Assembly (NCBI RefSeq): GCF_013373795.3
Contig: NZ_CP088022.1
Location: forward strand, 682,001-746,000
DNA: 64,000 nucleotides
Source of the DNA: Bradyrhizobium quebecense
GTDB lineage: Bacteria > Pseudomonadota > Alphaproteobacteria > Rhizobiales > Xanthobacteraceae
Direction: 5' to 3'
A program made the translations under genes and the position numbers. Of the stretch, positions 1 to 64,000 are shown one piece after another. The first letter of the stretch is position 1. The number at the start of each line of letters is the position of its first letter. Under the pieces are notes generated by a model. It was not told the DNA's origin, searched no databases, and saw only the letters and a program-made list of their open reading frames with translations.

Positions 1-905
1 ACGTGAGATGCCACCGACTCTTTCAGGCCCTCGAGGTCGTAGCCGCCCTCCAGCACGGAGACGACGCGGCCGCCGGCGCTCTTGTCGGCGAGGTCCATCA
101 GCTTGCGCGTGACCCAGCCGAAATCCTCCCCGGTCAGGTTGATCGAGGCCAGCGGATCGCGGTGATGCGCGTCGAAGCCTGCCGAGATGACGACGAGCTC
201 GGGGGAAAACTTCTCGAGCTGCGGCAGGATCAGATTCTCGAAGGCGGAGCGGAATTTGGCGCCGCCGTCGCCGGGCGCCAGCGGCGCGTTGACGACGGTG
301 TCGTGCTCGCCGCGCTCGCCTGAAGCGCCGGTGCCGGGGAACAGCGGCATCTGATGCGTCGAGCAGTACATCACGGTCGGATCGGCCCAGAAGATATCCT
401 GCGTGCCGTTGCCGTGGTGAACGTCGAAATCGATGATCGCGGCGCGCTTGATGCCGTATTTGCGCTGCGCGTGACGCGCGGCGATCGCGACATTGTCGAA
501 GAAGCAGAAGCCCATCGGTGTCGATTTCTCGGCGTGATGCCCGGGCGGGCGCACCGCAACGAAGGCGGTCTGGTGCGCGCCGGTCATCACCGCATCGGTC
601 GCCGCCACCGCGCCGCCGACGCCGCGCATCACGGCTTCCCAGGTGCCCGGCGACATCGAGGTGTCGCCGTCGATATAGATCATGCCGGAGGTCGGCGCGA
701 TGTGGCGCAGCTCGCCGACATAGTGCTCGCCATGACAGAGCAGCACGCTGTCGAGGTCGCCTTCCGGTGCGAGGTCGCGCACCAGCGCCTTGAAGCGGTC
801 TTCGCCAAGTACCTCGGCAACCGCGCGCAGCCGGTCGGGGCGTTCGGGATGTCCGGGTGGGGTCAGGTGTTCGAGGCAGGCGGTGTGCGTCAGAAGCAGT
901 GTCAT
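1..905 (-). CDS. Histone deacetylase family protein (partial, runs off the window start)
   Basis: Zn-dependent deacetylase of the HDAC/AcuC/acetylpolyamine amidohydrolase superfamily. Reading the minus strand from the ATG at 905 gives an open frame that continues past position 1. Family motifs are visible: PPGHHAE near residue 117, DFDVHHGNGTQ near residue 157 (metal and active-site Asp/His) and an AGFDAHHRDPL segment further on. These hold the charge-relay histidines and the Zn ligands. The likely role is removal of acetyl groups from small acetylated amines or proteins in the cytoplasm, but the substrate cannot be told from sequence. The 3' end lies outside the window. Family assignment is firm. 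Confidence 0.9.
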   Translation of the reverse strand, partial: MTLLLTHTACLEHLTPPGHPERPDRLRAVAEVLGEDRFKALVRDLAPEGDLDSVLLCHGEHYVGELRHIAPTSGMIYIDGDTSMSPGTWEAVMRGVGGAVAATDAVMTGAHQTAFVAVRPPGHHAEKSTPMGFCFFDNVAIAARHAQRKYGIKRAAIIDFDVHHGNGTQDIFWADPTVMYCSTHQMPLFPGTGASGERGEHDTVVNAPLAPGDGGAKFRSAFENLILPQLEKFSPELVVISAGFDAHHRDPLASINLTGEDFGWVTRKLMDLADKSAGGRVVSVLEGGYDLEGLKESVASH

Positions 906-1013
906 GCAAATTCCCGGCGCATTGGGGGCGCGTGCGAGGAGCGTCTAATTTAGGCCGTTACCGGCTCGCCGGAAAGGCCTGTCTCCGCCCCACGGATGTT
1001 CCATGCCCGCACT

Positions 1014-2684
1014 TCAATTGATCCGCTCGATCCGCTTTCCGGCCGCCGGGCCGACCGGGCTGTTGGCCTTGAAATAGGCATAGAGCGCATCGACGTCGTA
1101 GATGCCGAACTGCTGCGCCGTTCCGTCCTTGAACACCGTGAAGCCGTCGCCGCCCTCGGCGAGATAATGGTTCACGGTGACGCGATAGCCCGCGCCCGGA
1201 TCGATCGGCTTGCCGTCGAGCGACATCCGCGCGGCGATGATGCGCGCGCCGTCGGGCTTGCTCGCATCCCACGCATAGGCAAAGCCCTTTGAGACCTGCA
1301 GGGCGCGCGGCCGTTTCGGGTCGGCCCATTGCTGCTCCAGCACGTCCTTGAGCTGCTTGCCGGTCAGCGTCATCGTCACCAGCTGGTTACGGAATGGCTG
1401 GCTGGCGAAGATGTCGGCATAGGTGACGGCGCCGTCCTCGCGCTTGACGATGTCGGTGCGCACGCCGCCGGGATTGGTGAAGGCGATCACCGCGCCGCCA
1501 TTCGGCTCCGAGCTGGTGGCAAGCAGCTGCGCGTCGGCGACGATATCGCCGAGCGGGCTTTCGCCGGTCTCGGCCGGCGTGCGCGACAGCGTTTCCGTCA
1601 CCGAGCCTGCCGCGCGGTTGGCGATCGGCGCGGCGAGCCGGTCGTAGGATTCGAGCAGCGCGCTCTGCTCGGGATCCTTGGCCGTGCCGCCGATCTTCAC
1701 GATGGTGTTGTCGGCCTTGGCGCCAATCACGTCGTGGCTGTTCGGATCGAGCTGAAGATCGATCGCGGTGACCAGCGTGCCGTATTTGTCGCCTGATGTG
1801 ACGAGCCGTCCGTCGATCTCGCAGACATAGGCCTGGTGGGTGTGGCCGGAGATCACGACGTCGACGGCGCGATCGAACTTCTTGACGATATCGACGATCG
1901 GCCCCGAGATGCCGGGGCATTCATTATAGTCGCCGGTCGGAAAGCCGCCTTCGTGGATCAAGACCACGATCGCCTCGACGCCCTTTGCCTTCAGCTCGGG
2001 GACCAGCGCATTGACGGTCTCGGCCTCGTCGCGGAATTCCAGGCTGGCAACGCCGGCCGGCGATACCAGGTTCGGGGTGTTCTTCAGCGTCAACCCGATG
2101 AAGGCCACCGGTATGCCGTCGAATTCCTTGATCTCGTAGGGCGGAAACACCGGCTTGCCAGTGGTCTTGTCGATCGTGGAGGCGGCGAGATAGCGGAATT
2201 TGGCCCCCAGGAAGGGATGCGGCCCCTGGCATTTGTCGACCGGGTGGCAGCCGCCATTCTGCATCCGCAGGAGCTCGTCCTTGCCCTCGTCGAATTCGTG
2301 GTTGCCGACCGACGAGATCGCAAGCCCCATCATCGACAGCGACTCGATAGTCGGCTCGTCGTGAAACATCGCCGACAAAAACGGGCTCGCGCCGATCAGG
2401 TCGCCGGCCGCGACGAAGATGTTGTTGTTGTGGCCTTCACGCAGCTGCTTGACGACGGTGGATAATCGCTCGGCGCCGCCGGCGGGCACCATGATCTTCC
2501 TGGTCGCATCAGCGGGATCGGTGATGCGGATGCCGCCCGGCGGCGGCCGCAGATAGCCGTGGAAATCGTTGATCGCGAGAATGCGCAGGCTCACCGGCGC
2601 TGCGGTCTGCGCCTGGCAGGGGCCTGCCGCGGCCAGTCCGAGTGCGCAGAGCGCGGCGAGGGGCGTAGGGCGGGGCTGTCTCAT
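1014..2684 (-). CDS. Secreted 5'-nucleotidase / metallophosphoesterase
   Basis: Periplasmic two-domain 5'-nucleotidase (UshA/YfkN-like), expected to hydrolyse nucleotides or related phosphate esters with two divalent metals. After a signal peptide (residues 1-28, ending in CQAQ) the metallophosphatase domain shows AINDFHGY, GDLIGASP, GNHEFDEG and SGHTHQAY. The C-terminal nucleotidase domain shows GESPLGDIVADAQ, NPGGVRTDI and FRNQLVTM. About 556 aa, usual length. I placed the start at the ATG at 2684 because it puts the signal peptide at the N-terminus; the frame stays open upstream to 2738. It is separate from the crotonase gene upstream by about 75 bases. Confidence 0.9.
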   Translation of the reverse strand: MRQPRPTPLAALCALGLAAAGPCQAQTAAPVSLRILAINDFHGYLRPPPGGIRITDPADATRKIMVPAGGAERLSTVVKQLREGHNNNIFVAAGDLIGASPFLSAMFHDEPTIESLSMMGLAISSVGNHEFDEGKDELLRMQNGGCHPVDKCQGPHPFLGAKFRYLAASTIDKTTGKPVFPPYEIKEFDGIPVAFIGLTLKNTPNLVSPAGVASLEFRDEAETVNALVPELKAKGVEAIVVLIHEGGFPTGDYNECPGISGPIVDIVKKFDRAVDVVISGHTHQAYVCEIDGRLVTSGDKYGTLVTAIDLQLDPNSHDVIGAKADNTIVKIGGTAKDPEQSALLESYDRLAAPIANRAAGSVTETLSRTPAETGESPLGDIVADAQLLATSSEPNGGAVIAFTNPGGVRTDIVKREDGAVTYADIFASQPFRNQLVTMTLTGKQLKDVLEQQWADPKRPRALQVSKGFAYAWDASKPDGARIIAARMSLDGKPIDPGAGYRVTVNHYLAEGGDGFTVFKDGTAQQFGIYDVDALYAYFKANSPVGPAAGKRIERIN

Positions 2685-2760
2685 GACCTGTCCATGGCGT
2701 GCACGATCATGGAACACACGATCACGGCGCGACGCCACTACAATTTTGCGACGCTTCGTT

Positions 2761-3522
2761 TCAATCCTTCGTGCGCGCCATGAAGGCCTTGAAGGCGCTG
2801 ACCGCCTCGTTGGAGCGCATCCGCTCGCTGAACAGATGGTTCTCCTGCTCGATGCGGCGGGTGACGTCCTCGGGCGGCAGCCGGATCAGGCGTCGCGAGA
2901 TCGCCACCGCCTCGGCCGGCAGCGCGCAGATCTCGCGCGCCACCTTGTGCGCCTCGACCTCGGCATGCCCCGGCGCCACCACGGTGTTGACGAAGCCGGC
3001 GACGCGGGCGTCGTCGGCCGACATGGTGCGGCCCATCACCAGCATCGCGAAGGCGCGCTGATGGCCCATCATGCGCGGCATCAGCAGGCTGGAGGCGCCT
3101 TCCGGCACCAGGCCGAAATTGGAGAACGGCGTCGAGAACAGCGCGGCCTTGCTCGCCAGCACATAGTCGCAGTGAAACAGCATCGTGGTGCCGATGCCCA
3201 TCGCGACGCCGTCGACAGCGGCGATGATCGGCTTCACATTGTGGGCCAGCGAATACAGGAACTTGACCAGGCCGGAGGCGGGCGGCGTCTCGCCGGTCGA
3301 GGTGCCCTGCGCGAGCAGGTCCTCGATGTCGTTGCCCGCGGTGAACACGCCGGAGCCGCCGGTGATGATCAGGCAGCGGATCTTCGGATTGTTCTGCGCC
3401 TTGTCGATCGCATCGCTGATCGCGCGAAACATCTCCTGGGTGATCGCGTTCTTCTTCTCGGGCCTGCGCAGCCGGATCACGCGTGTGGCGGCTTCGTCGG
3501 TGACTATGACATGCGCGGTCAT
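2761..3522 (-). CDS. Enoyl-CoA hydratase/isomerase (crotonase) family protein
   Basis: Crotonase-fold protein of 253 aa that would act on an acyl-CoA in fatty-acid or aromatic-acid breakdown. Visible family features are RPEKKNAI near the N-terminus, the oxyanion-hole segment GVFTAGNDIEDL near residue 62, a second oxyanion stretch (VDGVAMGIGTTM) and PEGASSLLMPRMMG with the conserved Glu. The C-terminal helix FSERMRSNEAVSAFKAFM is typical. The start is ATG 3522; a TTG one codon upstream is possible. The substrate is unknown, and a second crotonase lies at 47030. Confidence 0.88.
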   Translation of the reverse strand: MTAHVIVTDEAATRVIRLRRPEKKNAITQEMFRAISDAIDKAQNNPKIRCLIITGGSGVFTAGNDIEDLLAQGTSTGETPPASGLVKFLYSLAHNVKPIIAAVDGVAMGIGTTMLFHCDYVLASKAALFSTPFSNFGLVPEGASSLLMPRMMGHQRAFAMLVMGRTMSADDARVAGFVNTVVAPGHAEVEAHKVAREICALPAEAVAISRRLIRLPPEDVTRRIEQENHLFSERMRSNEAVSAFKAFMARTKD

Positions 3523-3762
3523 CAAGCAGTCCCAGAGTAAGCGGTCCGAGTGTCGGCCGGCAGCGTCGCCGGTGGAGGTCGTGACTGCTATCCTACATGA
3601 TCCCGTGCAAGCCCCAAGGGCTCCAGCGTGTTCTGCTCTGCTTTTCCCCGTGGGCGAGCATGAGAACGGCGCAATGCAGTTAACCGGATTTCGCGATTTG
3701 CAGGGCGCCGGCCTCGCAAGCCGAACCGGCGCCGTCGCATGTAACCCTGCATCGTGCTCCGC

Positions 3763-4491
3763 TCAGCCGCGCCCGACGAACGAGCCGATGCCGCGGCCGA
3801 CCTCCACGCCGTGATGAAGTAGGGCGCCGAGATGATCGCCGGGGACCGACATCGCATCAAGGCCGTTCTCCGCGGCAAAGCGCTGCATCGGCACATGCGG
3901 TGCGTCGTCCTGTCCGTTCCAGAGCAGTACCGGCACGCGTGAGGACAGCACGGCGTCCCTGGCGCCATCGATCTGGCCGAGCGCATCGAAGCAGGCGCGC
4001 ACGCCGCCCTCGAGGTCGGACGTTACCCATCCCGTGAGCTGCGGCGCGGTACGGCGCGCAAACGTCATGAAGGCGCCATACGTCAGCGGGCCGGCGTTGC
4101 CGCGCGGCAGTCCGGTGAGGAAGTCCCAGCCGCCGATTGCCAGCGACGCCAGCCGGGTCGGGAAGAACCGGGCGACGCCCACCGCGACCCAGCCGCCCAT
4201 CGAATGTCCGACCACATGGGCGCGCTCGTGGCCGAGATCGTCGATCACGGCGACGATATCGCCGGCACGTTGTTCCTGATCGTAGAATTCGGGATCGGCG
4301 GGCTTGTCGCTCAGGCCATGTCCGAGCGAATCGACGCAGACGACGCGGAAGCGATCGGCGAGCGCGTCGACCACGCCGCACTGCTTCCAGCTGGCGGCGT
4401 TGAGCAGCAGGCCGTGCTGTAGCACGATCAGCGGCCCGGACCCTTCAACGGTGTAATGGATGCGCTGGCCCCGATGATTGGCGAATGGCAT
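3763..4491 (-). CDS. Alpha/beta hydrolase
   Basis: Cytoplasmic alpha/beta-hydrolase of 242 aa. It shows the oxyanion HG (LQHGLLLNAASW), the nucleophile elbow GHSMGGW, a following acid region and the catalytic His in PGDHLGALLHHG. Closest in appearance to the epoxide hydrolase/haloperoxidase-like group of small esterases, but the substrate cannot be deduced. The start at ATG 4491 puts the beta-strand RIHYTVEGSGP at the right distance; upstream codons to 4599 look non-conserved. It precedes a DinB-like gene on the same strand by about 115 bases. Confidence 0.85.
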   Translation of the reverse strand: MPFANHRGQRIHYTVEGSGPLIVLQHGLLLNAASWKQCGVVDALADRFRVVCVDSLGHGLSDKPADPEFYDQEQRAGDIVAVIDDLGHERAHVVGHSMGGWVAVGVARFFPTRLASLAIGGWDFLTGLPRGNAGPLTYGAFMTFARRTAPQLTGWVTSDLEGGVRACFDALGQIDGARDAVLSSRVPVLLWNGQDDAPHVPMQRFAAENGLDAMSVPGDHLGALLHHGVEVGRGIGSFVGRG

Positions 4492-4607
4492 GTCTGGAGT
4501 TCCCCACGTTTCACCTGAGGTGAGCGCGGAGGCGCCGGGATTCAAGACCTTGTTCCGGATCGGGAACCGATCCGCATCGCCGCCCGATCGCGTGCGCAAC
4601 CTGGCGT

Positions 4608-5171
4608 TCAGCCGCCCCAGACGGTGGCTTCGCTCCAGCCAAGGTCCTTGAACTCGGCCGCCCGGAGCGGCGCCTCGCCGGCGGCGAAGAATTCGTCGAG
4701 CTGCGGCGGTTTGACCGTGGTCTCGGAGAGCATCGCATGGGCTTGGCCGCGATGATGGATCTGGTGCTGAAACAAATGCATCAGAAGGCGGTCGCGCCGC
4801 TCGGTCTGCACCGAGCTGTCGCGATTGACCTTGACCACCTCATCGAGCCGTTCAGGCGTCAGCGCATCGCAGTGGGCGATCAGGCGCTGGTCGATCGCGC
4901 CTTGCGCTGCTTGCAGCGCCGCGACCGCCGGGTAGGGCACCTCGTTCGCCCACGCCTTCGGCCCGAGCCAGCCACCTTCGAGCGCGTCGACGTAGAACAG
5001 ATCGATGACATGGATGTGGTTCAGCGTCGCCTGCAGGCTCGGGAAGAATCCGGTCCGCGCGGCGGCGAACTCCGTCTGGCCGAGACTGCCGCATGCTGCG
5101 AGCAGGCGATGATTGGCCCAGGTGTTGTTGTAAGCAAAGGCGCGAAAAGTCTGAACGAGGCTTGCCGGCAT
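4608..5171 (-). CDS. DinB family protein (putative metalloenzyme)
   Basis: Four-helix DinB/YfiT-like protein of 187 aa. The three expected metal-ligand histidines appear as LNHIHVIDLFYVDAL near residue 45 and HLFQHQIHHRGQAHAML near residue 140. Members often use a thiol cofactor or act as putative hydrolases or transferases; no specific reaction is implied here. The start at ATG 5171 has GAGGA about six bases upstream; a GTG at 5183 is in frame but less well placed. It is followed on the same strand by the alpha/beta hydrolase and preceded by a LysR gene. Confidence 0.85.
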   Translation of the reverse strand: MPASLVQTFRAFAYNNTWANHRLLAACGSLGQTEFAAARTGFFPSLQATLNHIHVIDLFYVDALEGGWLGPKAWANEVPYPAVAALQAAQGAIDQRLIAHCDALTPERLDEVVKVNRDSSVQTERRDRLLMHLFQHQIHHRGQAHAMLSETTVKPPQLDEFFAAGEAPLRAAEFKDLGWSEATVWGG

Positions 5172-5196
5172 ATCGGTCCTCACTGGATTGGTTGTG

Positions 5197-6087
5197 TCAG
5201 GCAGGCGCCGTGGCCAGCCGGCCGACCCGCGACAGTAACAGTTTCAGGATCGGCGATTTGTTGGCCTTGTGATAGGCGATCACGAGATCCAGCGTCGGCG
5301 CCCCGCCCTGCACCGGCCGGGTGGTGATGCTGTCGGGCAGATAGCGGGCCGTGTAGGCCGGCAGCAGCATCACGCCATGCGTCGAGGTGATCATCGATAT
5401 CGCGTGCACGACATTGTGCACCTCGTGCTCCGGCCTCGGATCGATGCCGGCGCGGTTGAAATAGTCCAGCACGACGCGGCGCACCGCCGGCGCGGATTTG
5501 GACGGCAGATAGAAGGTCTCGCCCGCGATGTCTTCCGGCGCAACGGCTGACTGCGCCGCCAGCCGATGGTTGCTCGGAAACACGAACACCAGCGGATCGG
5601 TGCGCACGCGCTTGTACGCCAGATCCTCCATGCTCTCGTCGGCGCGGATAAAGGCCGCATCGAGCTTGCGCCGCATCAGGGCCTTGGCGAGCAAGGGCGA
5701 GTAGTCGCTCGACAGGCGGATGTCGATGCCGGGAAATTCCTCCCGCAACACGCGGGTCACCTCGGGCAGCAGATCGATTTCGGCGCCCGACAGGAAGCCG
5801 AGCGAGAAGACAGGCTTCGGCGGCTGGGCCGCGCGCAGCGCCGCTTCCTTGGCGGCCTCGGCCTGCAACAGCGCCATGCGGGCATGGTCGAGGAATGCCT
5901 TGCCGGCCGCGGTCAGCTCGATGCCCTGCGCGCCGCGATTCAACAGTTGTACGCCGACCTCCTCCTCGAGATCGCGGATCTGCCGGCTGAGCGAGGGCTG
6001 CGAGGTGTGGAGCTTCTGCTCGGCGGCAACCGTCAGGCTGCCGGCATCGGCCACGGCAACGAAGTAGCGGAGATGCCGGAGCTCCAT
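5197..6087 (-). CDS. LysR family transcriptional regulator
   Basis: LTTR of 296 aa. The N-terminal winged HTH is plain (MELRHLRYFVAVADAGSL, then LHTSQPSLSRQIRDLEEE), followed by a periplasmic-binding-like effector domain containing FLSGAEIDLLPEVTRVLREEFP. The start at ATG 6087 matches the invariant LTTR start of this subclass. It sits upstream of, and on the same strand as, the DinB-like and hydrolase genes, and divergently from the secreted protein at 6274, so either side could be its target. No inducer can be named. Confidence 0.93.
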   Translation of the reverse strand: MELRHLRYFVAVADAGSLTVAAEQKLHTSQPSLSRQIRDLEEEVGVQLLNRGAQGIELTAAGKAFLDHARMALLQAEAAKEAALRAAQPPKPVFSLGFLSGAEIDLLPEVTRVLREEFPGIDIRLSSDYSPLLAKALMRRKLDAAFIRADESMEDLAYKRVRTDPLVFVFPSNHRLAAQSAVAPEDIAGETFYLPSKSAPAVRRVVLDYFNRAGIDPRPEHEVHNVVHAISMITSTHGVMLLPAYTARYLPDSITTRPVQGGAPTLDLVIAYHKANKSPILKLLLSRVGRLATAPA

Positions 6088-6273
6088 CGCAATCTCCCAA
6101 TCACGGCCTGCCAAGTCTCATTGCCATCTCTCACAGGCATCTCTCGCGGGCATGGGGCCAGCTTACAAAGTCTTTTTCAAGCCGGCCAGCGCTCACTATA
6201 GCGAAGCGTATTCCCAGTGCGCGCTCTGCCTCGCAGGCAGAGGAGCCGCGCGAAGCCAGGCCGGAGCTTGCGC

Positions 6274-6948
6274 ATGCGGATGAGGCTCGGAGCATTGCTG
6301 TTGCCGCTGCTGGTGCTGACAGGGCCCGGCGGTGCCGCCGCGCAATCTTTCGGCAATCAAACGAGGGCAAGTGCCATGGATGCGGACGTCGCAACGATCA
6401 AGCAGGCACTCGCCGGAAATTGGGAGAGCATCGCGCCCGAGATCCGGCCGAGCAAGAATCCGGACGGCTCGATCAAGCCGTTCTATCTCAAGCGCGCCTT
6501 CATTTATCAGTCCTCCGACCGGTTCGAACTCGTGGTGGTCAACTCGGCCGATCCGTACGGCAAGGCGCCGCTGGCGCGGATCAGGATCGTCGGACACATG
6601 CAGTGGCAGGGTGTGCATCCGATCGCACCTAGCGCGCAGAAGGTCGACTTCGTCGCCGACGAGGCCTACGAGGTCACGCCGCTGGCACAGGGCTTTGCCG
6701 ATGTGCTCAACAAGGTCGCCTCCGCCCGCTACGCGCCATGGGCGGTCGACGCGCCGCAGAGCATCTTCGGCAAATCCTTCGCACCGTTTGCGCTGAAGGA
6801 AGGCACCAACTTCATGGAATACGACCTGGTCTATCTCAGGGGCGACCTGCTGTTCTGGGGCGCCCGCAATGTCGACGGCCGCGGCTTCGACACCGAGCAG
6901 AACCGGCCGACCAATCTGCAGATCCCGCTGGTCCGCAAGCAACCCTGA
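6274..6948 (+). CDS. Secreted protein of unknown function
   Basis: A 224-residue protein with a clear signal peptide (LGALLLPLLVLTGPGGAAAQ). The mature part has regularly alternating sequence such as FYLKRAFIYQSSDRFELVVVNSAD and ends near NLQIPLVRKQP. I do not recognise a domain. The ATG at 6274 has GGAG seven bases upstream; a second ATG at 6280 is equally usable. It lies divergently from the LysR gene and 35 bases before the SnoaL-like gene on the same strand, so the two may be cotranscribed. Confidence 0.7.
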   Translation: MRMRLGALLLPLLVLTGPGGAAAQSFGNQTRASAMDADVATIKQALAGNWESIAPEIRPSKNPDGSIKPFYLKRAFIYQSSDRFELVVVNSADPYGKAPLARIRIVGHMQWQGVHPIAPSAQKVDFVADEAYEVTPLAQGFADVLNKVASARYAPWAVDAPQSIFGKSFAPFALKEGTNFMEYDLVYLRGDLLFWGARNVDGRGFDTEQNRPTNLQIPLVRKQP

Positions 6949-6983
6949 TCAAGTAACCCTGATATCGTCAAGGGAACGAAGCC

Positions 6984-7385
6984 ATGAACACGTCGAACCA
7001 AGATCGCCGCGTCCAGTTCGTGCTGGACGCGTTCGATACCCTGTTCAACAGGCGCGACTATGCCGCCGCCGAGCGGCTCTGGTCGCCGCGCTACATCCAG
7101 CACAGCGCGCACATTGCGCCCGGCCGGGACGGGCTGTTCGATCTCGTCAAGGGCTTGCCCGCGACGCTGCGCTATGAGAACCATGTCGGCGCGGCGCGCG
7201 GCGATTTCGTCATTCTGCACGGCCGGTTCAGCGGTCATGGTCTGCCGGCGGCATGGGTCGTCGCCGACATCGTGCGCATGGAGGGTGACGTGCTCGCCGA
7301 GCACTGGGACGTCATCCAGTATGAGGCGACGCGCGAACAGTCGCGCAGCGGACTGCCGATGTTCGGCGATCGCTTTCCCGGCTGA
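6984..7385 (+). CDS. SnoaL-like / NTF2-fold protein
   Basis: A 133-aa NTF2-like fold protein of the SnoaL/ester cyclase-like type: FDTLFNRRDYAAAERLWSPRY, IQHSAHIAPGRDGL, then GDFVILHGRFSGHG and a C-terminal VRMEGDVLAEHWDVIQ strand. This arrangement is typical of small cone-shaped proteins that act as isomerases or cyclases or as binding scaffolds. It is flanked by a secreted protein upstream and a two-domain VOC protein downstream, all in one direction. The specific reaction is unknown. Confidence 0.82.
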   Translation: MNTSNQDRRVQFVLDAFDTLFNRRDYAAAERLWSPRYIQHSAHIAPGRDGLFDLVKGLPATLRYENHVGAARGDFVILHGRFSGHGLPAAWVVADIVRMEGDVLAEHWDVIQYEATREQSRSGLPMFGDRFPG

Positions 7386-7426
7386 GCCGGCCCAGCGAGC
7401 GCGCACGGCGGCTGGGGAGACCGGAC

Positions 7427-8119
7427 ATGCAACTCGCAAAGAACGTGATCGACGTCGGCCTTTCCACCAACAATCTGGAGCCGATGCTGCGGTTCTGGCA
7501 GCAGGACGCCGGCGTTCGCTTCGACCACATGTTGCCGATCCGGCGCGGACAGAAGCAGTACCGGCACGACGCGCATGGTTCGGTCATCAAGCTCAACCAT
7601 CATGTCGAGCCGCTGCCGGATGCGGCACCGAGCGGCTATCGCGAGCTGATCGTTGCGCGAGACGGCGTTGGAGCGCCGCAGCGCATGGCCGATCCCGACG
7701 GCAACAGCGTTTGCCTGGTGGCGCCCGGACATGACGGCATCACCCAGATTGCCGTTTCCATGGCCGTGCGCGACCTCGCCGCGCATCGCGAATTCTACGG
7801 CGATATTCTCGGCTTCGCCGAGCAATCCTGGTCGGGCGGTCCGGCATTTCGCCTCGGCGAGAGCCTGATCCTGCTCAGGGAAGATCGTGCCGCGACCGTC
7901 GATCCGGTTCGGGGCGCGCGCGGCTGGCGCTACATCACGCTGCAAGTCGCCGATATCGACGCCGTGCACGACGGGCTGCGCGCCAAGGGCGTACGCGAGG
8001 GCCTCGCGCCGGTGACGCTTGGCGAGGTCGCGCGGATTTCCATGATCCTCGATCCAGACGGCAACTGGATCGAACTTTCCCGCCGCGCATCGATCGTCGG
8101 CAGCCTGTCCGACCACTAG
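7427..8119 (+). CDS. VOC family protein (two glyoxalase-like domains)
   Basis: A 230-aa vicinal-oxygen-chelate protein with two tandem betaalphabetabetabeta units, residues about 5-95 and 105-225. Signatures are DVGLSTNNLEPMLRFWQ and DPDGNSVCLV in the first unit, and VRDLAAHREFYGDILGF plus ILDPDGNWIELSR in the second. Members bind a divalent metal and act as dioxygenases, lyases or resistance proteins. It lies 41 bases after the SnoaL-like gene in the same direction and probably belongs to the same transcript. The substrate is undetermined. Confidence 0.85.
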   Translation: MQLAKNVIDVGLSTNNLEPMLRFWQQDAGVRFDHMLPIRRGQKQYRHDAHGSVIKLNHHVEPLPDAAPSGYRELIVARDGVGAPQRMADPDGNSVCLVAPGHDGITQIAVSMAVRDLAAHREFYGDILGFAEQSWSGGPAFRLGESLILLREDRAATVDPVRGARGWRYITLQVADIDAVHDGLRAKGVREGLAPVTLGEVARISMILDPDGNWIELSRRASIVGSLSDH

Positions 8120-8212
8120 GCGTCAATGGATCCGACCCCTGGGGCGACGCGGCGGAACGAACCGGCTTCTTCCGCTGTTGGGTGAAAGGGGCTTCCAAGA
8201 GAGGGAACCGCA

Positions 8213-8485
8213 ATGACAAAGGCAATTGCAGTCGCAACTGCATTGCTGCTTGGCACAGCCTCATTCGCTGTGGCGCAGACGTCGAAGAGCGGCGGCGGAA
8301 CGGCATCTCCGGGCGCTTCGCAGTCCAGCCCGGGCCATGAGATGCAGAATTCGAAGAGCAGCACCGGGCCCGGCGCGTCTGAATACAGCCCCGGGGATCG
8401 TATGCATGACAAAGGCACGGTAGGCCGGGCAAAGGGCGCGTCTGAATTTACCCCGGGCGATCGCATGAACGACAAGCGCAAGTAG
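8213..8485 (+). CDS. Small secreted repeat protein
   Basis: A 90-aa protein with a signal peptide (MTKAIAVATALLLGTASFAVAQ) and a mature part of about 68 residues made of imperfect repeats: SSPGHEMQN, ASEYSPGDRMHDKG and ASEFTPGDRMNDKRK. The repeated element is [S/T]PG[D/H]xM. The mature protein is hydrophilic and likely disordered. GAGAGGGA lies just upstream of the ATG. Similar proteins are common in Bradyrhizobium, but no function is known to me. It is convergent with the His-rich gene at 8566. Confidence 0.75.
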   Translation: MTKAIAVATALLLGTASFAVAQTSKSGGGTASPGASQSSPGHEMQNSKSSTGPGASEYSPGDRMHDKGTVGRAKGASEFTPGDRMNDKRK

Positions 8486-8500
8486 AGGATCAAGCCTGCA

Positions 8501-8531
8501 TTGAAGTCGCCGGTCTACCCGGCGACTTCAA
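8501..8531. terminator. Stem-loop between convergent genes
   Basis: A perfect 13-bp inverted repeat, TTGAAGTCGCCGG / CCGGCGACTTCAA, with a 5-nt loop. It lies 16 bases past the stop at 8485 and about 35 bases before the end of the convergent gene at 8566. The U-tract is weak on either strand, so termination is inferred from position and stem strength. Confidence 0.6.
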
Positions 8532-8565
8532 GATTTGGCCCCTTGGTCGCAACTCCCCGACAGCT

Positions 8566-8793
8566 TCAGTGACGGTGCTTCCAGTTGCCCCGGCCGCGGT
8601 ACCATCCGTAGTGATGACCGCGATTGCCGTGCCAACCGCCATGTCCGTGGCCGTGTCCATGGCCGCCCCTTACCTGAATGACGGCTGCGTCCTGGGCCGC
8701 AATCGGCGCTATTCCCAACCTCGCGGACGCAGGGCTGACAAACGCCAAAATCAATAACGACACCCCTGCAATAATCCACTGAACATATCTCAC
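8566..8793 (-). CDS. Small His/Gly-rich secreted protein
   Basis: A 75-aa protein with a signal peptide (VQWIIAGVSLLILAFVSPASA) and a C-terminal half rich in Gly, His and Trp: GGHGHGHGHGG, HGNRGHHYGWYRGRGNW. Such tracts can bind Ni, Zn or Cu, but this is only suggested by composition. The promoter side faces the lytic transglycosylase gene. Similar short GHGHGHG proteins occur in rhizobia. Function unknown. Confidence 0.72.
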   Translation of the reverse strand: MRYVQWIIAGVSLLILAFVSPASARLGIAPIAAQDAAVIQVRGGHGHGHGHGGWHGNRGHHYGWYRGRGNWKHRH

Positions 8794-8976
8794 CGAGATA
8801 TTCCTCCTGCGCGGAATTGCGCGAACTCACAAGGCGAGCATAGCTCCGTTTGTTCCATCTACCCGCCAAAAATGTTCCGGATTTACGTCAAGACAACCCC
8901 GACGAGGTCCGCATCCCAGATTTCTGCCTGCCAGGCGGTGCTGATGCTATGATTGAATGAACAGATACTCCCTTTG

Positions 8977-10035
8977 ATGATCGCTTTCATGCAGTCGATT
9001 TTCAGGCCGCAGCTGGTTCATCGATTTCCACGAGCGGCGATCGGCTCGGTCTGCCTTCTGCTGTTCGTCCGCTTGGCAAGCGCCGAACCCGTCGGCGACC
9101 CAGCCGTGACGCCGGCCGCGCAAGACGGAGGGCCAGCGCAAACGGAAACATCTCGTCCGAATACGAACATCGGAGAGCACAATGGTCAGGCCGACCGGGC
9201 GGCGTCGGACCATCAATCCTCATCCGTTCCGTCGCCGGCGCCACCGCCTTCGAAGCTCGACGGGCCGCAACAATACTGCAAGGCGTTGGAGCAGGCCGCA
9301 TTGGAGAACGGCTTGCCGCCGGATTTCTTCGTCCGGCTGATCTGGCAGGAAAGCAATTTCGATCCCGGTTCGGTCAGTCCGGCCGGTGCCCAGGGCATTG
9401 CCCAATTCATGCCCGGCACCGCGCGCTGGCGCGGCCTGGCTGACCCGTTCGAGCCACTGCCTGCCTTGCAGGAATCCGCCCGCTGGCTTCGCGAGCTGCG
9501 CGCGCAATTCGGCAATCTTGGCCTTGCGGCGGCTGCCTATAATGGTGGCCCGCGGCGCGTTCAGGATTGGTTGGCGGGACGTGGGAATCTGCCGGGCGAA
9601 ACACGCGCCTATGTCAGGATCATTACCGGTAAGTCTGCCGAGGAATGGGCGCAGGGCTCGGTAGAGGACCGAGTCCACACCGACGCTGCCATGGCCTGCG
9701 GTGACATCGTGCGCGGTATGCTCATCAGGGCGCTGCCCGCGGCCCCGAGAGAGGCCGTGGCAATTGCACAGCAGGCGGCGTGGGGACCTTGGGGACTCCA
9801 ATTGGCCGGCGGTCCGTCGCAATCCAGGGTCCTCGCCGATTACCAGCAGCTTCAGAAGCGATTTGCATCCGTGCTCGGCGATCGCGCGCCGCTTGTTCTG
9901 AGAGCGCGTATGGCCGGGCCTGGCTCGGCAACCTGGTATCTGCTCCGGGTTGCCGAGACGACGCGCGAACGAGCCAACCAGCTCTGCGCGCGGCTGGAGG
10001 CAATCGGCGGGCGCTGCCTCGTCTTTCGAAACTAG
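8977..10035 (+). CDS. Lytic transglycosylase with C-terminal SPOR-like domain
   Basis: Exported muramidase of the Slt/GH23 type that would cut glycan strands of peptidoglycan. A signal peptide (IGSVCLLLFVRLASAEP) is followed by a Pro/Ser-rich linker and the SLT domain (about residues 90-220), with FFVRLIWQESNFDP (catalytic Glu), GAQGIAQFMPGTA and AAAYNGGPRRV. The C-terminal 90 residues (WGLQLAGGPSQSRVLADYQQL ... GGRCLVF) resemble a SPOR domain, which would place it at division-site peptidoglycan. The start is uncertain: ATG 8977 is chosen, ATG 8989 and TTG 8953 are in frame. Confidence 0.85.
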   Translation: MIAFMQSIFRPQLVHRFPRAAIGSVCLLLFVRLASAEPVGDPAVTPAAQDGGPAQTETSRPNTNIGEHNGQADRAASDHQSSSVPSPAPPPSKLDGPQQYCKALEQAALENGLPPDFFVRLIWQESNFDPGSVSPAGAQGIAQFMPGTARWRGLADPFEPLPALQESARWLRELRAQFGNLGLAAAAYNGGPRRVQDWLAGRGNLPGETRAYVRIITGKSAEEWAQGSVEDRVHTDAAMACGDIVRGMLIRALPAAPREAVAIAQQAAWGPWGLQLAGGPSQSRVLADYQQLQKRFASVLGDRAPLVLRARMAGPGSATWYLLRVAETTRERANQLCARLEAIGGRCLVFRN

Positions 10036-10133
10036 CTGGTGCATCTCCGCGCCAGTTTTGGATCACGAGCCGTAGCCATCGCCTGGCGCCTTCGCCGGCC
10101 GGATTCTTGACGTTCGGTTGCGCGCCGACGCCC

Positions 10134-10367
10134 CTAGTGCCGCGTTATGCCCCGGTTGAGACTGACCTGAAACAGCGGCCCTTGGTCCGTGCGGATCTCG
10201 AACGCCAACAAACTGTGTTTGTCCAACGGCGGGTTGTCTTTCGCCATGCTGAGCAATGACTGCATCGCTTCGTGGGCAGCAGTCTCCTCGTCGCGCAGCT
10301 CGATACCCTGCCTGTCGGCATAGAGTTCCTCGCCGTTGCGGATGTCGAAATAATAGCGGGTTGCCAA
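10134..10367 (-). CDS. DUF6894-like small protein, TTG start
   Basis: A 77-aa protein beginning ATRYYFDIRNGEELYADRQG, followed by LRDEETAAHEAMQSL and a C-terminal FEIRTDQGPLFQVSL strand. This is the pattern of the small DUF6894 proteins abundant in Bradyrhizobium, whose function is unknown. The start is probably TTG 10367, because AGGGAG lies six bases upstream and family members begin at this point. The longer ATG frame to 10445 adds 26 residues of arginine-rich, non-conserved sequence. Confidence 0.72.
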   Translation of the reverse strand: MATRYYFDIRNGEELYADRQGIELRDEETAAHEAMQSLLSMAKDNPPLDKHSLLAFEIRTDQGPLFQVSLNRGITRH

Positions 10368-10863
10368 TTGCGGCTCCCTCTTTGCGGTGGGAGCTGCCCA
10401 GGCTCTCGAGTGCCGGCGCGCTGAATTCACCCGGCAGCGCCGCACTCTGCGTCAGCGGGTCCGAATTTGCTACTCAACAATGATATCGATTCAAGGAACC
10501 GCTCACGCGCTCGCTCGGGCCCGCTACCGTCTTCCGGCTACGATCTCGAACGCTTGCAGCGCGAGAGATAAATCCCGGAACTGGCAATTGTGCCTTGCAT
10601 AGCTGAGATAAGTGTATACTTGTATTGTATCGACTGGCCTTGAGCCTTGTAGATCGGTCCCAGGGGACCCTTTTTCAAAGACATCGTCGGATGAAAGGGA
10701 AGGCGCAGTGCTATCAGCACTGCGGCTGAAGCTTTCGTCACCTTGTTGATCGGCTGCCGTTTCACGGATGTACTGGAATGGCAGTGCGGCCCGCTCTGTC
10801 ACCGATAGAGCGGGCATTCGTATTTGTGGGCTTGACGTGTCTTCTACCGCGAGAGGTGATCCG
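10368..10863. other. Intergenic stretch without a supported gene
   Basis: About 500 bases between the DUF6894-like gene and the S21 gene. Open frames on both strands here are short and show no recognisable features. The 3' part could be the 5' leader of the S21 gene. I see no clear riboswitch, tRNA or terminator. Confidence 0.4.
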
Positions 10864-11160
10864 TTGCAGGTTCTTGTCAGGGACAACAATATCGACCAGG
10901 CACTGCGCGTTCTAAAGAAGAAGATGCAGCGCGAAGGCGTCTTCAGAGAGATGAAGCGGCGCCGCTCGTTCGAAAAGCCTTCGGAAAGAAAGATTCGGGA
11001 GAAAGCCGAGGCCGCGCGGCGAGCTCGCAAGCTTGCCCGCAAGCAGGCGATACGGGACGGATTGATTGCGGCTCCGCCGAAGAAGCCCAGATTGCTGGCG
11101 CCGAAATTCCCGGCACTCAGTCAATTGGCACCGCGAACCAGCGGCCCCCGAGAGAGTTAG
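10864..11160 (+). CDS. rpsU: 30S ribosomal protein S21 (bS21), divergent copy
   Basis: A small-subunit ribosomal protein of 98 aa. The S21 core is unmistakable: [30 protein letters not shown], then a [23 protein letters not shown] basic helix. The usual start of the family aligns with TTG 10864, which has GAGAGGTGAT directly upstream; the in-frame ATG at 10768 would add 32 unrelated residues. Compared with the common rhizobial form it has RRRSF in place of LRGHY and a Pro-rich tail of about 28 residues ([20 protein letters not shown]), so it looks like an accessory second copy. It is monocistronic. Confidence 0.9.
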
Positions 11161-11957
11161 TCCTCCGTACCGCAATCCTGTTGGAGGGAGCGTGCAAGAT
11201 GAAGCAGCGACCTTATCGAGGCAATGGATGTCTCCAGGAACGCATCTCTGACGAACTCTGTCGTCGGCGAGCCGAAGACCGGGATGTTCGATCGAAGGAC
11301 GAGGTGCGACGGCAGCGTGCGCAGAACCTCGCCGGCACGGCCATCAACGCAATGGCAGATCATTCGGCCAGCCTGATCGATCAGTCTGCCCGCAAGCATG
11401 ATCTGCTGGACGGTCCCAGGGAGTTTCGCTCGTCTCGCCAGGATCGTTGACGAAACGGTCGTGCGGCGGGTCGTGCGGCTTTTTGCCCTGACTGCGAAAC
11501 CGGTTGGCAGGCGACGGGAGTCCCTGGTCGGTGCCGACGGGATCGCGGAAGCCCAATCTCTGATTTGCCCGACGGCGCAAGCCCGCGCGGCAAAAATATT
11601 TCGCATTAACAGAAGTGCAAGGCTCGGACGATTCATGTCGCGAGAACGCGAGTCCATCGCTCCGCGGCCGCGCCACACATTCACTTGTCGTCCCGGCCTT
11701 CGCCAGGACGACAACGATGAGTCCCGCCTGCAACCTCCGCCGCAGAGTATGGGTCCGTGCTTTCGCAGGGACGACGATCGAGGATGTGGGCAATGCCACA
11801 AATTCACTGTCGTCCTGGCGAAAGCCAGGGCCCATTACCCCAAATGCGCATTGCAGCGCGACGCTGGGGCCACGATCTCGTTCACAATCAAATGCGGTGA
11901 TATTGGGTTCCGGCCTTCGCTAGCACGACAATTGCGATGAGGGTGGCGGAAAGCGTC
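11161..11957. other. Gene-poor stretch; no supported CDS
   Basis: About 800 bases between the S21 gene and the acyl-CoA dehydrogenase. Open frames on both strands (11181-11450 plus, 11157-11807 minus) have no recognisable domain and no convincing ribosome binding site. The right half (from about 11680) is made of extragenic repeats listed separately. The left half may be a remnant of a lost gene, but I cannot name one. Confidence 0.4.
11687..11936. repeat. Cluster of REP-like palindromic repeats
   Basis: At least four degenerate copies of a short palindromic unit alternating in orientation. They lie near 11687-11712 (GTCGTCC ... GGACGAC stem), 11747-11775 (GGGTCCGTGCTTTCGCAGGGACGAC), 11807-11841 (GTCGTCCTGGCGAAAGCCAGG) and 11908-11930. 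The unit GTCCTGGCGAAAGCCAGGACCC is a frequent extragenic palindrome in Bradyrhizobium. Here it fills the space between the S21 region and the acyl-CoA dehydrogenase. Confidence 0.7.
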
Positions 11958-13736
11958 CTACCCCGCCAGCACCGCATCCGCGCCGGTCACCGCCTCGGCG
12001 CTCTCCGTCACCGTCTTCTCCAGCGACGGCGCCTGCACCGAGATGTTCTCGGCGAAGAAGCGCGCCAGTGCGACGTAGCGCTGCGGCTCGGCGTCGCCGT
12101 TCGCCTTGGCGGCCAGCGCCTCGCCGGCAAGCATGCAGCCGCCGAGCGTGGCGCCGAACAGCCGCAAATAAGGCGTCGCGCCGGCCAGCGCCTCGTTCGG
12201 CGCCGAGGCCAGCCGCTCGAGCAGCCATTTGCTGGTGCGTTCGAGCGCGGCATGGGCGTCACGGAGCTTCGTGCCGGTGGTGCCGAATGCCGGATCGTTG
12301 GAGGTCTCGACCTGCTTGATGGTGGCGGCGAGCTCGTCGAGCAGCGCCCACACCGAAGCACCGCCATTGGCGCCGAGCTTGCGGGTGACGAGGTCGATCG
12401 ACTGGATGCCGTTGGTGCCTTCATAGATCGAGGTGATGCGGGCGTCGCGGTAATGCTGCGCGGCGCCGGTCTCCTCGATGAAGCCCATGCCGCCGTGGAC
12501 CTGCACGCCGAGATAGGCGACCTCGTTGCCGATGTCGGTGGAGAACGCCTTGGCGATCGGGGTCAGCAATGCGCCGCGTGCCGCGGCGTCCGCGCGCACC
12601 TTGGCGTCCTTGGCGCGCACCGAGACGTCGAGCGCGACCGCGGTGGCGTAGCAGATCGTGCGCGCCGCCGCCGTCATGCTGCGCATCTGCATCAGCATGC
12701 GCTTGACGTCGGGATGCACGATGATCGGATCCATCCCGTCGCCCTTGTGGCCGATCGCTTTTCCCTGGCGGCGCTCCTGCGCATAGGCTAAGGCCTGCTG
12801 ATAGGCGCGGTCGGCGATGCCGACGCCCTCGAGGCCGACGCCGAGGCGGGCCTGGTTCATCATCGTGAACATGCAGCGCATGCCCGCGTTTTCCTCGCCG
12901 ATCAGAAAGCCGATCGCGCCGCCCTTGTCGCCCATGGTCATGGTGCAGGTCGGCGAGGCGTGCATGCCGAGCTTGTGCTCGACGCCGGAGGCATGGATGT
13001 CGTTGCGCTCGCCGAGCGAGCCGTCGGCATTGACCATGAATTTCGGAACCAGGAACAGCGAGATGCCCTTGGTGCCAGCGGGCGCATCGGGCAATCGTGC
13101 GAGCACGAAGTGCACGATGTTGTCGGTCATGTCGTGCTCGCCATAGGTGATGAAGATCTTGGTGCCCTTGATGCGGTAGGTGCCGTCGGGTGCGCGTTCG
13201 GCGCGGGTGCGCAGCGCGCCGACGTCGGAGCCGGCGTTGGGCTCGGTGAGCTGCATGGTGCCGGTCCATTCGCCGGTGACGAGCTTCTCGAGATAGGTCT
13301 TCTTCAGCTCGGCGCTGCCATGGGCATCGAGCGCCTCGATCGCCGACAGCGTCAGCAGCGGGCAGAGGCCGAAGGCGACGTTCGATGCGCTCCAGATCTC
13401 GGTGCAGGCGGCGTTGATCGCGAGCGGCAGGCCCTGGCCGCCGAATGCTTCCGGTCCGGACACCGCGTTCCATCCCGCGGCGGTCCAGCGCTGATAGGCG
13501 TCGGGCCAGCCGGGCGCAGTCGTCACCTTGCCGTTGTCGAGCTTGATGCCGTGCTCGTCGCCGACCTTGTTCAGCGGCGCCAGCACATCGGAGGCGAACT
13601 TGCCGGCTTCTTCCAGGACGGCAGCCGTGATGTCGCCGTCGAAATCGCCGTAGTGGCCGGCCGCCACGGCGGCAGCGAGCCCCGCGCCATGATTGAGGGA
13701 CAGCAGGATATCGTTGATCGGCGCACGGTAGGTCAT
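11958..13736 (-). CDS. Acyl-CoA dehydrogenase (long form)
   Basis: FAD-dependent acyl-CoA dehydrogenase of 592 aa, the long form with a C-terminal extension. Signatures include MQLTEPNAGSDVGALRTRAE, KIFITYGEHD, LARLPDAPAGTKGISLFLVP, RCMFTMMNQARLGVGLEGVG and YLGVQVHGGMGFIEETGAAQHYRDARI, with IYEGTNGIQSIDL carrying the catalytic Glu region. It catalyses the first step of beta-oxidation of a medium or long acyl-CoA and passes electrons to ETF. The start at ATG 13736 (MTYRAPINDILLSL) is the usual one for the group. It is monocistronic, and upstream lies tRNA-Gln on the other strand. Confidence 0.93.
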   Translation of the reverse strand: MTYRAPINDILLSLNHGAGLAAAVAAGHYGDFDGDITAAVLEEAGKFASDVLAPLNKVGDEHGIKLDNGKVTTAPGWPDAYQRWTAAGWNAVSGPEAFGGQGLPLAINAACTEIWSASNVAFGLCPLLTLSAIEALDAHGSAELKKTYLEKLVTGEWTGTMQLTEPNAGSDVGALRTRAERAPDGTYRIKGTKIFITYGEHDMTDNIVHFVLARLPDAPAGTKGISLFLVPKFMVNADGSLGERNDIHASGVEHKLGMHASPTCTMTMGDKGGAIGFLIGEENAGMRCMFTMMNQARLGVGLEGVGIADRAYQQALAYAQERRQGKAIGHKGDGMDPIIVHPDVKRMLMQMRSMTAAARTICYATAVALDVSVRAKDAKVRADAAARGALLTPIAKAFSTDIGNEVAYLGVQVHGGMGFIEETGAAQHYRDARITSIYEGTNGIQSIDLVTRKLGANGGASVWALLDELAATIKQVETSNDPAFGTTGTKLRDAHAALERTSKWLLERLASAPNEALAGATPYLRLFGATLGGCMLAGEALAAKANGDAEPQRYVALARFFAENISVQAPSLEKTVTESAEAVTGADAVLAG

Positions 13737-13956
13737 GGCGTTACTCCCGACGAGGCGTTTGGAAATTGTCTTCCCATGAAACCAGTGGCCTCTCAACTGT
13801 CCGAGCGGACATCGCCCGGTCTGTTTCGGCCACCGCGGCGTCGCCCTATAATAAGGGTGCCGGCATCAACCTGCGGCTTTCCTGCGTTTTCGCGCGCCGC
13901 CCTGTTGAAAAGGCCGGACTCACCCTATAGACCGGCGTGGCCTTCGATCGGCGCGT

Positions 13957-14031
13957 TGGGGCGTAGCCAAGCGGTAAGGCAGCGGATTTTGATTCCGCCA
14001 TTCGGAGGTTCGATCCCTCCCGCCCCAGCCA
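13957..14031 (+). tRNA. tRNA-Gln (anticodon UUG)
   Basis: A full cloverleaf can be drawn. The acceptor stem is TGGGGCG (13957-13963) with CGCCCCA (14021-14027). The anticodon arm is GCGGA-TTTTGAT-TCCGC (13982-13998) with anticodon TTG at 13989-13991. The T-arm GGAGGTTCGATCCCTCC is present, with discriminator G and an encoded CCA at 14029-14031. An integrase pseudogene begins within 300 bases, so the gene is a likely past integration site. Confidence 0.95.
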
Positions 14032-14297
14032 GGTCGTCCTACCGGCCTGAAAATACTGACGAAATCGGCCTAGCTAGGGAGTTGCTGCACAGCTCTGCGA
14101 CACCTGACTGCCGCACAGGGGTGTATTTCGTGATGGCTGTCCGCATCTTTCGCCGTGACGCCGTGTATTGCTGGCGGCGACGACCGCCGCGCGCGCTTGC
14201 CAATTTCCTGAACCGTCCGCATCTTTTCTGAGCCTGAGAACGACAAGCTGCGTGGTGGCGCGTCGGCTGGCTGTTCAGCTTGACCTGATCCTGGAAC

Positions 14298-15879
14298 ATG
14301 CCCGCGATGCTCGCCGAAGGCGCCAACCTGCACCTGCCCCCGTCCCAAATTGAGACAATGCTGCAGGGCGTCGTCAGCCGACATCTGGCGAAGCTGGGGC
14401 GCGTTGCACTTGCCGCAAAATGCGCACGCGGGTTCGACCCGGAACGGGCGCCGATGGACGACAAGCGGGCGTTTTGGACCTACGCCCTGTTGGACGCGCA
14501 GGGCTCTACGGCGGTTGTACGAGCGGAGGATCGGATCCGGATGGGGGCTGACGGCCTCTCTGACGCGGATATCGAGGCCGTGCAGAATCATTTGGCCATG
14601 CTCCGAACGAATGATCTGGTTCCGACGAATCGCCATATCCTCAGCACCTGATCGAGACGATTGATGCTAGCCCGACCGCTATGAACATCGACGTTGCGCG
14701 AGGGACGTACTTCCGCGGAATGAAGCTCGCCTTGGCCGAAATCGACCGACGCTATGGGGGTGATCGCGTCGAGGATGAAGGCTTCGTGGATCGCATACTT
14801 CTGTCGAAAAGCGATCCACGGCAGCAGGTCTTGCCATCCGAGGCGGACAGCCATGTCCGCCACAGCGATCCACCAAAGGCTGCGAGCCGTCTCCCCCAGT
14901 CCGTTCCGATGACCGATCTCTCGAAGTTCGCAGATGATGTCATCCTGCATAATGCCAGAGACGACCATTGGGATGACAAGACCCAACGGCAGGCGTCGAT
15001 TTCATGCGTCCAGAGGTCTACAGGTACTTACGGCAAGTCGGGGAACGATAATATGATCGGACTATCGCCGAGCTGCGCGCTATCGCTCTGCAGCGCAATC
15101 CGAAGGATCGTGGGATCGCCGGCGACACGCTCAATCGTCACCTTACATTCCTTGCTCAGATCTTCCGGCACGCAGTTGCGCGCGGGATTGACGCACTCGC
15201 CGAGATCGAACTCGTTGCGCTTCGGTCAAAGGATAAGAAGAAGCGCGCACGGGACGAGAGGGCCAAGTTGCCGCTTGACCAGGCTGCGGCGATCTTCGGC
15301 ACATCTCCATTTCACAGTTGTGCAGGTTGGAACGCGTTGGCAGAGCCGGGTCCTGACGGACTGAACCAGATCTTTCATTGCGCTCACTACTTCGTACCGA
15401 TCCTCATCTACTACACCCGCTGTCGCCGCGAAGAATTGTGCGGGTTGATGGTGGATGACGTCATCCTCGACAATGGCGAAATTCCCTATCTCCATATTGA
15501 GAAGAACGAACGGAGGCGAATCAGATCCCTCAGTCGCAGCGGAACGTCCCCTTGCATGCGGAGGTGCTCCGGCTGAATTTAGCCGCCTACGTCGAGGCGA
15601 TTAAGGTGCTCGGCCACAAGCTGCTATTCCCTGATCTTTACTCGCGTGCATCACCGCTGGGTGACCGTATCCGTCCGCGCGACGGAGGAAAGTTTGGGGG
15701 CTCATGGGATGCGGCATCCGTTCGGTGCGCGACTCAAGAAGAAATTGGTGACGGAGGAGGATCGCGCCGATCTGCTTGGACACGGCGGCCATAGCGAGAA
15801 CAGCGAGCGCTACTGCGAACCGCACGAGAACGCAACGTTGTACGGGTTCGTTCAGAAGCTTCAAAGCTTCTGGTGGTAA
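14298..15879 (+). pseudogene. Tyrosine-recombinase/phage integrase, multiply frameshifted
   Basis: Remnant of a tyrosine recombinase of the type that inserts islands at tRNA genes. Family-like sequence runs in successive frames: an N-terminal segment (14298-14651, SRHLAKLGRV and NHLAMLRTNDLVPT), then from 14648 LIETIDASPTAMNIDVARGTYF up to KFADDVIL. It then jumps to IAGDTLNRHLTFLAQIFRHA, to ARDERAKLPLDQAAAIF and HYFVPILIYYTRCRREEL (catalytic-Arg region), then NLAAYVEAIKVLGHKLLFPDL, and last MRHPFGARL and DLLGHGGHSENSERY. At least four frame changes are needed to read it, so it is inactive. Its position directly after tRNA-Gln suggests it brought in the neighbouring island. Confidence 0.82.
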
Positions 15880-16334
15880 CAGCTGAGCCGAAGCCCCAAG
15901 AGGGGTCGGAAGCGCCGAACCTCAGGGCAATCAACTGTCTTTGATTAATTAAGCAATCTGAACCTAATCGGCACCATCTAGACCGGGAAGGAAGGTGAGT
16001 GCGATGGATGCCCTCGACCTGTCAGGATCACTTCTCGAACTCTTGAGTGGCATGTCCGATTTTGGAGAGACAAAGGGACAGGGCTGAGGTCGCTGCGGCT
16101 GACGGCTAGCAGGGTTTGATGTCGGCACTGCTTCGCAGATACTGTGCCTTCTTGGAGGTCGTCGCCTTGTCAAATCGCCTGTGCCGTTTGCCAATTTTTC
16201 CGGTGTCCTCCGGGTGAGTGTGCCATGGCCACGATTGCAATGGCCACAGTCAACGAGATCGTTGATGAGCCGCGTGAGCTGGCTGAGTGTGAATCGGCGT
16301 TGAACCGATAAGGGTGACAAAATGAGAAGCCCAG
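15880..16334. other. Intergenic stretch after the integrase remnant
   Basis: About 450 bases with no supported gene. A segment around 16136-16200 (TCGCAGATACTGTGCCTTCTTGGAGGTCGT on the plus strand) resembles one at 33917-33975, beyond the other end of the acylation locus. On the minus strand it reads as a degraded coding-like stretch. Probably remnant mobile sequence. Confidence 0.4.
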
Positions 16335-18956
16335 CTAACAAAATGGCCGGAGATCTATATCGATTTCTACCTCGTTCATTTCTAACTCTATAAGATCGCC
16401 GCGCGTTGGAGCGCAAGATCCCGCCTTTATGGCCGCTATTGAACCCCGTTTGACGCCGCTAAAAACGTAAAAACCCGCAGCGTCGGTAACCGTTTGTCTT
16501 TTTAAACCATCAAAATCCCCAGTGACGGTCACTCCAGCAGCTGCCTTGCCGGCAAGTCCCGTCACACGACCAGCGGCCACGACGGTTTGGTTCCGGGAAA
16601 CTCCGTTCGCGCTGGGTCGAAGTGTCTTCAAGTCGCCAACTTCCAAAATGTCGCCGGGGCGAGCATCCTTCAATTGAACCTCGACGCTTTCGATTCTTCC
16701 GAGAACAAGGGGTAGGCGCCGTCCAACCCAATCCTCAGACCATCGCAAGCTATGCTGAGGAATCGTCGTCGACTGCCATTGCTGGCCAGAATTGTGCTGA
16801 TCAAATATTGCATAGGAATTGCCGGGTGCCAGTGCAGGCGGAATAACGTCGGTAAACTCCACATGTGTTGCGTCCGCACGCTTAAAAACAATCGAGGCGT
16901 GGCCTGATGGAGCGGCCCCGTCATCCCTTCGTATGCGGTAGGAAAACGCAATATGCGTGGCGTTAAACACCGACAGCGAGTTCATGCCAAAGCTAACCGA
17001 GGCGACGTTTGATTGCGCAATTAATTTGGCAAATGCGGAGGGTCCGGAAGATTCTTGCCCCGAGATCCATTCGTATTGTCCCCCAGTCGAGGAGATGCGA
17101 GCAGAATGCTCCGGCGCTACCTTTCCCAGAATAATTGTTGGCGTATTGTCGTCTACGACGGTGATCGATTGGCGCCCTGACTCGTCGGCTGGATTGCGGA
17201 CGAAAGAAGTAATCGGTTCGCCATCGATGGACACCGTGGCGGCGCCGGAATCTTTCACAAAAACAGTAAGTCCGTTCAGGTCGCGCGTGCTCGCAGCACG
17301 ATCAGGAAAAACGGTTCCAAGTACCGGGTCAAAATATGATCTAATTTGAACGGCAGACGTGTGCGGATCGACGGTAAGATGGTCACCGATGCCGGTGCGA
17401 AGAATATTGTAGTTTGCCCATACGCCTGCCGCTGGAACCCAGACCCGCTGTCCGAACGGGTGATTTGCGGTGGGATCGTAGTAGTGCATTGAGAGCTCTG
17501 CGAAAGCGGCCATGGTCGCCGGACCGAAAGGTGACTCCGTCGTTGCGTGGAATGTCGGATCGAAGCGCGTGGTTCCGAAATGGGTATACCAATTGTGCTC
17601 GACTGTACGACCCTTACTGACCAGGGCCAAGCTCAACGCAATGAGCCCGCCGCTCGTTGATCCCTGGTCTGCTTGCCGGCAGTAGACATTTTCGCGACAC
17701 AAAAAACGCTGCGCGTCGAAGTCAGCCATAGCGGGGTCGAGTTCGGCCAGCATCTTCGGAACATCCGAGAGGGGGCTGCCTAAAGCGCCGAAATCGCCAT
17801 GTGTTTTTACAAGCGCGTAGAACCCGGCGAAGCTTTCGAATGCGGCAGGAATTTGCGAAGCAAAATTGACGGTTTCCTGATGGGGAGGGTTGTAGATCGC
17901 CGTGACACTGCGAATCCCCAATTTTTTCAGGATGTCCGCGTGATAGGCGTCGCTTCCTTTTCTGGCGGCCAATCCTTCCATGTCGCGGCGCACGACATCT
18001 TTCCCCGGCCCCTGATCGAGAAGGTCGCCGCGGTGGTAGTGTGGTCCGGGACCTTCAAAGTCTGGATGGTACGTGACCCCGCCGTGTCCAGTGGCTATTG
18101 ATGGTCTTATGTTCATGTATTCAAGAAATGGAATTTGCGCCAAGACCGAATAGCGGCTGAAATTGTCCCTCTCGATTCCAGTAATCCTGGTATCGCATCC
18201 GGTGGTGCAAGAGGGAGCGCGCAGAAGCAGCGCGGTTACGGCCGGTAACGGTGCGGAGACGTCGTTGATCCGCGAACCAAGAGGCCATTCTTCATTCAAA
18301 ACCAGCGTTATGGTGCGAGGCGTCTGCGTCTTGGCGTCGCCGTCGCTCTCCATGCTTCTGATGACGTTATTGGTATAGCTTGATGAGGAGCCGTCAGCAA
18401 AGCGGACTTCAATGGTCAGATCCTGCGGCGCCGTTCCATCCAGCAGAAGCCGAAGTTGCTGATACCCTCGGCGATGTTCGAAGCTCTTCAACCACGGAGC
18501 ATCGGGGGGCGAAACCTCGGTCGAACTGCGCGAGAGTTTCACCGGCTCGGGAAATGCTGCTTTATACTGAGGCACCATATCATCCGACCATGAATGCAGA
18601 TGATCGATATTGCCCCGGTGCCATTCTCGAGTAAGCAGTTCGAATACCGGCAGGTTGTCAACCAATGAAGGCTGTCTGTTCAATCCGCTGAAAGAGTCGA
18701 AAAAGGCTCCCACATCGGGTAGTCCGCTGGAGCTGCTCACCCAGACACTATCGGAAATAGGTAGTCCCAGATCTTCGTTAAGGAACCTGTGAATGGCTGC
18801 CTCGTGCCATGGCGCCTCGTAGTCGGCGTCGCTGGAGATGGTGACCATCTGACCGAAGGGAAACGGCAACCGGCGAAGATCAGAGCTCGCTGCGTCAGCT
18901 GAGCCGCAAAGGCTCGTGCACAGGATCACGCACAGAATCAGAAATCGCACGTTCAA
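16335..18956 (-). CDS. Large secreted deacetylase-like protein with C-terminal regulatory-like domain (copy A)
   Basis: An 873-aa exported protein (signal peptide LILCVILCTSLCGSADA). I do not recognise a named family, but the layout resembles a polysaccharide-deacetylase-type enzyme: an early acidic motif TISSDADYEAPWHEAAIHRF, then HRGNIDHLHSWSDD, SIATGHGG and HNWYTHFGT. These His/Asp motifs are all kept in the paralogue at 29018. Residues about 620-790 look like beta-sandwich domains, and the last 80 residues (GRVTGLAGKAAAGVTVTGDF ... AGFYVFSGV) look like a carboxypeptidase-regulatory-like fold. The ATG overlaps the stop of the upstream SGNH-like gene by ATGA, so the two are translationally coupled. 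A role in trimming or modifying an exopolysaccharide is inference. Confidence 0.72.
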   Translation of the reverse strand: MNVRFLILCVILCTSLCGSADAASSDLRRLPFPFGQMVTISSDADYEAPWHEAAIHRFLNEDLGLPISDSVWVSSSSGLPDVGAFFDSFSGLNRQPSLVDNLPVFELLTREWHRGNIDHLHSWSDDMVPQYKAAFPEPVKLSRSSTEVSPPDAPWLKSFEHRRGYQQLRLLLDGTAPQDLTIEVRFADGSSSSYTNNVIRSMESDGDAKTQTPRTITLVLNEEWPLGSRINDVSAPLPAVTALLLRAPSCTTGCDTRITGIERDNFSRYSVLAQIPFLEYMNIRPSIATGHGGVTYHPDFEGPGPHYHRGDLLDQGPGKDVVRRDMEGLAARKGSDAYHADILKKLGIRSVTAIYNPPHQETVNFASQIPAAFESFAGFYALVKTHGDFGALGSPLSDVPKMLAELDPAMADFDAQRFLCRENVYCRQADQGSTSGGLIALSLALVSKGRTVEHNWYTHFGTTRFDPTFHATTESPFGPATMAAFAELSMHYYDPTANHPFGQRVWVPAAGVWANYNILRTGIGDHLTVDPHTSAVQIRSYFDPVLGTVFPDRAASTRDLNGLTVFVKDSGAATVSIDGEPITSFVRNPADESGRQSITVVDDNTPTIILGKVAPEHSARISSTGGQYEWISGQESSGPSAFAKLIAQSNVASVSFGMNSLSVFNATHIAFSYRIRRDDGAAPSGHASIVFKRADATHVEFTDVIPPALAPGNSYAIFDQHNSGQQWQSTTIPQHSLRWSEDWVGRRLPLVLGRIESVEVQLKDARPGDILEVGDLKTLRPSANGVSRNQTVVAAGRVTGLAGKAAAGVTVTGDFDGLKRQTVTDAAGFYVFSGVKRGSIAAIKAGSCAPTRGDLIELEMNEVEIDIDLRPFC

Positions 18957-21181
18957 AACCTCTTGCTTCCCGCCAGCCCTTCGTCGCGCACGATCGTCTC
19001 AAGGCCGTTGGCGAGCAGACGTCCCAGCCATTGGTGTCCATGGACAGAGAAATGCGCATCGTCCGCATATTGGAGCGGTTCATGTCCTGCAACCGAGCCG
19101 TCAGGGGTGGGTGCCTGAATGCAGCTGATTCCAGCCTCCTTGCAGAGTGCTGAAAAATTCTGCAACTCCTGCTCAATGCCCATGGGAACGGTTCGCTGAT
19201 CCGGCAGGGTTATCTTGCTGGCGCATGTCGTGGATTTGCGACAGTTTGCCTGGTCAAGAGCTGTTAACATCGCAATATGGGTCCGCGGGAAATCACTTTT
19301 CAATTTCTTGATGATCGCCAGCAGCAGATCGAATGATGCCTTTGCCTCCGGAATAAAGTCTTCGCGTGGAATCGAGAACGCTTGGTACATAGGTAGACCC
19401 GGGAGCAGCGGGCTTGGATCAGGCGCGACCGCATCGAGCGCCCACACCGCGTCCCAATTCCGGAATGTAAGTTGGCCTCCCTTTTCAAAATAAAAGTTGT
19501 CGAGCGGGCTATGTTCGTAATTATAGCCGAGACTTTTCTTTATGAGAGCGGCGTTCAACTGTAGCGCGTAGGCGGCATTGTGCTCGAACACGATGATGTC
19601 GGGATCGAATCTCATGCCGTAGTCGCGTATGGCTCTGTAGTTTGCGCCAAGATTTCCGTTGTCTCGCCCCGCCGAGATTACTTCGACACAGCGCCCCATC
19701 TTGATGCCTAGCTCTGACTCGGCAACGAGATTGAATTTTTCACCAGGTTTGACCTGCAGTGAAACGAGACCGCTTCCGCCAACAACAAAGATACGCAAAC
19801 AGCGATCTCTGTTTTCAGATACTCGGTCTCGATCCAGTTGCCCGAAATTGTTGGCGAAACTGATCCCGGCAAATTCCTGGACAGAACCTCCGCCGGGCCA
19901 GCTCGTAACGCGATGCGGCGCGTATCGATAATAGCTGGGGACGCCTTCGACCGTAGCAAAGCCCCCCTCAAGCTTGACCGCCTTTGGATTGGGAGGCAAG
20001 TGCGCTGGATTGGGGAATTCTGGTCCCACGGGGATCGTGACATGGATTTGGCCTACCGGGAAAAGCCAACGCCCGGAGCTCGCATAATACTCAACTCCTC
20101 TTAAACGAAATCGGAGCGAGACGGGCTGGTTTGGTGGCAAGTCCGTAACTCCAAAGCCATTGTCGAGCGAAAGCTCAACATGGCGTCGGCGGCCATCCTC
20201 AAACACCAGCTCCAGTGACGATCCAGGTTCAGGTGCCGCCCCGGTTATCCGGCCATAAATACTTGCCGCTTCGGATGGATCAGAGATTGTTCCACTCTTC
20301 GTGAACGTTATGGCGCGAACCGCAAAAGCGGTATTCGTCATTCCCTCAATAGTCAGGATCCAACGACGAATGTGATGATCCTGCCCGCTACTCAATAGTG
20401 CATCGTGAAGTTCGCGCGGAACCGATCCAACCAGACTATGGTGTGCGGTCTCAGTCAGCGATAGGTGTGTCCCATTCGCGATACTCGCATCGACACCTTC
20501 CGGCTCATTGCCGCCTGCGGGCGCGGCTTGCGAAAGCCTGTCATCCCCCAATCGAGATTGCCACACAAAGACACGATGATCGTCGAGTGCCACTGCAATC
20601 GAGATCTGTCCCGCGTCGAGCGTATCGCTCGACAGTTCGACATTGATTTGATCAACATCTGCCGGCTCCGAACGATCGGGAGACCAAATCAGGCGCGCAA
20701 CTTGCTGCTCGGAGGTCAGGATTGCAGCATCAACACGAATCGGACCAATACGGCGTTGGGTAAAGACACCACCATACACTTCTACAAGGCCGGCCTTTTG
20801 ATACAGATCGACGGGATCTAGGAAAGCCAACCTTTCGTTGGCACCACTTTGCGACTTCGCTGCACTTTGGGAGTTCGCTACGGAAAGCTTTTCGCTTGCA
20901 GCCAAACGCTCGAAGCGAAATTGTAGCGCTGCCAGATCATTTGCGAGACTACCGGCCTTCTCCGATTGTGCTTTAGCTGGAGCGAGTTGTGCTTTAACTG
21001 CAGCGAGTTCCTTGGAGATTCCTTCGATCCTGGCGCCCTGCTCAATTTGCACATCGTGGATGCCCGTAATCACATTTTTGATGCGCAACCATTGATGCTT
21101 TGCAATGGGGAATCCAACGGCGCCCACAAGGGCCACAGCCACCACAAGGGTGACGATCCCGATCGTGTTCGAACGCTTCAT
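18953..21181 (-). CDS. Membrane-anchored SGNH-hydrolase-like protein (copy A)
   Basis: A 742-aa protein with one N-terminal membrane helix (IGIVTLVVAVALVGAVGFPI) and then a coiled coil (IEGISKELAAVKAQLAPAKA). Next come two beta-rich regions, the second including SIYGRITGAAPEPGSSLELVF, and a C-terminal SGNH-type domain. The hydrolase blocks read FVVGGSGLVSLQ (nucleophile Ser in GGS rather than GDS), SAGRDNGNLG, and DDAHFSVHGHQWL near the end (D-x-x-H dyad). The topology puts the catalytic part outside the membrane. It is coupled by ATGA to the downstream gene and has a paralogue at 31678. The start at ATG 21181 is chosen because GGGGAAG precedes it; the frame is open to 21247. Likely an acyltransferase or esterase on a surface polymer (inference). 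Confidence 0.72.
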   Translation of the reverse strand: MKRSNTIGIVTLVVAVALVGAVGFPIAKHQWLRIKNVITGIHDVQIEQGARIEGISKELAAVKAQLAPAKAQSEKAGSLANDLAALQFRFERLAASEKLSVANSQSAAKSQSGANERLAFLDPVDLYQKAGLVEVYGGVFTQRRIGPIRVDAAILTSEQQVARLIWSPDRSEPADVDQINVELSSDTLDAGQISIAVALDDHRVFVWQSRLGDDRLSQAAPAGGNEPEGVDASIANGTHLSLTETAHHSLVGSVPRELHDALLSSGQDHHIRRWILTIEGMTNTAFAVRAITFTKSGTISDPSEAASIYGRITGAAPEPGSSLELVFEDGRRRHVELSLDNGFGVTDLPPNQPVSLRFRLRGVEYYASSGRWLFPVGQIHVTIPVGPEFPNPAHLPPNPKAVKLEGGFATVEGVPSYYRYAPHRVTSWPGGGSVQEFAGISFANNFGQLDRDRVSENRDRCLRIFVVGGSGLVSLQVKPGEKFNLVAESELGIKMGRCVEVISAGRDNGNLGANYRAIRDYGMRFDPDIIVFEHNAAYALQLNAALIKKSLGYNYEHSPLDNFYFEKGGQLTFRNWDAVWALDAVAPDPSPLLPGLPMYQAFSIPREDFIPEAKASFDLLLAIIKKLKSDFPRTHIAMLTALDQANCRKSTTCASKITLPDQRTVPMGIEQELQNFSALCKEAGISCIQAPTPDGSVAGHEPLQYADDAHFSVHGHQWLGRLLANGLETIVRDEGLAGSKRF

Positions 21182-21343
21182 CTTCCCCAACCCTGGAGAC
21201 ACCAAGCTAACCGGAAGCGAATGCCATCGGTCGGCCTTATTGAACATCTTTTATGTGTTTAAGCCGACGCTACAAACGTGACAAGGGACTTGACACACCC
21301 CCGGCCATCAGAGAGATCTGGCCGCAACCTACGAGCGATTGAA

Positions 21344-21808
21344 ATGACATGCTGCTTTAAAAAGGCTTTGGCCGTGGCCACGCTGGCCTTGTTCGCGTCA
21401 GATGGGCACGGTGCGGGTTCGTTGAGATGGATCGTTGCCAGTGCAACTGCTGCAGAGGCGCAAGGGGCCACTTCCGGGCTTACGCTAGATGAAAAAGATC
21501 AGGCCGCCGCGGTTCGTGACGATAAACTCATAATTCTGCTAAATTTTCAAAACGTGCGCGACGGACTTGAGCATAGTCCCGATAGTACCGCGGTCGTCGT
21601 CGCGACTTCAGCCCAATATGCAAAAGCTTACCTAGCCAAGCCCGAATACAAACAAATCAAGCAGACGACGGTTTATCCAGTTTTCATACAGAGCATGGAT
21701 GAGTACAGAAACGCAAATTTTGCCGGAATGAAACGGCTCGGCACAATTACGTTTGAACGAACCGACTCTGGCGTATTGATCAGCGACAATAAATTGATGC
21801 TTCATTAG
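21344..21808 (+). CDS. Secreted protein of unknown function
   Basis: The only plus-strand gene inside the acylation locus. A 154-aa protein with a signal-peptide-like start (FKKALAVATLALFASDGHGA) and a compact mature domain containing KLIILLNFQNVRDGLEHSPDS, VVVATSAQYAKAYL and YPVFIQSMDEYRN. I do not recognise the family. It reads divergently from the SGNH-like gene at 21181 and convergently with the FkbH gene. The ATG at 21344 is preferred over 21278 because it places the hydrophobic stretch at the N-terminus. Confidence 0.65.
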   Translation: MTCCFKKALAVATLALFASDGHGAGSLRWIVASATAAEAQGATSGLTLDEKDQAAAVRDDKLIILLNFQNVRDGLEHSPDSTAVVVATSAQYAKAYLAKPEYKQIKQTTVYPVFIQSMDEYRNANFAGMKRLGTITFERTDSGVLISDNKLMLH

Positions 21809-21836
21809 GTCGGGCCGACCTTCTTCTTTAGTATCA

Positions 21837-23732
21837 TCAATCGACGGTGCCCGCACGCTTGATAGCCATCGGCACATCTTTGGGTTGGTAGTTGATGAGT
21901 TCAAGCGACCACACGGAGCTGCCATCCGGCTTCGTCTCCACCTGGGCAAAGCCAAGTTTTCGGTAGTGGTCGGCCACCATATCGTTTCGGCCACTCGGGC
22001 GGTAGATACCGATAAGCTCCTTGCCGCCCGATTGCTGGACCCGCGCAACAAGTTCGTTCAGGACGGCCTGTTCAACCCCGCGCCCCAACACCCTGCAGCT
22101 CATCAGCCATGTGTCCACCGTCCAGCGAGCGCCATCCGCTCGTGCAATAATGACGCTAATCATGCCGTTGTCGCCGTAAGAATCGGCCAAGCGTACTTGA
22201 TAGGTCAGTACGTCTGAATTGCCGCCCAGTTGCTCGATATCGGCCTCGGTATAGCGCCGCGTCGTGAGATTAAATTGATTGGATTTGTTAATGAGCTGCG
22301 TGATCCGGCTACGACCGGCGTTGTCGAAGGGGCCGATCGTCATCACCATGTTCAGCGACTTCAAATATGAATTCAGGTCGCGGGCCTGGCTCAGCAACGA
22401 TGCCCGTTGCGCATTGGCCTGGTATTGCGCCACGCGCTGACGATCTTCGTCCAAAAACGCTACCGCTTCAAAATAACCTGCGCCCATCACGTAATGCGGA
22501 TACAGCGCTGGATCTTCGCCCAGCTCAGGTACAGCAACCTGGGGAAGGGCTTGTCGAACCTGGCCGCGTTCCACCGGGTTGTCGTCGACAAAGACCAGAG
22601 CATCGAGGCCTATATTCAGTGCTTTTGCTACCGCTTCAAGATTACTCGCCTTGTCGGTCCAGTTGGCCTGAAAGACGGAAACATGTTCCTCCCGCAACAA
22701 CATTTCTGGATGTTCGGAAAAGGCGGAGCGAGCGACGCGCTCGTCGTTCTTGGAGCTGATCGCGAGCATAATTCCACGATCGCGAAGGTCGAGCGCCATT
22801 TGCTGAACGGCAAGAAACGCCTCGCCCTCGGCCGAACCCTGTCCAAGCACGATACCGTCCAGGCCGTCATCGCCGATCACGCCTCCCCACAGGGTATTGT
22901 CGAGATCGAGCACAAGACATTTGCGCGACTTGCCCATGAGCGCGCCGATAATCCGTGCACAATAGTCCGCATAGATCGGTACATATTGCTGCGCGAATGG
23001 AAGCTTCGCCATATGCCATTGAACGGCATTGAACCAATTCTGAATGCCGAGATTCTGCGCAAGGCCAGAGACGTCAAATATCACGTCGGGACTTTGACGA
23101 AGCGTCTCACCAATATCCTGATTGAAGCGCTGGATTCGTCCGCGTTGGGTTAGCTCAAGTTTCGCGTCCAGGCTTCCGAACAGTTGTTCCGGCGGGCAGG
23201 CGACGGTTTGGAAAATGAGTGTTCCTTTGTACCGTTGCCTGAAAGCATCGCGCAGCGTGTTGAAATAAGCTACGGCATTTTCGACGCTGCCTGTTATTCC
23301 AAACTGCAGGTCTTCGTAAGCCCGATGATCCAGCGCCAACAGAATCGCATTCGGCTCCGACCTAATGACCTTGGAGCCGGATTCCGTCGCAGCCTGCATC
23401 ACCTGGTTGAACTCTGCTTCGACGATGCGAAGGTCCACGCCATATCGCAATGCGCTTGCGCATAGCGACGGTGCGATCAATTTGGTCGTGGCATTGCTGA
23501 CCAGGCCCAGCTTGAATGGCTGCAAGCCGGCAATCTGCCCGCCCTGCTTTTCGCGTACCTCACCCAACGTCCGTGCCAAAACGTTCAACTGGCTCTCATT
23601 GAGCGAGTGCTGCGACAACGCCCGCAACGCGTTGGCCCCATTTGCCGGGGCGCCATCGATCTCACGGCACAATCGCCTGAAGCTCTCAGGCGCGGGCGGG
23701 AGCCAGGGCAGTAAGGATAGGTCGAAATTCAT
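21837..23732 (-). CDS. FkbH-type HAD-IIIC family protein
   Basis: A 631-aa protein with the FkbH architecture: an N-terminal SGNH-like region (about residues 70-260), a HAD-superfamily IIIC domain and a C-terminal GNAT domain. HAD motifs are VLDLDNTLWGGVIGDDG (nucleophile and acid D276/D278), AISSKND and FVDDNPVER. The GNAT part has YRPSGRNDMVADHYRKLGF. Characterised FkbH-like proteins take 1,3-bisphosphoglycerate, remove phosphate and load the glyceryl group onto an acyl carrier protein. An ACP is encoded three genes upstream on the same strand. It starts 7 bases after the SDR stop and is the last gene of the core operon. Confidence 0.88.
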   Translation of the reverse strand: MNFDLSLLPWLPPAPESFRRLCREIDGAPANGANALRALSQHSLNESQLNVLARTLGEVREKQGGQIAGLQPFKLGLVSNATTKLIAPSLCASALRYGVDLRIVEAEFNQVMQAATESGSKVIRSEPNAILLALDHRAYEDLQFGITGSVENAVAYFNTLRDAFRQRYKGTLIFQTVACPPEQLFGSLDAKLELTQRGRIQRFNQDIGETLRQSPDVIFDVSGLAQNLGIQNWFNAVQWHMAKLPFAQQYVPIYADYCARIIGALMGKSRKCLVLDLDNTLWGGVIGDDGLDGIVLGQGSAEGEAFLAVQQMALDLRDRGIMLAISSKNDERVARSAFSEHPEMLLREEHVSVFQANWTDKASNLEAVAKALNIGLDALVFVDDNPVERGQVRQALPQVAVPELGEDPALYPHYVMGAGYFEAVAFLDEDRQRVAQYQANAQRASLLSQARDLNSYLKSLNMVMTIGPFDNAGRSRITQLINKSNQFNLTTRRYTEADIEQLGGNSDVLTYQVRLADSYGDNGMISVIIARADGARWTVDTWLMSCRVLGRGVEQAVLNELVARVQQSGGKELIGIYRPSGRNDMVADHYRKLGFAQVETKPDGSSVWSLELINYQPKDVPMAIKRAGTVD

Positions 23733-23739
23733 GGCAGGC

Positions 23740-24438
23740 TCACTTGATTGCGCTCAGCGCGAGACGATCAACGATTTCAACGGCGACATCCTCGGGCTTC
23801 GTAAATGCACCTTGCAGGCGCAGTTGGTCGAGAAAGCGCTCGTCGAAGACTTTCAGCATATCGGTCTCGGTAAATCCTGGCATAACCGCGGTCACGCGGA
23901 GCCAGGGAAATTCTGAATTTAGCTGCGCTATAACACCGAGAAGGCCGAATTTCGAGATGTTGTAGGCGCCCATGCTGCTCATTACCTTCGGAAGAGCGGA
24001 TGCGGCCTCCGGGACCCCGATTGCCCCGGTCAACACGGCGGCGACGGATCCGGCCTTTCGGGGCCTGAAAAACTGCCGGACCAGCCCGGCTAACAGGTAT
24101 TGCGGGCCGACTACATTTGCTGTCCAGAACAGGGAATGATCCGCAGCAGAAATCTTGCCGAACGGAGCAATCACGGGGGGCGGAGAAGCTGCGAGAACCG
24201 CGCCGACAACGGGGCGGCCGTCCTTGGCTAGCAGCGCGATGCCATGATCGATCGATGACGGGTCGGCCATGTCAAAGGCAATTGACAGTCCCCCGCACGC
24301 TTCCGCGATCGCGCGCGCCTCCTCGCTTTTATGCCGACGATGTCCAACGACCGGCACCAGTCCCTGGTTGCCGAGTTGTCGTGCGACACATCGACCAATC
24401 CCGCCTGTAGCGCCCGTAATGACAACAAGACCGCTCAC
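23740..24438 (-). CDS. Short-chain dehydrogenase/reductase
   Basis: An NAD(P)-dependent SDR of 232 aa. It has the Rossmann motif TGATGGIGRCVARQL at residues 8-22, a VVGAVLAASPPPVIAPF strand, and the catalytic YNISK preceded by SSMGA. These are intact catalytic residues. In this operon it probably reduces a keto group of the ACP-bound cargo or oxidises a hydroxyl of it; which of the two cannot be read from sequence. It lies between the MaoC-like gene (77-base gap) and fkbH (7-base gap). Confidence 0.87.
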   Translation of the reverse strand: MSGLVVITGATGGIGRCVARQLGNQGLVPVVGHRRHKSEEARAIAEACGGLSIAFDMADPSSIDHGIALLAKDGRPVVGAVLAASPPPVIAPFGKISAADHSLFWTANVVGPQYLLAGLVRQFFRPRKAGSVAAVLTGAIGVPEAASALPKVMSSMGAYNISKFGLLGVIAQLNSEFPWLRVTAVMPGFTETDMLKVFDERFLDQLRLQGAFTKPEDVAVEIVDRLALSAIK

Positions 24439-24515
24439 ACTTCCTCCGGAGGTGGTTCAGGGCGGCTCTAATCGACGTGGAACGTGCAGCGAGCGGCCCG
24501 GTGCATGCAAGTCAA

Positions 24516-24947
24516 CTATGAGAGATGCAGCGTTGCCAAAGCGCTGGCCGTCGCGATGGTGCGCTCACCGGACGCTACCTTTATCTTAAGCGACAGGCTA
24601 CGTGCGGCTTCTGAATAGTGCGTGACCTGAGCAAAAATGTGCGCGGCCTCTCCGACATATAGCGGTTCGCGAAAGTCGATCTTCAGCGAACTCCAGATGC
24701 CGGCGCTTCCCGGCAGTCGCATACCGATAATCCTGGAAATCTGGGCGACAATCATAGCGCCATAAACGACAGCCCCCTTAAGGCCGCGGCCACGCGCAAA
24801 TTCCGGATCAAGATGCAGGGGATTGAAGTCACCTGAAATGCTCGCGAACGCCTGTTGCTCCGTTTCGCCGACAACGAAATCAAATTCGGCCGTCGCGGAG
24901 CTAAGCTCGGCTATGTCAACGAGACTGATCGGTGAATCCGTCTTCAA
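24516..24947 (-). CDS. MaoC-like hotdog-fold dehydratase/hydratase
   Basis: A 143-aa single-hotdog protein with the hydratase-2 active-site layout: ASISGDFNPLHLDPEFARG (catalytic Asp and His), then GAVVYGAMIVAQISRIIG. Family members hydrate or dehydrate 2-enoyl/3-hydroxyacyl thioesters on CoA or ACP. The gene follows the ACP gene after a single base and so is tightly coupled to it. Together with the SDR it could adjust the oxidation state of the acyl cargo. Confidence 0.85.
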   Translation of the reverse strand: MKTDSPISLVDIAELSSATAEFDFVVGETEQQAFASISGDFNPLHLDPEFARGRGLKGAVVYGAMIVAQISRIIGMRLPGSAGIWSSLKIDFREPLYVGEAAHIFAQVTHYSEAARSLSLKIKVASGERTIATASALATLHLS

Positions 24948-24948
24948 C

Positions 24949-25194
24949 TTATCGGCCGTCCTTTTTAATGATGCTTTCGACCACCTGGCCGACGTTTTCG
25001 AACGATGATACCTCGGCGGCCGTGAAGCGGACGTGAAATGCCTGCTCGAGCGCTACGACGAGACGAATGTGGGCCAGGCTGTCCCAGCCATCGACATCAG
25101 CCGCGACCGTCGTTGGCTTAATGACAATGCCGTCATCATCGAAGACGTCGGCGAAAACCGGCTTCATGCGTTCATAGATTTCCGCCTCTGTCAT
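24949..25194 (-). CDS. Acyl carrier protein
   Basis: An 81-aa acidic four-helix ACP. The phosphopantetheine site is DVDGWDSLAHIRLVVALEQ with Ser39. Helix 1 is EIYERMKPVFADVFDDD. This is not the housekeeping AcpP (which has DSLD); it resembles the dedicated carriers found beside FkbH proteins. It is the likely donor of the acyl cargo to the MBOAT protein, equivalent in role to DltC. It lies 103 bases downstream of the KAS III-like gene and 1 base before the MaoC-like gene. Confidence 0.9.
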   Translation of the reverse strand: MTEAEIYERMKPVFADVFDDDGIVIKPTTVAADVDGWDSLAHIRLVVALEQAFHVRFTAAEVSSFENVGQVVESIIKKDGR

Positions 25195-25297
25195 CGAAAC
25201 TCCAGCTCATTTTTCATGTCGCCCGGCCAACACGGCTAAACACCAGAACCATTCGGGCATGTTATCAGGCGAGACGTCTTTCGCAAGTTTCGCGAGA

Positions 25298-26311
25298 TCA
25301 CGCCGGTGTTCGAAACAGCAGGCCGCCCCATTGTGCGGCAAAAGCAGGAGAGGCTACCATCAACCATGCGCCGGCGGGCGGCTGCCGACGTTCGAGGTAT
25401 TGTCGAATCGCAAAAATCGGATCTACGCCGCCGAAATGGGCGAATCGGAAGTCTGTTTGAAGACGCGTCAACAGTTCGCGATGTTCGCTAAAAAGAATGG
25501 GAACGCGGTTTTTCCCGGTCGAAGGCAAAAATATCGCCTCGATATCTTGCTGCGTCAAACCTTGCTGCGCAAGAAGCGCGTCCGTAACCGCAGCGAAATG
25601 CAGCTGTTCGCCGCGAACATAGTTGATCTGTGCCTCGGCATTCTCGAAATGAACCTTGATCAGGTGGTCGTCAGCACTTGGTTCACCGCCGGGCGCGTCG
25701 CCGAAATCGATGCGCATCGCTCCCCAGTCTTCATTACTCGACGACTCAGAATAGCCAGCGACTTCGAGGCCGGGACCCTGGCTTGCCGTCAGGACAATCG
25801 CCGCCGCGGCGTCCCCCCAAAAAAACGCACCGTGATTCATATTTCTGGTGTGAGACGACGCGCGACAACTGGTAACGACCATAATGTCGCCTCGGTCAGG
25901 ATCTGCTGCGAGCAGTCGCACCGCCAGATCAATTCCTCGGAGAACGCCGACACAGCCCTGAGCCAGATTAAGGCATTCCGCCTTGCTCGATCCAAGCGCA
26001 GCCCGGACGGCAACGGCCGGAATTTCCAAACCGTAAGATGTAATCAGTGAGGGCGCCGAGATCACCATGCGGATATCGTCCGGTGCAATCTGGCATTGCC
26101 TCAGCGCATCACGGCCCGCGTGCACCATAAGCGCCGTTGAGTCCTCGGTAGAAATATGCGTAATCTGTTGCCCGAGGCGCGGAAGTCGCTTGGCCTCATC
26201 AGCCGTCAGAGGCAGCGTCAAGATCTCCACCGGCTCGCCCGGAAAGTGAAACCCAAACCCTCGGATCCGGATTCGCGGTCGATTCTCGGCCCGTTCATTC
26301 ATGCTTGCCAT
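25298..26311 (-). CDS. KAS III-like (FabH-like) protein with altered catalytic residues
   Basis: A 337-aa thiolase-fold protein of the 3-oxoacyl-ACP synthase III group. The nucleophile is present (NLAQGCVGVLRG, Cys120), as is the GDAAAAIVL motif. Where FabH has the PHQANxR histidine this protein reads FLPSTGKNR (Ser264), and where FabH has the Asn of GNTSAA it reads FAHFGGVDPIF (His292 or nearby). So the Cys is kept, but the His/Asn pair needed for decarboxylative condensation is not seen. KAS III proteins with changed triads can act as acyltransferases, which would fit an ACP-linked cargo. The ATG overlaps the stop of the SGNH gene by TGATG. Confidence 0.83.
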   Translation of the reverse strand: MASMNERAENRPRIRIRGFGFHFPGEPVEILTLPLTADEAKRLPRLGQQITHISTEDSTALMVHAGRDALRQCQIAPDDIRMVISAPSLITSYGLEIPAVAVRAALGSSKAECLNLAQGCVGVLRGIDLAVRLLAADPDRGDIMVVTSCRASSHTRNMNHGAFFWGDAAAAIVLTASQGPGLEVAGYSESSSNEDWGAMRIDFGDAPGGEPSADDHLIKVHFENAEAQINYVRGEQLHFAAVTDALLAQQGLTQQDIEAIFLPSTGKNRVPILFSEHRELLTRLQTDFRFAHFGGVDPIFAIRQYLERRQPPAGAWLMVASPAFAAQWGGLLFRTPA

Positions 26312-27441
26312 CAGGGCTCCCTCCGCAGCTGCGGGACGGATTGGCTTAGGCCGCTCTCAACGATATTTCTGGCGACGATTGCGTTCCCCGCGTCATTTAG
26401 ATGACCGTAGTCGAGATAGTACTCCTTGCCGATGGCGGGGAGGGGCGGCAGGAACATAATTCCGCGATTCTGGTAGGGCAGGAAAATCGCCGTAAGCGCG
26501 TCCTGCAACTTCTCATAATGCTGCGCATCCATCAGTTCGGCGAGTTGGCCCTTTTCTTCTGTCGCATAGAAAAATACAGCGCATTGCGCATTCGACGCCA
26601 GGCCATCAAGCGTTCGCTTCAATGCGGCGATCTGAGGGTTGTCATCTGTAAGGGTGACCGCGCCATATCTGTTCTTTGCCTTTATCGTCAGCAAGATATC
26701 ATCGAGAGGATCGGCTTCCGCCGGGGGTCTTCCTAGTCGGCGATCCAGCCGATCGCGCAAACGCCTTATCACGCCGGAAGGCTCTCCGTCGAAAACGCGC
26801 CACTGAACAAAATCGCGCATCCGGTAAAGCCGCCAATGACTGAGCGCGAAGTCCTGCAGCGTGGTTTCCGTCCGCGACGTCCACGTCCGGCGTGTATCGT
26901 CGTCACGCAAATTAAAGGAGCTGTCGATAACCATGGTCGAGAGCCACGGCCGACTGTATCGATTGCTTTCCTGTGAAAAGTCGGTTGAAAAGGCGCGAAG
27001 ACTAATATCCGCGACGATACAATCAGGTTTGAGCGGCGAGAGTAGCCGCACGACCTGTTCAACATCGGCCGGCAAGCCGCCATTCATGGCAAGGTTCATG
27101 ATCGAAAGTGGCTGTTGAGGAAACCTCTCGTGCAGGATCTGTCCGACGTGCGCGGGAATGGTGTGCTGCCGCCAGTTTGCGTCGCCGGCTTCCTCCATGC
27201 GGCGACCGTAGACCACGGAGTCGCCCACGAATGCGATGCGACGTCCCTTTAGTTCCCGGAAATAATCCAGCTTCGCGTAAAGCGTGGCGGGTGTCTGGAT
27301 GTCGACGGCATCTGCCAGAAAAGTAGTCGTCTTGGTGGCGTACCCGATCGCCGCGTCAATCGCTACAAAGGCAATCAGTACAGCGAGCAGCAGCCGTTGC
27401 AGACTTGGCGGAGAAGCTGTCTTCATTGGATCCGCCGGCAT
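26311..27441 (-). CDS. SGNH-hydrolase-type acyltransferase partner of the MBOAT protein
   Basis: A 376-aa protein with one N-terminal membrane anchor (LLLAVLIAFVAIDAAIGY) and an external SGNH/GDSL domain. Block I is AFVGDSVVYG (Ser75), block III NLAMNGGLPADVEQV, and the terminal dyad DYGHLNDAGN (Asp344/His347). This layout matches the second transferase of MBOAT systems (DltD, AlgX/AlgJ type), which takes the acyl group and puts it on the polymer. Start and stop are joined by 1-nt TGATG overlaps to the microprotein upstream and the KAS III-like gene downstream. Polymer substrate unknown. Confidence 0.82.
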   Translation of the reverse strand: MPADPMKTASPPSLQRLLLAVLIAFVAIDAAIGYATKTTTFLADAVDIQTPATLYAKLDYFRELKGRRIAFVGDSVVYGRRMEEAGDANWRQHTIPAHVGQILHERFPQQPLSIMNLAMNGGLPADVEQVVRLLSPLKPDCIVADISLRAFSTDFSQESNRYSRPWLSTMVIDSSFNLRDDDTRRTWTSRTETTLQDFALSHWRLYRMRDFVQWRVFDGEPSGVIRRLRDRLDRRLGRPPAEADPLDDILLTIKAKNRYGAVTLTDDNPQIAALKRTLDGLASNAQCAVFFYATEEKGQLAELMDAQHYEKLQDALTAIFLPYQNRGIMFLPPLPAIGKEYYLDYGHLNDAGNAIVARNIVESGLSQSVPQLRREP

Positions 27442-27554
27442 CAGAAATTCTGGTAGGCAAAGATCGCCAGTTTCGAGTTCATGAAATACAGGATGATGAC
27501 GATCTTCACGACGATAACGGCGACTTGCAGGATCGTTGGTTGCAATGATCGCAT
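27441..27554 (-). CDS. DltX-like membrane microprotein with C-terminal FAYQNF shuttle motif
   Basis: A 37-aa protein. It starts MRSLQPTILQ, has one membrane helix at about residues 8-24 and ends IFAYQNF. The ATG at 27554 shares one base with the MBOAT stop (TAATG), and its TGA shares one base with the next ATG (TGATG), so it is almost certainly translated. In Gram-positive dlt operons DltX is a one-helix microprotein whose terminal hexapeptide F-x-Y-x-x-F presents a tyrosine that carries the acyl group from DltB to DltD. FAYQNF fits this pattern exactly, with Tyr34 as the candidate carrier. The MBOAT protein here lacks such a motif at its own C-terminus. The functional assignment is inference from motif, topology and gene order. 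Confidence 0.85.
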   Translation of the reverse strand: MRSLQPTILQVAVIVVKIVIILYFMNSKLAIFAYQNF

Positions 27555-28756
27555 TAGTGCCACCCGACCAGCCGTTGATAGGTCATGATCGCGTCAGGTA
27601 GCGACCCCTGCCACCAGATCATTGTTAGCGACACGAAGGCGTAGGTCGAAATTCGCCCCGTCCACAGACTGAGTGCTGTCTGCGACGCCGCATACCGTAC
27701 GCCACTTGCTTTTGCCCTGGCGCGGGCAAATTCACGTCGGATCTGGATTGCAAACAACACGGCGCCCTGGAGTATTCCGAATATCAGGAACCCGATGGTC
27801 GTCCCGTGCCACATCGCCACGAGTACCATGGTCACGACATAGATCGACGCGATCGCGTACATCTGCTTCTCGCGTGGTATGTTGACAAAGACGGCTTTGC
27901 TGAGCGGCGAAAAAACGTAATCCTGGATAACGGAGCCGAGCGACATGTGCCAGCGGCCCCAGAATTCCTGCAAATTACGTGAGGCGAATGGTGCGTTAAA
28001 GTTCTCTACGATCCGGAAACCCATCAGCGCAGATACTCCGATGACGATATCGCAATAGCCGACGAAATCGAGATACAGCAGTGCCAGCGTGGAAATCGCG
28101 CCAATCCAGAGAACGGGAGTTGAGAGGTCATTTGCGTGCGGCATCATTGAAAAGATGCCGAGATCCATGAAGTTGTCGGCAATGACAAACTTTTTGATAA
28201 AACCGTTGAGCACCCGGTTCAGGGCATCGAAGCTTGCTGGCTCAAGCGGCACGGGCTGCTCGGTTGTTTCATTGAACCGATGAAATCGCTCAATCGGGCC
28301 CGCCAGAAGTGTCGGAAAAAAGATCATGTAGTTGAGGAACGTCAGCGGACTCAGCCGGTCGCCGGGAGCGACTTCGAGCACAAACGTGATCGCCCGAAAT
28401 ACGATATAGGAAATGCCGATAAGCTTTACCGGATGGGCATGAAATGGATTGACGGCGCCGAGAAGGTTGGGATCCTTCAACAGAAACAGGGCGGACCAAA
28501 ACAGCGCGACAATAAGAAACGACGTGGCAATCGACCAGAAGCTTGCATTCGCAGCCTTGCTCACGCCCAACAGATAAACGATGGCCAGAAATGCGGCCAG
28601 CAGCGCTAGCTGGTCCCATTCCGTGATGAAGGTTGCGAGGAAATAGAGGCTCAGCAGCAGGACCACGAGCTCGCGCATCAGCCGCGGCGCACATAAGCGG
28701 CAGGCCAGAATCGCCGCAAACGTGATGAGGATGAAGCTGAACGAGTTTAGAGCCAT
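27554..28756 (-). CDS. MBOAT family O-acyltransferase
   Basis: A 400-aa multispanning membrane protein of the DltB/AlgI family. The two diagnostic sites are intact: NLQEFWGRWHMSLGSVI (His270) and LVAMWHGTTIGF (His317, catalytic). It also has the FFPTLLAGPIERFHRF segment. Such proteins move an acyl group from a cytosolic thioester to an acceptor on the outer face. It is first in the core operon. Its stop overlaps the start of the DltX-like microprotein by one base. The protein ends TYQRLVGWH, with no acyl-shuttle hexapeptide, which agrees with the shuttle being on the separate microprotein. Confidence 0.93.
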   Translation of the reverse strand: MALNSFSFILITFAAILACRLCAPRLMRELVVLLLSLYFLATFITEWDQLALLAAFLAIVYLLGVSKAANASFWSIATSFLIVALFWSALFLLKDPNLLGAVNPFHAHPVKLIGISYIVFRAITFVLEVAPGDRLSPLTFLNYMIFFPTLLAGPIERFHRFNETTEQPVPLEPASFDALNRVLNGFIKKFVIADNFMDLGIFSMMPHANDLSTPVLWIGAISTLALLYLDFVGYCDIVIGVSALMGFRIVENFNAPFASRNLQEFWGRWHMSLGSVIQDYVFSPLSKAVFVNIPREKQMYAIASIYVVTMVLVAMWHGTTIGFLIFGILQGAVLFAIQIRREFARARAKASGVRYAASQTALSLWTGRISTYAFVSLTMIWWQGSLPDAIMTYQRLVGWH

Positions 28757-28827
28757 TTTTCTACTGAAAAGACGTTTGCGAGCGGCCTCGCCTCGACGAC
28801 CCTAGCGAAAAGCCGAATGCGGGAAAA

Positions 28828-28872
28828 CGGCCTCAATTCCGTGCTTTCCGGTCGGGATCTGGAATGAGGCCG
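28828..28872 (-). terminator. Candidate terminator upstream of the MBOAT operon
   Basis: An inverted repeat, CGGCCTCAATTCC / GGAATGAGGCCG (12 bp with one bulged base, 20-nt loop). On the minus strand the stem is followed by TTTTCCC. It lies between the end of the deacetylase-like gene (29018) and the MBOAT start (28756), so it would separate the two transcription units. The U-run is short. Confidence 0.5.
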
Positions 28873-29017
28873 ATATCCCCTATTTTATTGGCGGTCAACT
28901 GAGACTGAAGACAGGGCCTATCCTGTCGGCGGCCCCGTGTGCCGGTCGTCCTTGAACTGCGGGCGGCTCAACCCACCGGACCAAACAGGCAAATGGAGTG
29001 AAATTGGCTACTATGGT

Positions 29018-31681
29018 CTAATGCCTGCACTCGTTTATCGCGATGTCGAGTTCCGCTTCGTTTTTGACAACCTCGATTTTACGGCCTTGCTGCGGGAAGC
29101 ACGATAATCCGCTGGAACCGAGCGCGCGGATCGTAAGCTGCTCTTCCCGCCTTCGGTGGTAGAAGAAGTAGTATCCATCCAGGTCTGTTGTGGTGTCGAC
29201 GACTTCGCCGGACGAGGAGGTGAGTTGTACCGGCACCAGGGCCAGCGGAGCGCTTCCGTCGCGCGTGACGCGGCCGGCAATGAGCTTTCCGCCGTCCGGA
29301 GCCTCGCCGTTACCTGAGGGACGCAGCGCCCTGAGGTCGCGAATGTCGATGGCTTCGCCGGGAGCCGCATTAGCCAGCGAGATCCGCACCTCCCGAACCC
29401 GTCCGAGCGGCAATGGCGGCCGCCGCCAGTCTTGCTGGTTTGCCAGTGGCTTTGGCCAGGCGAGACGCGCGACGTCAAGCGTGTGCGTTCGCCACTGGTC
29501 CGGGACCGTCAATGGGGGGACCACCCAGACGCTCGAGCCTTCGTGGTCTGCTGGCGGCTGTGCCGATTCCAGAGCCGTTACAACGCCGCCGTCCTCCATC
29601 AGCATTTCGATTTTCAAAGCGGCATCGGAAGATGCGGCTGAACTACCGGCCGTCGATAAACGTTTCCGGATTGCAAAATGCAAATGACTGGTGTTCCAGA
29701 GATCGAGGTTCCAGGGCTCGAAAACGATCTCGGCGTGCCCCGCAGCATCCGCCTCGAGGCTGACGAAGTCGTTGGCCGGCGTCGCGTCGACAAACTTGCC
29801 GGAGCGGATTTCGACATCGCCGCGGTCATGCAACGCAACTTTTCCGATAATCGGCGTTGGGGCGTTATCGCCGACAATCGTAATCGATGGCTTGCCGGTC
29901 TCATCGGGTGGGTTGCGGGTAAAAGTATCGACGGATTTGCCCCCGACGTCGACCGAAGCCTGCTCTGGATCGCTAACATAGAGTGTAAGCCCATGCAGGT
30001 CGCGCGTTCCTGCCTTCAAATCCGGGACAGTGACATGCGTGACGGGATCTTCCCAAGGCGTGATTTCGACTGAAGATCCGCCCGCGCCGACCTTGAGGTT
30101 GGGCTTAATTCCCGCCTGCATGATCTGGTAGCCAAACCAGGTATTCGCAGGCGGCGACCACGGGCGCCGATCGAGGCTCACGCTTCCGTCAAAATTATAG
30201 ACCTGGTTGGCGAGCTTCCTGATCCACTTCAGTGTTTTAGGTGTGAGCGGTTCTTCCTGCGAGGCCTCAAAATCCGAGCCGCCTGACCCGAAGTGCGTAT
30301 ACCAGAAATGCCTTACTTTCTGCCCCTTGTTGATCAGATAAAGGCTGTCGCTCAACAGTACCGGCAGCGCATCGCCTTGAGAGATATCGCAAGTGGGTGC
30401 GCAATACAGGGAACGGCGATCTTCTTCTGACATTTCCGGCGCGGTCAATCGCATACCGTCCGCAAAAGCTTGGACACTCGAAGGGTCGAAGTTAAGTATT
30501 GATGTTCGTCTAACATCGTAGAGGCCGTTGTAAGTCGTGGTCAAATTCGTAAGGTCGGAAGCTGTGCTATCAGAAACCACGAAGCTATACTGGTCCGTTC
30601 CGCGGGCAGGGAAGTATGACCAGACGGCTCGGACAGAGAGTTCACGGAGCAAGTCGGAGTAATACGCATACGTGTCTATGCGATCGGCCATCGCTTCACG
30701 GTGAACCACTGTTGCGGGGTCGGTAAAGAAGGTGCCAGGCGTTCGTGGGAGATCGAGTGCTGCGCCTTCAATTCCAAACCCTGAGATCAGGGTGTTTCCA
30801 CCGTGCGATGTCGTTATCTGGGGCCGAATATTCCAGCGCTTCAGCCATGGGATTTCGTCCAGCACGATCTGTCGGCTGAAATGATCACGCTCCACCCGGG
30901 TGAGGCTTACGGGACAGCCCCCCGCGCAAGAGGGAGCGATGAAGTCTACCCGATCAATAAGCATTGGATTGATTGCCAGTGGCGTCGATCCGGAATTGGC
31001 GGACGGAACGATGGCTTCGACGATCCATCCGAGTTTGCCGACTCTGACCAGGACCTTTTTTCCCCGGCCGATAGAGCCCGAATTGAAAGACATGCTTTTG
31101 CCCTGGGTATCGTGCAGGGCGATCGTCAAATCGGCTGGCGGCTCTGCGGAAAAATAGAATCGAACACTTTGGGCCTCTTGACCGGAGATAGCGACGGGAA
31201 CCTTGGGTAGTTCTTGACTGGTTCGGACGGCAGACAGCGCAAGGGGGGGATCAATCTGATTTTGTAGTTGTAAAACTCCGTCCTCGCTCCAACCGTGGAA
31301 ATGATCGATGTTACCACGGTGCCATTGGCGGAGTAACAACGCGAAGGTGGGTTCGCTGCCGGCGCCTGAATTGCGTCGATTTAGCCGCCCTGGTCCCAAG
31401 AAAAGTGCTGACGTCAGGGGAGTGCCGCCCTGCGGCCACAGCGAGTCCGATATCGTCAAGCCGAGATCTTCGTTAAAGACCCGATGGATCGCTGCCCCGT
31501 GCCACGGACGCTGCTCATCGACATCGCTGATGAAGCTCACGACGTGGGAAAATGGATACGGAAGCGAACGAACGACAGGATCGGGCTCTGCTGCCTTCGC
31601 CGCGATCGGAAGCAGCGCAATGCAGAGCAAGAGCCGGGTGCTTACCCGAGCGGCGGCTTGGGTTGGTCGCAATGTCCTCAT
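29018..31681 (-). CDS. Large secreted deacetylase-like protein with C-terminal regulatory-like domain (copy B)
   Basis: A protein of 887 aa with a signal peptide (RLLLCIALLPIAAKAAEP), paralogous to the product of the gene at 16335. Shared motifs in the same order are SFISDVDEQRPWHGAAIHR, FNEDLGLTISDSLW, HRGNIDHFHGWSEDG, QITTSHGGNTL, an RHFWYTHFGSGG block and a C-terminal GRVTRDGSAPLALVPVQL ... LDGYYFFYHR domain. The conserved Asp and His residues suggest a metal-dependent carbohydrate deacetylase or lyase, which is inference. I placed the start at ATG 31681 because it gives a proper signal peptide and overlaps the upstream stop by ATGA, exactly as in the other pair. Confidence 0.72.
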   Translation of the reverse strand: MRTLRPTQAAARVSTRLLLCIALLPIAAKAAEPDPVVRSLPYPFSHVVSFISDVDEQRPWHGAAIHRVFNEDLGLTISDSLWPQGGTPLTSALFLGPGRLNRRNSGAGSEPTFALLLRQWHRGNIDHFHGWSEDGVLQLQNQIDPPLALSAVRTSQELPKVPVAISGQEAQSVRFYFSAEPPADLTIALHDTQGKSMSFNSGSIGRGKKVLVRVGKLGWIVEAIVPSANSGSTPLAINPMLIDRVDFIAPSCAGGCPVSLTRVERDHFSRQIVLDEIPWLKRWNIRPQITTSHGGNTLISGFGIEGAALDLPRTPGTFFTDPATVVHREAMADRIDTYAYYSDLLRELSVRAVWSYFPARGTDQYSFVVSDSTASDLTNLTTTYNGLYDVRRTSILNFDPSSVQAFADGMRLTAPEMSEEDRRSLYCAPTCDISQGDALPVLLSDSLYLINKGQKVRHFWYTHFGSGGSDFEASQEEPLTPKTLKWIRKLANQVYNFDGSVSLDRRPWSPPANTWFGYQIMQAGIKPNLKVGAGGSSVEITPWEDPVTHVTVPDLKAGTRDLHGLTLYVSDPEQASVDVGGKSVDTFTRNPPDETGKPSITIVGDNAPTPIIGKVALHDRGDVEIRSGKFVDATPANDFVSLEADAAGHAEIVFEPWNLDLWNTSHLHFAIRKRLSTAGSSAASSDAALKIEMLMEDGGVVTALESAQPPADHEGSSVWVVPPLTVPDQWRTHTLDVARLAWPKPLANQQDWRRPPLPLGRVREVRISLANAAPGEAIDIRDLRALRPSGNGEAPDGGKLIAGRVTRDGSAPLALVPVQLTSSSGEVVDTTTDLDGYYFFYHRRREEQLTIRALGSSGLSCFPQQGRKIEVVKNEAELDIAINECRH

Positions 31682-33855
31682 CTTGAAGCCGCACGCAAGA
31701 TATCCACCAACGGCCCGGTCAACTGCTGAGCCAGCCATTGATGACCGAGCGGCGAATAGTGACCGTCGAATTCGAATGTCAGCAGGTTTGGCATCTCGCC
31801 ATAGGCATCCGAGAAGGTCGGATTTATGCACTGATAGTCGTTTTTCTGGCAGTATTCGGTCACGTCTTTCGCATAGATTTTTGCGCCGGCGGGGACAGTC
31901 CTGCCATCCGCAAGCGTCAATGTCGTCTCACAGCCTTTGCGGCATTGGGCCTGGTCGATGCCGGTGTGGAAGATGAATTTCTGGCCAGGATGATGCTGCT
32001 CGATGTACCTGACTATCTCTGTCCAGTACCGAAAAGCCTCCTTGCCGGGATCGGGCATCACGTCAAAAGGCACACTCAACGTGTAGCCGAACGGAATGCC
32101 CTTGACGTACTCCGGATGGGTTGGCTTGCTCATAAACACCGGATAGACGGGTGATGCCGCACGAAAAGTGAAGGATCCGCTCTTGTCATAGTAGAAGTTC
32201 GGCAAGGCGCTATTTTCCGGATCGAAGCCAAGGCCATCGTGCAGCATTTGCGGGTTGACCTGATAGACCAGACCGGAAGCCATCGACACCAGCGTGTGAT
32301 CGACATTGAACTTAGACGTATAGTCACGAATGCGAGGATAATTCGTACCAAGGTCGCCATTGTCGGCGCCGGCCGAAATTACTTCGACGCACTTCCCGAG
32401 CGCGATGCCGAGCGATTCCTCCAGGATGATATTGAATTTCTCGAAGGCGCGAACCTGAAGCGCGACCATGTCGCTGCCGCCCGTGCTCGCCAGACGAACG
32501 CAATGATCAGGATTGTCGAAAAAACGGTCGCTATCTTGATAGCCGTGATTGTTGGTGAACGTCGTTGAATCGTATTCCTGCACCTGGCTTCCGCCGGGCC
32601 AATATTGACGTGAATGGGGTTCATAGAGAGCGGAGTCTGGCGAAGGCACGCGCGGTCCCACAAATCGCGCTGTCTTTGGATCGGGAGCGTGTCCGTCGCT
32701 ATTGAAGTAGTGTGGTCTCATGTCGATCGAAATATCGTCCCGACCGTAACCCGGCACGAACCACCTTCCGAGAGTCGCGAAGTGCTCCAACTGCGGATAC
32801 CGCACGCGCAGCGAGACCGGTTGCGCGGGATCGATGCCTTTAAAGGCAAAGCCGCCATCGGCCCCGAGCGTTTGTTTGGTCACCCGGCCGGAATCGTCAA
32901 GCAGTTCGATCGGCGTTCCCGGGGGAATATCTGCTCCCGACACGCGCCCCGATAACGTGACGCCAATGGTGGTGGCGGCGGGCATTGGCCGGATCAACGC
33001 CAGACGCTTGAAGCGTACCGTTGTCCCGGCTGCGCCATTTATTTTCACAAACCACTGCTGGATCTGGTCGGGCTGCCCATTGCGAAGCTGCAGCATAAGA
33101 TTTGCCGGCAGTGGAGCAATCACGTTGTTTGCCGACGGATGAGGTTCTCCAATTGAGTTCGCCGCATTCGCTTTTGCGACGATGTCGGCTGGAAGCAACG
33201 GAGGTAGAAGCCCTGTTGGAGCGAGGGTGGGCGGTCCAAGATTGATCGTGTAGGCGCTGGCCTGACCGTCCTTGCCAATAAAGCCAATGGTGAGCTTTCC
33301 CGCGGTGGGAACCGCTGCGAAATCCACCTCCAGATGCGTCGCATCGCGGGCTGGACTAAAATCCGGTGACCAGATGACCCAGGCTTCGTCGTGCGTGATT
33401 TCGAGATCGGCCTCACTGACCCGAATTGCTCCGGTGCGGCGTTCGCGCAGGCTTGCTCCATAGATCTCGAAAAGACCATTCTTGCGATACGGACCGACCC
33501 GGTCGAACAACGCAAACACCGGGGCGCCGACGCCGCGGTAATCGCTGACAAGGGGGGGGCGATCGGAGTTGCTTCCGAAATTTGTCGCCAATGACAGCGA
33601 TTCAAGTGCCTTGATACGCGCGTCAAGAGCCCCGATGCTCGCGATAAGCTGCGCGTTTCCAGCCGGCTGCCCTTCAACGACAGCCGTCTTCTGAGGCGAG
33701 GGCGGCACCATCGCCGGGAGTTTCTGAGCCAACATTCGATCAATGCGAGTGTTGATATACTTTCGTGTCAGCTCATAGCCGCTCGCAACGACGACGCAAC
33801 CCACGACGATCAATATCGTCGTTACAATATTCTTTTTTACCTGGGTCATTTTCAT
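31678..33855 (-). CDS. Membrane-anchored SGNH-hydrolase-like protein (copy B)
   Basis: A 725-aa paralogue of the product at 18953. It has one N-terminal membrane helix (IVTTILIVVGCVVVASGYEL), a short coiled-coil-like part (SIGALDARIKALESLSLA), two beta-rich regions and a C-terminal SGNH-like domain. Its blocks are LASTGGSDMVALQV, SAGADNGDLG and EFDGHYSPLGHQWLAQQL. It keeps the GGS rather than GDS nucleophile turn, like copy A, so this is a lineage feature and not decay. The stop overlaps the start of the deacetylase-like gene by ATGA. It is probably first in its own two-gene transcript. Confidence 0.72.
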   Translation of the reverse strand: MKMTQVKKNIVTTILIVVGCVVVASGYELTRKYINTRIDRMLAQKLPAMVPPSPQKTAVVEGQPAGNAQLIASIGALDARIKALESLSLATNFGSNSDRPPLVSDYRGVGAPVFALFDRVGPYRKNGLFEIYGASLRERRTGAIRVSEADLEITHDEAWVIWSPDFSPARDATHLEVDFAAVPTAGKLTIGFIGKDGQASAYTINLGPPTLAPTGLLPPLLPADIVAKANAANSIGEPHPSANNVIAPLPANLMLQLRNGQPDQIQQWFVKINGAAGTTVRFKRLALIRPMPAATTIGVTLSGRVSGADIPPGTPIELLDDSGRVTKQTLGADGGFAFKGIDPAQPVSLRVRYPQLEHFATLGRWFVPGYGRDDISIDMRPHYFNSDGHAPDPKTARFVGPRVPSPDSALYEPHSRQYWPGGSQVQEYDSTTFTNNHGYQDSDRFFDNPDHCVRLASTGGSDMVALQVRAFEKFNIILEESLGIALGKCVEVISAGADNGDLGTNYPRIRDYTSKFNVDHTLVSMASGLVYQVNPQMLHDGLGFDPENSALPNFYYDKSGSFTFRAASPVYPVFMSKPTHPEYVKGIPFGYTLSVPFDVMPDPGKEAFRYWTEIVRYIEQHHPGQKFIFHTGIDQAQCRKGCETTLTLADGRTVPAGAKIYAKDVTEYCQKNDYQCINPTFSDAYGEMPNLLTFEFDGHYSPLGHQWLAQQLTGPLVDILRAASR

Positions 33856-34442
33856 GGTCGCAGAAAACTATGCCTTCGGCGGTTTCAGTTGGGGCGGCTG
33901 GGTACCGTGATTCGTCTCGCAAATACTGGGCTTCTTGAACGTCGTGTTTCTTTGGGCGCGCCGTTCGGCAAACTGTTCATGTTTTTTGCTAGGGCCGATA
34001 ACTCAACCATAGCATCCGATAGCCGAAGATCACCGGGCGATCCAGTGCTTTGTCCTACATGACAGGGGCACGGTGAACGGAATTGCCCTCAGTGACAGAT
34101 GTTCGGGCTGGCTGCCCTGCAGGCTTACGCACTATCAAATTGCACGAAGGGTCGCGCCGTAAACAGCGGGGCCGCTTTGTCTGCCGATGTTGTTATATGT
34201 ATTGCGCAAATCTGCCAGGAGCCCCTTTGGGTTTTCCCGAGGCCCCAACCCCTACGGCCCAAACGCGCGCCGAAAACTCGCCAGCCGCAGCCGGAATTTT
34301 CTGACCTGACAACCCTGTCAACTTGACGAAGGTCGCGCGTCAACCGTGTCAACCAAGAATCTGAAGTCTGCCGCTGGAGGATTTTGGGGGTGCTCACCGT
34401 TCAGAGGAACAGGGACGCACTTCGTGCTCTCTGTAAGGTCCC
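33856..34442. other. Intergenic stretch at the right edge of the acylation locus
   Basis: Almost 600 bases with no supported gene. It should hold the promoter for the minus-strand pair starting at 33855. A segment near 33917-33975 resembles one at 16136-16200. Base composition returns to the high GC of the backbone at about 34.4 kb. I see no intact second copy of the tRNA-Gln 3' end that would mark an attachment site. Confidence 0.4.
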
Positions 34443-34521
34443 ATGACGTCATCCGCATCAATCGCGTCCTGCCGACGTCGATCCCCTGAGCGCCCTGCTT
34501 GTACCCGAACGTCTCACCGCC

Positions 34522-35334
34522 GTGGTCGATATCGGCGCCAACCCGATCGACGTTCCGCCCTATGTGCCGCTGCTGCAGAAGCGGCTATGCCGGCTGTTCG
34601 GCTTCGAGCCGCAGCCCGGCGCGTTGGCCGAGCTCAATGCCCGCAAGAGCGAGCTCGAAACCTATCTGCCCTATGTCATCGGCAACGGCGAGCAGGCCCG
34701 GCTTCGCGTCTGTGCTGCGCCGGGGATGACCAGCCTGCTGGAGCTTGATCCGGTGATGCTGAAGCACTTTCAGGGCTTCAGCGAGTGGGTCCGCATCATC
34801 GCCGACAGCAAGATCGCGACCCACCGGCTCGATGATATCGGCGAGATCGATGCGCTGGACTATCTCAAGATCGACGTACAGGGCTCGGAGCTTGCGATCT
34901 TCCAGAACGGGCGGCGGCGGCTCGCGGAGGCGGTCGTCGTCCAGACCGAGGTCTCGTTTCTCCCGCTGTACAAGCAGCAGCCGGTGTTCGGCGAGATCGA
35001 CCTCGAGCTGCGCAGCCAGGGCTTCATTCCTCATGCCCTGATGGCGATCAACAAGCGCATGATCTGGCCGATGCGCGGCGTCAATCCCTATGAGGCGTTC
35101 AATCAGCTGCTCGAGGCCGACGCTGTCTATGTCCGCGATTTCACCAAGGCCGATGCGATGAGCTCCGGGCAGCTCAAGCATCTCGCGCTGATCGCCCATC
35201 ACTGCTACGGCTCCTTCGATCTCGCGGCGATCTGCATCCAGCATTTGCTCAACCGCGATGCGATCGTCCCGCAGGCGGGGAGCCGCTATTTCGAGCTCGC
35301 CGCGGCGCACCGCGCCGCCGCCAAGACCGGCTGA
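34522..35334 (+). CDS. FkbM family methyltransferase
   Basis: An SAM-dependent O-methyltransferase of the FkbM type, 270 aa from the GTG at 34522. Motif I is VVDIGANPIDV, followed by CRLFGFEPQPGALAEL (ribose-binding acid), then MTSLLELD, the post-motif DYLKIDVQGSELAIF and VVVQTEVSFLPLY. Such enzymes often methylate sugars of polysaccharides. The same frame is open upstream (DVDPLSALLVPERLTA looks family-like) without an ATG, while an ATG at 34443 is in another frame, so the true start may be lost by a 1-nt shift. The gene lies just outside the acylation island. Confidence 0.82.
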   Translation: MVDIGANPIDVPPYVPLLQKRLCRLFGFEPQPGALAELNARKSELETYLPYVIGNGEQARLRVCAAPGMTSLLELDPVMLKHFQGFSEWVRIIADSKIATHRLDDIGEIDALDYLKIDVQGSELAIFQNGRRRLAEAVVVQTEVSFLPLYKQQPVFGEIDLELRSQGFIPHALMAINKRMIWPMRGVNPYEAFNQLLEADAVYVRDFTKADAMSSGQLKHLALIAHHCYGSFDLAAICIQHLLNRDAIVPQAGSRYFELAAAHRAAAKTG

Positions 35335-35360
35335 GAGGCCGGCTGAGACGGCAAGAAAAC

Positions 35361-35387
35361 AGCCGGGCCCGATCGAGAGCCCCGGCT
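35361..35387 (-). terminator. Rho-independent terminator of the PstS-like gene
   Basis: AGCCGGG / CCCGGCT stem with a 13-nt loop, between convergent genes. On the minus strand the stem is followed by GTTTTCTT. It lies about 60 bases past the stop of the PstS-like gene. Confidence 0.65.
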
Positions 35388-35447
35388 GCTGATGTCTTGC
35401 GTGAAATCGTGATCCGGATCGTCCCGGATCACGATCTCATGTCGGCG

Positions 35448-36635
35448 TTACTTCGCGCCGCCGGTGACGCCCGTGCAGCCGTCGGTCTGCGTGCCCGACG
35501 TGCTGTAGGCCGCGATCGCGCTCGGCAGGCCGCCGGCCGTGCTCGAGATCAGATAGGCATTCAGGATGTTGGTGGTCCACACGCCGTCGAGCTCGTGGAA
35601 GCCGTTGTTGCGGATGACCCGGGCGACATTCGGATCATAGCCGGGGTTGTCGGCGTTCGATGCCGCCGGATTGTAGTTCGGCAGCCCGGTGACCGATCCG
35701 CCGAAGAACCAGGCGAGCCAGTTCTTCACGGCGGGCACCCGCGTTCCGGCGGTGTCGCTGGTGTTGGCGTCGTAGAAGTGCTGGAATTGCTGCGCGCCGT
35801 TGGCGTCGAGCGCGAGGATCAGCGTCGAGGTGTCGTGCCAGTCCGGCACGGTCGCCGAGAAGATCGCGCAGAGCTGGGCGGCCGAGAGCTGGATCGCTCC
35901 GCCGGCCTGGCTGTTCGGCGACAGCGCCGACTGGTTGGTCCAGGTCACGCCCGAGGCGGAATTGGAGGTGTTGACCGCGATCGCAACCGGGACCTCCATG
36001 GCCGGCACCTGGATTGGGGCGCCGACGGCCGAGGTGTTGAAGCTCGCGGACGAGCTGCTCAGGGCGCCGATCAGCAGCGTGCTCTGCCAATTGGTCGACG
36101 GGACGAAATTGCTGAACGAGATGGTGGTCAGGCTTGCAATCGAGCTGGCGAGCGGCGCGTCGCTGGCGCCGTAGTCGAGCCGCGGACAGGGATAGCTCTT
36201 GAAGGCCGCATTGGCGGTGTCGCGGAACGGCGGCTTGGCCGAGGGCTTGCGCACCACGGCCGGCGCGGAGTCCGGGCTGCCGCGGAACAGTTGCCGCGCA
36301 TCGTCGGCGTTGTAGGCGCGCGCGCCGTTGCCGGAGCCGACGGCGGCGAACAATCCCTCGACCGAGGTCGAGACGAGGGTGCAGCTGGTCGGCAGCAGGT
36401 TCGGGCTCGGGGTTGCGGTCGAGAAGCTCGGCGAGAAAGCCTGGCCGTCATTGGCCAGCGTCGCGCCCGCATAGCAGTCGAAGATCTGCCGCAGTGCCAG
36501 CGACGACAGCGTGCTGCCGCCGTGGATGCCGGTTTGGGCCGCAGCCGGTTGCTGGGCTCCGATCATGGCGGCGGCCGACAACACGACCAGCGAGGTCGTG
36601 CCCAGCACGCGTTCGGCGAACGATTTCGTCTTCAT
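35448..36635 (-). CDS. PstS-like extracytoplasmic substrate-binding protein
   Basis: A 395-aa exported protein with a signal peptide (LGTTSLVVLSAAAMIGAQQPAAAQ) and a PBP-like domain. PstS-type features are IQVPAMEVPVAIAVNTSNS, then SAAQLCAIFSATVPDWHD, where PstS has the motif for phosphate-pocket loops. Long Ser/Thr-rich loops and an extended N-terminal half make it unlike the canonical transporter subunit, and no pst transport genes lie nearby. So it may be a free phosphate- or polymer-binding protein. ATG 36635 has GGGAAGG upstream, which decides the start over the longer frame to 36827. Confidence 0.72.
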   Translation of the reverse strand: MKTKSFAERVLGTTSLVVLSAAAMIGAQQPAAAQTGIHGGSTLSSLALRQIFDCYAGATLANDGQAFSPSFSTATPSPNLLPTSCTLVSTSVEGLFAAVGSGNGARAYNADDARQLFRGSPDSAPAVVRKPSAKPPFRDTANAAFKSYPCPRLDYGASDAPLASSIASLTTISFSNFVPSTNWQSTLLIGALSSSSASFNTSAVGAPIQVPAMEVPVAIAVNTSNSASGVTWTNQSALSPNSQAGGAIQLSAAQLCAIFSATVPDWHDTSTLILALDANGAQQFQHFYDANTSDTAGTRVPAVKNWLAWFFGGSVTGLPNYNPAASNADNPGYDPNVARVIRNNGFHELDGVWTTNILNAYLISSTAGGLPSAIAAYSTSGTQTDGCTGVTGGAK

Positions 36636-37150
36636 GATAACCTTCCCTGTTTTTGTTGCGTGACACAGCAGCGCCGCGCGACCGCCTGACGGCCTCGTAA
36701 TGTCCAGAACGTCTTGTTCGATGGTTGCGAATGGGACGGCAATGAAGAAGACCTTGCAGGAACGTCTCAAGACAATCGAAGCTGTTCGCCGTGCAGGGCG
36801 AACAGCCCTGCGCGTCGTCGTCGGCATCGGCGCCGATGTGGCTCACAGCCCTAAGGCAATTTGAGCTGGCGCGACGCGCAGCTGGCGTGTGGTGATTTTT
36901 CGGACCGGTGAATTCTCGGATGCCCCGGTGGCGCGATCCGATGTGAAGGCTGGATTACAATCAGGATGGTGGCGCAGAGCGCGACATCCCCCGATGCTGC
37001 AATTGATCCCGAACCCGCCGCTATCCAACGCGGGTGCGAGACTGTAATGAGGTCGCTGGCCGCGTGCGTCGGGGGGCGCTGGCGGGCTGCGATCGACTTG
37101 ACGTGCCTGTCACCAGGCGATCGGACTCACGACATAACGATGGATTTGAC
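36636..37150. other. Intergenic stretch
   Basis: About 500 bases between the divergently read PstS-like and Mfd-like genes. It contains no open frame with recognisable features. Both promoters should be here; I could not single out boxes with confidence. Confidence 0.4.
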
Positions 37151-40100
37151 GTGGCGAATACCAAGAAGGCCCGCGCGGCTGCTGGCGCGAAAAAGAAAAG
37201 CAGGGGATTGACGCGTTCCGGGATCTCATCCTCCTCGCCACTGGGCATGCTGGCGCTGCATCTTCTCGAGCAATGGAAGAAGTCCGGGCGTGACGGCATC
37301 GTCTTCCTTGCGGAAAGCGAGAACAGAGCGGAGCGCCTCGGCAGCGTGCTGCATTCGCTCGATCCTTCGCTCGAAGTGCTGGTGTTCCCGAGGCTGAATA
37401 CCTTGCCGTTTGACGGGCTGGAGCCGTCGCACGAGATCGCCGGCAGGCGGAGCTCGGTGTTGCGGCGTCTTGCGAAGAGCAGGAAGCCGGTCTTCCTGGT
37501 GTCGACGGCCGAGGCGATCATGGAACGGTTGCCGCTGCCCGCGAGCTGGGGCCGCCTCAGCATCAGCCTGAAGGTCGGTGCGCGCTATTCCGAGCAGGAT
37601 CTCAAGGATCGTCTGGAAGCTCTGGGATACGATCTCGACGAAGAGGCAGACTATCCCGGAAGCGTCCTGTTCCACGGAATGACGTTCGAGGTGTTTCCTG
37701 CCGGTGCCCTTGGGCCGTACAGGATCGAGCATTCCGGTGGCGTGATCCGCAGGATCGCCGGAGTAGATCCCAACGAACACGACGTCGTCTTCGATACGCA
37801 GGAGCTGCTGATCGATCCGATGTCGGAACGGATTGCGTTGGGAGGCAAGCGAGCACAGCGGGCGGCGCTGCCGGATTATTGCCCGCGCGCCCGCTGGATC
37901 GCGGACGCGGGAGTTGCAGGTCATGCCGATAGCTGGCTGAGCACGATCAAAGAGGCGGCCGGCCGCAGAGAGACGGAGCGCGAGTACTTCGGCCCCGTCG
38001 ACTGGAAGCGTCTGACCAAGCGCATGAGTGCGCTGCCTCGCAAGGCGGCGTTCACCCCGACGCCCGATTTCTCGACGGTCGCCTCGTCGCGAAAAGCGCT
38101 CCGCGCCTTTGTCGCCGACATGCAGCGCGCCGGATCGCGGCTGGTGTTTGTTGCGGCGGTGGAGGACGACCTGCGCGCGATCGAGCGCATGAGCGGGGTC
38201 AAGGCGGAGCGCGTCGGAGGTTGGAGCGAGGCGGCGAAGGGGCGGGGTGGCGAAGCGGCGCTGCTGGCTGACTTCGATACCGGCTTCATCGGTTCGGGCC
38301 GCAAGCCGCTTGTCGTCGTCACGGCGACCGACGTGCTCGGCAGCCGGGCTCATCATCCGCAGCCCATGGCCAGAGCCTGGGGTGCGGCATTCGATCATCC
38401 CGACGTGCCGGAGCGCGGCGCGGTCGTCGTTCATCTGCCGCGCGGGCTGGCCGTGCTCGATGGCTTGCAAACCCTCGACATGGGAAAGGGATCATCGCGC
38501 GAGATGATCAGGCTGGGATTTGCCGGGGATGATGCCGTGCTTGTTCCGCCCGCCGACCTTGCGCTGATCTGGCCGTATGCGGCGGAGCGCGGCAAGCTGA
38601 CCTTGGACAAGGCGGACGGAAGCACGTGGTGGGCGCGACGGACCAAGGCGGAGCAGGAGATTCAACTTGCCGCCAAGACGCTTGCCAAGCACATCGCGCA
38701 GCGACGCCGCCGGCGCGCTCCCAAACTGGTCGCTCCCGGTCCCGCATACGAGCGGTTCGTCGCGCGCTTTCCATATTTCACGACAGTCGACCAGGCGAAG
38801 GCGATTCGGGACGTGCTGGATGATCTGGCGTCGGGTCATCCGATGGACCGGGTCGTCTGCGGCGACGTCGGGTTTGGCAAGACCGAGGTTGCCTTGCGCG
38901 CGGCGGCGGCCGTTGCCCTGTCAGGCAAGCAGGTTGCCGTCGTCGTCCCGACGACCGTCCTGGCAAGGCAGCACGTCGCGACGTTCCGCAAACGGTTTGC
39001 CCCGCTCGGCATCGAAGTGGGAAGCTTGTCGCGCGGGACGTCGGCTGCGGAGATGAAGCAGACGAAGGAGGGCCTGCGAAGCGGAAAGATCAAGATCGTG
39101 GTCGGCACGCAGGCGATCGCATCGAAGGACGTGAAATTCGCCAAGCTGAGCCTGGTCATTGTCGACGAAGAGCAGCACTTCGGGGCGGCGGAGAAGGCGA
39201 AGCTTTCGGGCCTGGCGAAGAGCGTCCATACGCTTTGGATGAGTGCCACGCCGATCCCGCGCACGCTTGCGGCAGGTCTCGCCGGATTCAGGGACCTGAG
39301 CGTGATCGCATCCCCGCCGGTCCATCGGCTTCCGGTCGTGACCAAGATCGCGCCACTTTCGGACGCCGCCATTGCCGCTGCACTGCTGCGCGAGCAGCGA
39401 CGTCACGGGCAAAGCTTCCTGATCTGCCCACGCATCCAGGATCTGGATCCGCTGTTGGCGCGCGTGCAGGCGGTGGCCCCGGAGCTCCGCATCGCTTGCC
39501 TGCATGGCAAGTTACCGGCCGACGAGATTGACGATCGAATGATGAGCTTCGTCGAAGGCGAGGCCGATGTGCTGCTGGCGACCAACATCGTGGAAAGCGG
39601 TCTCGACATTCCGCGGGCGAACACCATCGTGGTCTGCTGGCCGGAAAAGTTTGGTCTGGCACAGCTCCACCAGCTCAGGGGGCGGGTGGGACGCGGTGGC
39701 ACGCGCGCCTTCGCGTACATGCTGACGGAATCGAATTCGGAGCAATCCGGCAAGCGTTTGGCCGTTCTCGAGGAGTTCAGCAGACCGGGCGCCGGTTTCG
39801 CGATCAGCGAGCGCGATCTGGACCTCAGAGGTGCCGGAGATCTGCTTTCCGAGCGGCAATCCGGCCACGTGCAGGTTTTCGGACCGGTGCTCTACAGCCA
39901 CCTTCTGAAGCAGGCCTCGGAGAAGACCAACGACCGGGCCGCGGATCTTTGGGTGCCCGATCTCAACCTTCCACTCGCCGACCTGCTACCCCGGAGTTAT
40001 GTGCAATCGGAATCCATGCGCCTTGAAATCTATGGCCGCGTCGCGAGGTGCCGGAGCGAAGACGATCTGGAAGATCTGGAGGAAGAGACCTCTCGCCGCT

Positions 40101-40351
40101 TCGGCAAGCTGCCGCCGGCCGGCCGGGATTTCTTCACAGCGGCAAGGCTCAGGATCGATTGCAAGCGGCGAGGTATCGTGAGGCTCGACGTCGGGCCGGA
40201 GGCCGTCGCAGCGACGTTTCTGCCGGGGAGGCTGCCTAAATCCAGAGCACGATCGCTCCAACGCGACGGCGATCGCGTCTTTTACTCGGGCAAGACAAAC
40301 GAACCGCCGTTCGAGCGGATCGATGATCTGCTCGACATCTTGGACGAGTGA
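37151..40351 (+). CDS. Mfd-like DEAD/DEAH-box helicase (transcription-repair coupling factor paralogue)
   Basis: A 1066-aa protein with the Mfd layout. Residues about 20-340 resemble the UvrB-like part. An RNA-polymerase-interaction-like segment follows (GAVVVHLPRGLAVLDGLQTL). Then come RecG-like helicase domains with GDVGFGKTEVALRAA (Walker A), DEEQHFG, SATPIPRTLAAG, ATNIVESGLDIP and QLRGRVGRGG, and a TRCF-like C-terminal domain (EIYGRVARCRSEDDLEDL). It is somewhat shorter than housekeeping Mfd (about 1150-1170 aa) and quite diverged, so it is probably a second, accessory copy. The start is uncertain: GTG 37151 (VANTKKARAAAG) is chosen, GTG 37034 is in frame. Confidence 0.85.
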   Translation: MANTKKARAAAGAKKKSRGLTRSGISSSSPLGMLALHLLEQWKKSGRDGIVFLAESENRAERLGSVLHSLDPSLEVLVFPRLNTLPFDGLEPSHEIAGRRSSVLRRLAKSRKPVFLVSTAEAIMERLPLPASWGRLSISLKVGARYSEQDLKDRLEALGYDLDEEADYPGSVLFHGMTFEVFPAGALGPYRIEHSGGVIRRIAGVDPNEHDVVFDTQELLIDPMSERIALGGKRAQRAALPDYCPRARWIADAGVAGHADSWLSTIKEAAGRRETEREYFGPVDWKRLTKRMSALPRKAAFTPTPDFSTVASSRKALRAFVADMQRAGSRLVFVAAVEDDLRAIERMSGVKAERVGGWSEAAKGRGGEAALLADFDTGFIGSGRKPLVVVTATDVLGSRAHHPQPMARAWGAAFDHPDVPERGAVVVHLPRGLAVLDGLQTLDMGKGSSREMIRLGFAGDDAVLVPPADLALIWPYAAERGKLTLDKADGSTWWARRTKAEQEIQLAAKTLAKHIAQRRRRRAPKLVAPGPAYERFVARFPYFTTVDQAKAIRDVLDDLASGHPMDRVVCGDVGFGKTEVALRAAAAVALSGKQVAVVVPTTVLARQHVATFRKRFAPLGIEVGSLSRGTSAAEMKQTKEGLRSGKIKIVVGTQAIASKDVKFAKLSLVIVDEEQHFGAAEKAKLSGLAKSVHTLWMSATPIPRTLAAGLAGFRDLSVIASPPVHRLPVVTKIAPLSDAAIAAALLREQRRHGQSFLICPRIQDLDPLLARVQAVAPELRIACLHGKLPADEIDDRMMSFVEGEADVLLATNIVESGLDIPRANTIVVCWPEKFGLAQLHQLRGRVGRGGTRAFAYMLTESNSEQSGKRLAVLEEFSRPGAGFAISERDLDLRGAGDLLSERQSGHVQVFGPVLYSHLLKQASEKTNDRAADLWVPDLNLPLADLLPRSYVQSESMRLEIYGRVARCRSEDDLEDLEEETSRRFGKLPPAGRDFFTAARLRIDCKRRGIVRLDVGPEAVAATFLPGRLPKSRARSLQRDGDRVFYSGKTNEPPFERIDDLLDILDE

Positions 40352-41194
40352 GTACGACGTTACTCCTGGCCAAGTCTTCGTCGTCGGCCTGCTCTGATGT
40401 GAACGATCGTGCCGCCGCTTCGCGGTGCCGCCGGACGTTCGTCAGATGCGAGTCTTGTGACTGCGTCGGAGCGCATCGCCCCTTGTGAGTGCATCGCGCG
40501 GGCAGTGGAGATATTTCATCGTGCGCCGGCTGCGGAGAACAAATCGACTGATTCCGTACGCTGACATCGCCGTGACATGTAGCGCCGGTAGTGCACCTGT
40601 GAGGCGGTCCGTCCGCCGTCGTCAAGCTTGCTCCGAACAATCGGAATGCCCCCTTCAAGGCGCGAGTCGACGGTATTTGGGGCGGGCTATGTCGTTCAGA
40701 TACCGGCATTTTCGAGCCGAAATTTTGGGCACGGAGCCGGAATCAGTGGCGTCGGAACGGCCTCCGATTTCGTTTTATCGGCAGGACGACGCGTTTTGCA
40801 CACCGTTCCGCCCGCTGTTGCCCAAGCTTGGGCCCGCTAGCGGTATCTCAAGTATTATCGTTATATTTCAATGGCTTGTCGAAATGCCGCAGTTCAAATA
40901 CCCGTGATATTTGTGCAACATTTGCCCGAAAACAGCCGTAACTTACCTCAACGCGAGCGGTCTTTTGTTGCGTGATCGGGGGCCTTCTGTCTCAGATGGA
41001 ACTGCGACGGAGGGGGGCATCCCAAGGTCGTCCCGTTTTAGGTGGTTCGCTTAAGTCCCTCGCGTTCATGCGGGTGTGTCCGAAGGCGCGAAGCGACTGA
41101 GCGGGGATTTAAGGGACAAAGGGAACCAACCTGAGGGTGTTTTACCCGGCGGATCCGGAACCTTCCCTGAGATAGAGCAACTTGGAGGTTTAAC
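40352..41194. other. Long intergenic region upstream of the porin
   Basis: About 840 bases. Short open frames (for instance 40485-40907 plus) have no recognisable features. The last 250 bases are probably the promoter and leader of the porin gene, ending in TTGGAGG eight bases before its ATG. I see no confident regulatory motif. Confidence 0.4.
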
Positions 41195-42769
41195 ATGAAG
41201 ATGGTTAAGAGCCTTATCCTCGGCTCGGCGGCGGCTCTCGTCGCGGTCGGCGGAGCTCAGGCGGCCGATCTTCCCGTCAAGGCCAAAGCGGTCGAGTACG
41301 TGAAGGTTTGCTCCCTGTATGGTCCCGGTTTCTACTACATCCCGGGCACCGATACCTGTATCAAGCTGGGCGGCTATCTGCGCGCAGACGTTCTGGTGAA
41401 CACCAACTCGGACAACACCGGCAACACCTCGGGCGCTGGCGGGGCGAACAACCGGTTCACCAACGGCTACACCTGGCGTTCGCGTGAAGACCTCAACATC
41501 GATACGCGCACCGCGACCGAATACGGCGTCGTCCGCACCTTCTTCGATGCGACGTTCTCTTGGACGTCGGACACCTACGCTGGCCAGGGCAACGGCTCGA
41601 CCGTCTACTCGGCGATCGGCACCGCTTCGGCTCCGAACAACGCCAACTCCGGCGCTGTGGCAGGTGGCACGGTTGGCGTCTACTACGCCTTCATCCAGTT
41701 CGCCGGCTTCACCATGGGTAAGGCGGTCTCGCAGTTCTCGGCTCCGTGGGCCAACTACCCGGGCAACAACTACGATGGTCTCGTCGGCGGCGGCGGTACG
41801 ATCACTGGCGTGAACCAGTTCACCTACACCGCTCAGTTCGGCAACGGCGTGTCGCTGTCTCTGTCGGCTCAGGACCAGTCGGCCTACTATCAGGCTGGTG
41901 TGGCCAATCTTGGCGCCCTTAGCCCGATTGGCGCCGCTATCGGTGCTACCGGTCCCTTCGGCGCCAGCGACTATGCCGGCACGATTTCTCCGGACTTCGT
42001 CGCGATGCTGCGTGTCGACCAGGCTTGGGGACTGTTCCAGGCTTCGTTCGCGGCGCATGACAACCATGCGGCCTATTACGGCGGCACTGAGTTGACCGGT
42101 CATCCGGACGACAGGTGGGGCTGGGCTGGTCAGTTGGCCTTGTCGATCAAGAACATCCCGACCGGACCGGGCGACACCATCAACATGCAGGGTGTGTATA
42201 CGGACGGTGCGACCCGCTACAACATCCAGGACCTCGCTGGTTCGGCTGGTGCGAATACCATTTATGGTGGCACCAATCTGGCTGGCGCCTATCAGAGCGT
42301 AGGGTTCGGCATTGCGCCCGACTCGGTGTTCGCAACCGGAACACAACAGCAGCTGATTCAGACCTGGGGCTTCCGCGGTGCATACGTGCACAACTGGAAC
42401 CCCTACTGGAACACCTCGATCTACGGTGCTTATGCCGCTGTTATGTACAACGACACGGCCAAGACTCTCGTCTGTGGCGTTGGCGGCGTCGGTGGCTCGA
42501 TCCGGAGCGCACTTGCTCCTGCGGGCAGCGGAGCTGCTATGACCACCTGCAACCCCGACTACAACATCGCGCAGATCGGTACGCAGACCCAGTGGACCCC
42601 CGTCAAGAACCTGACCTTCACGGCAGACCTGACCTACACCCACCTGGATCAGAAGAACGCAGGCACGGTCGTGGCACCCAGCACTCCTATCGGCAAGCCC
42701 GCAGCTCTCTACGAGCTGAAGGACCAGAACACTCTGCTCCTCCTGCTTCGCGCTCAGCGCAACTGGTAA
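41195..42769 (+). CDS. Omp2b-type outer-membrane porin
   Basis: A 524-aa rhizobial porin. The signal peptide is LILGSAAALVAVGGAQAADLPVKA, and the mature protein begins with the typical CSLYGPGFYYIPGTDTCIKLGGYLRADV. Regular amphipathic strands follow (YTWRSREDLNIDTRTATEYG, VYYAFIQFAGFTMGKAVSQF), as does the late C-x-P-D-Y loop and a C-terminal strand LLLLLRAQRNW ending in an aromatic residue as needed for outer-membrane insertion. TTGGAGG precedes the ATG. It is strongly codon-biased, which suggests high expression, and is followed by a strong terminator. Confidence 0.95.
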   Translation: MKMVKSLILGSAAALVAVGGAQAADLPVKAKAVEYVKVCSLYGPGFYYIPGTDTCIKLGGYLRADVLVNTNSDNTGNTSGAGGANNRFTNGYTWRSREDLNIDTRTATEYGVVRTFFDATFSWTSDTYAGQGNGSTVYSAIGTASAPNNANSGAVAGGTVGVYYAFIQFAGFTMGKAVSQFSAPWANYPGNNYDGLVGGGGTITGVNQFTYTAQFGNGVSLSLSAQDQSAYYQAGVANLGALSPIGAAIGATGPFGASDYAGTISPDFVAMLRVDQAWGLFQASFAAHDNHAAYYGGTELTGHPDDRWGWAGQLALSIKNIPTGPGDTINMQGVYTDGATRYNIQDLAGSAGANTIYGGTNLAGAYQSVGFGIAPDSVFATGTQQQLIQTWGFRGAYVHNWNPYWNTSIYGAYAAVMYNDTAKTLVCGVGGVGGSIRSALAPAGSGAAMTTCNPDYNIAQIGTQTQWTPVKNLTFTADLTYTHLDQKNAGTVVAPSTPIGKPAALYELKDQNTLLLLLRAQRNW

Positions 42770-42800
42770 TACCGGTTGACCTGACTGTGATCTAACAGAG

Positions 42801-42827
42801 CCCCCGGTGGAAACACCGGGGGTTTTG
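42801..42827 (+). terminator. Terminator of the porin gene
   Basis: CCCCCGGTG-GAAA-CACCGGGGG followed by TTTTGCTTT, about 32 bases past the porin stop. A classic GC-rich stem with a U-run. Confidence 0.9.
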
Positions 42828-42934
42828 CTTTGTCCATTCACGCAGCAGCTCTCACAAGAGCGCCATTTTTTCGTACGATGTCATATTCTGTTCATTAATG
42901 CGTAGCCGCCCACCGATGGATCGTTTGGCGACCG

Positions 42935-43147
42935 ATGACGGTAGCTCAACAAATAATTCGCCTCATTCGCGAGCAACCAGGCCTTACCGAACGCCAGATT
43001 GCCGAGCGCATCTTCGGCGAGGGAGGCTCCATACAGCGCGTCAATCCAACGTGTCGAAAGTTGGTGGCAGCCGGCTGGCTGGAGCGGCACGGCCGAGGAT
43101 GGGCGGCGGACCCGTTCACGTATCACGCCGCAAGGCCCGATCTCTGA
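42935..43147 (+). CDS. Small winged-helix DNA-binding protein
   Basis: A 70-aa protein that reads as one winged helix: TVAQQIIRLIREQPGLTERQIAERIFG, then NPTCRKLVAAGWLERHGRGW. The second-helix/wing pattern is that of small MarR/ArsR-like regulators without an effector domain. It lies between the porin terminator and a second, nearly identical terminator, so it is its own transcription unit. Targets unknown. Confidence 0.7.
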   Translation: MTVAQQIIRLIREQPGLTERQIAERIFGEGGSIQRVNPTCRKLVAAGWLERHGRGWAADPFTYHAARPDL

Positions 43148-43213
43148 GCCAAGATTGGGACTGATCCGATTGTCCCGGGCAGCCGAGCTTCTCATGGTCT
43201 ATCTGTAATTTGC

Positions 43214-43241
43214 CCCCGGCGCCAAAACGCCGGGGGTTTTG
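43214..43241 (+). terminator. Terminator after the small winged-helix gene
   Basis: CCCCCGGCG-CCAAAA-CGCCGGGGG followed by TTTTGCTTT. Nearly the same sequence as the porin terminator 410 bases upstream. Confidence 0.88.
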
Positions 43242-43265
43242 CTTTGGTGGGATCGCCCCCGCCGA

Positions 43266-44300
43266 TCAGGCGGCGAGCATGTCGCGCACCATCGGCACCA
43301 CCTTGCGGCCATAGAGCTCGATGCTCTTCATCAGCTTCTCATGCGGCAGCGGGCCAGCCGAGTATTTCAGCTGGAAGCGCGCCGCGCCGAGCGCCTTCAC
43401 GGTCGCCGCGATCTTGCGGGCGACGGTTTCCGGCGCGCCGACATAGAGCGAGCCGTGTTCGGCCTCAGCCACGAACTCGTCGCGGCCCATCGGCGGCCAG
43501 CCGCGCTCCTTGCCGATCCGGTCGCGCATGACCTTGTAGTCCGGCCACAGCTCTTCCCGAGCTTGCGCGTCGGTCTCGGCAACGTAGCCCGGCGAATGCA
43601 CGCCCATCGGCTTCGGCGTCCGGCCGAACTGCTGGTAGGCCCGCTGGTGCAGGTCGACATAGGGCGCAAAGCGCTTGGGATCGCCGCCAATGATCGCGAG
43701 CATCAGCGGCAGGTCATAATGCGCCGCGCGCACCACCGATTCGGGGCTGCCGCCGACGCCGATCCAGGTCTTCAGCCGGCCGTGCTCGACCGGCGGATAG
43801 ACCGACTGACCCTTGAGCGGCGGCCGCAGCTTGCCTTCCCAGCTCACCGGCTCCTGCTTCAGGAGCTCGACGAACAGGTCGAGCTTCTCCTCGAACAGCT
43901 CGTTGTATTGCCTGAGGTCGAAGCCGAACAACGGGAACGACTCGGTGAACGAACCGCGGCCGAGGATCGCCTCGGCGCGGCCGTTCGAGACCGCGTCGAC
44001 GGTTGCGAAGCGCTGGAAGACGCGGATCGGATCGTCCGAGCTCAGCACGGTCACTGCCGAGCCGAGGCGGATGTTCCGGGTGCGCGCGGCGATCGCCGCC
44101 AGCACGGTCTCGGGGGAGGAGATCGCAAAGTCGGCCCTGTGGTGCTCGCCGAGCCCGATGAAATCGATCCCGAGCTGATCGGCCAGCACCGCCTCGTCGA
44201 CGACGTTGCGGATCACCTGGGCGTGGGGCAGCGGCGCGCCGGCAGCGTCCTTGGTGACGTCGCCGAACGTGTCGAGCCCGAATTCGAGAGAGGTCGTCAT
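43266..44300 (-). CDS. LLM-class flavin-dependent oxidoreductase
   Basis: A bacterial luciferase-like monooxygenase of 344 aa. Visible are LEFGLDTFGD at the N-terminus, GLGEHHRADFAISSPETVLAAIAART, IRLGSAVTVLSSDDPIRVFQRFATVD and KTWIGVGGSPESVVRAA. These enzymes use FMNH2 (or F420 in other groups) and O2 to oxidise small organic compounds. ATG 44300 is used; a TTG lies one codon upstream. It is the last of three minus-strand genes (SDR, GST, this) that may be linked to the TetR gene at 46357. Confidence 0.9.
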   Translation of the reverse strand: MTTSLEFGLDTFGDVTKDAAGAPLPHAQVIRNVVDEAVLADQLGIDFIGLGEHHRADFAISSPETVLAAIAARTRNIRLGSAVTVLSSDDPIRVFQRFATVDAVSNGRAEAILGRGSFTESFPLFGFDLRQYNELFEEKLDLFVELLKQEPVSWEGKLRPPLKGQSVYPPVEHGRLKTWIGVGGSPESVVRAAHYDLPLMLAIIGGDPKRFAPYVDLHQRAYQQFGRTPKPMGVHSPGYVAETDAQAREELWPDYKVMRDRIGKERGWPPMGRDEFVAEAEHGSLYVGAPETVARKIAATVKALGAARFQLKYSAGPLPHEKLMKSIELYGRKVVPMVRDMLAA

Positions 44301-44524
44301 CAATCAGTCCAGTTGTCGGCGTGGCGGAGCATCCGCCACGGGCCACCCATCGCACGCAGGCCGAAAGGTCGTATTGCTGCGGAGATGTCCGCAAGCCTGC
44401 GCTGTGGAGCCTTCGGTTGGAGATCCAGTGGAGGTATTGCCTGTTCGCCGGCCGGCAAGGTCACGCCGCGAAACGCAGCGTTTCCAGGTCGCCTGTATCC
44501 GGCCTGCGGCCGAGGCTGCGGCGA

Positions 44525-45448
44525 TCAGCCCGGCATGACCAGGAAGCCGGCCCGCGGGAAATGCACCACGACCTCGCCTGTGCGTTCGTCGGAGCGGCGG
44601 ATCGCGATGTGCTGTGCCGACAGCGAGACGATCTCGCCGCGGACCGGGATCTTGCCGTAGTCATCCGGCATCACGCTGACGATGTCACCGGGCTTGCGAC
44701 CGTTCGGATCCAAAGGATCGCCGAAAACAGGCGACTCCGGCCGCGACTTCGCCGCGACCTCGAGCGCGTCGGCTGACGACATCTCCGTGCGCGCGTCGTG
44801 GCCAATCGCGCGGACGCGCTCCTCCCAAGCCGCAGTGCGCGGCAAGGGCTTCACGATCTCGTCGATCGTGGCGACGCTCTGCCGTGCGTACCACACGTTC
44901 ATGTAGGCGCTGACGTCGGCGAGGCTGAACTCGCCAAACAGCCACTGTCGGCCGTCACCGAGTTGCGCCTCGATCCAGTCGACATTGGCGCGGAACTGGT
45001 CGCGCATCTGCGGCAGCGCCGCGGCCATGGCGGCGACGTCGAACTTGGCGCCGCGCAGCTTCTCGCGATCCTCGATGAAATCCTGCGGGACCTTGTCGCC
45101 GATGAAGCCGAACGCGAGGGTGACCGTGTTCTGGAAGAACGGCCGGTCGGTCCACATGCCGAGCGCCCAGGGCATCCCGGCATTGCCCGCGGGAAACAGC
45201 GTGGGCGTCGGGTAGCGCCGCTCCAGCTCGCGGATGATGACCTGGGTGTCACAGTAGATGTCCGCGCCGATCTGCATCGTCGGCGTACGGCGATAGCCGC
45301 CGGTCATCGGCATCAAATCCGGCCGCGGCATGATCCGGGAAATCCGTACCGAGTTCCAGGCGAGCTTCTTGAATCCGAAGATGACGCGGATTTTCTCGGA
45401 GAACGGCGATTGATCGAAATGATGCAGGATCGGCATGGGCTGCGACAT
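44525..45448 (-). CDS. Glutathione S-transferase family protein
   Basis: A 307-aa protein with an N-terminal thioredoxin-like GST domain (HHFDQSPFSEKIRVIFGFKKL with the catalytic-Ser region, RRTPTMQIGADIYCDTQVI for GSH binding). An alpha-helical C-terminal domain follows (WLFGEFSLADVSAYMNVWYAR). About 80 further residues end in VVVHFPRAGFLVMPG, an extension typical of one rhizobial GST group. ATG 45448 is chosen; upstream residues to 45643 look unrelated. It would conjugate or reduce an electrophilic compound. Confidence 0.85.
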   Translation of the reverse strand: MSQPMPILHHFDQSPFSEKIRVIFGFKKLAWNSVRISRIMPRPDLMPMTGGYRRTPTMQIGADIYCDTQVIIRELERRYPTPTLFPAGNAGMPWALGMWTDRPFFQNTVTLAFGFIGDKVPQDFIEDREKLRGAKFDVAAMAAALPQMRDQFRANVDWIEAQLGDGRQWLFGEFSLADVSAYMNVWYARQSVATIDEIVKPLPRTAAWEERVRAIGHDARTEMSSADALEVAAKSRPESPVFGDPLDPNGRKPGDIVSVMPDDYGKIPVRGEIVSLSAQHIAIRRSDERTGEVVVHFPRAGFLVMPG

Positions 45449-45560
45449 GGCCTTCTCCCGGGATAGCGGTGCGATCTCCTCGGACCTTGTCGTACAGCCT
45501 GACAAGATTGCGGCGGATCGCAACCCATTTCCTCTGGAGAACGACGACGGCGCGGTGCCG

Positions 45561-46319
45561 TCAGAACGGCTCCGCCCATGGCCGCAGGTCGAGCTCCAGC
45601 GTCCATGCGCTGCGATGCTGGTGATGCAGCACCCAATAGGCATCCGCGATGGCTGCGATGTTGAGCAGCCCGTCCGGCCCGCGGTCGTCCTTCAATTGCG
45701 GACGTGCGCTCAGCAGGCGATCGCCCTCGATGCCGCCATCGACCACGACATGGCCGACATGAATGCGCTGCGGCCCGAATTCCCGCGCCACGCTCTGCGC
45801 CAGCGCGCGCAGCGCGGCCTTGGCGGAGGCGAATGGCGAGTAGTTGGCCTTGCCGCGCAACGAGCCGCTGGCGCCGGTGAACACCAGCGTGCCGCCGCCG
45901 CGCGCAAGCAGGGCAGGGATCGCGGCTTGCGCGAGCTGGAATCCGCCGAGCGCGTGTTCGCGCCAGTGCTCCTCGAAGCGCTGCTCGGTGACCTTCAGGA
46001 ACGGCGCCGGCCGGTTGGAGCCTGCATTGTGCACGGCCATCGCCAGCGGCGCGAGCTTCCCGGCAGCCTCGACGAAGCGGGCAACATCCGTGGCTTTTGA
46101 GGCATCGCCGACGACATGGGTGACTTTGGCGCCGGTTGCTGCGAGTTCGGCCGCCGTCGCGGCGAGCTTCTCGGCGTTGCGCCCGGCGATCGCGACGGGA
46201 TAGCCGCCGGCCGCAAACCGGCGCGCAATCGCGGCGCCGAGGCCATTGGATGCGCCGACGCCGGCAATCAGCACGCTTCCCTGCACGGCGGTCGGCTCGA
46301 GGCCGGATCGGTCGTTCAT
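45561..46319 (-). CDS. SDR family protein with Phe at the catalytic Tyr position
   Basis: A 252-aa short-chain dehydrogenase-like protein. The nucleotide-binding motif is GVGASNGLGAAIARRF and the NAG motif is HNAGSNRP. At the catalytic position, where YxxxK is expected, it reads SPFASAKAALRAL, with Phe in place of Tyr. The nearby Tyr (NYSPF) is three residues earlier. Activity may therefore be altered or lost. It is immediately followed on the same strand by the GST gene and lies next to the TetR gene, all reading the same way. Confidence 0.82.
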   Translation of the reverse strand: MNDRSGLEPTAVQGSVLIAGVGASNGLGAAIARRFAAGGYPVAIAGRNAEKLAATAAELAATGAKVTHVVGDASKATDVARFVEAAGKLAPLAMAVHNAGSNRPAPFLKVTEQRFEEHWREHALGGFQLAQAAIPALLARGGGTLVFTGASGSLRGKANYSPFASAKAALRALAQSVAREFGPQRIHVGHVVVDGGIEGDRLLSARPQLKDDRGPDGLLNIAAIADAYWVLHHQHRSAWTLELDLRPWAEPF

Positions 46320-46356
46320 GGCTCACTCCATCAAGCTGCCCGCGGCGCGGGCGAAA

Positions 46357-46926
46357 TCATTGGTCGGACGCCATCGCGACGATGGCATCGCGCACCGTGC
46401 GCAGAATGGCGTCGGACCGCTTCGGATCGGTGATGACGCGCGAGATCGCGAGTGCGCCGACCATCGCGCTCACCGCGACGATTGCGCCGCTGTCGCCATC
46501 GTCGCCGAGCGTCTCGGCGACCTTGGCGATGAAGGCTTCGATGTGCGGTTCCATCACCGCGCGGCATTGCTCGTCGGCACGGCCGACATCCGAGATCAGC
46601 GCGCCGATCGCACAGCCCGACTTCGGCTGGTCGCGATGGCTGCGGCTGAGATAGCTTCGCACCAGGGAGTTGACGCTGACCGGCTTGTCGGGATCGCGCG
46701 ATGCGCGCGCCGACGCCTCGCCCAAGGTCAGCGCCTGTTCCAGCGCCGCGGCGATCAGGTCGGAACGCGAGGCGAAGTGGCCATAGAAGCCGCCATGGGT
46801 CAGCTTCACCTGCTGCATCAGGCTTCCGATGCTGAGCGCGTCGAGCCCCTTGTCGCGGATCTGCGTCGCAGCCTCGTTCAGAATGCGCTCACGACTCCTG
46901 GCCTTGTCGGCCTGGGAATGACCCAT
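46357..46926 (-). CDS. TetR/AcrR family transcriptional regulator
   Basis: A 189-aa repressor with an N-terminal TetR HTH (RERILNEAATQIRDKGLDALSIGSL, then VKLTHGGFYGHFASRSDLI) and a helical ligand domain. It is divergent from the crotonase gene at 47030. The 103-base gap between them contains two 21-bp direct repeats that are good operator candidates. It probably represses both itself and the crotonase gene, and perhaps the SDR/GST/LLM genes downstream. Its ligand is unknown, perhaps an acyl-CoA. Confidence 0.92.
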   Translation of the reverse strand: MGHSQADKARSRERILNEAATQIRDKGLDALSIGSLMQQVKLTHGGFYGHFASRSDLIAAALEQALTLGEASARASRDPDKPVSVNSLVRSYLSRSHRDQPKSGCAIGALISDVGRADEQCRAVMEPHIEAFIAKVAETLGDDGDSGAIVAVSAMVGALAISRVITDPKRSDAILRTVRDAIVAMASDQ

Positions 46927-46951
46927 TTCGCATAGCCCCTGTTTGACTCTC

Positions 46952-46994
46952 CATCTGGATTATGACCATCATGCATCTGGATGACAACCATCAT
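46952..46994. promoter_or_regulatory. Tandem operator candidates for the TetR regulator
   Basis: Two direct repeats, CATCTGGATTATGACCATCAT (46952-46972) and CATCTGGATGACAACCATCAT (46974-46994), 18 of 21 bases identical and 22 bases apart. They sit between the divergent TetR and crotonase starts. Confidence 0.65.
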
Positions 46995-47029
46995 TCAGAA
47001 ATTATCAGTCACAATGCAGGGAGGAACAG

Positions 47030-47818
47030 ATGTCCGGCAGCGCGAGCGAAGGGCGGGTCCGCCACGAGCGGCATGATCACATCCTGAAGATCGTCATCGA
47101 CAATCCGGCGAAGAAGAACGCCTTCAGTCCGGAGATGATGGCTGAGCTGTCCGACGCGCTGACGCTGCTCGACAATGACGACGCTCTCTGGGTTGGCGTG
47201 CTGTGTGCCGCCGGCGGCAGTTTCACCGCGGGTCTCGACATGCCGAAATTCTTTGGTCCGACGGCAAGCCGCAAGCCGCTGCCGGAGGGCAACGTCGATC
47301 CCTTTGGACTGTCGCAGCGGTGCCGGAAGCCGATCATCACGGCGGTGCAGGGCATCGTGTTCACCGTCGGCATCGAGATGATGCTGGCCGGCGATATCGT
47401 CGTTGCTGCGGACGACAGCCGGTTCTGCCAGATGGAAGCCAAGCGCGGCATCGCGCCGCTGGCCGGCGCGCATTTCCGCTATATCAGCCGCGCCGGGTGG
47501 GGTGATGCGATGTATCACCTCTTGCTGTGCGACGAGTTCAGTGCCGCGGAAGCGCATCGGATCGGCCTCGTGCAGGAAGTCGTGCCGGCCGGTCAGCAGA
47601 TCGAACGCGCGATGGCGCTTGCGGAGATCATCGCACGCAACGCGCCGCTCGGAATCCAGGTGACGAAAGAGGCGGGCCGCAAGTTCATCGAAGCCGGCGA
47701 GCAGGCGGCAATTGCGATCATCCCGCAGATCCGCGAGCGCGTGCTCAACACCGCAGATGCGGCCGAGGGCATCAAGTCGTTCGTCGAGCGCCGCGCCGCG
47801 GTGTTCCAGGGACGCTAG
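47030..47818 (+). CDS. Enoyl-CoA hydratase/isomerase (crotonase) family protein
   Basis: A 262-aa crotonase with DNPAKKNAFSPEMMAEL, the oxyanion-hole segment GSFTAGLDMPKFF, GIVFTVGIEMMLAGDIVVAAD, and FCQMEAKRGIAPLAGAHFRY in the second active-site region. The C-terminal stretch GIKSFVERRAAVFQGR is the usual trimerisation tail. It would hydrate or isomerise an acyl-CoA. It is divergent from the TetR gene and likely controlled by it. Confidence 0.9.
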   Translation: MSGSASEGRVRHERHDHILKIVIDNPAKKNAFSPEMMAELSDALTLLDNDDALWVGVLCAAGGSFTAGLDMPKFFGPTASRKPLPEGNVDPFGLSQRCRKPIITAVQGIVFTVGIEMMLAGDIVVAADDSRFCQMEAKRGIAPLAGAHFRYISRAGWGDAMYHLLLCDEFSAAEAHRIGLVQEVVPAGQQIERAMALAEIIARNAPLGIQVTKEAGRKFIEAGEQAAIAIIPQIRERVLNTADAAEGIKSFVERRAAVFQGR

Positions 47819-48029
47819 TCCCCCGGGGAAGCTGGTCTCAGCGGCGCTCGCTGCGTTCACGATACGTGCTCGAATTGCGGTTGTGACAATGTTGTCGCAG
47901 CCGCATCAATTTCGATCACAGCGATCGTGCGACGACTCTTGTCGAGATTCGTCGAATCAGGGAGATTCGAATCCATTCATTACATTCAATTTCGTCCTGC
48001 TTTCACTCAAGCGTCAGGTATGGATTCCC

Positions 48030-48881
48030 ATGACAAACGCACGAGTAATAGTTGTCGGAAATAACAAGGGCGGCTCGGGCAAGTCGACAATTGCCATGCA
48101 CGTCGCCATCGCGCTGATCAAGGCGGGTCAGCGTGTCGCCACCATCGATCTCGACAATAAGCAGAAGTCGCTGACGCACTACGTCGACAACCGGCGGGAC
48201 TGGGCGCGGGAAACCTCGCTGGATCTCGGTATCCCCGCGCATATGTGCTTCGAGACAATCAGCGGCGGAAGCAGTGAGGTCGAGACGCTCGGCCGCAGCG
48301 CGCTTGCCGAGATCGTCGAGCGGCTCAGCCGGTCGCACGATTTTGTCGTCATCGACTGCCCCGGTCACGACACCTATCTGACGACGTTCACGCATTCGCT
48401 GGCGAACACGCTGATCACGCCGCTGAACGACAGTTTCCTCGACTTCGACGTGCTCGGCACCATCGATCCGAACGACTTCAAGGTGACCGGCATCAGCCAC
48501 TATTCGAAGATGGTGGAGGAAGCGCGGCGCCAGCGCAGCGCACATGATCAGCCGGCATTCGAGTGGGTGGTGCTGCGCAATCGCCTCTCGACGATCGGTT
48601 CCCGCAACAAGCGGCTGGTCGGCGAAGCCCTCAACGAGCTATCGAAGACGCTGAATTTCCGCCTGGTCGATGGCCTGGCCGAGCGCGTGATCTTCCGCGA
48701 GTTCTATCCGCGCGGATTGACCGCGGTCGACGATGTCAATCAGCTCGCGCTCGGCGGCCGGCCGACCATGTCGCATGTCACCGCATGGCTTGAGATGGAG
48801 CGATTGATGACCGCGATCATGCTGGGTCATCTGGTGTCGCGCCCGGCGGAATCCGCCGACGTCAGCCGCGACGCGGCGTAG
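48030..48881 (+). CDS. mipZ: Division plane positioning ATPase MipZ
   Basis: A 283-aa ParA/MinD-type P-loop ATPase. The deviant Walker A is VVGNNKGGSGKSTIAMHVA, the A' motif DLDNKQKSLTHYVDNR, and the Walker B FVVIDCPGHDTYLT. The region FRLVDGLAERVIFREFYPRGLT is characteristic of MipZ, where Caulobacter-type proteins dimerise on DNA at the poles, bind ParB and block FtsZ away from midcell. Length and order match the family. The start is ATG 48030. It is followed by an extragenic repeat. Confidence 0.92.
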   Translation: MTNARVIVVGNNKGGSGKSTIAMHVAIALIKAGQRVATIDLDNKQKSLTHYVDNRRDWARETSLDLGIPAHMCFETISGGSSEVETLGRSALAEIVERLSRSHDFVVIDCPGHDTYLTTFTHSLANTLITPLNDSFLDFDVLGTIDPNDFKVTGISHYSKMVEEARRQRSAHDQPAFEWVVLRNRLSTIGSRNKRLVGEALNELSKTLNFRLVDGLAERVIFREFYPRGLTAVDDVNQLALGGRPTMSHVTAWLEMERLMTAIMLGHLVSRPAESADVSRDAA

Positions 48882-48894
48882 GCGAGGTTGGATC

Positions 48895-49001
48895 GCTAAA
48901 GCATGATCCGGAAAAGTGCGTAGCGGTTTTCCGAAAAGATCATGCTCAAACAAAGAGCTAATGCGCGATGACGATTCAATCTAATCTCATCGCGCTCTAG
49001 C
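48895..49001. repeat. 107-bp palindromic extragenic element (copy A)
   Basis: Begins GCTAAAGCATGATCCGGAAAAG and ends ATCTCATCGCGCTCTAGC. It contains two internal stem-loops (CATGATC...GATCATG and GCGCGATGA...TCATCGCGC). The element at 54865-54971 is the inverted copy, with only a few base differences. The stop codon of the glycosidase gene (TAG, 48997-48999 on the minus strand) lies inside the element. It resembles the RIME/REP-like elements of Rhizobiales. Confidence 0.88.
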
Positions 49002-50502
49002 GGCAGTTGGCGTTGCCCGCATTGGCAACGGTCAGGAACGTGATCGTTGCGGGAGCGAAGGCGATCGCTCCCGCCGGGGCCGGCTCGCCATTCAGGGCGG
49101 GCATCTGGTCGGAAGGCCCAAGCACAAGCGTGCTGCCATTGAGCTGAACATTGCCGCCGACAGGTTTTTCGCTCGCCAATGTGTAGCGTTGCGATGCCGC
49201 TGGCAGCGTCAGCTTGCGCCGCGTCCGCCGATCATTGTTGATGACGAGCAGGGTTATTCCGTCTGGCAGGTCACGCGCGCAATGTGCATAGACGTGAAGA
49301 CCGGGTTGCTCGCCGACGCCGGCATCGAGCACGGTGGTTCCCATGAGGCGTCGCCATAGCAGCGCGGCCCAGTAGTTCGGCCGCGGCAGATGGGTTCGCT
49401 CGTCGAGCAGCCCGTAGTCGCTCGCGGCAAGCGTGTTGTGCATCACCACCTGAACGCCCGCCTTGGCGAGCCGCCCGAGCTGATCGAGATAGCGGAACGT
49501 ATCGGTGAAGGTCGCGGCCCAGCGATTGCCGCCGCATGCGGTCTCCGCGGTCTCGGTCAGCCAGATCGGCTTGTCCGGTGCAAGCCGGTCGCGCAGCGCC
49601 CGGTAGAAGGCGAGTGTCTTGCCGGTTCGTGCCAGCCATTGGTCCGACAATGCCTGCTGTGCCGTGCGATCGCCGGAGCATCGCGCCGAGAGCGCGCCAT
49701 AATGATGGTAGGAGACCGCGTCGATGCCCGCCGCTGAAACCGCAAAGAGGGCTTTTGTATCCGCGCCGGTGCCGATCGTGCCTGGGCCGAGGATCGTCAC
49801 GTCAGGGGCGGCGTCCTTCATGAATGCGCGGAACGTTGCAAAATCGCGGCCGTAAGCTGCGGCATCGTAGTGCTCTGGGGCGCCGCCGATGGCCGGCAGA
49901 TCGGGCTCGTTCATGAATTCGGCTGCGGCGATTTGACCGCCGGTCGATTTCGTGAAGCCGAGAAGCTGCCGGGCCTGTTCAGAGGTCCATCGCCGCCCAG
50001 CGTCACGCGTGCCGGCGCTGATCGCAAAGGACATGACAATGGGAGCGTCGACGGCATGCGAGAAGTCGATCACGTCCCGCCACCGCTGTCGCGTCAGCAC
50101 ACCCTTAAAGCCGGCCGGCGCTGCAGCCGGTGGCGCGTCGGAATCCGCAAAGAACGTGCTGTTGGCCCAGGTTCCGCTCACACGAAGGTAGGCGGGAGCG
50201 AGTGCCGTGGCGAGCTTGCGTAGCCTGCCATCGTACAGATTGATCGGCGTCCGCGCCGCGAACCGTTCCGGCTTCGCACCCGGCCGTGCGGCGGCATAGG
50301 GCTTCCAGAACCGTCCGCCGGTCACCTCGACCATCTCGATGTTGTAGGACTGGAAGCGCGGGTCGATGGCCGCGACCCGCGACATGGCTGCGACATCAAG
50401 CGTCAGCTCTGCCGCGGCGGCCTTCGCTTCGGCAAAGGCCGCAATGGCCAGCACAACGACGCATGCGAGGCGTCGAGGAGGAAGGACCGGATGGTCGCGC
50501 AT
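48997..50502 (-). CDS. GH79-like glycoside hydrolase, secreted
   Basis: A 501-aa exported glycosidase. The signal peptide is LACVVVLAIAAFAEAKAAAAE. A TIM-barrel domain carries AAEFMNEPDLPAIGG (acid/base Glu in the NEP motif) and KPIWLTETAETACGG (nucleophile Glu). A C-terminal beta domain ends ITFLTVANAGNANCR. The pattern is that of clan GH-A family 79 (heparanase/beta-glucuronidase-like). It would cut uronic-acid-type linkages in the periplasm or outside. It is followed in the operon direction by nothing else, and its upstream neighbours encode sugar handling genes. Confidence 0.78.
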   Translation of the reverse strand: MRDHPVLPPRRLACVVVLAIAAFAEAKAAAAELTLDVAAMSRVAAIDPRFQSYNIEMVEVTGGRFWKPYAAARPGAKPERFAARTPINLYDGRLRKLATALAPAYLRVSGTWANSTFFADSDAPPAAAPAGFKGVLTRQRWRDVIDFSHAVDAPIVMSFAISAGTRDAGRRWTSEQARQLLGFTKSTGGQIAAAEFMNEPDLPAIGGAPEHYDAAAYGRDFATFRAFMKDAAPDVTILGPGTIGTGADTKALFAVSAAGIDAVSYHHYGALSARCSGDRTAQQALSDQWLARTGKTLAFYRALRDRLAPDKPIWLTETAETACGGNRWAATFTDTFRYLDQLGRLAKAGVQVVMHNTLAASDYGLLDERTHLPRPNYWAALLWRRLMGTTVLDAGVGEQPGLHVYAHCARDLPDGITLLVINNDRRTRRKLTLPAASQRYTLASEKPVGGNVQLNGSTLVLGPSDQMPALNGEPAPAGAIAFAPATITFLTVANAGNANCR

Positions 50503-50563
50503 AAGGGCTTCGCGGCGTTCTGAGTGGCGCTGCGCCGTAGCATGCCGCTGCAGCTGCTCTGGA

Positions 50564-51424
50564 TCAACTCGATGGTGTGCCGTGCGGCTCGTTCGCGATG
50601 CGATCCCATAGCGCGCGGATCATATCCTTCATGACCAGCGCGTCCTGCCAGCGATCGGACAATTCCCTGCCGTCGGGTCCGGTGATGGCATAGGGTGGGG
50701 GGCCGAGCTCGCACAGGAAGGTCAGGGTCGCATCGGGCCCGGCGCGCTTCCGCCAGGAGCGGATGCCGTAGTCCCACCAGTCCATGAACAGCGACACCCA
50801 GCCCTGGTGCTGCGGAAAGCCGAGCGGGATCTGCACCTGCTCGCGGCTCGCGATGCGGCCGTGGATGCCCCAGGCATTGTCGAGGATGCGATGGATCATC
50901 GCATGATTGACGTCGTCGACCGGCCAGGCGAATTCGCGGCCGACCAGATAGTGAGAGAGATCGGCAGTCAGCCGCAGATCGGGAAAGCGGTCGAGCAGAT
51001 CGAGCATGAAGAACAGGTCGGTCGTCATGCGGTCGCGATGGGTCTCGACATGCACGGCGACGCCGGCCTCCGCGGCCAGGCGCCGCCAGCCGTCGAGAAG
51101 GGGAATGCAATCGGACAGCCGGCGCGGCCGGATGTCCGGCTGCAGGTTGACGTGATCGGCGCCGAGCTCGGCGACCAGCTCGAGCACCGGCCTCAGGTCG
51201 TCGACGCCCTTCGGATAGCATTGCGCCTGCCAGATCATGCCATGCGCGCGAAGGAAGCTCGTTCCTTCGCGCGCGAAGGCAGGATCGATGAAGCGCACGC
51301 CGGCGCCGTCAAACCCGGCATCGCGGATCATTACGAGCTGGGTTTGCAGCGGCCATTCGCCCTCGTCCGCCAGCCGTCGCTCCATCGCCCAGAGCGACTG
51401 CAGGACGCGCAGTTGCTGCGCCAC
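50564..51424 (-). CDS. Sugar-phosphate isomerase/epimerase-like TIM-barrel protein
   Basis: A 286-aa xylose-isomerase-like barrel protein (AP-endonuclease 2 superfamily). It has MIRDAGFDGAGVRFID, LGADHVNLQPDIR, AGVAVHVETHRDRMTTDLFFML with the metal-binding Glu and His, and LTADLSHYLVGREFAW with Asp/His ligands. A GTG at 51424 is the apparent start. It likely isomerises a sugar or sugar acid released by the glycosidase or imported by the transporter next to it, from which it is separated by only 3 bases. Confidence 0.82.
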   Translation of the reverse strand: MAQQLRVLQSLWAMERRLADEGEWPLQTQLVMIRDAGFDGAGVRFIDPAFAREGTSFLRAHGMIWQAQCYPKGVDDLRPVLELVAELGADHVNLQPDIRPRRLSDCIPLLDGWRRLAAEAGVAVHVETHRDRMTTDLFFMLDLLDRFPDLRLTADLSHYLVGREFAWPVDDVNHAMIHRILDNAWGIHGRIASREQVQIPLGFPQHQGWVSLFMDWWDYGIRSWRKRAGPDATLTFLCELGPPPYAITGPDGRELSDRWQDALVMKDMIRALWDRIANEPHGTPSS

Positions 51425-51427
51425 CGA

Positions 51428-52774
51428 TCAGGCCCGCGCGGGGATCGCCGCGGGCAGCTCGGCCTGCTCGCTCGCGTCCTCGGCGATGTTCTCCTGATAG
51501 GTCTCCGGCCCGATCCAGATCGCAACCACCGTGCAGGCGGACAGGAACATCGCGTAGCAGGCGACCGGCCACCAGGTGCCGTAGGCCGCTACCAGCGCGG
51601 TGGCGACGAACGGCGCCGGGCCGCCCGACAGCAGCGAGCCGAGCTCGCGGGCGAAGGCAAAGCCGGCGAAGCGGCGCTGCGGCGGGAACAGTTCCGCGAA
51701 ATACGCCGCCTGCGGTCCGAACATCGCCGCCGTCACCACGGCGCGCGCCAGGATGAAGGCGAGCGCGATCATGATCCACTCCTTGGTGCCGACCATCCAG
51801 AAGAACGGGAAGGAAAGCGCCACGCCGGCCAGCGCGCCGAACATGTAGACCGGCCGCCGTCCGATCCGGTCCGACAACGCCGCAAAGCCGAGGATCGCAA
51901 ACAGCTCGATCGCGAAGGCCAGCATCAGCGCACTGAGCGCCTCCGCTTTCGGCACGCCCAGCGTGGTGATGACGTAGCTCAGACCGAACACCGGGAAGAA
52001 ATAGCCGAGCCCGTTCTCGGCCATCCGGGCGCCGAGCACGACGAAGAAGTTGCGCGGGTGCCGGCGCAACGCCTCCATCGCCGGATTGCTCTCGACCTTG
52101 CCGCGCGCGACCACCGCCTGGGTATAGACCGGCGTCTCGGTGATCCGCATGCGGACGAAGATGCCGACGACGATCAGGAGGAAGCTTGCCAGGAAGGGCA
52201 GGCGCCAACCCCAGCTCATCAGGTCCTCACGCGGCAGCATCGTCACCAGCGCGAAGGCGGCGGCGGCGAGCAGATTGCCGACGGAGACACCGAGCGGCGC
52301 GAAGCCGCCCCAGAAGCCGCGATGCTTCGGCGGCGCGTTCTCCACGAGGTAGATCACCGCGCCGCCATACTCGGCACCGGCACCGAGACCCTGGATGACG
52401 CGCATCGCGACCAGAAGGATCGGCGCCCAGACGCCGATCTGCGCATACGTCGGCAGGAAGCCGATCGCGGTGGTGCCGATGCCGATCATCAGCAGCGTTG
52501 CGACCAGCACCGGCTTGCGGCCATAGCGATCGCCGAGGATGCCGAACAGCAGGCCGCCGAACGGCCGCACCACGAAGCCGACGCCGAAAGTCAGGAACGA
52601 CAGCAGCGTGCCGACCACCGGATCGCTCTTTGGAAAGAACAGCTCGCCGAACACCAGCGCGGCCGCGGTGCCGTACAGGAAGAAGTCGTACCATTCGAGC
52701 GCGGAGCCGATGCTTGCGGCCAGGATCACACGCAGGCGCGATGTGCGAGCGCCATCTCTTGCCATCTCGGTCAT
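51428..52774 (-). CDS. MFS transporter, metabolite:H+ symporter type
   Basis: A 448-aa, 12-helix major facilitator. Diagnostic are ASIGSALEWYDFFLYGTAAALVF near the N-terminus and GFVVRPFGGLLFGILGDRYGRKPVL between helices 2 and 3, both typical of the MHS family (ShiA/KgtP/ProP). RVIQGLGAGAEYGGAVIYLVENAP and the mid-protein loop are also right. It imports an organic acid or related compound with H+. It is next to the isomerase-like gene and about 110 bases downstream of the PhyH gene, suggesting one operon. Confidence 0.9.
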   Translation of the reverse strand: MTEMARDGARTSRLRVILAASIGSALEWYDFFLYGTAAALVFGELFFPKSDPVVGTLLSFLTFGVGFVVRPFGGLLFGILGDRYGRKPVLVATLLMIGIGTTAIGFLPTYAQIGVWAPILLVAMRVIQGLGAGAEYGGAVIYLVENAPPKHRGFWGGFAPLGVSVGNLLAAAAFALVTMLPREDLMSWGWRLPFLASFLLIVVGIFVRMRITETPVYTQAVVARGKVESNPAMEALRRHPRNFFVVLGARMAENGLGYFFPVFGLSYVITTLGVPKAEALSALMLAFAIELFAILGFAALSDRIGRRPVYMFGALAGVALSFPFFWMVGTKEWIMIALAFILARAVVTAAMFGPQAAYFAELFPPQRRFAGFAFARELGSLLSGGPAPFVATALVAAYGTWWPVACYAMFLSACTVVAIWIGPETYQENIAEDASEQAELPAAIPARA

Positions 52775-52887
52775 TCGTTTCCCCGTTGTTTTTTATGGTC
52801 GTTTTGGTCGAGCACGATCTCGTGGTTCCGGATTGTGCGCGCGAACGCAGCAATGCCCGCGGCTTGCCGCGGGCACTGTCGTCAGTC

Positions 52888-53760
52888 TCAGGCGGCGCGC
52901 GTGAAGTAGGACTTCTTCGCCGCCGACTGGGTCTCGTAGATCGATCCCTGCCGTTTGGCCGGCGGCAACGGCATCCGCACCGGCACGTCGGTCAACCGCG
53001 GTGTGACCACCGGCGGACCTGCCAGCAGGCGGCTGTTGAATTCGTCGAAGTCCTTCACGCCCATCAGTGGCCAGGCGTCGCTGGCGGCCACTTCATAGAG
53101 CAAGAGGTTGCGCGGCCGGTTTGATGTGTTGGTCGCCGAGCCGTGCAGCGCGCGCACGTGGTGGAACGACATGCTGCCGGCCTTGCCCATACAGGGGACC
53201 GCGCGCTTGATGTCGTCCTGAATCTGGTCTGGATCGATCAGGCCGGCGAAGCAGCCGTCCTCGCCGTGATGATCCCACATCGTGCTGCCGGTGTGTGATC
53301 CCGGCGTCACCAGCATCGGGCCGTTCTCGATATCGCAGTCGTCAAGCAGCACGCCGATCGCGAGGATGTCGTCATTGGTGTGCGGATAGAACGCCCAGTC
53401 CTGATGCCACTCGACGGGCGAGCCGTATTGCGCCGACTTCATGTTGAGTTTTGAGCCGTGCAGGCGAAGGCCGGGACCAATCAGCCTGGTCAGGATCGAG
53501 ATCACGGCGGGGCTGCGGACGATCTCGTCGAAGATCGGGTGCACCTTGTGCGGCGCCTTGATGCGGCGGACGCGCGGGGTCTCCGGCGTATGGCCCGGCT
53601 CGAGGTCGTAGACGTCGGTGTGCTCGCTCACGGCGGCGGCGCCGGCCACCAGCTCGGCGAGCACCGTGCGAACCTTGCCCAGCGTCTCCTGGTTCAGCAC
53701 CTCGGGGACCACGATCACGCCGTCGCGCTTGTAGGCTTGGACCTGCTCGTCTGAAATCAT
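52888..53760 (-). CDS. Phytanoyl-CoA dioxygenase family protein
   Basis: A 290-aa Fe(II)/2-oxoglutarate-dependent dioxygenase-like protein. The iron ligands appear as VEWHQDWAFYPHTND (His-x-Asp) and MSFHHVRALHGSATNTSNRPRN, where the distal His and the 2OG-binding Arg are visible. DEQVQAYKRDGVIVVPEVL is the usual N-terminus. ATG 53760 is chosen, matching that N-terminus. It is divergent from the LacI-type regulator across a pair of palindromes, so it is likely the first gene of the LacI-controlled operon that includes the transporter, isomerase and glycosidase. Confidence 0.87.
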   Translation of the reverse strand: MISDEQVQAYKRDGVIVVPEVLNQETLGKVRTVLAELVAGAAAVSEHTDVYDLEPGHTPETPRVRRIKAPHKVHPIFDEIVRSPAVISILTRLIGPGLRLHGSKLNMKSAQYGSPVEWHQDWAFYPHTNDDILAIGVLLDDCDIENGPMLVTPGSHTGSTMWDHHGEDGCFAGLIDPDQIQDDIKRAVPCMGKAGSMSFHHVRALHGSATNTSNRPRNLLLYEVAASDAWPLMGVKDFDEFNSRLLAGPPVVTPRLTDVPVRMPLPPAKRQGSIYETQSAAKKSYFTRAA

Positions 53761-53782
53761 GCCGTTTCTCCCATTTTGTTCT

Positions 53783-53820
53783 ATGTTAGCGCTAACATGG
53801 CGCGATGCTAGCGATAACAT
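53783..53820. promoter_or_regulatory. Two LacI-family operators
   Basis: ATGTTAGCGCTAACAT at 53783-53798 is a perfect 16-bp palindrome. ATGCTAGCGATAACAT at 53805-53820 is an imperfect second copy 22 bases away (one full helical pair of turns). They lie between the divergent PhyH and LacI starts, with the first close to the PhyH start. The central CG and symmetric form fit LacI/GalR operators. Confidence 0.8.
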
Positions 53821-53858
53821 AATGGCTTGGCAACCCGGAATCGTGCAGGGTCCGGCTC

Positions 53859-54869
53859 ATGAGCTCCGACCTGACCGAACCCGGAACCGGCCCGTCCGGT
53901 ACCGCGCCCACCCTCTCAGAGGTGGCCAAGCGCGCCGGCGTTTCCTCGATCACGGTAAGCCGGGTGGTGCGGATGCCTGACCTCGTCGCCCCCGAGACCC
54001 GGGCGCGGGTCGAGCGGGCGATGCGCGACCTCGGCTACGTCCCGAACCTGGTGGCAGGCGCGCTGGCGAGCGCACGGACCAATTCGGTCGGCGTGCTGGT
54101 GCCGACCATCGCCAACTCGATCTTCGCCGACACGGTGCAAGGCCTGTCCGACAAGCTTGAGCCGCTCGGCTTCTCCGTGATCCTGGCGCAGTCGCGCTAC
54201 GACGCGGTGCGCGAGGACCGCGTGCTGGCAGCGCTGCTGTCGCGTCGGCCGGAGGCGATCATCATGGTCGGCTCGCCGGCGACCGAGGAGGGCAGCCGCC
54301 TGCTGCGCAATGCACGGATTCCGATCGTCGAGACCTGGGATCTGCCGGCAAACCCGATCGATGCGGTCGCGGGCTTCGACAATTACAAGGCGGGTGTCGC
54401 TGTCGCGAAGCATCTGGTTGCGCAAGGGCGCAAGCAGCTCGCCTTCATCGGCGGCGATGATCCGCGCGGCACGCGGCGCTGGTTCGGCTTCAGGGACGAG
54501 GCGCTGGCGAGCGGTCTATCCGAGCCGCGCCGGCTGATCCTCGACCGCAAGGACTCCGGCAGCGTGGCGGCGCATGCGCGCCTGCCCGATGTCGATGCGG
54601 TGTTCGCCGCCAACGATGCGCATGCGATCGGCTTCATGTCGGGGCTGCGCAAGGCCGGCCTGCTGCGCGACGGGCCTGCATCGGCCCAGCCGGTTGCCGT
54701 GATCGGCCTCGGCGATCTCGAAATGGGCCAGCTGATCTCGCCGACGCTGAGCACGATCAGCGTGCATGGCGATGCGATCGGCCGCACCGCGGCGACGCTG
54801 ATGCTGGAGCGCGGCGGCGAGCGCCGCATCGATCTCGGCTTCGAGCTGGTGCTGCGCGACAGCGGCTAA
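53859..54869 (+). CDS. LacI/GalR family transcriptional regulator
   Basis: A 336-aa regulator with an N-terminal LacI HTH (PTLSEVAKRAGVSSITVSRVV, plus the hinge VPNLVAGALASARTNSVGVL) and a periplasmic-binding-like effector domain (PTIANSIFADTVQGLSDKL, FAANDAHAIGFM). It probably represses the dioxygenase-transporter-isomerase-glycosidase set through the two palindromes in its promoter. The effector is presumably a sugar or its derivative. The stop codon lies within a 107-bp extragenic element. Confidence 0.93.
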   Translation: MSSDLTEPGTGPSGTAPTLSEVAKRAGVSSITVSRVVRMPDLVAPETRARVERAMRDLGYVPNLVAGALASARTNSVGVLVPTIANSIFADTVQGLSDKLEPLGFSVILAQSRYDAVREDRVLAALLSRRPEAIIMVGSPATEEGSRLLRNARIPIVETWDLPANPIDAVAGFDNYKAGVAVAKHLVAQGRKQLAFIGGDDPRGTRRWFGFRDEALASGLSEPRRLILDRKDSGSVAAHARLPDVDAVFAANDAHAIGFMSGLRKAGLLRDGPASAQPVAVIGLGDLEMGQLISPTLSTISVHGDAIGRTAATLMLERGGERRIDLGFELVLRDSG

Positions 54870-54971
54870 AGCGCGATGAGATCAGGTTGAATCGTCATCG
54901 CGCTTTAGCTCCTTGTTTGAGCATGATCTTTTCGGAAAACCGCTTCGCACTTTTCCGGATCATGCTTTAGC
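54865..54971. repeat. 107-bp palindromic extragenic element (copy B, inverted)
   Basis: Reverse complement of the element at 48895-49001 with only a few differences, here beginning GCTAAAGCGCGATGAG and ending GGATCATGCTTTAGC. The LacI stop (TAA, 54867-54869) lies in it. Together the two copies bracket the five genes of the carbohydrate module. Confidence 0.88.
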
Positions 54972-55023
54972 AATCGCCGCCACCGGGCAGGCGCAGGTCG
55001 CTAACGCGTCTCTCTGCATGCTC

Positions 55024-55555
55024 TCATTTTGCCGCGACGTCGGCGTCCACAGCCTCGAGCAAGCCGATGAGGCCACGCAGAATGGCCATCGGCGAAGGAG
55101 GGCAACCTGGAATATGGAGATCGACAGGGACAACCGCCGAGACCCCGCCAACCACCGCATAGCTGCCGGCAAAACATCCGCCATCCCTGGCGCAATCGCC
55201 TACGGCGACGACCCATTTGGGATCCGGGTCGCATCGTAGGTGCGCTCCAGCGCTTCGCGCATGTTCCTGGTGACGGGGCCTGTAACGAGCAGAACATCGG
55301 CATGACGCGGTGAGGCGACGAACCGGATTCCAAACCGTTCGACATCGTAATACGCATTGCTGAGCGCGTGAATTTCCAGCTCGCATCCGTTGCACGAGCC
55401 CGCATCGACCTCGCGGATCGAGAGGCTGCGGCCGAGGCGTCGTCTTGCGGTGCGGCCGACCATGGCCCGAGCTCCGCGAGCGCAGCGTCGTCCGGACGCG
55501 GCGCTTGCTCGGTCAATGGCTGGCGAAACAGGCCCTGGAACAAAAGTTTGCGCAT
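55024..55555 (-). pseudogene. HyfI/NuoB-like small iron-sulfur subunit, frameshifted
   Basis: Small subunit of a hydrogenase-4/complex-I-like enzyme carrying one [4Fe-4S] cluster. The start at ATG 55555 gives MRKLLFQGLFRQPLTEQAP, then the frame must change near 55465 to read MVGRTARRRLGRSLSIREVDAGSCNGCELEIHAL. Near 55215 it must change again to read DPKWVVAVGDCARDGGCF and IPGCPPSPMAILRGL up to the stop at 55024. All four cluster cysteines (CNGC, GDC, PGC) are present across the frames. Two missing bases restore a 177-aa protein. So it is either a recent pseudogene or a sequence with errors. Confidence 0.8.
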
Positions 55556-55567
55556 CGCCTGCGGTCC

Positions 55568-57076
55568 TCAGAGGTCGTGGCCCGAATAGGAGCAGTTGAA
55601 CGACTTGTTGCAGAGTGGGAAGTCCGCCACGATGTTGCCTTCGATAGCTGCCTCGAGCAGGGCCACTGAAACCACGACGGATCGCGCAGATGACATCGCT
55701 CGATCCGATCTCCGTTGAGGCGTAGCCAGGCCAGAATGTCGCCCCGGAAGCCTTCAACCACCGCCATGCCTTCGGAGGCTTCGGTCGCACCTTGCAGCGA
55801 CACTCTGACGGGCCGGCCTCGAGGCCGATGAGGATCTGGTCCGCCAGCGCAAGGCTCTGCTCGACCTCCCGGATCCGGATCCAGACGCGGGCATTGACGT
55901 CGCCATCGCTGAGAACGGGGACTTCGAAACGCAGACCATCATAGGGGAGATAGCCGGGCCTGCGTCGGGCGTCATGGTTGCGGCCGCTTGCGCGCCCGAC
56001 ATACCCACCGGCTGCGAATTGCCGGCGAGCGCCGGGGTAACGATGCCGGTGGTGACGGTGCGATCCTGCAACGAGGCGGTGTTGTCGTAGAGCTCGACCA
56101 GCGCAGGGAAATGCCGGCGGATCTGGTCGAGCGCGGCCCGGATTGCGTTGGGTCCGTCGCTGGCGATGTCGCGCGCGACGCCGCCGGGAACGACAAGGTC
56201 GCGCATCAGGCGGTGGCCGAATGCAGCGTCGGCAGCGCGCAGCACGCACTCGCGCAGCACGGCGCAATGTGCCTGCATCAGCGCAAATGACGCGTCGTTG
56301 CAGATCGCTCCGATGTCACCGAGGTGATTGGCCAGTCGCTCGAGCTCGGCCATCAGCGCACGCAGCAAGAGCGCGCGGGGCGGCACGGCAATCTGCTGCG
56401 CGGCCTCGACGGCTTGCGCGAATGCCAGTCCATAGGCGACCGTACTGTCGCCGGAGACCCGGCCGGCGAGCCGCGCGGCCTGCTCGACGGTGCTCCCCGC
56501 CATCAGCCCTTCGATGCCCTTATGGGTGTAGCCGAGCCGCTGCTCCAGGCGGACCACGGTCTCGCCGCTCGCCGTAAAGCGGAAATGTCCGGGCTCGATG
56601 ATGCCGGCATGCACGGGGCCGACCGGAATCTGATGCAGGCTGTCCCCTTCGGCCGGAAGGAATTGATAAGGCGCCGCAACCGGTGACGCATCGAGACGTT
56701 CGCCGAGCGGGAAACGCATTTGCCATCGACCATGATCGAGCCAGGGACGGGGATCCGGCGTGCCCGCGGCCTGAAGCCCGAACAGGTCGTGGACGGTGCG
56801 CTCCAATCGAAGCGCCGGAGGATGATAGGCCGCGACCGACGGGAATTGGCGATCGGGACAATCCAGGCTGATCACGCCGATATCGGAGGTGTGGTCGTCG
56901 AGGATCGCCATATGCACGCACGATGCTTCGCCCCATAGCCCGAGCAGGCTCAAGTCGCCATCGGCGAGCGCGCTGGCGGCTGAGCGCCAGACATCGTCGT
57001 CCACCAATGCGCGCGGCCATGGATGGTGCCGTTCGACCTTGCGGCCCGCCTGGATCAGATCGATCAATTTCGGCAT
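55568..57076 (-). pseudogene. HyfG-like large subunit lacking [NiFe] cysteines, frameshifted
   Basis: A fused NuoC-NuoD-like subunit, about 503 aa if repaired. The first 350 residues are intact: the NuoC-like part (LGLWGEASCVHMAILDDHTS, ALRLERTVHDLFGLQA), then GPVHAGIIEPGHFRF and GYTHKGIEGLMAG. Where [NiFe] hydrogenases have RxCGxC it reads RLAGRVSGDST, so those metal ligands are absent. Three 1-nt losses interrupt the rest: near 56005 (before YVGRASGRNHDA), near 55818 (before VSLQGATEASEG) and near 55660 (before LLEAAIEGNIVAD). The C-terminus reads SFNCSYSGHDL, without the DPCxxC of hydrogenases. Confidence 0.78.
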
Positions 57077-57094
57077 ATCCCGTTCTCCCTCGCC

Positions 57095-58543
57095 CTAGCC
57101 CAGGAGGTTGGCGACGTGCTGGAACCAGACAACCAGCGGTCCCGGAAGGTAGATGCCCGCAGTCAGCACCAGCGCGAAATGCGCGAACATCGGCAAATAG
57201 GACGCATCCGCCGGAGCGGCATTGCCGCGCGGCTCGCCGAACGCAAGGCTGGTCAGGCGCAGGATCAGCGCGCCGAAGGCGAGCAGCAGGCCGAAAACCA
57301 GCGGAATGGCGAGCAGCGGCTGGCGTGCAAAGGTGGAGCTGACGATCAGAAATTCGCTCATGAAGATGCCGAGCGGCGGCAGGCCGGCGATCGCGACCAC
57401 GCCGATCACGAGACTCCAGCCGAGCGCCGGATGAGTTTCAGTCAGGCCGCGAATGTTGGCGATCCGCTGCGTGCCCTTCACCTGTGCGATGTGGCCGACG
57501 GCGTAGAAGATCCCCGACTTGGTGAGGCTGTGCATCACCATGTGCAGGAGGCCGGCAAAGTTGGCGAGCGGGCCACCCATCCCGAACGCAAACACGATGA
57601 TGCCCATGTGCTCGATCGAAGAATAGGCGAACAGCCGTTTGATGTCGCGGCGGCGGTAAAGCATGAAGGCTGCGAACAGCAGCGAGGTCAGCCCCATGGT
57701 CACCATCAGCGGGCCCGGCGATATCGCATCCGGATTGGCGGCGAGCAGGATCTTGAAGCGGAGCACAGCGTAGAGCGCAACGTTGAGCAAGAGGCCGGAG
57801 AGCACGGCGGAGATCGGGGTCGGGCCCTCGGCATGGGCATCCGGAAGCCAGGCGTGCAGCGGTGCCAGGCCAACCTTGGTGCCGTATCCGAGCAGCAGGA
57901 AGATGAAGGCGACGTTGAGCAATGCCGGATCGAAGGTTGCGGCGCGGCTGATCAACACCGTCCACACCATGGCGTCCTGGCCCTCGCCGATGACCGGCCG
58001 CGCCGCCATGTACACCAGGATCGTGCCGAACAGTGCGAGCGCGATACCGACGCTGCCGAGGATGAAATACTTCCAGGCGGCCTCCAGCGCCGCATGGGTC
58101 CGGTAGATGCCGACCATCAGCACGGTGGTCAGCGTGGCGATCTCGACTGCGACCCACATCAGGCCGATATTGTTCGACACGAATGCGAGATTCATGCCGA
58201 ACATCATGACCTGATACATGGCATGGTAGAATCGCAGATAGCCCGGCGTCAGCCGCCCGGTCTCGAGTTCGTGGGCGATATAGCTCGCGCTGAACACGCT
58301 GGTCGTGAATCCCACGAAGGTGTTGAGCACGATGAAGACGATGTTGAGATCGTCGATCAGCAGGTAGTGGCCGGGCTGCGGGCGCTCGATGACGAGCAGC
58401 GAAAGTGCGGCCAGCAAGGTGCCGAGACTGGCCAGGATATTGAGCCCTGCGGTCAGCCGGTAGCCGGGCAGCACCGCAAGCACCGTCGCGGCACAGATCG
58501 GTATCAGCAGAACCCAGGCGACGGCATCCGATGCCGCAGTCAT
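57095..58543 (-). CDS. hyfF: HyfF-like antiporter/NuoN-type membrane subunit
   Basis: A 482-aa polytopic Mrp/NuoN-type proton-translocating subunit. It has VGYGTKVGLAPLHAWLPDAH-like sequence (LLGYGTKVGLAPLHAWLPDA) with the key Lys, SAVLSGLLLNVALYAVLRF, and LFAYSSIEHMGIIVF. About 13 helices are expected. In energy-converting hydrogenases and related complexes this subunit couples electron transfer to ion pumping. It overlaps the HyfE-like gene by 4 bases (ATGA) and lies 18 bases upstream of the large-subunit gene. Confidence 0.85.
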   Translation of the reverse strand: MTAASDAVAWVLLIPICAATVLAVLPGYRLTAGLNILASLGTLLAALSLLVIERPQPGHYLLIDDLNIVFIVLNTFVGFTTSVFSASYIAHELETGRLTPGYLRFYHAMYQVMMFGMNLAFVSNNIGLMWVAVEIATLTTVLMVGIYRTHAALEAAWKYFILGSVGIALALFGTILVYMAARPVIGEGQDAMVWTVLISRAATFDPALLNVAFIFLLLGYGTKVGLAPLHAWLPDAHAEGPTPISAVLSGLLLNVALYAVLRFKILLAANPDAISPGPLMVTMGLTSLLFAAFMLYRRRDIKRLFAYSSIEHMGIIVFAFGMGGPLANFAGLLHMVMHSLTKSGIFYAVGHIAQVKGTQRIANIRGLTETHPALGWSLVIGVVAIAGLPPLGIFMSEFLIVSSTFARQPLLAIPLVFGLLLAFGALILRLTSLAFGEPRGNAAPADASYLPMFAHFALVLTAGIYLPGPLVVWFQHVANLLG

Positions 58544-59202
58544 CGACGCTCTCCCCTGAATTCATCGAGCGCACCGACGTCGACGGTGTCGAACCGTTCC
58601 CGAATCCGGAACAGGAACACGCCGATGACGATGAATGCGATCAGGATCGAAAACGCGACGCTGATCTCCACGACGAGCGGCATACCCTTGGCGCCGGTCG
58701 CGGCCAGCACCAGGCCGTTCTCCAGCGACATGAAGCCGACGACCTGGCTGACGGCGTTGCGCCGCGTCACCATGACAAGCAATCCTAGCAGCACCACCGA
58801 CAGCGCGAAGGCGAGGTCTTCCCTCGCCAGCGGATCGGCCGCGCCGGTCACCCGGAGCATCAGCACCATGGAGAGGGCGACGAGCCCCATGCCCGCCAGC
58901 ATGGTCAGGCCGATACCCACCGCGGTCTCGATATCGCGATGAATCCCGAGTTGCTTGACGATCCGGTGCAGCGCCACCGGGATGATGATCGCCTTGAAGA
59001 CCAGCGCGATCATCGCCGTCACATAGAGATGCGGTGCGTTCTGGACGAACGCCTGCCAGGCGACCGAAAGCGCGAGTACCACTGCGTGAAGCGCGAAGAT
59101 GTTCAGCAGCGCATACAGGCGGTCCTGGTACAGCATCATGAAGCTGATCAGCACGAGCCCGCCGGCGAGCAGATGGGCGATGTCGAAGGCGAGGTTGTGC
59201 AT
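58540..59202 (-). CDS. hyfE: HyfE-like membrane subunit
   Basis: A 220-aa membrane protein of the hydrogenase-4 component E type (NuoK-like, about six helices): AHLLAGGLVLISFMMLYQDRLYALL, YVTAMIALVFKAIIIPVALHRIV, FALSVVLLGLLVMV, and the short NAVSQVVGFMSLENGLVLAA. The last contains the conserved Glu of the NuoK fold. ATG 59202 overlaps the stop of the HyfC-like gene by TGATG, and the stop overlaps the HyfF-like start. The longer frame to 59415 runs through HyfC and is not real. Confidence 0.85.
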   Translation of the reverse strand: MHNLAFDIAHLLAGGLVLISFMMLYQDRLYALLNIFALHAVVLALSVAWQAFVQNAPHLYVTAMIALVFKAIIIPVALHRIVKQLGIHRDIETAVGIGLTMLAGMGLVALSMVLMLRVTGAADPLAREDLAFALSVVLLGLLVMVTRRNAVSQVVGFMSLENGLVLAATGAKGMPLVVEISVAFSILIAFIVIGVFLFRIRERFDTVDVGALDEFRGERR

Positions 59203-60158
59203 CAGAAGCTCCGTGACACGAATCGAAGCAGCGTGCCGAGCAGCCCGAGCATCAGCGCGGCGCCGAGGAACTCGGGGACACGGAAGACCCGTACCTTCGC
59301 CGTCGCGGTCTCGAACACGGCAAGGAGGAAGGCTGCGATCGCAAGCTTGACGATGTAGGCGGCGACGCTCACCAGATAGGACAGCGGACCTGCGCCTTCG
59401 GTGGTGATCTGCCACGGGAAGAACACGCAGATGATCAGGGAGATGTACAGCAGCAGCTTGAGAAAGGCGCCGAACTCGATCATGGCAAGATGACGCCCGG
59501 AATACTCGAGGATCATCGCCTCGTGCACCATGGTCAGCTCCAGATGCGTCGCCGGGTTGTCGACCGGGATGCGCGCGTTTTCGGCAAGCGCCACCATGAT
59601 GAGGGCAATCATCGCCATGCCGAGCGAGACGCGCAGTCCCACTTCGGACGACGCCATGAAGGTCGCGACCGTCGACAGCTGGGTGGAGCCGGCAATGAGC
59701 GCGACGCAGAACACCATCAGCAGCATGGCGGGCTCGGCCAATGCAGCGATCATCACCTCGCGGCTGGAGCCGATGCCGCCGAAACTGGTGCCGACGTCCA
59801 TGCCGGCCAGCGCGAGGAAGAAGCGCGCGCTGCCGAGCAGGGCGACGATCGCGATCAGGTCGGCGCTCCAGTTGAATTCGAGGCCGGTCGCAAATGTCGG
59901 GACCAGCGCCGCCGCGACCCAGATGGCCGCGAACGTCACATAGGGCGTGACACGGAACAGCCAGGACGCGTTTTCGGCGAGCACGACCTCCTTGCGAAGC
60001 AGCCGCAGCAGATCGCGATAGGGCTGGAAGATCGACGCACCTTTCCGGCGCAACAGGCGGGCCTTGACCTTGCGCACGACGCCGGTCAGGAGCGGCGCGA
60101 GCAGCAGCACCAGCGTCATCTGGCCGAACTGAACGAGGATGTCCGAGATCACGACCAT
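59202..60158 (-). CDS. hyfC: HyfC/NuoH-like membrane subunit
   Basis: A 318-aa membrane protein of the respiratory-chain complex I subunit 1 family (HyfC/HycD). Typical are LLAPLLTGVVRKVKARLLRRKGASIFQPYRDLLRL, REVMIAALAEPAMLL, and NARIPVDNPATHLELTMVHEAMILEYSGRHLA with the conserved Glu/Asp region. It links the iron-sulfur arm to the pumping modules. ATG 60158 overlaps the end of the HyfB-like gene by 10 bases; the frame upstream of it is a shadow of that gene. Confidence 0.87.
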   Translation of the reverse strand: MVVISDILVQFGQMTLVLLLAPLLTGVVRKVKARLLRRKGASIFQPYRDLLRLLRKEVVLAENASWLFRVTPYVTFAAIWVAAALVPTFATGLEFNWSADLIAIVALLGSARFFLALAGMDVGTSFGGIGSSREVMIAALAEPAMLLMVFCVALIAGSTQLSTVATFMASSEVGLRVSLGMAMIALIMVALAENARIPVDNPATHLELTMVHEAMILEYSGRHLAMIEFGAFLKLLLYISLIICVFFPWQITTEGAGPLSYLVSVAAYIVKLAIAAFLLAVFETATAKVRVFRVPEFLGAALMLGLLGTLLRFVSRSF

Positions 60159-62164
60159 ATTGCGAGCGCCAGCAGCAATGTGATGAGGGTTGCGAAGACC
60201 AGACTGAGGTAGCGGCGGATGGTCAGGAACTGGAGCTGGTTCAGCCGATCGGCGAGAAACCAAACAACTTCAGTCACCGGCGTGTACAGCCGCTCCCAGA
60301 CCAGATCGCGCATATCGACCCTGAAGCGGGCCGGCCGCAGTTCGCCCGGCGCAGGCATGTCGACATGCTCGCGGGCCTGGAAAACCAACGTGCCGAACAC
60401 CCGGCGGATCGGCTGGACGAAGCTCGCCCCGGAATACTGCGCCGCCGGTGTCGGATCGGTGAAGCCACAACCCCAGGCCGGTCCGCGCCGGATCGCGCGC
60501 GACGCGAAGCGATGGATGAAATACACCGCAAGCGACGCCGCGGCCGTGATGAAAGCAAAGACGAGCAATCCGTTGTAGGAACTGCGGCTCTCCTCGATCG
60601 GCACGATCGAGAGCCAGGGGTCGTTCGCCTGAACCGGCATCCGGTGGCCGATCATGGCCTGCGCGACGGGCGAGAGCGCGTCGATCACAACGCCCGGCAG
60701 AACGCCGGCGAGGAAGCAGAGCAGGGCGAGGCTGAACATCGCGGCAAGCGAATAGCGATCGACTTCGCCGGCGGCTTGCGCGGCCGGGCTCCGCGCGCGG
60801 CCGAGGAACGTGATTCCGAAGGCCTTGACGAAGCATGCGGCGGCGAGCGCCGCCGCCAGCGCCAGCAAGGCGCCGACCGCGGGCACCATGATCTTCAGTA
60901 GCCATTGCGGCAGATCGGGGCTCTGCAGGACGGCCTGAAACATCAGCCATTCGGAGACGAACCCGTTGAACGGCGGAAGCGCCGAGATCGCGACACAGCC
61001 GACGAGAAAGACGAAGCTGGTGAGCGGCATGCGGTGGATCAGGCCGCCCAGCTTCTCCATGTCGCGTTCGCCGGTCGACGTCAGCACGGCGCCGGCTCCG
61101 AAGAACAGCAGGCTCTTGAAGAACGAATGGTTGAGCACGTGAAACAGCGCGGCTGTGAAGGCGAGCGCCGCGGCCAGGCCGAGGCCGTTGGCCTGAAATG
61201 CCAGCGCAAGGCCGAGACTTGCGAAGATGACGCCGATGTTCTCGATCGTGCTGTAGGCGAGCAGGCGCTTGAGGTCCTTCTCCATCAGCGCATAGAGGAT
61301 CCCCATCACGGCGGTCGCACCGCCGAGGATGAGAACGACGACACCCGCCGACCAGCTGGGCGGCCCGAGCAGATCGAACATGACCCGTATGAATCCGTAG
61401 ATCGCGACCTTCGTCATCACGCCGCTCATCAGCGCCGAGACATGGCTCGGTGCTGCGGGATGGGCCAGCGGCAGCCATACGTGCAACGGGACCAGGCCGG
61501 CTTTCGACCCGCCGCCGAGCAGCATCAGCGAGAGCACCAGCGCGGCTTCGGAAGGCGTGTGCTGGGCGCTGCGGATGGCCGCAAAACTGTAGCTGCCGCC
61601 AGCTCCCGACAGCAGGCCGAAAGCGAGCAACAAAGCCAGCGTTCCGAAGCTTGCCATGACGAGATAGACGTAGCCCGCTCGTGCATTGTCCGCTTCGCGG
61701 TGGTGCGCCATCACGAGCGCCCAGGACGCAAGCGACATGAATTCCCAGCACAAGAGGTAGGTGAACGCATCGTCGGCCAGCACAACGAGGTTCATTCCGG
61801 CCAGGAATGCCGGAAAGAAGGGAAGGACCCGCGCCGGCGCGGATTCGTGGCTGCCGTAGCCGAGCCCATACAGACTTGCAGCCGCACCGCCGAGGTTGAC
61901 CACGGCGAGAAAGAATGCGGCGAGCGCATCGAGGCGGAAATGCGAGCCTAGCCAGGGCAGGCCGACCGGCAACGTCAGCTCCGTCGCACTGGTATGGGCG
62001 ATCAGCGAGCGGAGCGCGCCGGCCAGTGCGATCGTCGAAATTACGAAGGTCGCGCCGTAGATGATGGCTGTCGATCGGCGCGATCGGCTCGTTGCGATCG
62101 CGAGAGCGGTCGTCCCCAGCAGCGCGGCCACACACCAGATCTGCTGGGTGACCGCCGCGATCAT
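60149..62164 (-). CDS. hyfB: HyfB/NuoL-like antiporter-type membrane subunit
   Basis: A 671-aa polytopic subunit of the hydrogenase-4 subunit B group. It has LCWEFMSLASWALVMAHHR (conserved Glu), GGGSKAGLVPLHVWLPLAHP (key Lys), SALMSGVMTKVAIYGFIRV, LLAYSTIENIGVIFA and, in the last third, a lateral-helix-like region followed by KRAIRRGP/WGCGFTDPTPAAQYSG. It is the first structural gene of the complex. Its ATG overlaps the stop of the XRE-type regulator by ATGA. Confidence 0.88.
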   Translation of the reverse strand: MIAAVTQQIWCVAALLGTTALAIATSRSRRSTAIIYGATFVISTIALAGALRSLIAHTSATELTLPVGLPWLGSHFRLDALAAFFLAVVNLGGAAASLYGLGYGSHESAPARVLPFFPAFLAGMNLVVLADDAFTYLLCWEFMSLASWALVMAHHREADNARAGYVYLVMASFGTLALLLAFGLLSGAGGSYSFAAIRSAQHTPSEAALVLSLMLLGGGSKAGLVPLHVWLPLAHPAAPSHVSALMSGVMTKVAIYGFIRVMFDLLGPPSWSAGVVVLILGGATAVMGILYALMEKDLKRLLAYSTIENIGVIFASLGLALAFQANGLGLAAALAFTAALFHVLNHSFFKSLLFFGAGAVLTSTGERDMEKLGGLIHRMPLTSFVFLVGCVAISALPPFNGFVSEWLMFQAVLQSPDLPQWLLKIMVPAVGALLALAAALAAACFVKAFGITFLGRARSPAAQAAGEVDRYSLAAMFSLALLCFLAGVLPGVVIDALSPVAQAMIGHRMPVQANDPWLSIVPIEESRSSYNGLLVFAFITAAASLAVYFIHRFASRAIRRGPAWGCGFTDPTPAAQYSGASFVQPIRRVFGTLVFQAREHVDMPAPGELRPARFRVDMRDLVWERLYTPVTEVVWFLADRLNQLQFLTIRRYLSLVFATLITLLLALAIWS

Positions 62165-62433
62165 GTCTGCACCTTCGGCGAGCCTGACCCGGCCTTTAAT
62201 CTTACCCCGCGGCCGCCGCCGCTGCTGACCGCGCCCTCGCTGATCACCTCGACGCCGGCGGTGCCGAGCGCGTCGATCAGTTTCATGAGCGAGTCGACAT
62301 TGCCTCGAATGGTGCCCTCGCTCGCCTCCATACGTTGGATGGTCGGCACCGAAAGTCCGGACAGCTCGGCGAGCTGCCTTTGGTCGATGCCAAGCAAGGC
62401 TCTGGCAGCCCGTAGCTGCGCCGCGGTGATCAT
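62161..62433 (-). CDS. XRE-type HTH regulator of the Hyf-like operon
   Basis: A 90-aa helix-turn-helix protein: TAAQLRAARALLGIDQRQLAELSGLSVPTIQRMEASEG, followed by SLMKLIDALGTAGVEVISEG. This is the Cro/CI-like layout with a short C-terminal part. The start at ATG 62433 fits the family; the frame continues upstream without conserved sequence. The stop overlaps the hyfB-like start (ATGA), so it is cotranscribed with the complex. Upstream lie TGATGT/ACATCA inverted repeats that may be its own operators. Confidence 0.85.
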   Translation of the reverse strand: MITAAQLRAARALLGIDQRQLAELSGLSVPTIQRMEASEGTIRGNVDSLMKLIDALGTAGVEVISEGAVSSGGGRGVRLKAGSGSPKVQT

Positions 62434-62478
62434 CGATCGAAGCCGTCGATTGAGGGGCGGGTCTATTTGGTCTATTTG

Positions 62479-62541
62479 GATGTCATTTATATACATCAAG
62501 TAGTGATGCGACAAGTCCAATAAATGATGTTTTATACATCA
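62479..62541. promoter_or_regulatory. Candidate operators upstream of the XRE/Hyf-like operon
   Basis: TGATGT-TTTAT-ACATCA at 62525-62541 is a hexamer inverted repeat. A looser one, GATGT-N9-ACATC, lies at 62479-62497. The short direct repeat TCTATTTGG occurs twice at 62462-62479. The region is AT-rich and directly precedes the regulator. Confidence 0.55.
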
Positions 62542-62602
62542 ATTCTAGCGTAACCATCAATTCGGGCCCGCATCCGCGCCGACGAGGTGCGCCGATGCGC
62601 GC

Positions 62603-63493
62603 TCAGCTGGAGATTTTTCGATAGACCGCCGCGGCGCGGCGCAACAGCCGGCTCTTGCGCTTCCGCTCGTGCACGCGCTGGTGCTTGGCCTTGCGCTCGT
62701 GGGCGCGTGCATCGACGCTTTCGAACAGCTTGCGACGGACCTCGTCGTCATTCAATTCGCCGAGCAGTTGTTGCCCCTTCCGAAGCTGCTTCAGGACGGT
62801 CCGCCATGACGCGTATTCGTCGGGGGGCAATCCGCCTTCCGAGAACTCGATGGCGTAGCGCAGCCGCTTGCTGGCGAGCCGAACGCGGTGGCGCTTGTTC
62901 TTGCCCATGCCCTGCAGCCCGCGGCTCTTCTGGCACAGCTTGCCATGCCAGCGCGCCAGCCGGCGCGCATGAAACACCGACACCGGCACCGCTCGCCGTT
63001 GCGCGGCACGGCGGTTCTGCCGCGTGGTCCAGGGGCCGCTGCCGACCCAGTCCCACATGCCGTCGAACCATTGCCAGTAACGGTCGCTCTGCAAGGCTTC
63101 CTTGAGGGCTTCGAACGCATCGGTTCGCGCTGTCTGGAGCATGCGCTCTTCCGGCAGCCCTTTGCTGTTGTCGATCGCAACGTCGAGGTCTCGCGTTGCG
63201 CTGAGATAGGCGCTCAGCCATTTCAGCTCGGATTTCAGCCGCGTCCATTCGGTGTCCGCCACCATCGGGCCGTAGAAGGCGATCGCCGCCTTCAGCCGCG
63301 TCAGTGCAATGCGGGTCTGGTGGAGCGCGGCCGGATCGCCGGAGCTCAGGGCCTCGTGGTTGGTTGCGACTTCCTCGAGGCATTCGGACAGGATCAGGCG
63401 AAACGCGGTCTCACAACGCATGGCTTCGCTGAGATGGCGTAGCCGCTTCGGGCGGACAACGCGGTCCCTGTCCGAACTTGCCGCTGACGTCAT
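62603..63493 (-). CDS. CHAD domain-containing protein
   Basis: A 296-aa protein consisting of a CHAD domain (conserved histidine alpha-helical). It shows LHQTRIALTRLKAAIAFY with paired His/Arg near the N-terminus, LSAYLSATRDLDVAIDN, and HRVRLASKRLRYAIEF followed by LKQLRKGQQLLGELNDDEV. CHAD domains bind inorganic polyphosphate and are often found with polyphosphate granules. ATG 63493 is chosen; upstream sequence to 63655 is not conserved-looking. It stands alone and reads away from the MarR gene. Confidence 0.87.
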   Translation of the reverse strand: MTSAASSDRDRVVRPKRLRHLSEAMRCETAFRLILSECLEEVATNHEALSSGDPAALHQTRIALTRLKAAIAFYGPMVADTEWTRLKSELKWLSAYLSATRDLDVAIDNSKGLPEERMLQTARTDAFEALKEALQSDRYWQWFDGMWDWVGSGPWTTRQNRRAAQRRAVPVSVFHARRLARWHGKLCQKSRGLQGMGKNKRHRVRLASKRLRYAIEFSEGGLPPDEYASWRTVLKQLRKGQQLLGELNDDEVRRKLFESVDARAHERKAKHQRVHERKRKSRLLRRAAAVYRKISS

Positions 63494-63724
63494 GACACTC
63501 TCGTGACCCCGCCCGAGCCGCAATGCAAACCGCGGCTCCCGGAAGGAAGATTTCCCGTTTGGTCGTTGTCGATCAAGGGTTTTCTGCTGGAGCGCAGTGC
63601 AGCGATCCGGCGTCGCGATCAAAATGTCGCAATCAAAGCGGTTGAGAGGGCTCATTTACATATTTTACGGGCCTTGGATGACGGTGCATTGAGGCGCCGC
63701 AAAAAGGCAAACGGATATATCAAG

Positions 63725-63768
63725 ATATTTCGCGCACGAAATATCTTGATATTTCGTGCGCGAAATAT
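63725..63768. promoter_or_regulatory. Twin 20-bp palindromes upstream of the MarR gene
   Basis: ATATTTCGCGCACGAAATAT (63725-63744) and ATATTTCGTGCGCGAAATAT (63749-63768) are reverse complements of one another, so the whole 44-bp block is a near-perfect palindrome with a CTTG centre. Each half is itself ATATTTCG-N4-CGAAATAT. They end 11 bases before the MarR ATG, fit the size of MarR operators and would give autoregulation. No other gene start is closer. Confidence 0.78.
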
Positions 63769-63779
63769 ATAACAGCGGC

Positions 63780-64000
63780 ATGAAAGCGGAACACCGGCTG
63801 ATCTTCCTTCTGACCGTGGCCTATCGGCGGCTGCAGCGCGCCATCGAGCAGGAGACGGCCGCGCACGATTTGACGTCGGCGCAGGCGGGCGTGCTGTTCT
63901 TCCTCGGGCGCAATGACGGCGCGCTGATCGGCGACGTCTCGCAGGCGGTCGACATCGTGCCGTCGGCGATGTCCGGGCTCGCCGACCGGATGGAGCGTGC
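63780..64000 (+). CDS. MarR family transcriptional regulator (partial, runs off the window end)
   Basis: The N-terminal 73 residues of a MarR-type winged-helix regulator: HRLIFLLTVAYRRLQRAIEQ, LTSAQAGVLFFLGRNDGALIGDVSQAVDIVPSAMSGLADRM. This matches the dimerisation helix, the HTH and the recognition helix of the family. The ATG at 63780 follows two 20-bp palindromes. The frame is open at position 64000. The regulated genes and the ligand are outside the window. Confidence 0.85.
   Translation, partial: MKAEHRLIFLLTVAYRRLQRAIEQETAAHDLTSAQAGVLFFLGRNDGALIGDVSQAVDIVPSAMSGLADRMER

Follow-up and report, generated by a model that had tools for sequence, protein, structure and literature searches.

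A DltX-like microprotein as putative free tyrosine shuttle in a carrier-containing MBOAT/SGNH locus of Bradyrhizobium quebecense

Tyrosine esters have been reported in both PatA and DltX, the tyrosine of the terminal motif being the acylated residue according to PMC12148441. This 2025 paper presents the non-Dlt MBOAT/SGNH pathways as having neither a carrier protein nor a DltX-like microprotein. In 2017, DltX was mentioned for Gram-negative species, with an identical topology and without similarity in sequence (PMC5541007). Separate microproteins of this kind were also seen here in three Gram-negative dlt operons. The dlt operon on a plasmid of Klebsiella electrica (L130), whose DltD is recognised by Pfam, encodes a DltX microprotein at 5575-5697, and two further dlt operons encode DltX at 10009-10131 (L149) and 10239-10361 (L150), next to MBOATs that are 89% and 70% identical to that of L130. 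All three microproteins are 39-40 aa long and end in FEYQ[K/Q]F; the K. electrica one is annotated as 'hypothetical protein' and matches no Pfam or NCBIfam model. Thus, given these operons and PMC5541007, a free shuttle in Gram-negative bacteria was already known for dlt operons.

The locus considered here lies within a stretch of 64,000 nucleotides of the Bradyrhizobium quebecense genome, below called the window. Its genes are as follows.

21837..23732, minus strand: FkbH-type HAD protein, candidate acyl-ACP maker (TIGR01686, 296 bits over cut-off; PF21211)
23740..24438, minus strand: short-chain dehydrogenase (SDR), ketoreductase-like (PF00106; window and G429 only, 2/8 loci)
24516..24947, minus strand: MaoC-like hydratase/dehydratase (PF01575; relatives in 7 other loci)
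24949..25194, minus strand: acyl carrier protein (ACP) with conserved Asp-Ser (S39) attachment site (PF00550, 24.6 bits, cut-off 20.8)
25298..26311, minus strand: ketoacyl-ACP synthase III (KAS III)-like protein (PF08545, 29 bits; window and G429 only, 2/8 loci)
26311..27441, minus strand: SGNH/GDSL-fold protein, 376 aa, with an N-terminal helix and invariant S75 (GDS) and D344/H347
27441..27554, minus strand: 37-aa microprotein, putative acyl shuttle, with one predicted helix, C-terminal FAYQNF and Tyr34 as candidate acyl site
27554..28756, minus strand: DltB-like O-acyltransferase of the MBOAT type, 400 aa, lacking a shuttle motif at its C-terminus (PF03062, 75.5 bits; W316-H317 invariant)

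The original prediction, whose interval 27441-28756 comprises the microprotein and the MBOAT, described a 37-aa frame joined to both neighbouring genes by overlaps of one nucleotide. Sequence and open reading frames agree with it: one base is shared at each junction, TAATG between the MBOAT and microprotein genes and TGATG between the microprotein and SGNH genes. The microprotein, MRSLQPTILQVAVIVVKIVIILYFMNSKLAIFAYQNF (37 aa), contains a single strongly hydrophobic stretch, which fits the proposed single membrane helix as far as hydropathy goes. An alternative GTG start at 27563, three codons upstream, would yield a 40-aa product. A search of PDB sequences with the microprotein gave no match. 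The MBOAT was correctly described as ending in TYQRLVGWH with no shuttle motif, as seen in the 400-aa translation.

Both larger partners have invariant candidate catalytic residues. His317 of the MBOAT, within the Trp-His pair, is invariant among 44 aligned relatives. The nearest protein in both sequence and fold is DltB, and the two stop at about the same place; the DltB-like combination of an MBOAT fold with no fused motif at its end is present, and the C-terminal FxYxxF of PatA/AlgI-type proteins is absent from the MBOAT itself. The score against the DltB profile TIGR04091 is 182.7 bits, about half the cut-off of 375. Residues S75, D344 and H347 of the SGNH protein are invariant in eight aligned rows, and its model (mediocre, pLDDT 68) matches GDSL enzymes and DltD by fold; no PDB sequence match and no match to the Pfam DltD model were found. 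The GDS serine, the DxxH pattern and the fold of this pLDDT 68 model are those of SGNH hydrolases and acyltransferases.

No component specific to D-alanine was found with these genes. The DltA profile had no match over its cut-off in the genome, the best one (257 bits against 560) lying inside a 2002-aa frame elsewhere, and none inside the window among the matches listed; likewise, none of the seven other long loci of this type contains a DltA-type ligase within 6 kb of the MBOAT on the same strand. Hence the microprotein gene does not share an operon with a gene for DltA, the D-alanine ligase, as would be expected of DltX. The DltD profile matched nothing in the genome, whereas it did match both controls. 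The DltX profile PF12459, applied with E up to 10, recognised neither the microprotein nor its relatives P0122, P0124 and P0125, and the Firmicutes DltX controls from L145 and L146 scored 74 and 58 bits. On the other hand, ACP, MaoC and FkbH genes stand beside the MBOAT and microprotein genes in all eight loci, the FkbH relative being in two pieces in L137, and the Asp-Ser site is kept in an alignment of four window-type carrier proteins with two DltC rows.

One could still suppose that this is a standard Dlt system for D-alanylation whose DltX has diverged, as DltB is the closest relative of the MBOAT, the ACP, SGNH protein and microprotein are all there, as in Gram-negative dlt operons, and in one of the two MBOAT trees described below the Dlt MBOATs weakly group with the window clade (83/68). 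We regard this as unlikely, given that no DltA was found over the cut-off in the genome or within 6 kb of the other MBOATs on their strand, the lack of a DltD match, a DltB score of about half the cut-off, FkbH and MaoC in 8/8 loci and a window clade that stays apart from the Dlt clade in both trees. With ACP, MaoC and FkbH genes and no DltA, the locus does not encode a Dlt pathway. The general features of DltX, that is, a length of about 40-50 aa, one membrane helix and a C-terminal FxYxxF, are nevertheless recognisable in the 37-aa microprotein, the helix by hydropathy only and the motif in every one of the 18 rows aligned. By this analogy we file it as probably working like DltX and place it outside the DltX family.

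The KAS III-like and SDR genes are limited to the sub-clade of the window. The KAS III-like protein (25298-26311) retains the cysteine, and the histidine and asparagine usual in FabH seem, by eye only, to be absent. The acylation genes are flanked by two repeats of a pair of genes for large proteins, all on the minus strand: 31678-33855 with 29018-31831 (725 and 937 aa), and 18953-21247 with 16335-18956 (764 and 873 aa). The two copies are about 32-34% identical in G429. An SGNH-like block V was noted by eye in the 725/764-aa proteins, and the 873/937-aa proteins have a carboxypeptidase-regulatory match below the cut-off. The 725+937 pair is retained in six relatives of the same genus, whereas in G1364 only the 725/764-aa protein has a counterpart. 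A gene for an FkbM-type methyltransferase (PF05050) is situated nearby at 34522-35334 on the plus strand.

The MBOAT has relatives at E up to 1e-45 in 7 of 265 genomes of the genus, own genome included, and in this genome and the six others a frame ending in FAYQNF or FVYQNF directly follows the MBOAT gene. Genome G1364, from another family of the same class, also carries the microprotein, which is thus present in 8/8 whole-genome loci of the window's MBOAT type, counting the window, and is encoded with both the MBOAT and SGNH partners in each. One frame (G446, L115/L137) exceeds 300 aa from stop to stop and was therefore missed by the motif filter; its microprotein was seen directly in the locus. 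Where the MBOATs are 42-46% identical to that of the window, the start of the microprotein still overlaps the MBOAT stop (ATGA or TGATG), and the SGNH start lies a few bases downstream of the microprotein with no overlap. Outside these loci, the order-level sample yielded only the own genome (1 of 397), and none of 392 genomes of Planctomycetes matched at E 1e-80, which may reflect the strict threshold or a sparse sample. All 136 records from plasmids were below 60% identity (the best 40 of the 136 at most 34.3%), and a scan of GTDB contigs gave no close relative among the matches listed, the best being 36% identical.

Searching protein databases with eight microproteins yielded 17 members, one of them that of the window, all ending in F[A/V]YQNF. 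For four of them the longest contig has the length (7461, 9687, 5056 and 55578) recorded for an MBOAT hit, so microprotein and MBOAT may well lie on one contig there. Loss of the frame or of its terminal motif at orthologous loci would have spoken against the original prediction; both are conserved. Its further expectation that gene callers with a length cut-off would skip such a gene holds in part: all 17 members are database entries, and the named ones are called 'hypothetical protein', including the one of Bradyrhizobium sp. USDA 4341, which is identical to the microprotein of L135 from the same genus. Seven positions are invariant in 18/18 aligned rows, two of which are identical: K17, I21, F32, Y34, Q35, N36 and F37. 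Lys17 (27504-27506), invariant in these 18 rows, is inside the hydrophobic stretch, and is absent from the Klebsiella-type and Obscuribacterales microproteins.

By analogy with DltX, Tyr34 of the microprotein is the likely carrier of an acyl group that passes from the MBOAT to the SGNH protein. Taken together, the locus appears to combine a DltX-like free tyrosine shuttle with a carrier-fed pathway, the acyl group of which is probably made by FkbH. PMC10143770 holds an FkbH domain probably responsible for glycerate loading in cyanobacterial peptides, and a glycerate-derived acyl group would thus be the likeliest cargo. The steps may be modelled on DltX and PatA. FkbH would load a C3 hydroxyacid-type acyl group (glycerate being the case reported elsewhere) onto the ACP, and MaoC, here along with the KAS III-like and SDR proteins, might tailor it. 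The acyl-ACP would then dock at the cytoplasmic face of the MBOAT; His317 would activate Tyr34 of the microprotein, whose C-terminus is presumably outside, and the acyl group would be taken over by Tyr34 where the tunnel opens to the periplasm. Finally, Ser75 of the SGNH protein would accept the group from Tyr34 and esterify an envelope polymer.

Alternatively, the microprotein might serve the MBOAT purely as a subunit for structure or assembly and bear no acyl group. Large enzymes often have small membrane subunits, and the invariant Lys17 of the helix could serve packing. However, conservation is strictest at the C-terminal FxYQNF with Tyr34, the residue reported to be acylated in PatA and DltX (PMC12148441), and the MBOAT itself lacks this motif; a purely structural role therefore seems improbable.

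The original prediction took the motif to be usually fused to the MBOAT in Gram-negative systems, and fusion does prevail. For the 80 GTDB loci among the matches listed, the motif stands at the C-terminus of the best MBOAT frame in 74 (five have none by the filter, and one, L035, has no closed MBOAT frame). In the family sample it does so in 27 of 28 closed MBOAT frames. In none of the 74 fused loci does the MBOAT strand hold a free motif-plus-helix frame within 2.5 kb. The FxYxxF filter is not perfect: the MBOAT of L033 ends in SVYGTF and looks fused, though counted as having no motif, and the end FQYEF in L036 fails the filter. The latter belongs to a 34-aa frame of Bacteriovorax (10039-10143) that starts right after the MBOAT stop, is followed by an ACP gene, and carries a motif one residue shorter. 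Free motif frames accompany MBOATs in several other loci. The Opitutaceae locus L059 has one and no ACP was found there. L085 (Melainabacteria, Obscuribacterales) has the order FkbH, ACP, a 370-aa frame, a free motif microprotein and MBOAT. In the alphaproteobacterial locus L147 (FkbH-ACP-MBOAT), a 55-aa frame with the end FEYRVF lies upstream, on the same strand and at a distance of 4.4 kb. At neither L085 nor L147 was an SGNH partner found; the 370-aa frame of L085 (5821-6933, between ACP and microprotein) was considered and rejected, since nothing in Pfam matches it and it lacks a GDS pattern, with one DxxHL near its end. In the Myxococcales locus L032, a motif-less MBOAT adjoins a frame with the SGNH pattern and no free motif frame occurs in the 19-kb locus, so a motif-less MBOAT is not always accompanied by a shuttle.

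Two trees of MBOATs were built, one with 52 chosen rows, in which the columns of the C-terminal tail were retained and L133 counted as having no shuttle, the other with 51 rows, the tail columns removed and L133 scored as free, as a shuttle was found there. The window clade has support 100/99 in the 51-row tail-free tree, and a branch of 100/99 parts it from a group of 37 rows. Of the 36 fused MBOATs in the tree, 35 belong to this group, together with L032 and L059. All other free-shuttle MBOATs except that of L059 are on the window-clade side, with the tail in or out. The Dlt MBOATs form a clade of their own (98/92), which in the tail-free tree is weakly joined to the window clade, possibly as nearest kin (83/68); the position of the window clade outside the Dlt group is less clear there than with the tail kept. 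Both trees are unrooted and have several long branches.

These trees bear on whether the arrangement is a recent split, by frameshift, of a fused MBOAT tail. Such a broken frame does exist, in L016 of the family sample, where a fused MBOAT is disrupted. Yet the 100/99 branch keeps the window clade apart from the main group of fused MBOATs whether or not the tail columns are included (the long branches meet elsewhere in these unrooted trees), and the free state is common to eight loci with stop/start overlaps TAATG, TGATG or ATGA, which makes a recent split very unlikely. In an hhalign comparison the microprotein profile aligns over its whole length, and in register, with the C-terminal tail of fused MBOATs, the match being weak (E 0.097).

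The FAYQNF end of the microprotein given in the original prediction is the only FxYxxF end of a closed frame of at least 20 aa in the 64 kb, both strands included, with the helix filter on or off. No loose motif-plus-helix frame arose on the same strand in 5000 shuffles of the local 400 bases (crude shuffles of two-base blocks). In 1.23 Mb from 80 other MBOAT loci there are 11 such loose frames that are not part of an MBOAT, and two of them (L059, L085) are near motif-less MBOATs. In pairwise comparisons of five microprotein genes from the same genus, silent codon changes number 2-9 and replacements never exceed one. Short as the frame is, the silent changes, the 17 database members and its uniqueness in the window refute a chance ORF; the microprotein is encoded by a real, conserved gene.

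We also considered a rule by which a carrier protein would always be paired with a free shuttle, and CoA with a fused shuttle. The counts point in this direction, an ACP gene being found within 6 kb on the same strand of only 1/74 fused MBOATs (the best-scoring per locus, among the matches listed). Exceptions are L061 and L148 (FkbH-ACP with fused MBOATs), L087, where a second fused MBOAT has FkbH and ACP within 4 kb, and L059. Moreover, the free and fused states need just two changes on the tree, with the tail kept or removed, and independent pairs gave no support. Because of these exceptions and the lack of support from independent pairs, the rule is not claimed. As a tentative and broader idea, which is possible and which we would not assert, these loci may represent a third line of trans-membrane acylation, in which acyl groups from a dedicated ACP (made by FkbH/MaoC, and neither D-alanine nor acetyl-CoA) would pass through a DltB-like MBOAT and a free tyrosine shuttle to an SGNH protein; the pairing of a carrier with a free shuttle, spread over Alphaproteobacteria, Bdellovibrionota and Melainabacteria, would then stand as a general alternative to that of CoA with a fused one.

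The original prediction considered a separate shuttle in an alphaproteobacterium a distinct variant. It is unusual for a non-Dlt pathway, but separate DltX of Gram-negative bacteria is known (PMC5541007; L130, L149, L150). The novelty, as far as the open-access literature shows, is therefore a non-Dlt pathway holding both a carrier and a free shuttle: we found there no description of a free shuttle together with a carrier protein in a pathway with no DltA, and no report of FkbH with an envelope MBOAT/SGNH pair, the matches concerning cyanobacterial peptides. Since window-type loci have a carrier and a microprotein and no DltA, the rule in PMC12148441 would need an exception. If the proposed function is true, the tyrosine-shuttle principle extends to acyl groups besides D-alanine and acetate. 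The separate 37-residue gene also means that the shuttle could be deleted, or mutated at one residue, with both enzymes untouched.

Compared with Gram-positive DltX (PF12459), the microprotein is similarly short, with one helix and a C-terminal FxYxxF, its gene adjoins those of a DltB-type MBOAT, an SGNH protein (DltD in the dlt case) and a carrier protein, and the acyl donor is proposed to be carrier-bound as well. Unlike it, the microprotein has no Pfam DltX match, no DltA/D-alanine module and little sequence in common beyond the terminal motif, and its gene lies between those of the MBOAT and SGNH proteins, whereas dltX of L145 and L146 precedes dltA. Gram-negative DltX (L130, L149, L150) is likewise a separate microprotein next to a motif-less MBOAT and an ACP. 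However, it is encoded in a dlt operon with DltA, in the order dltD-dltX-dltB-dltA-dltC, its MBOAT belongs to a different clade, and the helix sequence is dissimilar. The fused MBOATs of the PatA/AlgI/WssH type share the MBOAT core, the SGNH partner and the terminal tyrosine motif, but bear the motif on extra C-terminal helices (PMC12148441), unlike the 400-aa MBOAT of the window. Finally, in the FkbH-ACP loci L061 and L148, FkbH and ACP adjoin the MBOAT as in the window, whereas the motif there is fused to the MBOAT (FIYAQF and IVYKDF, respectively) and no free microprotein was found.
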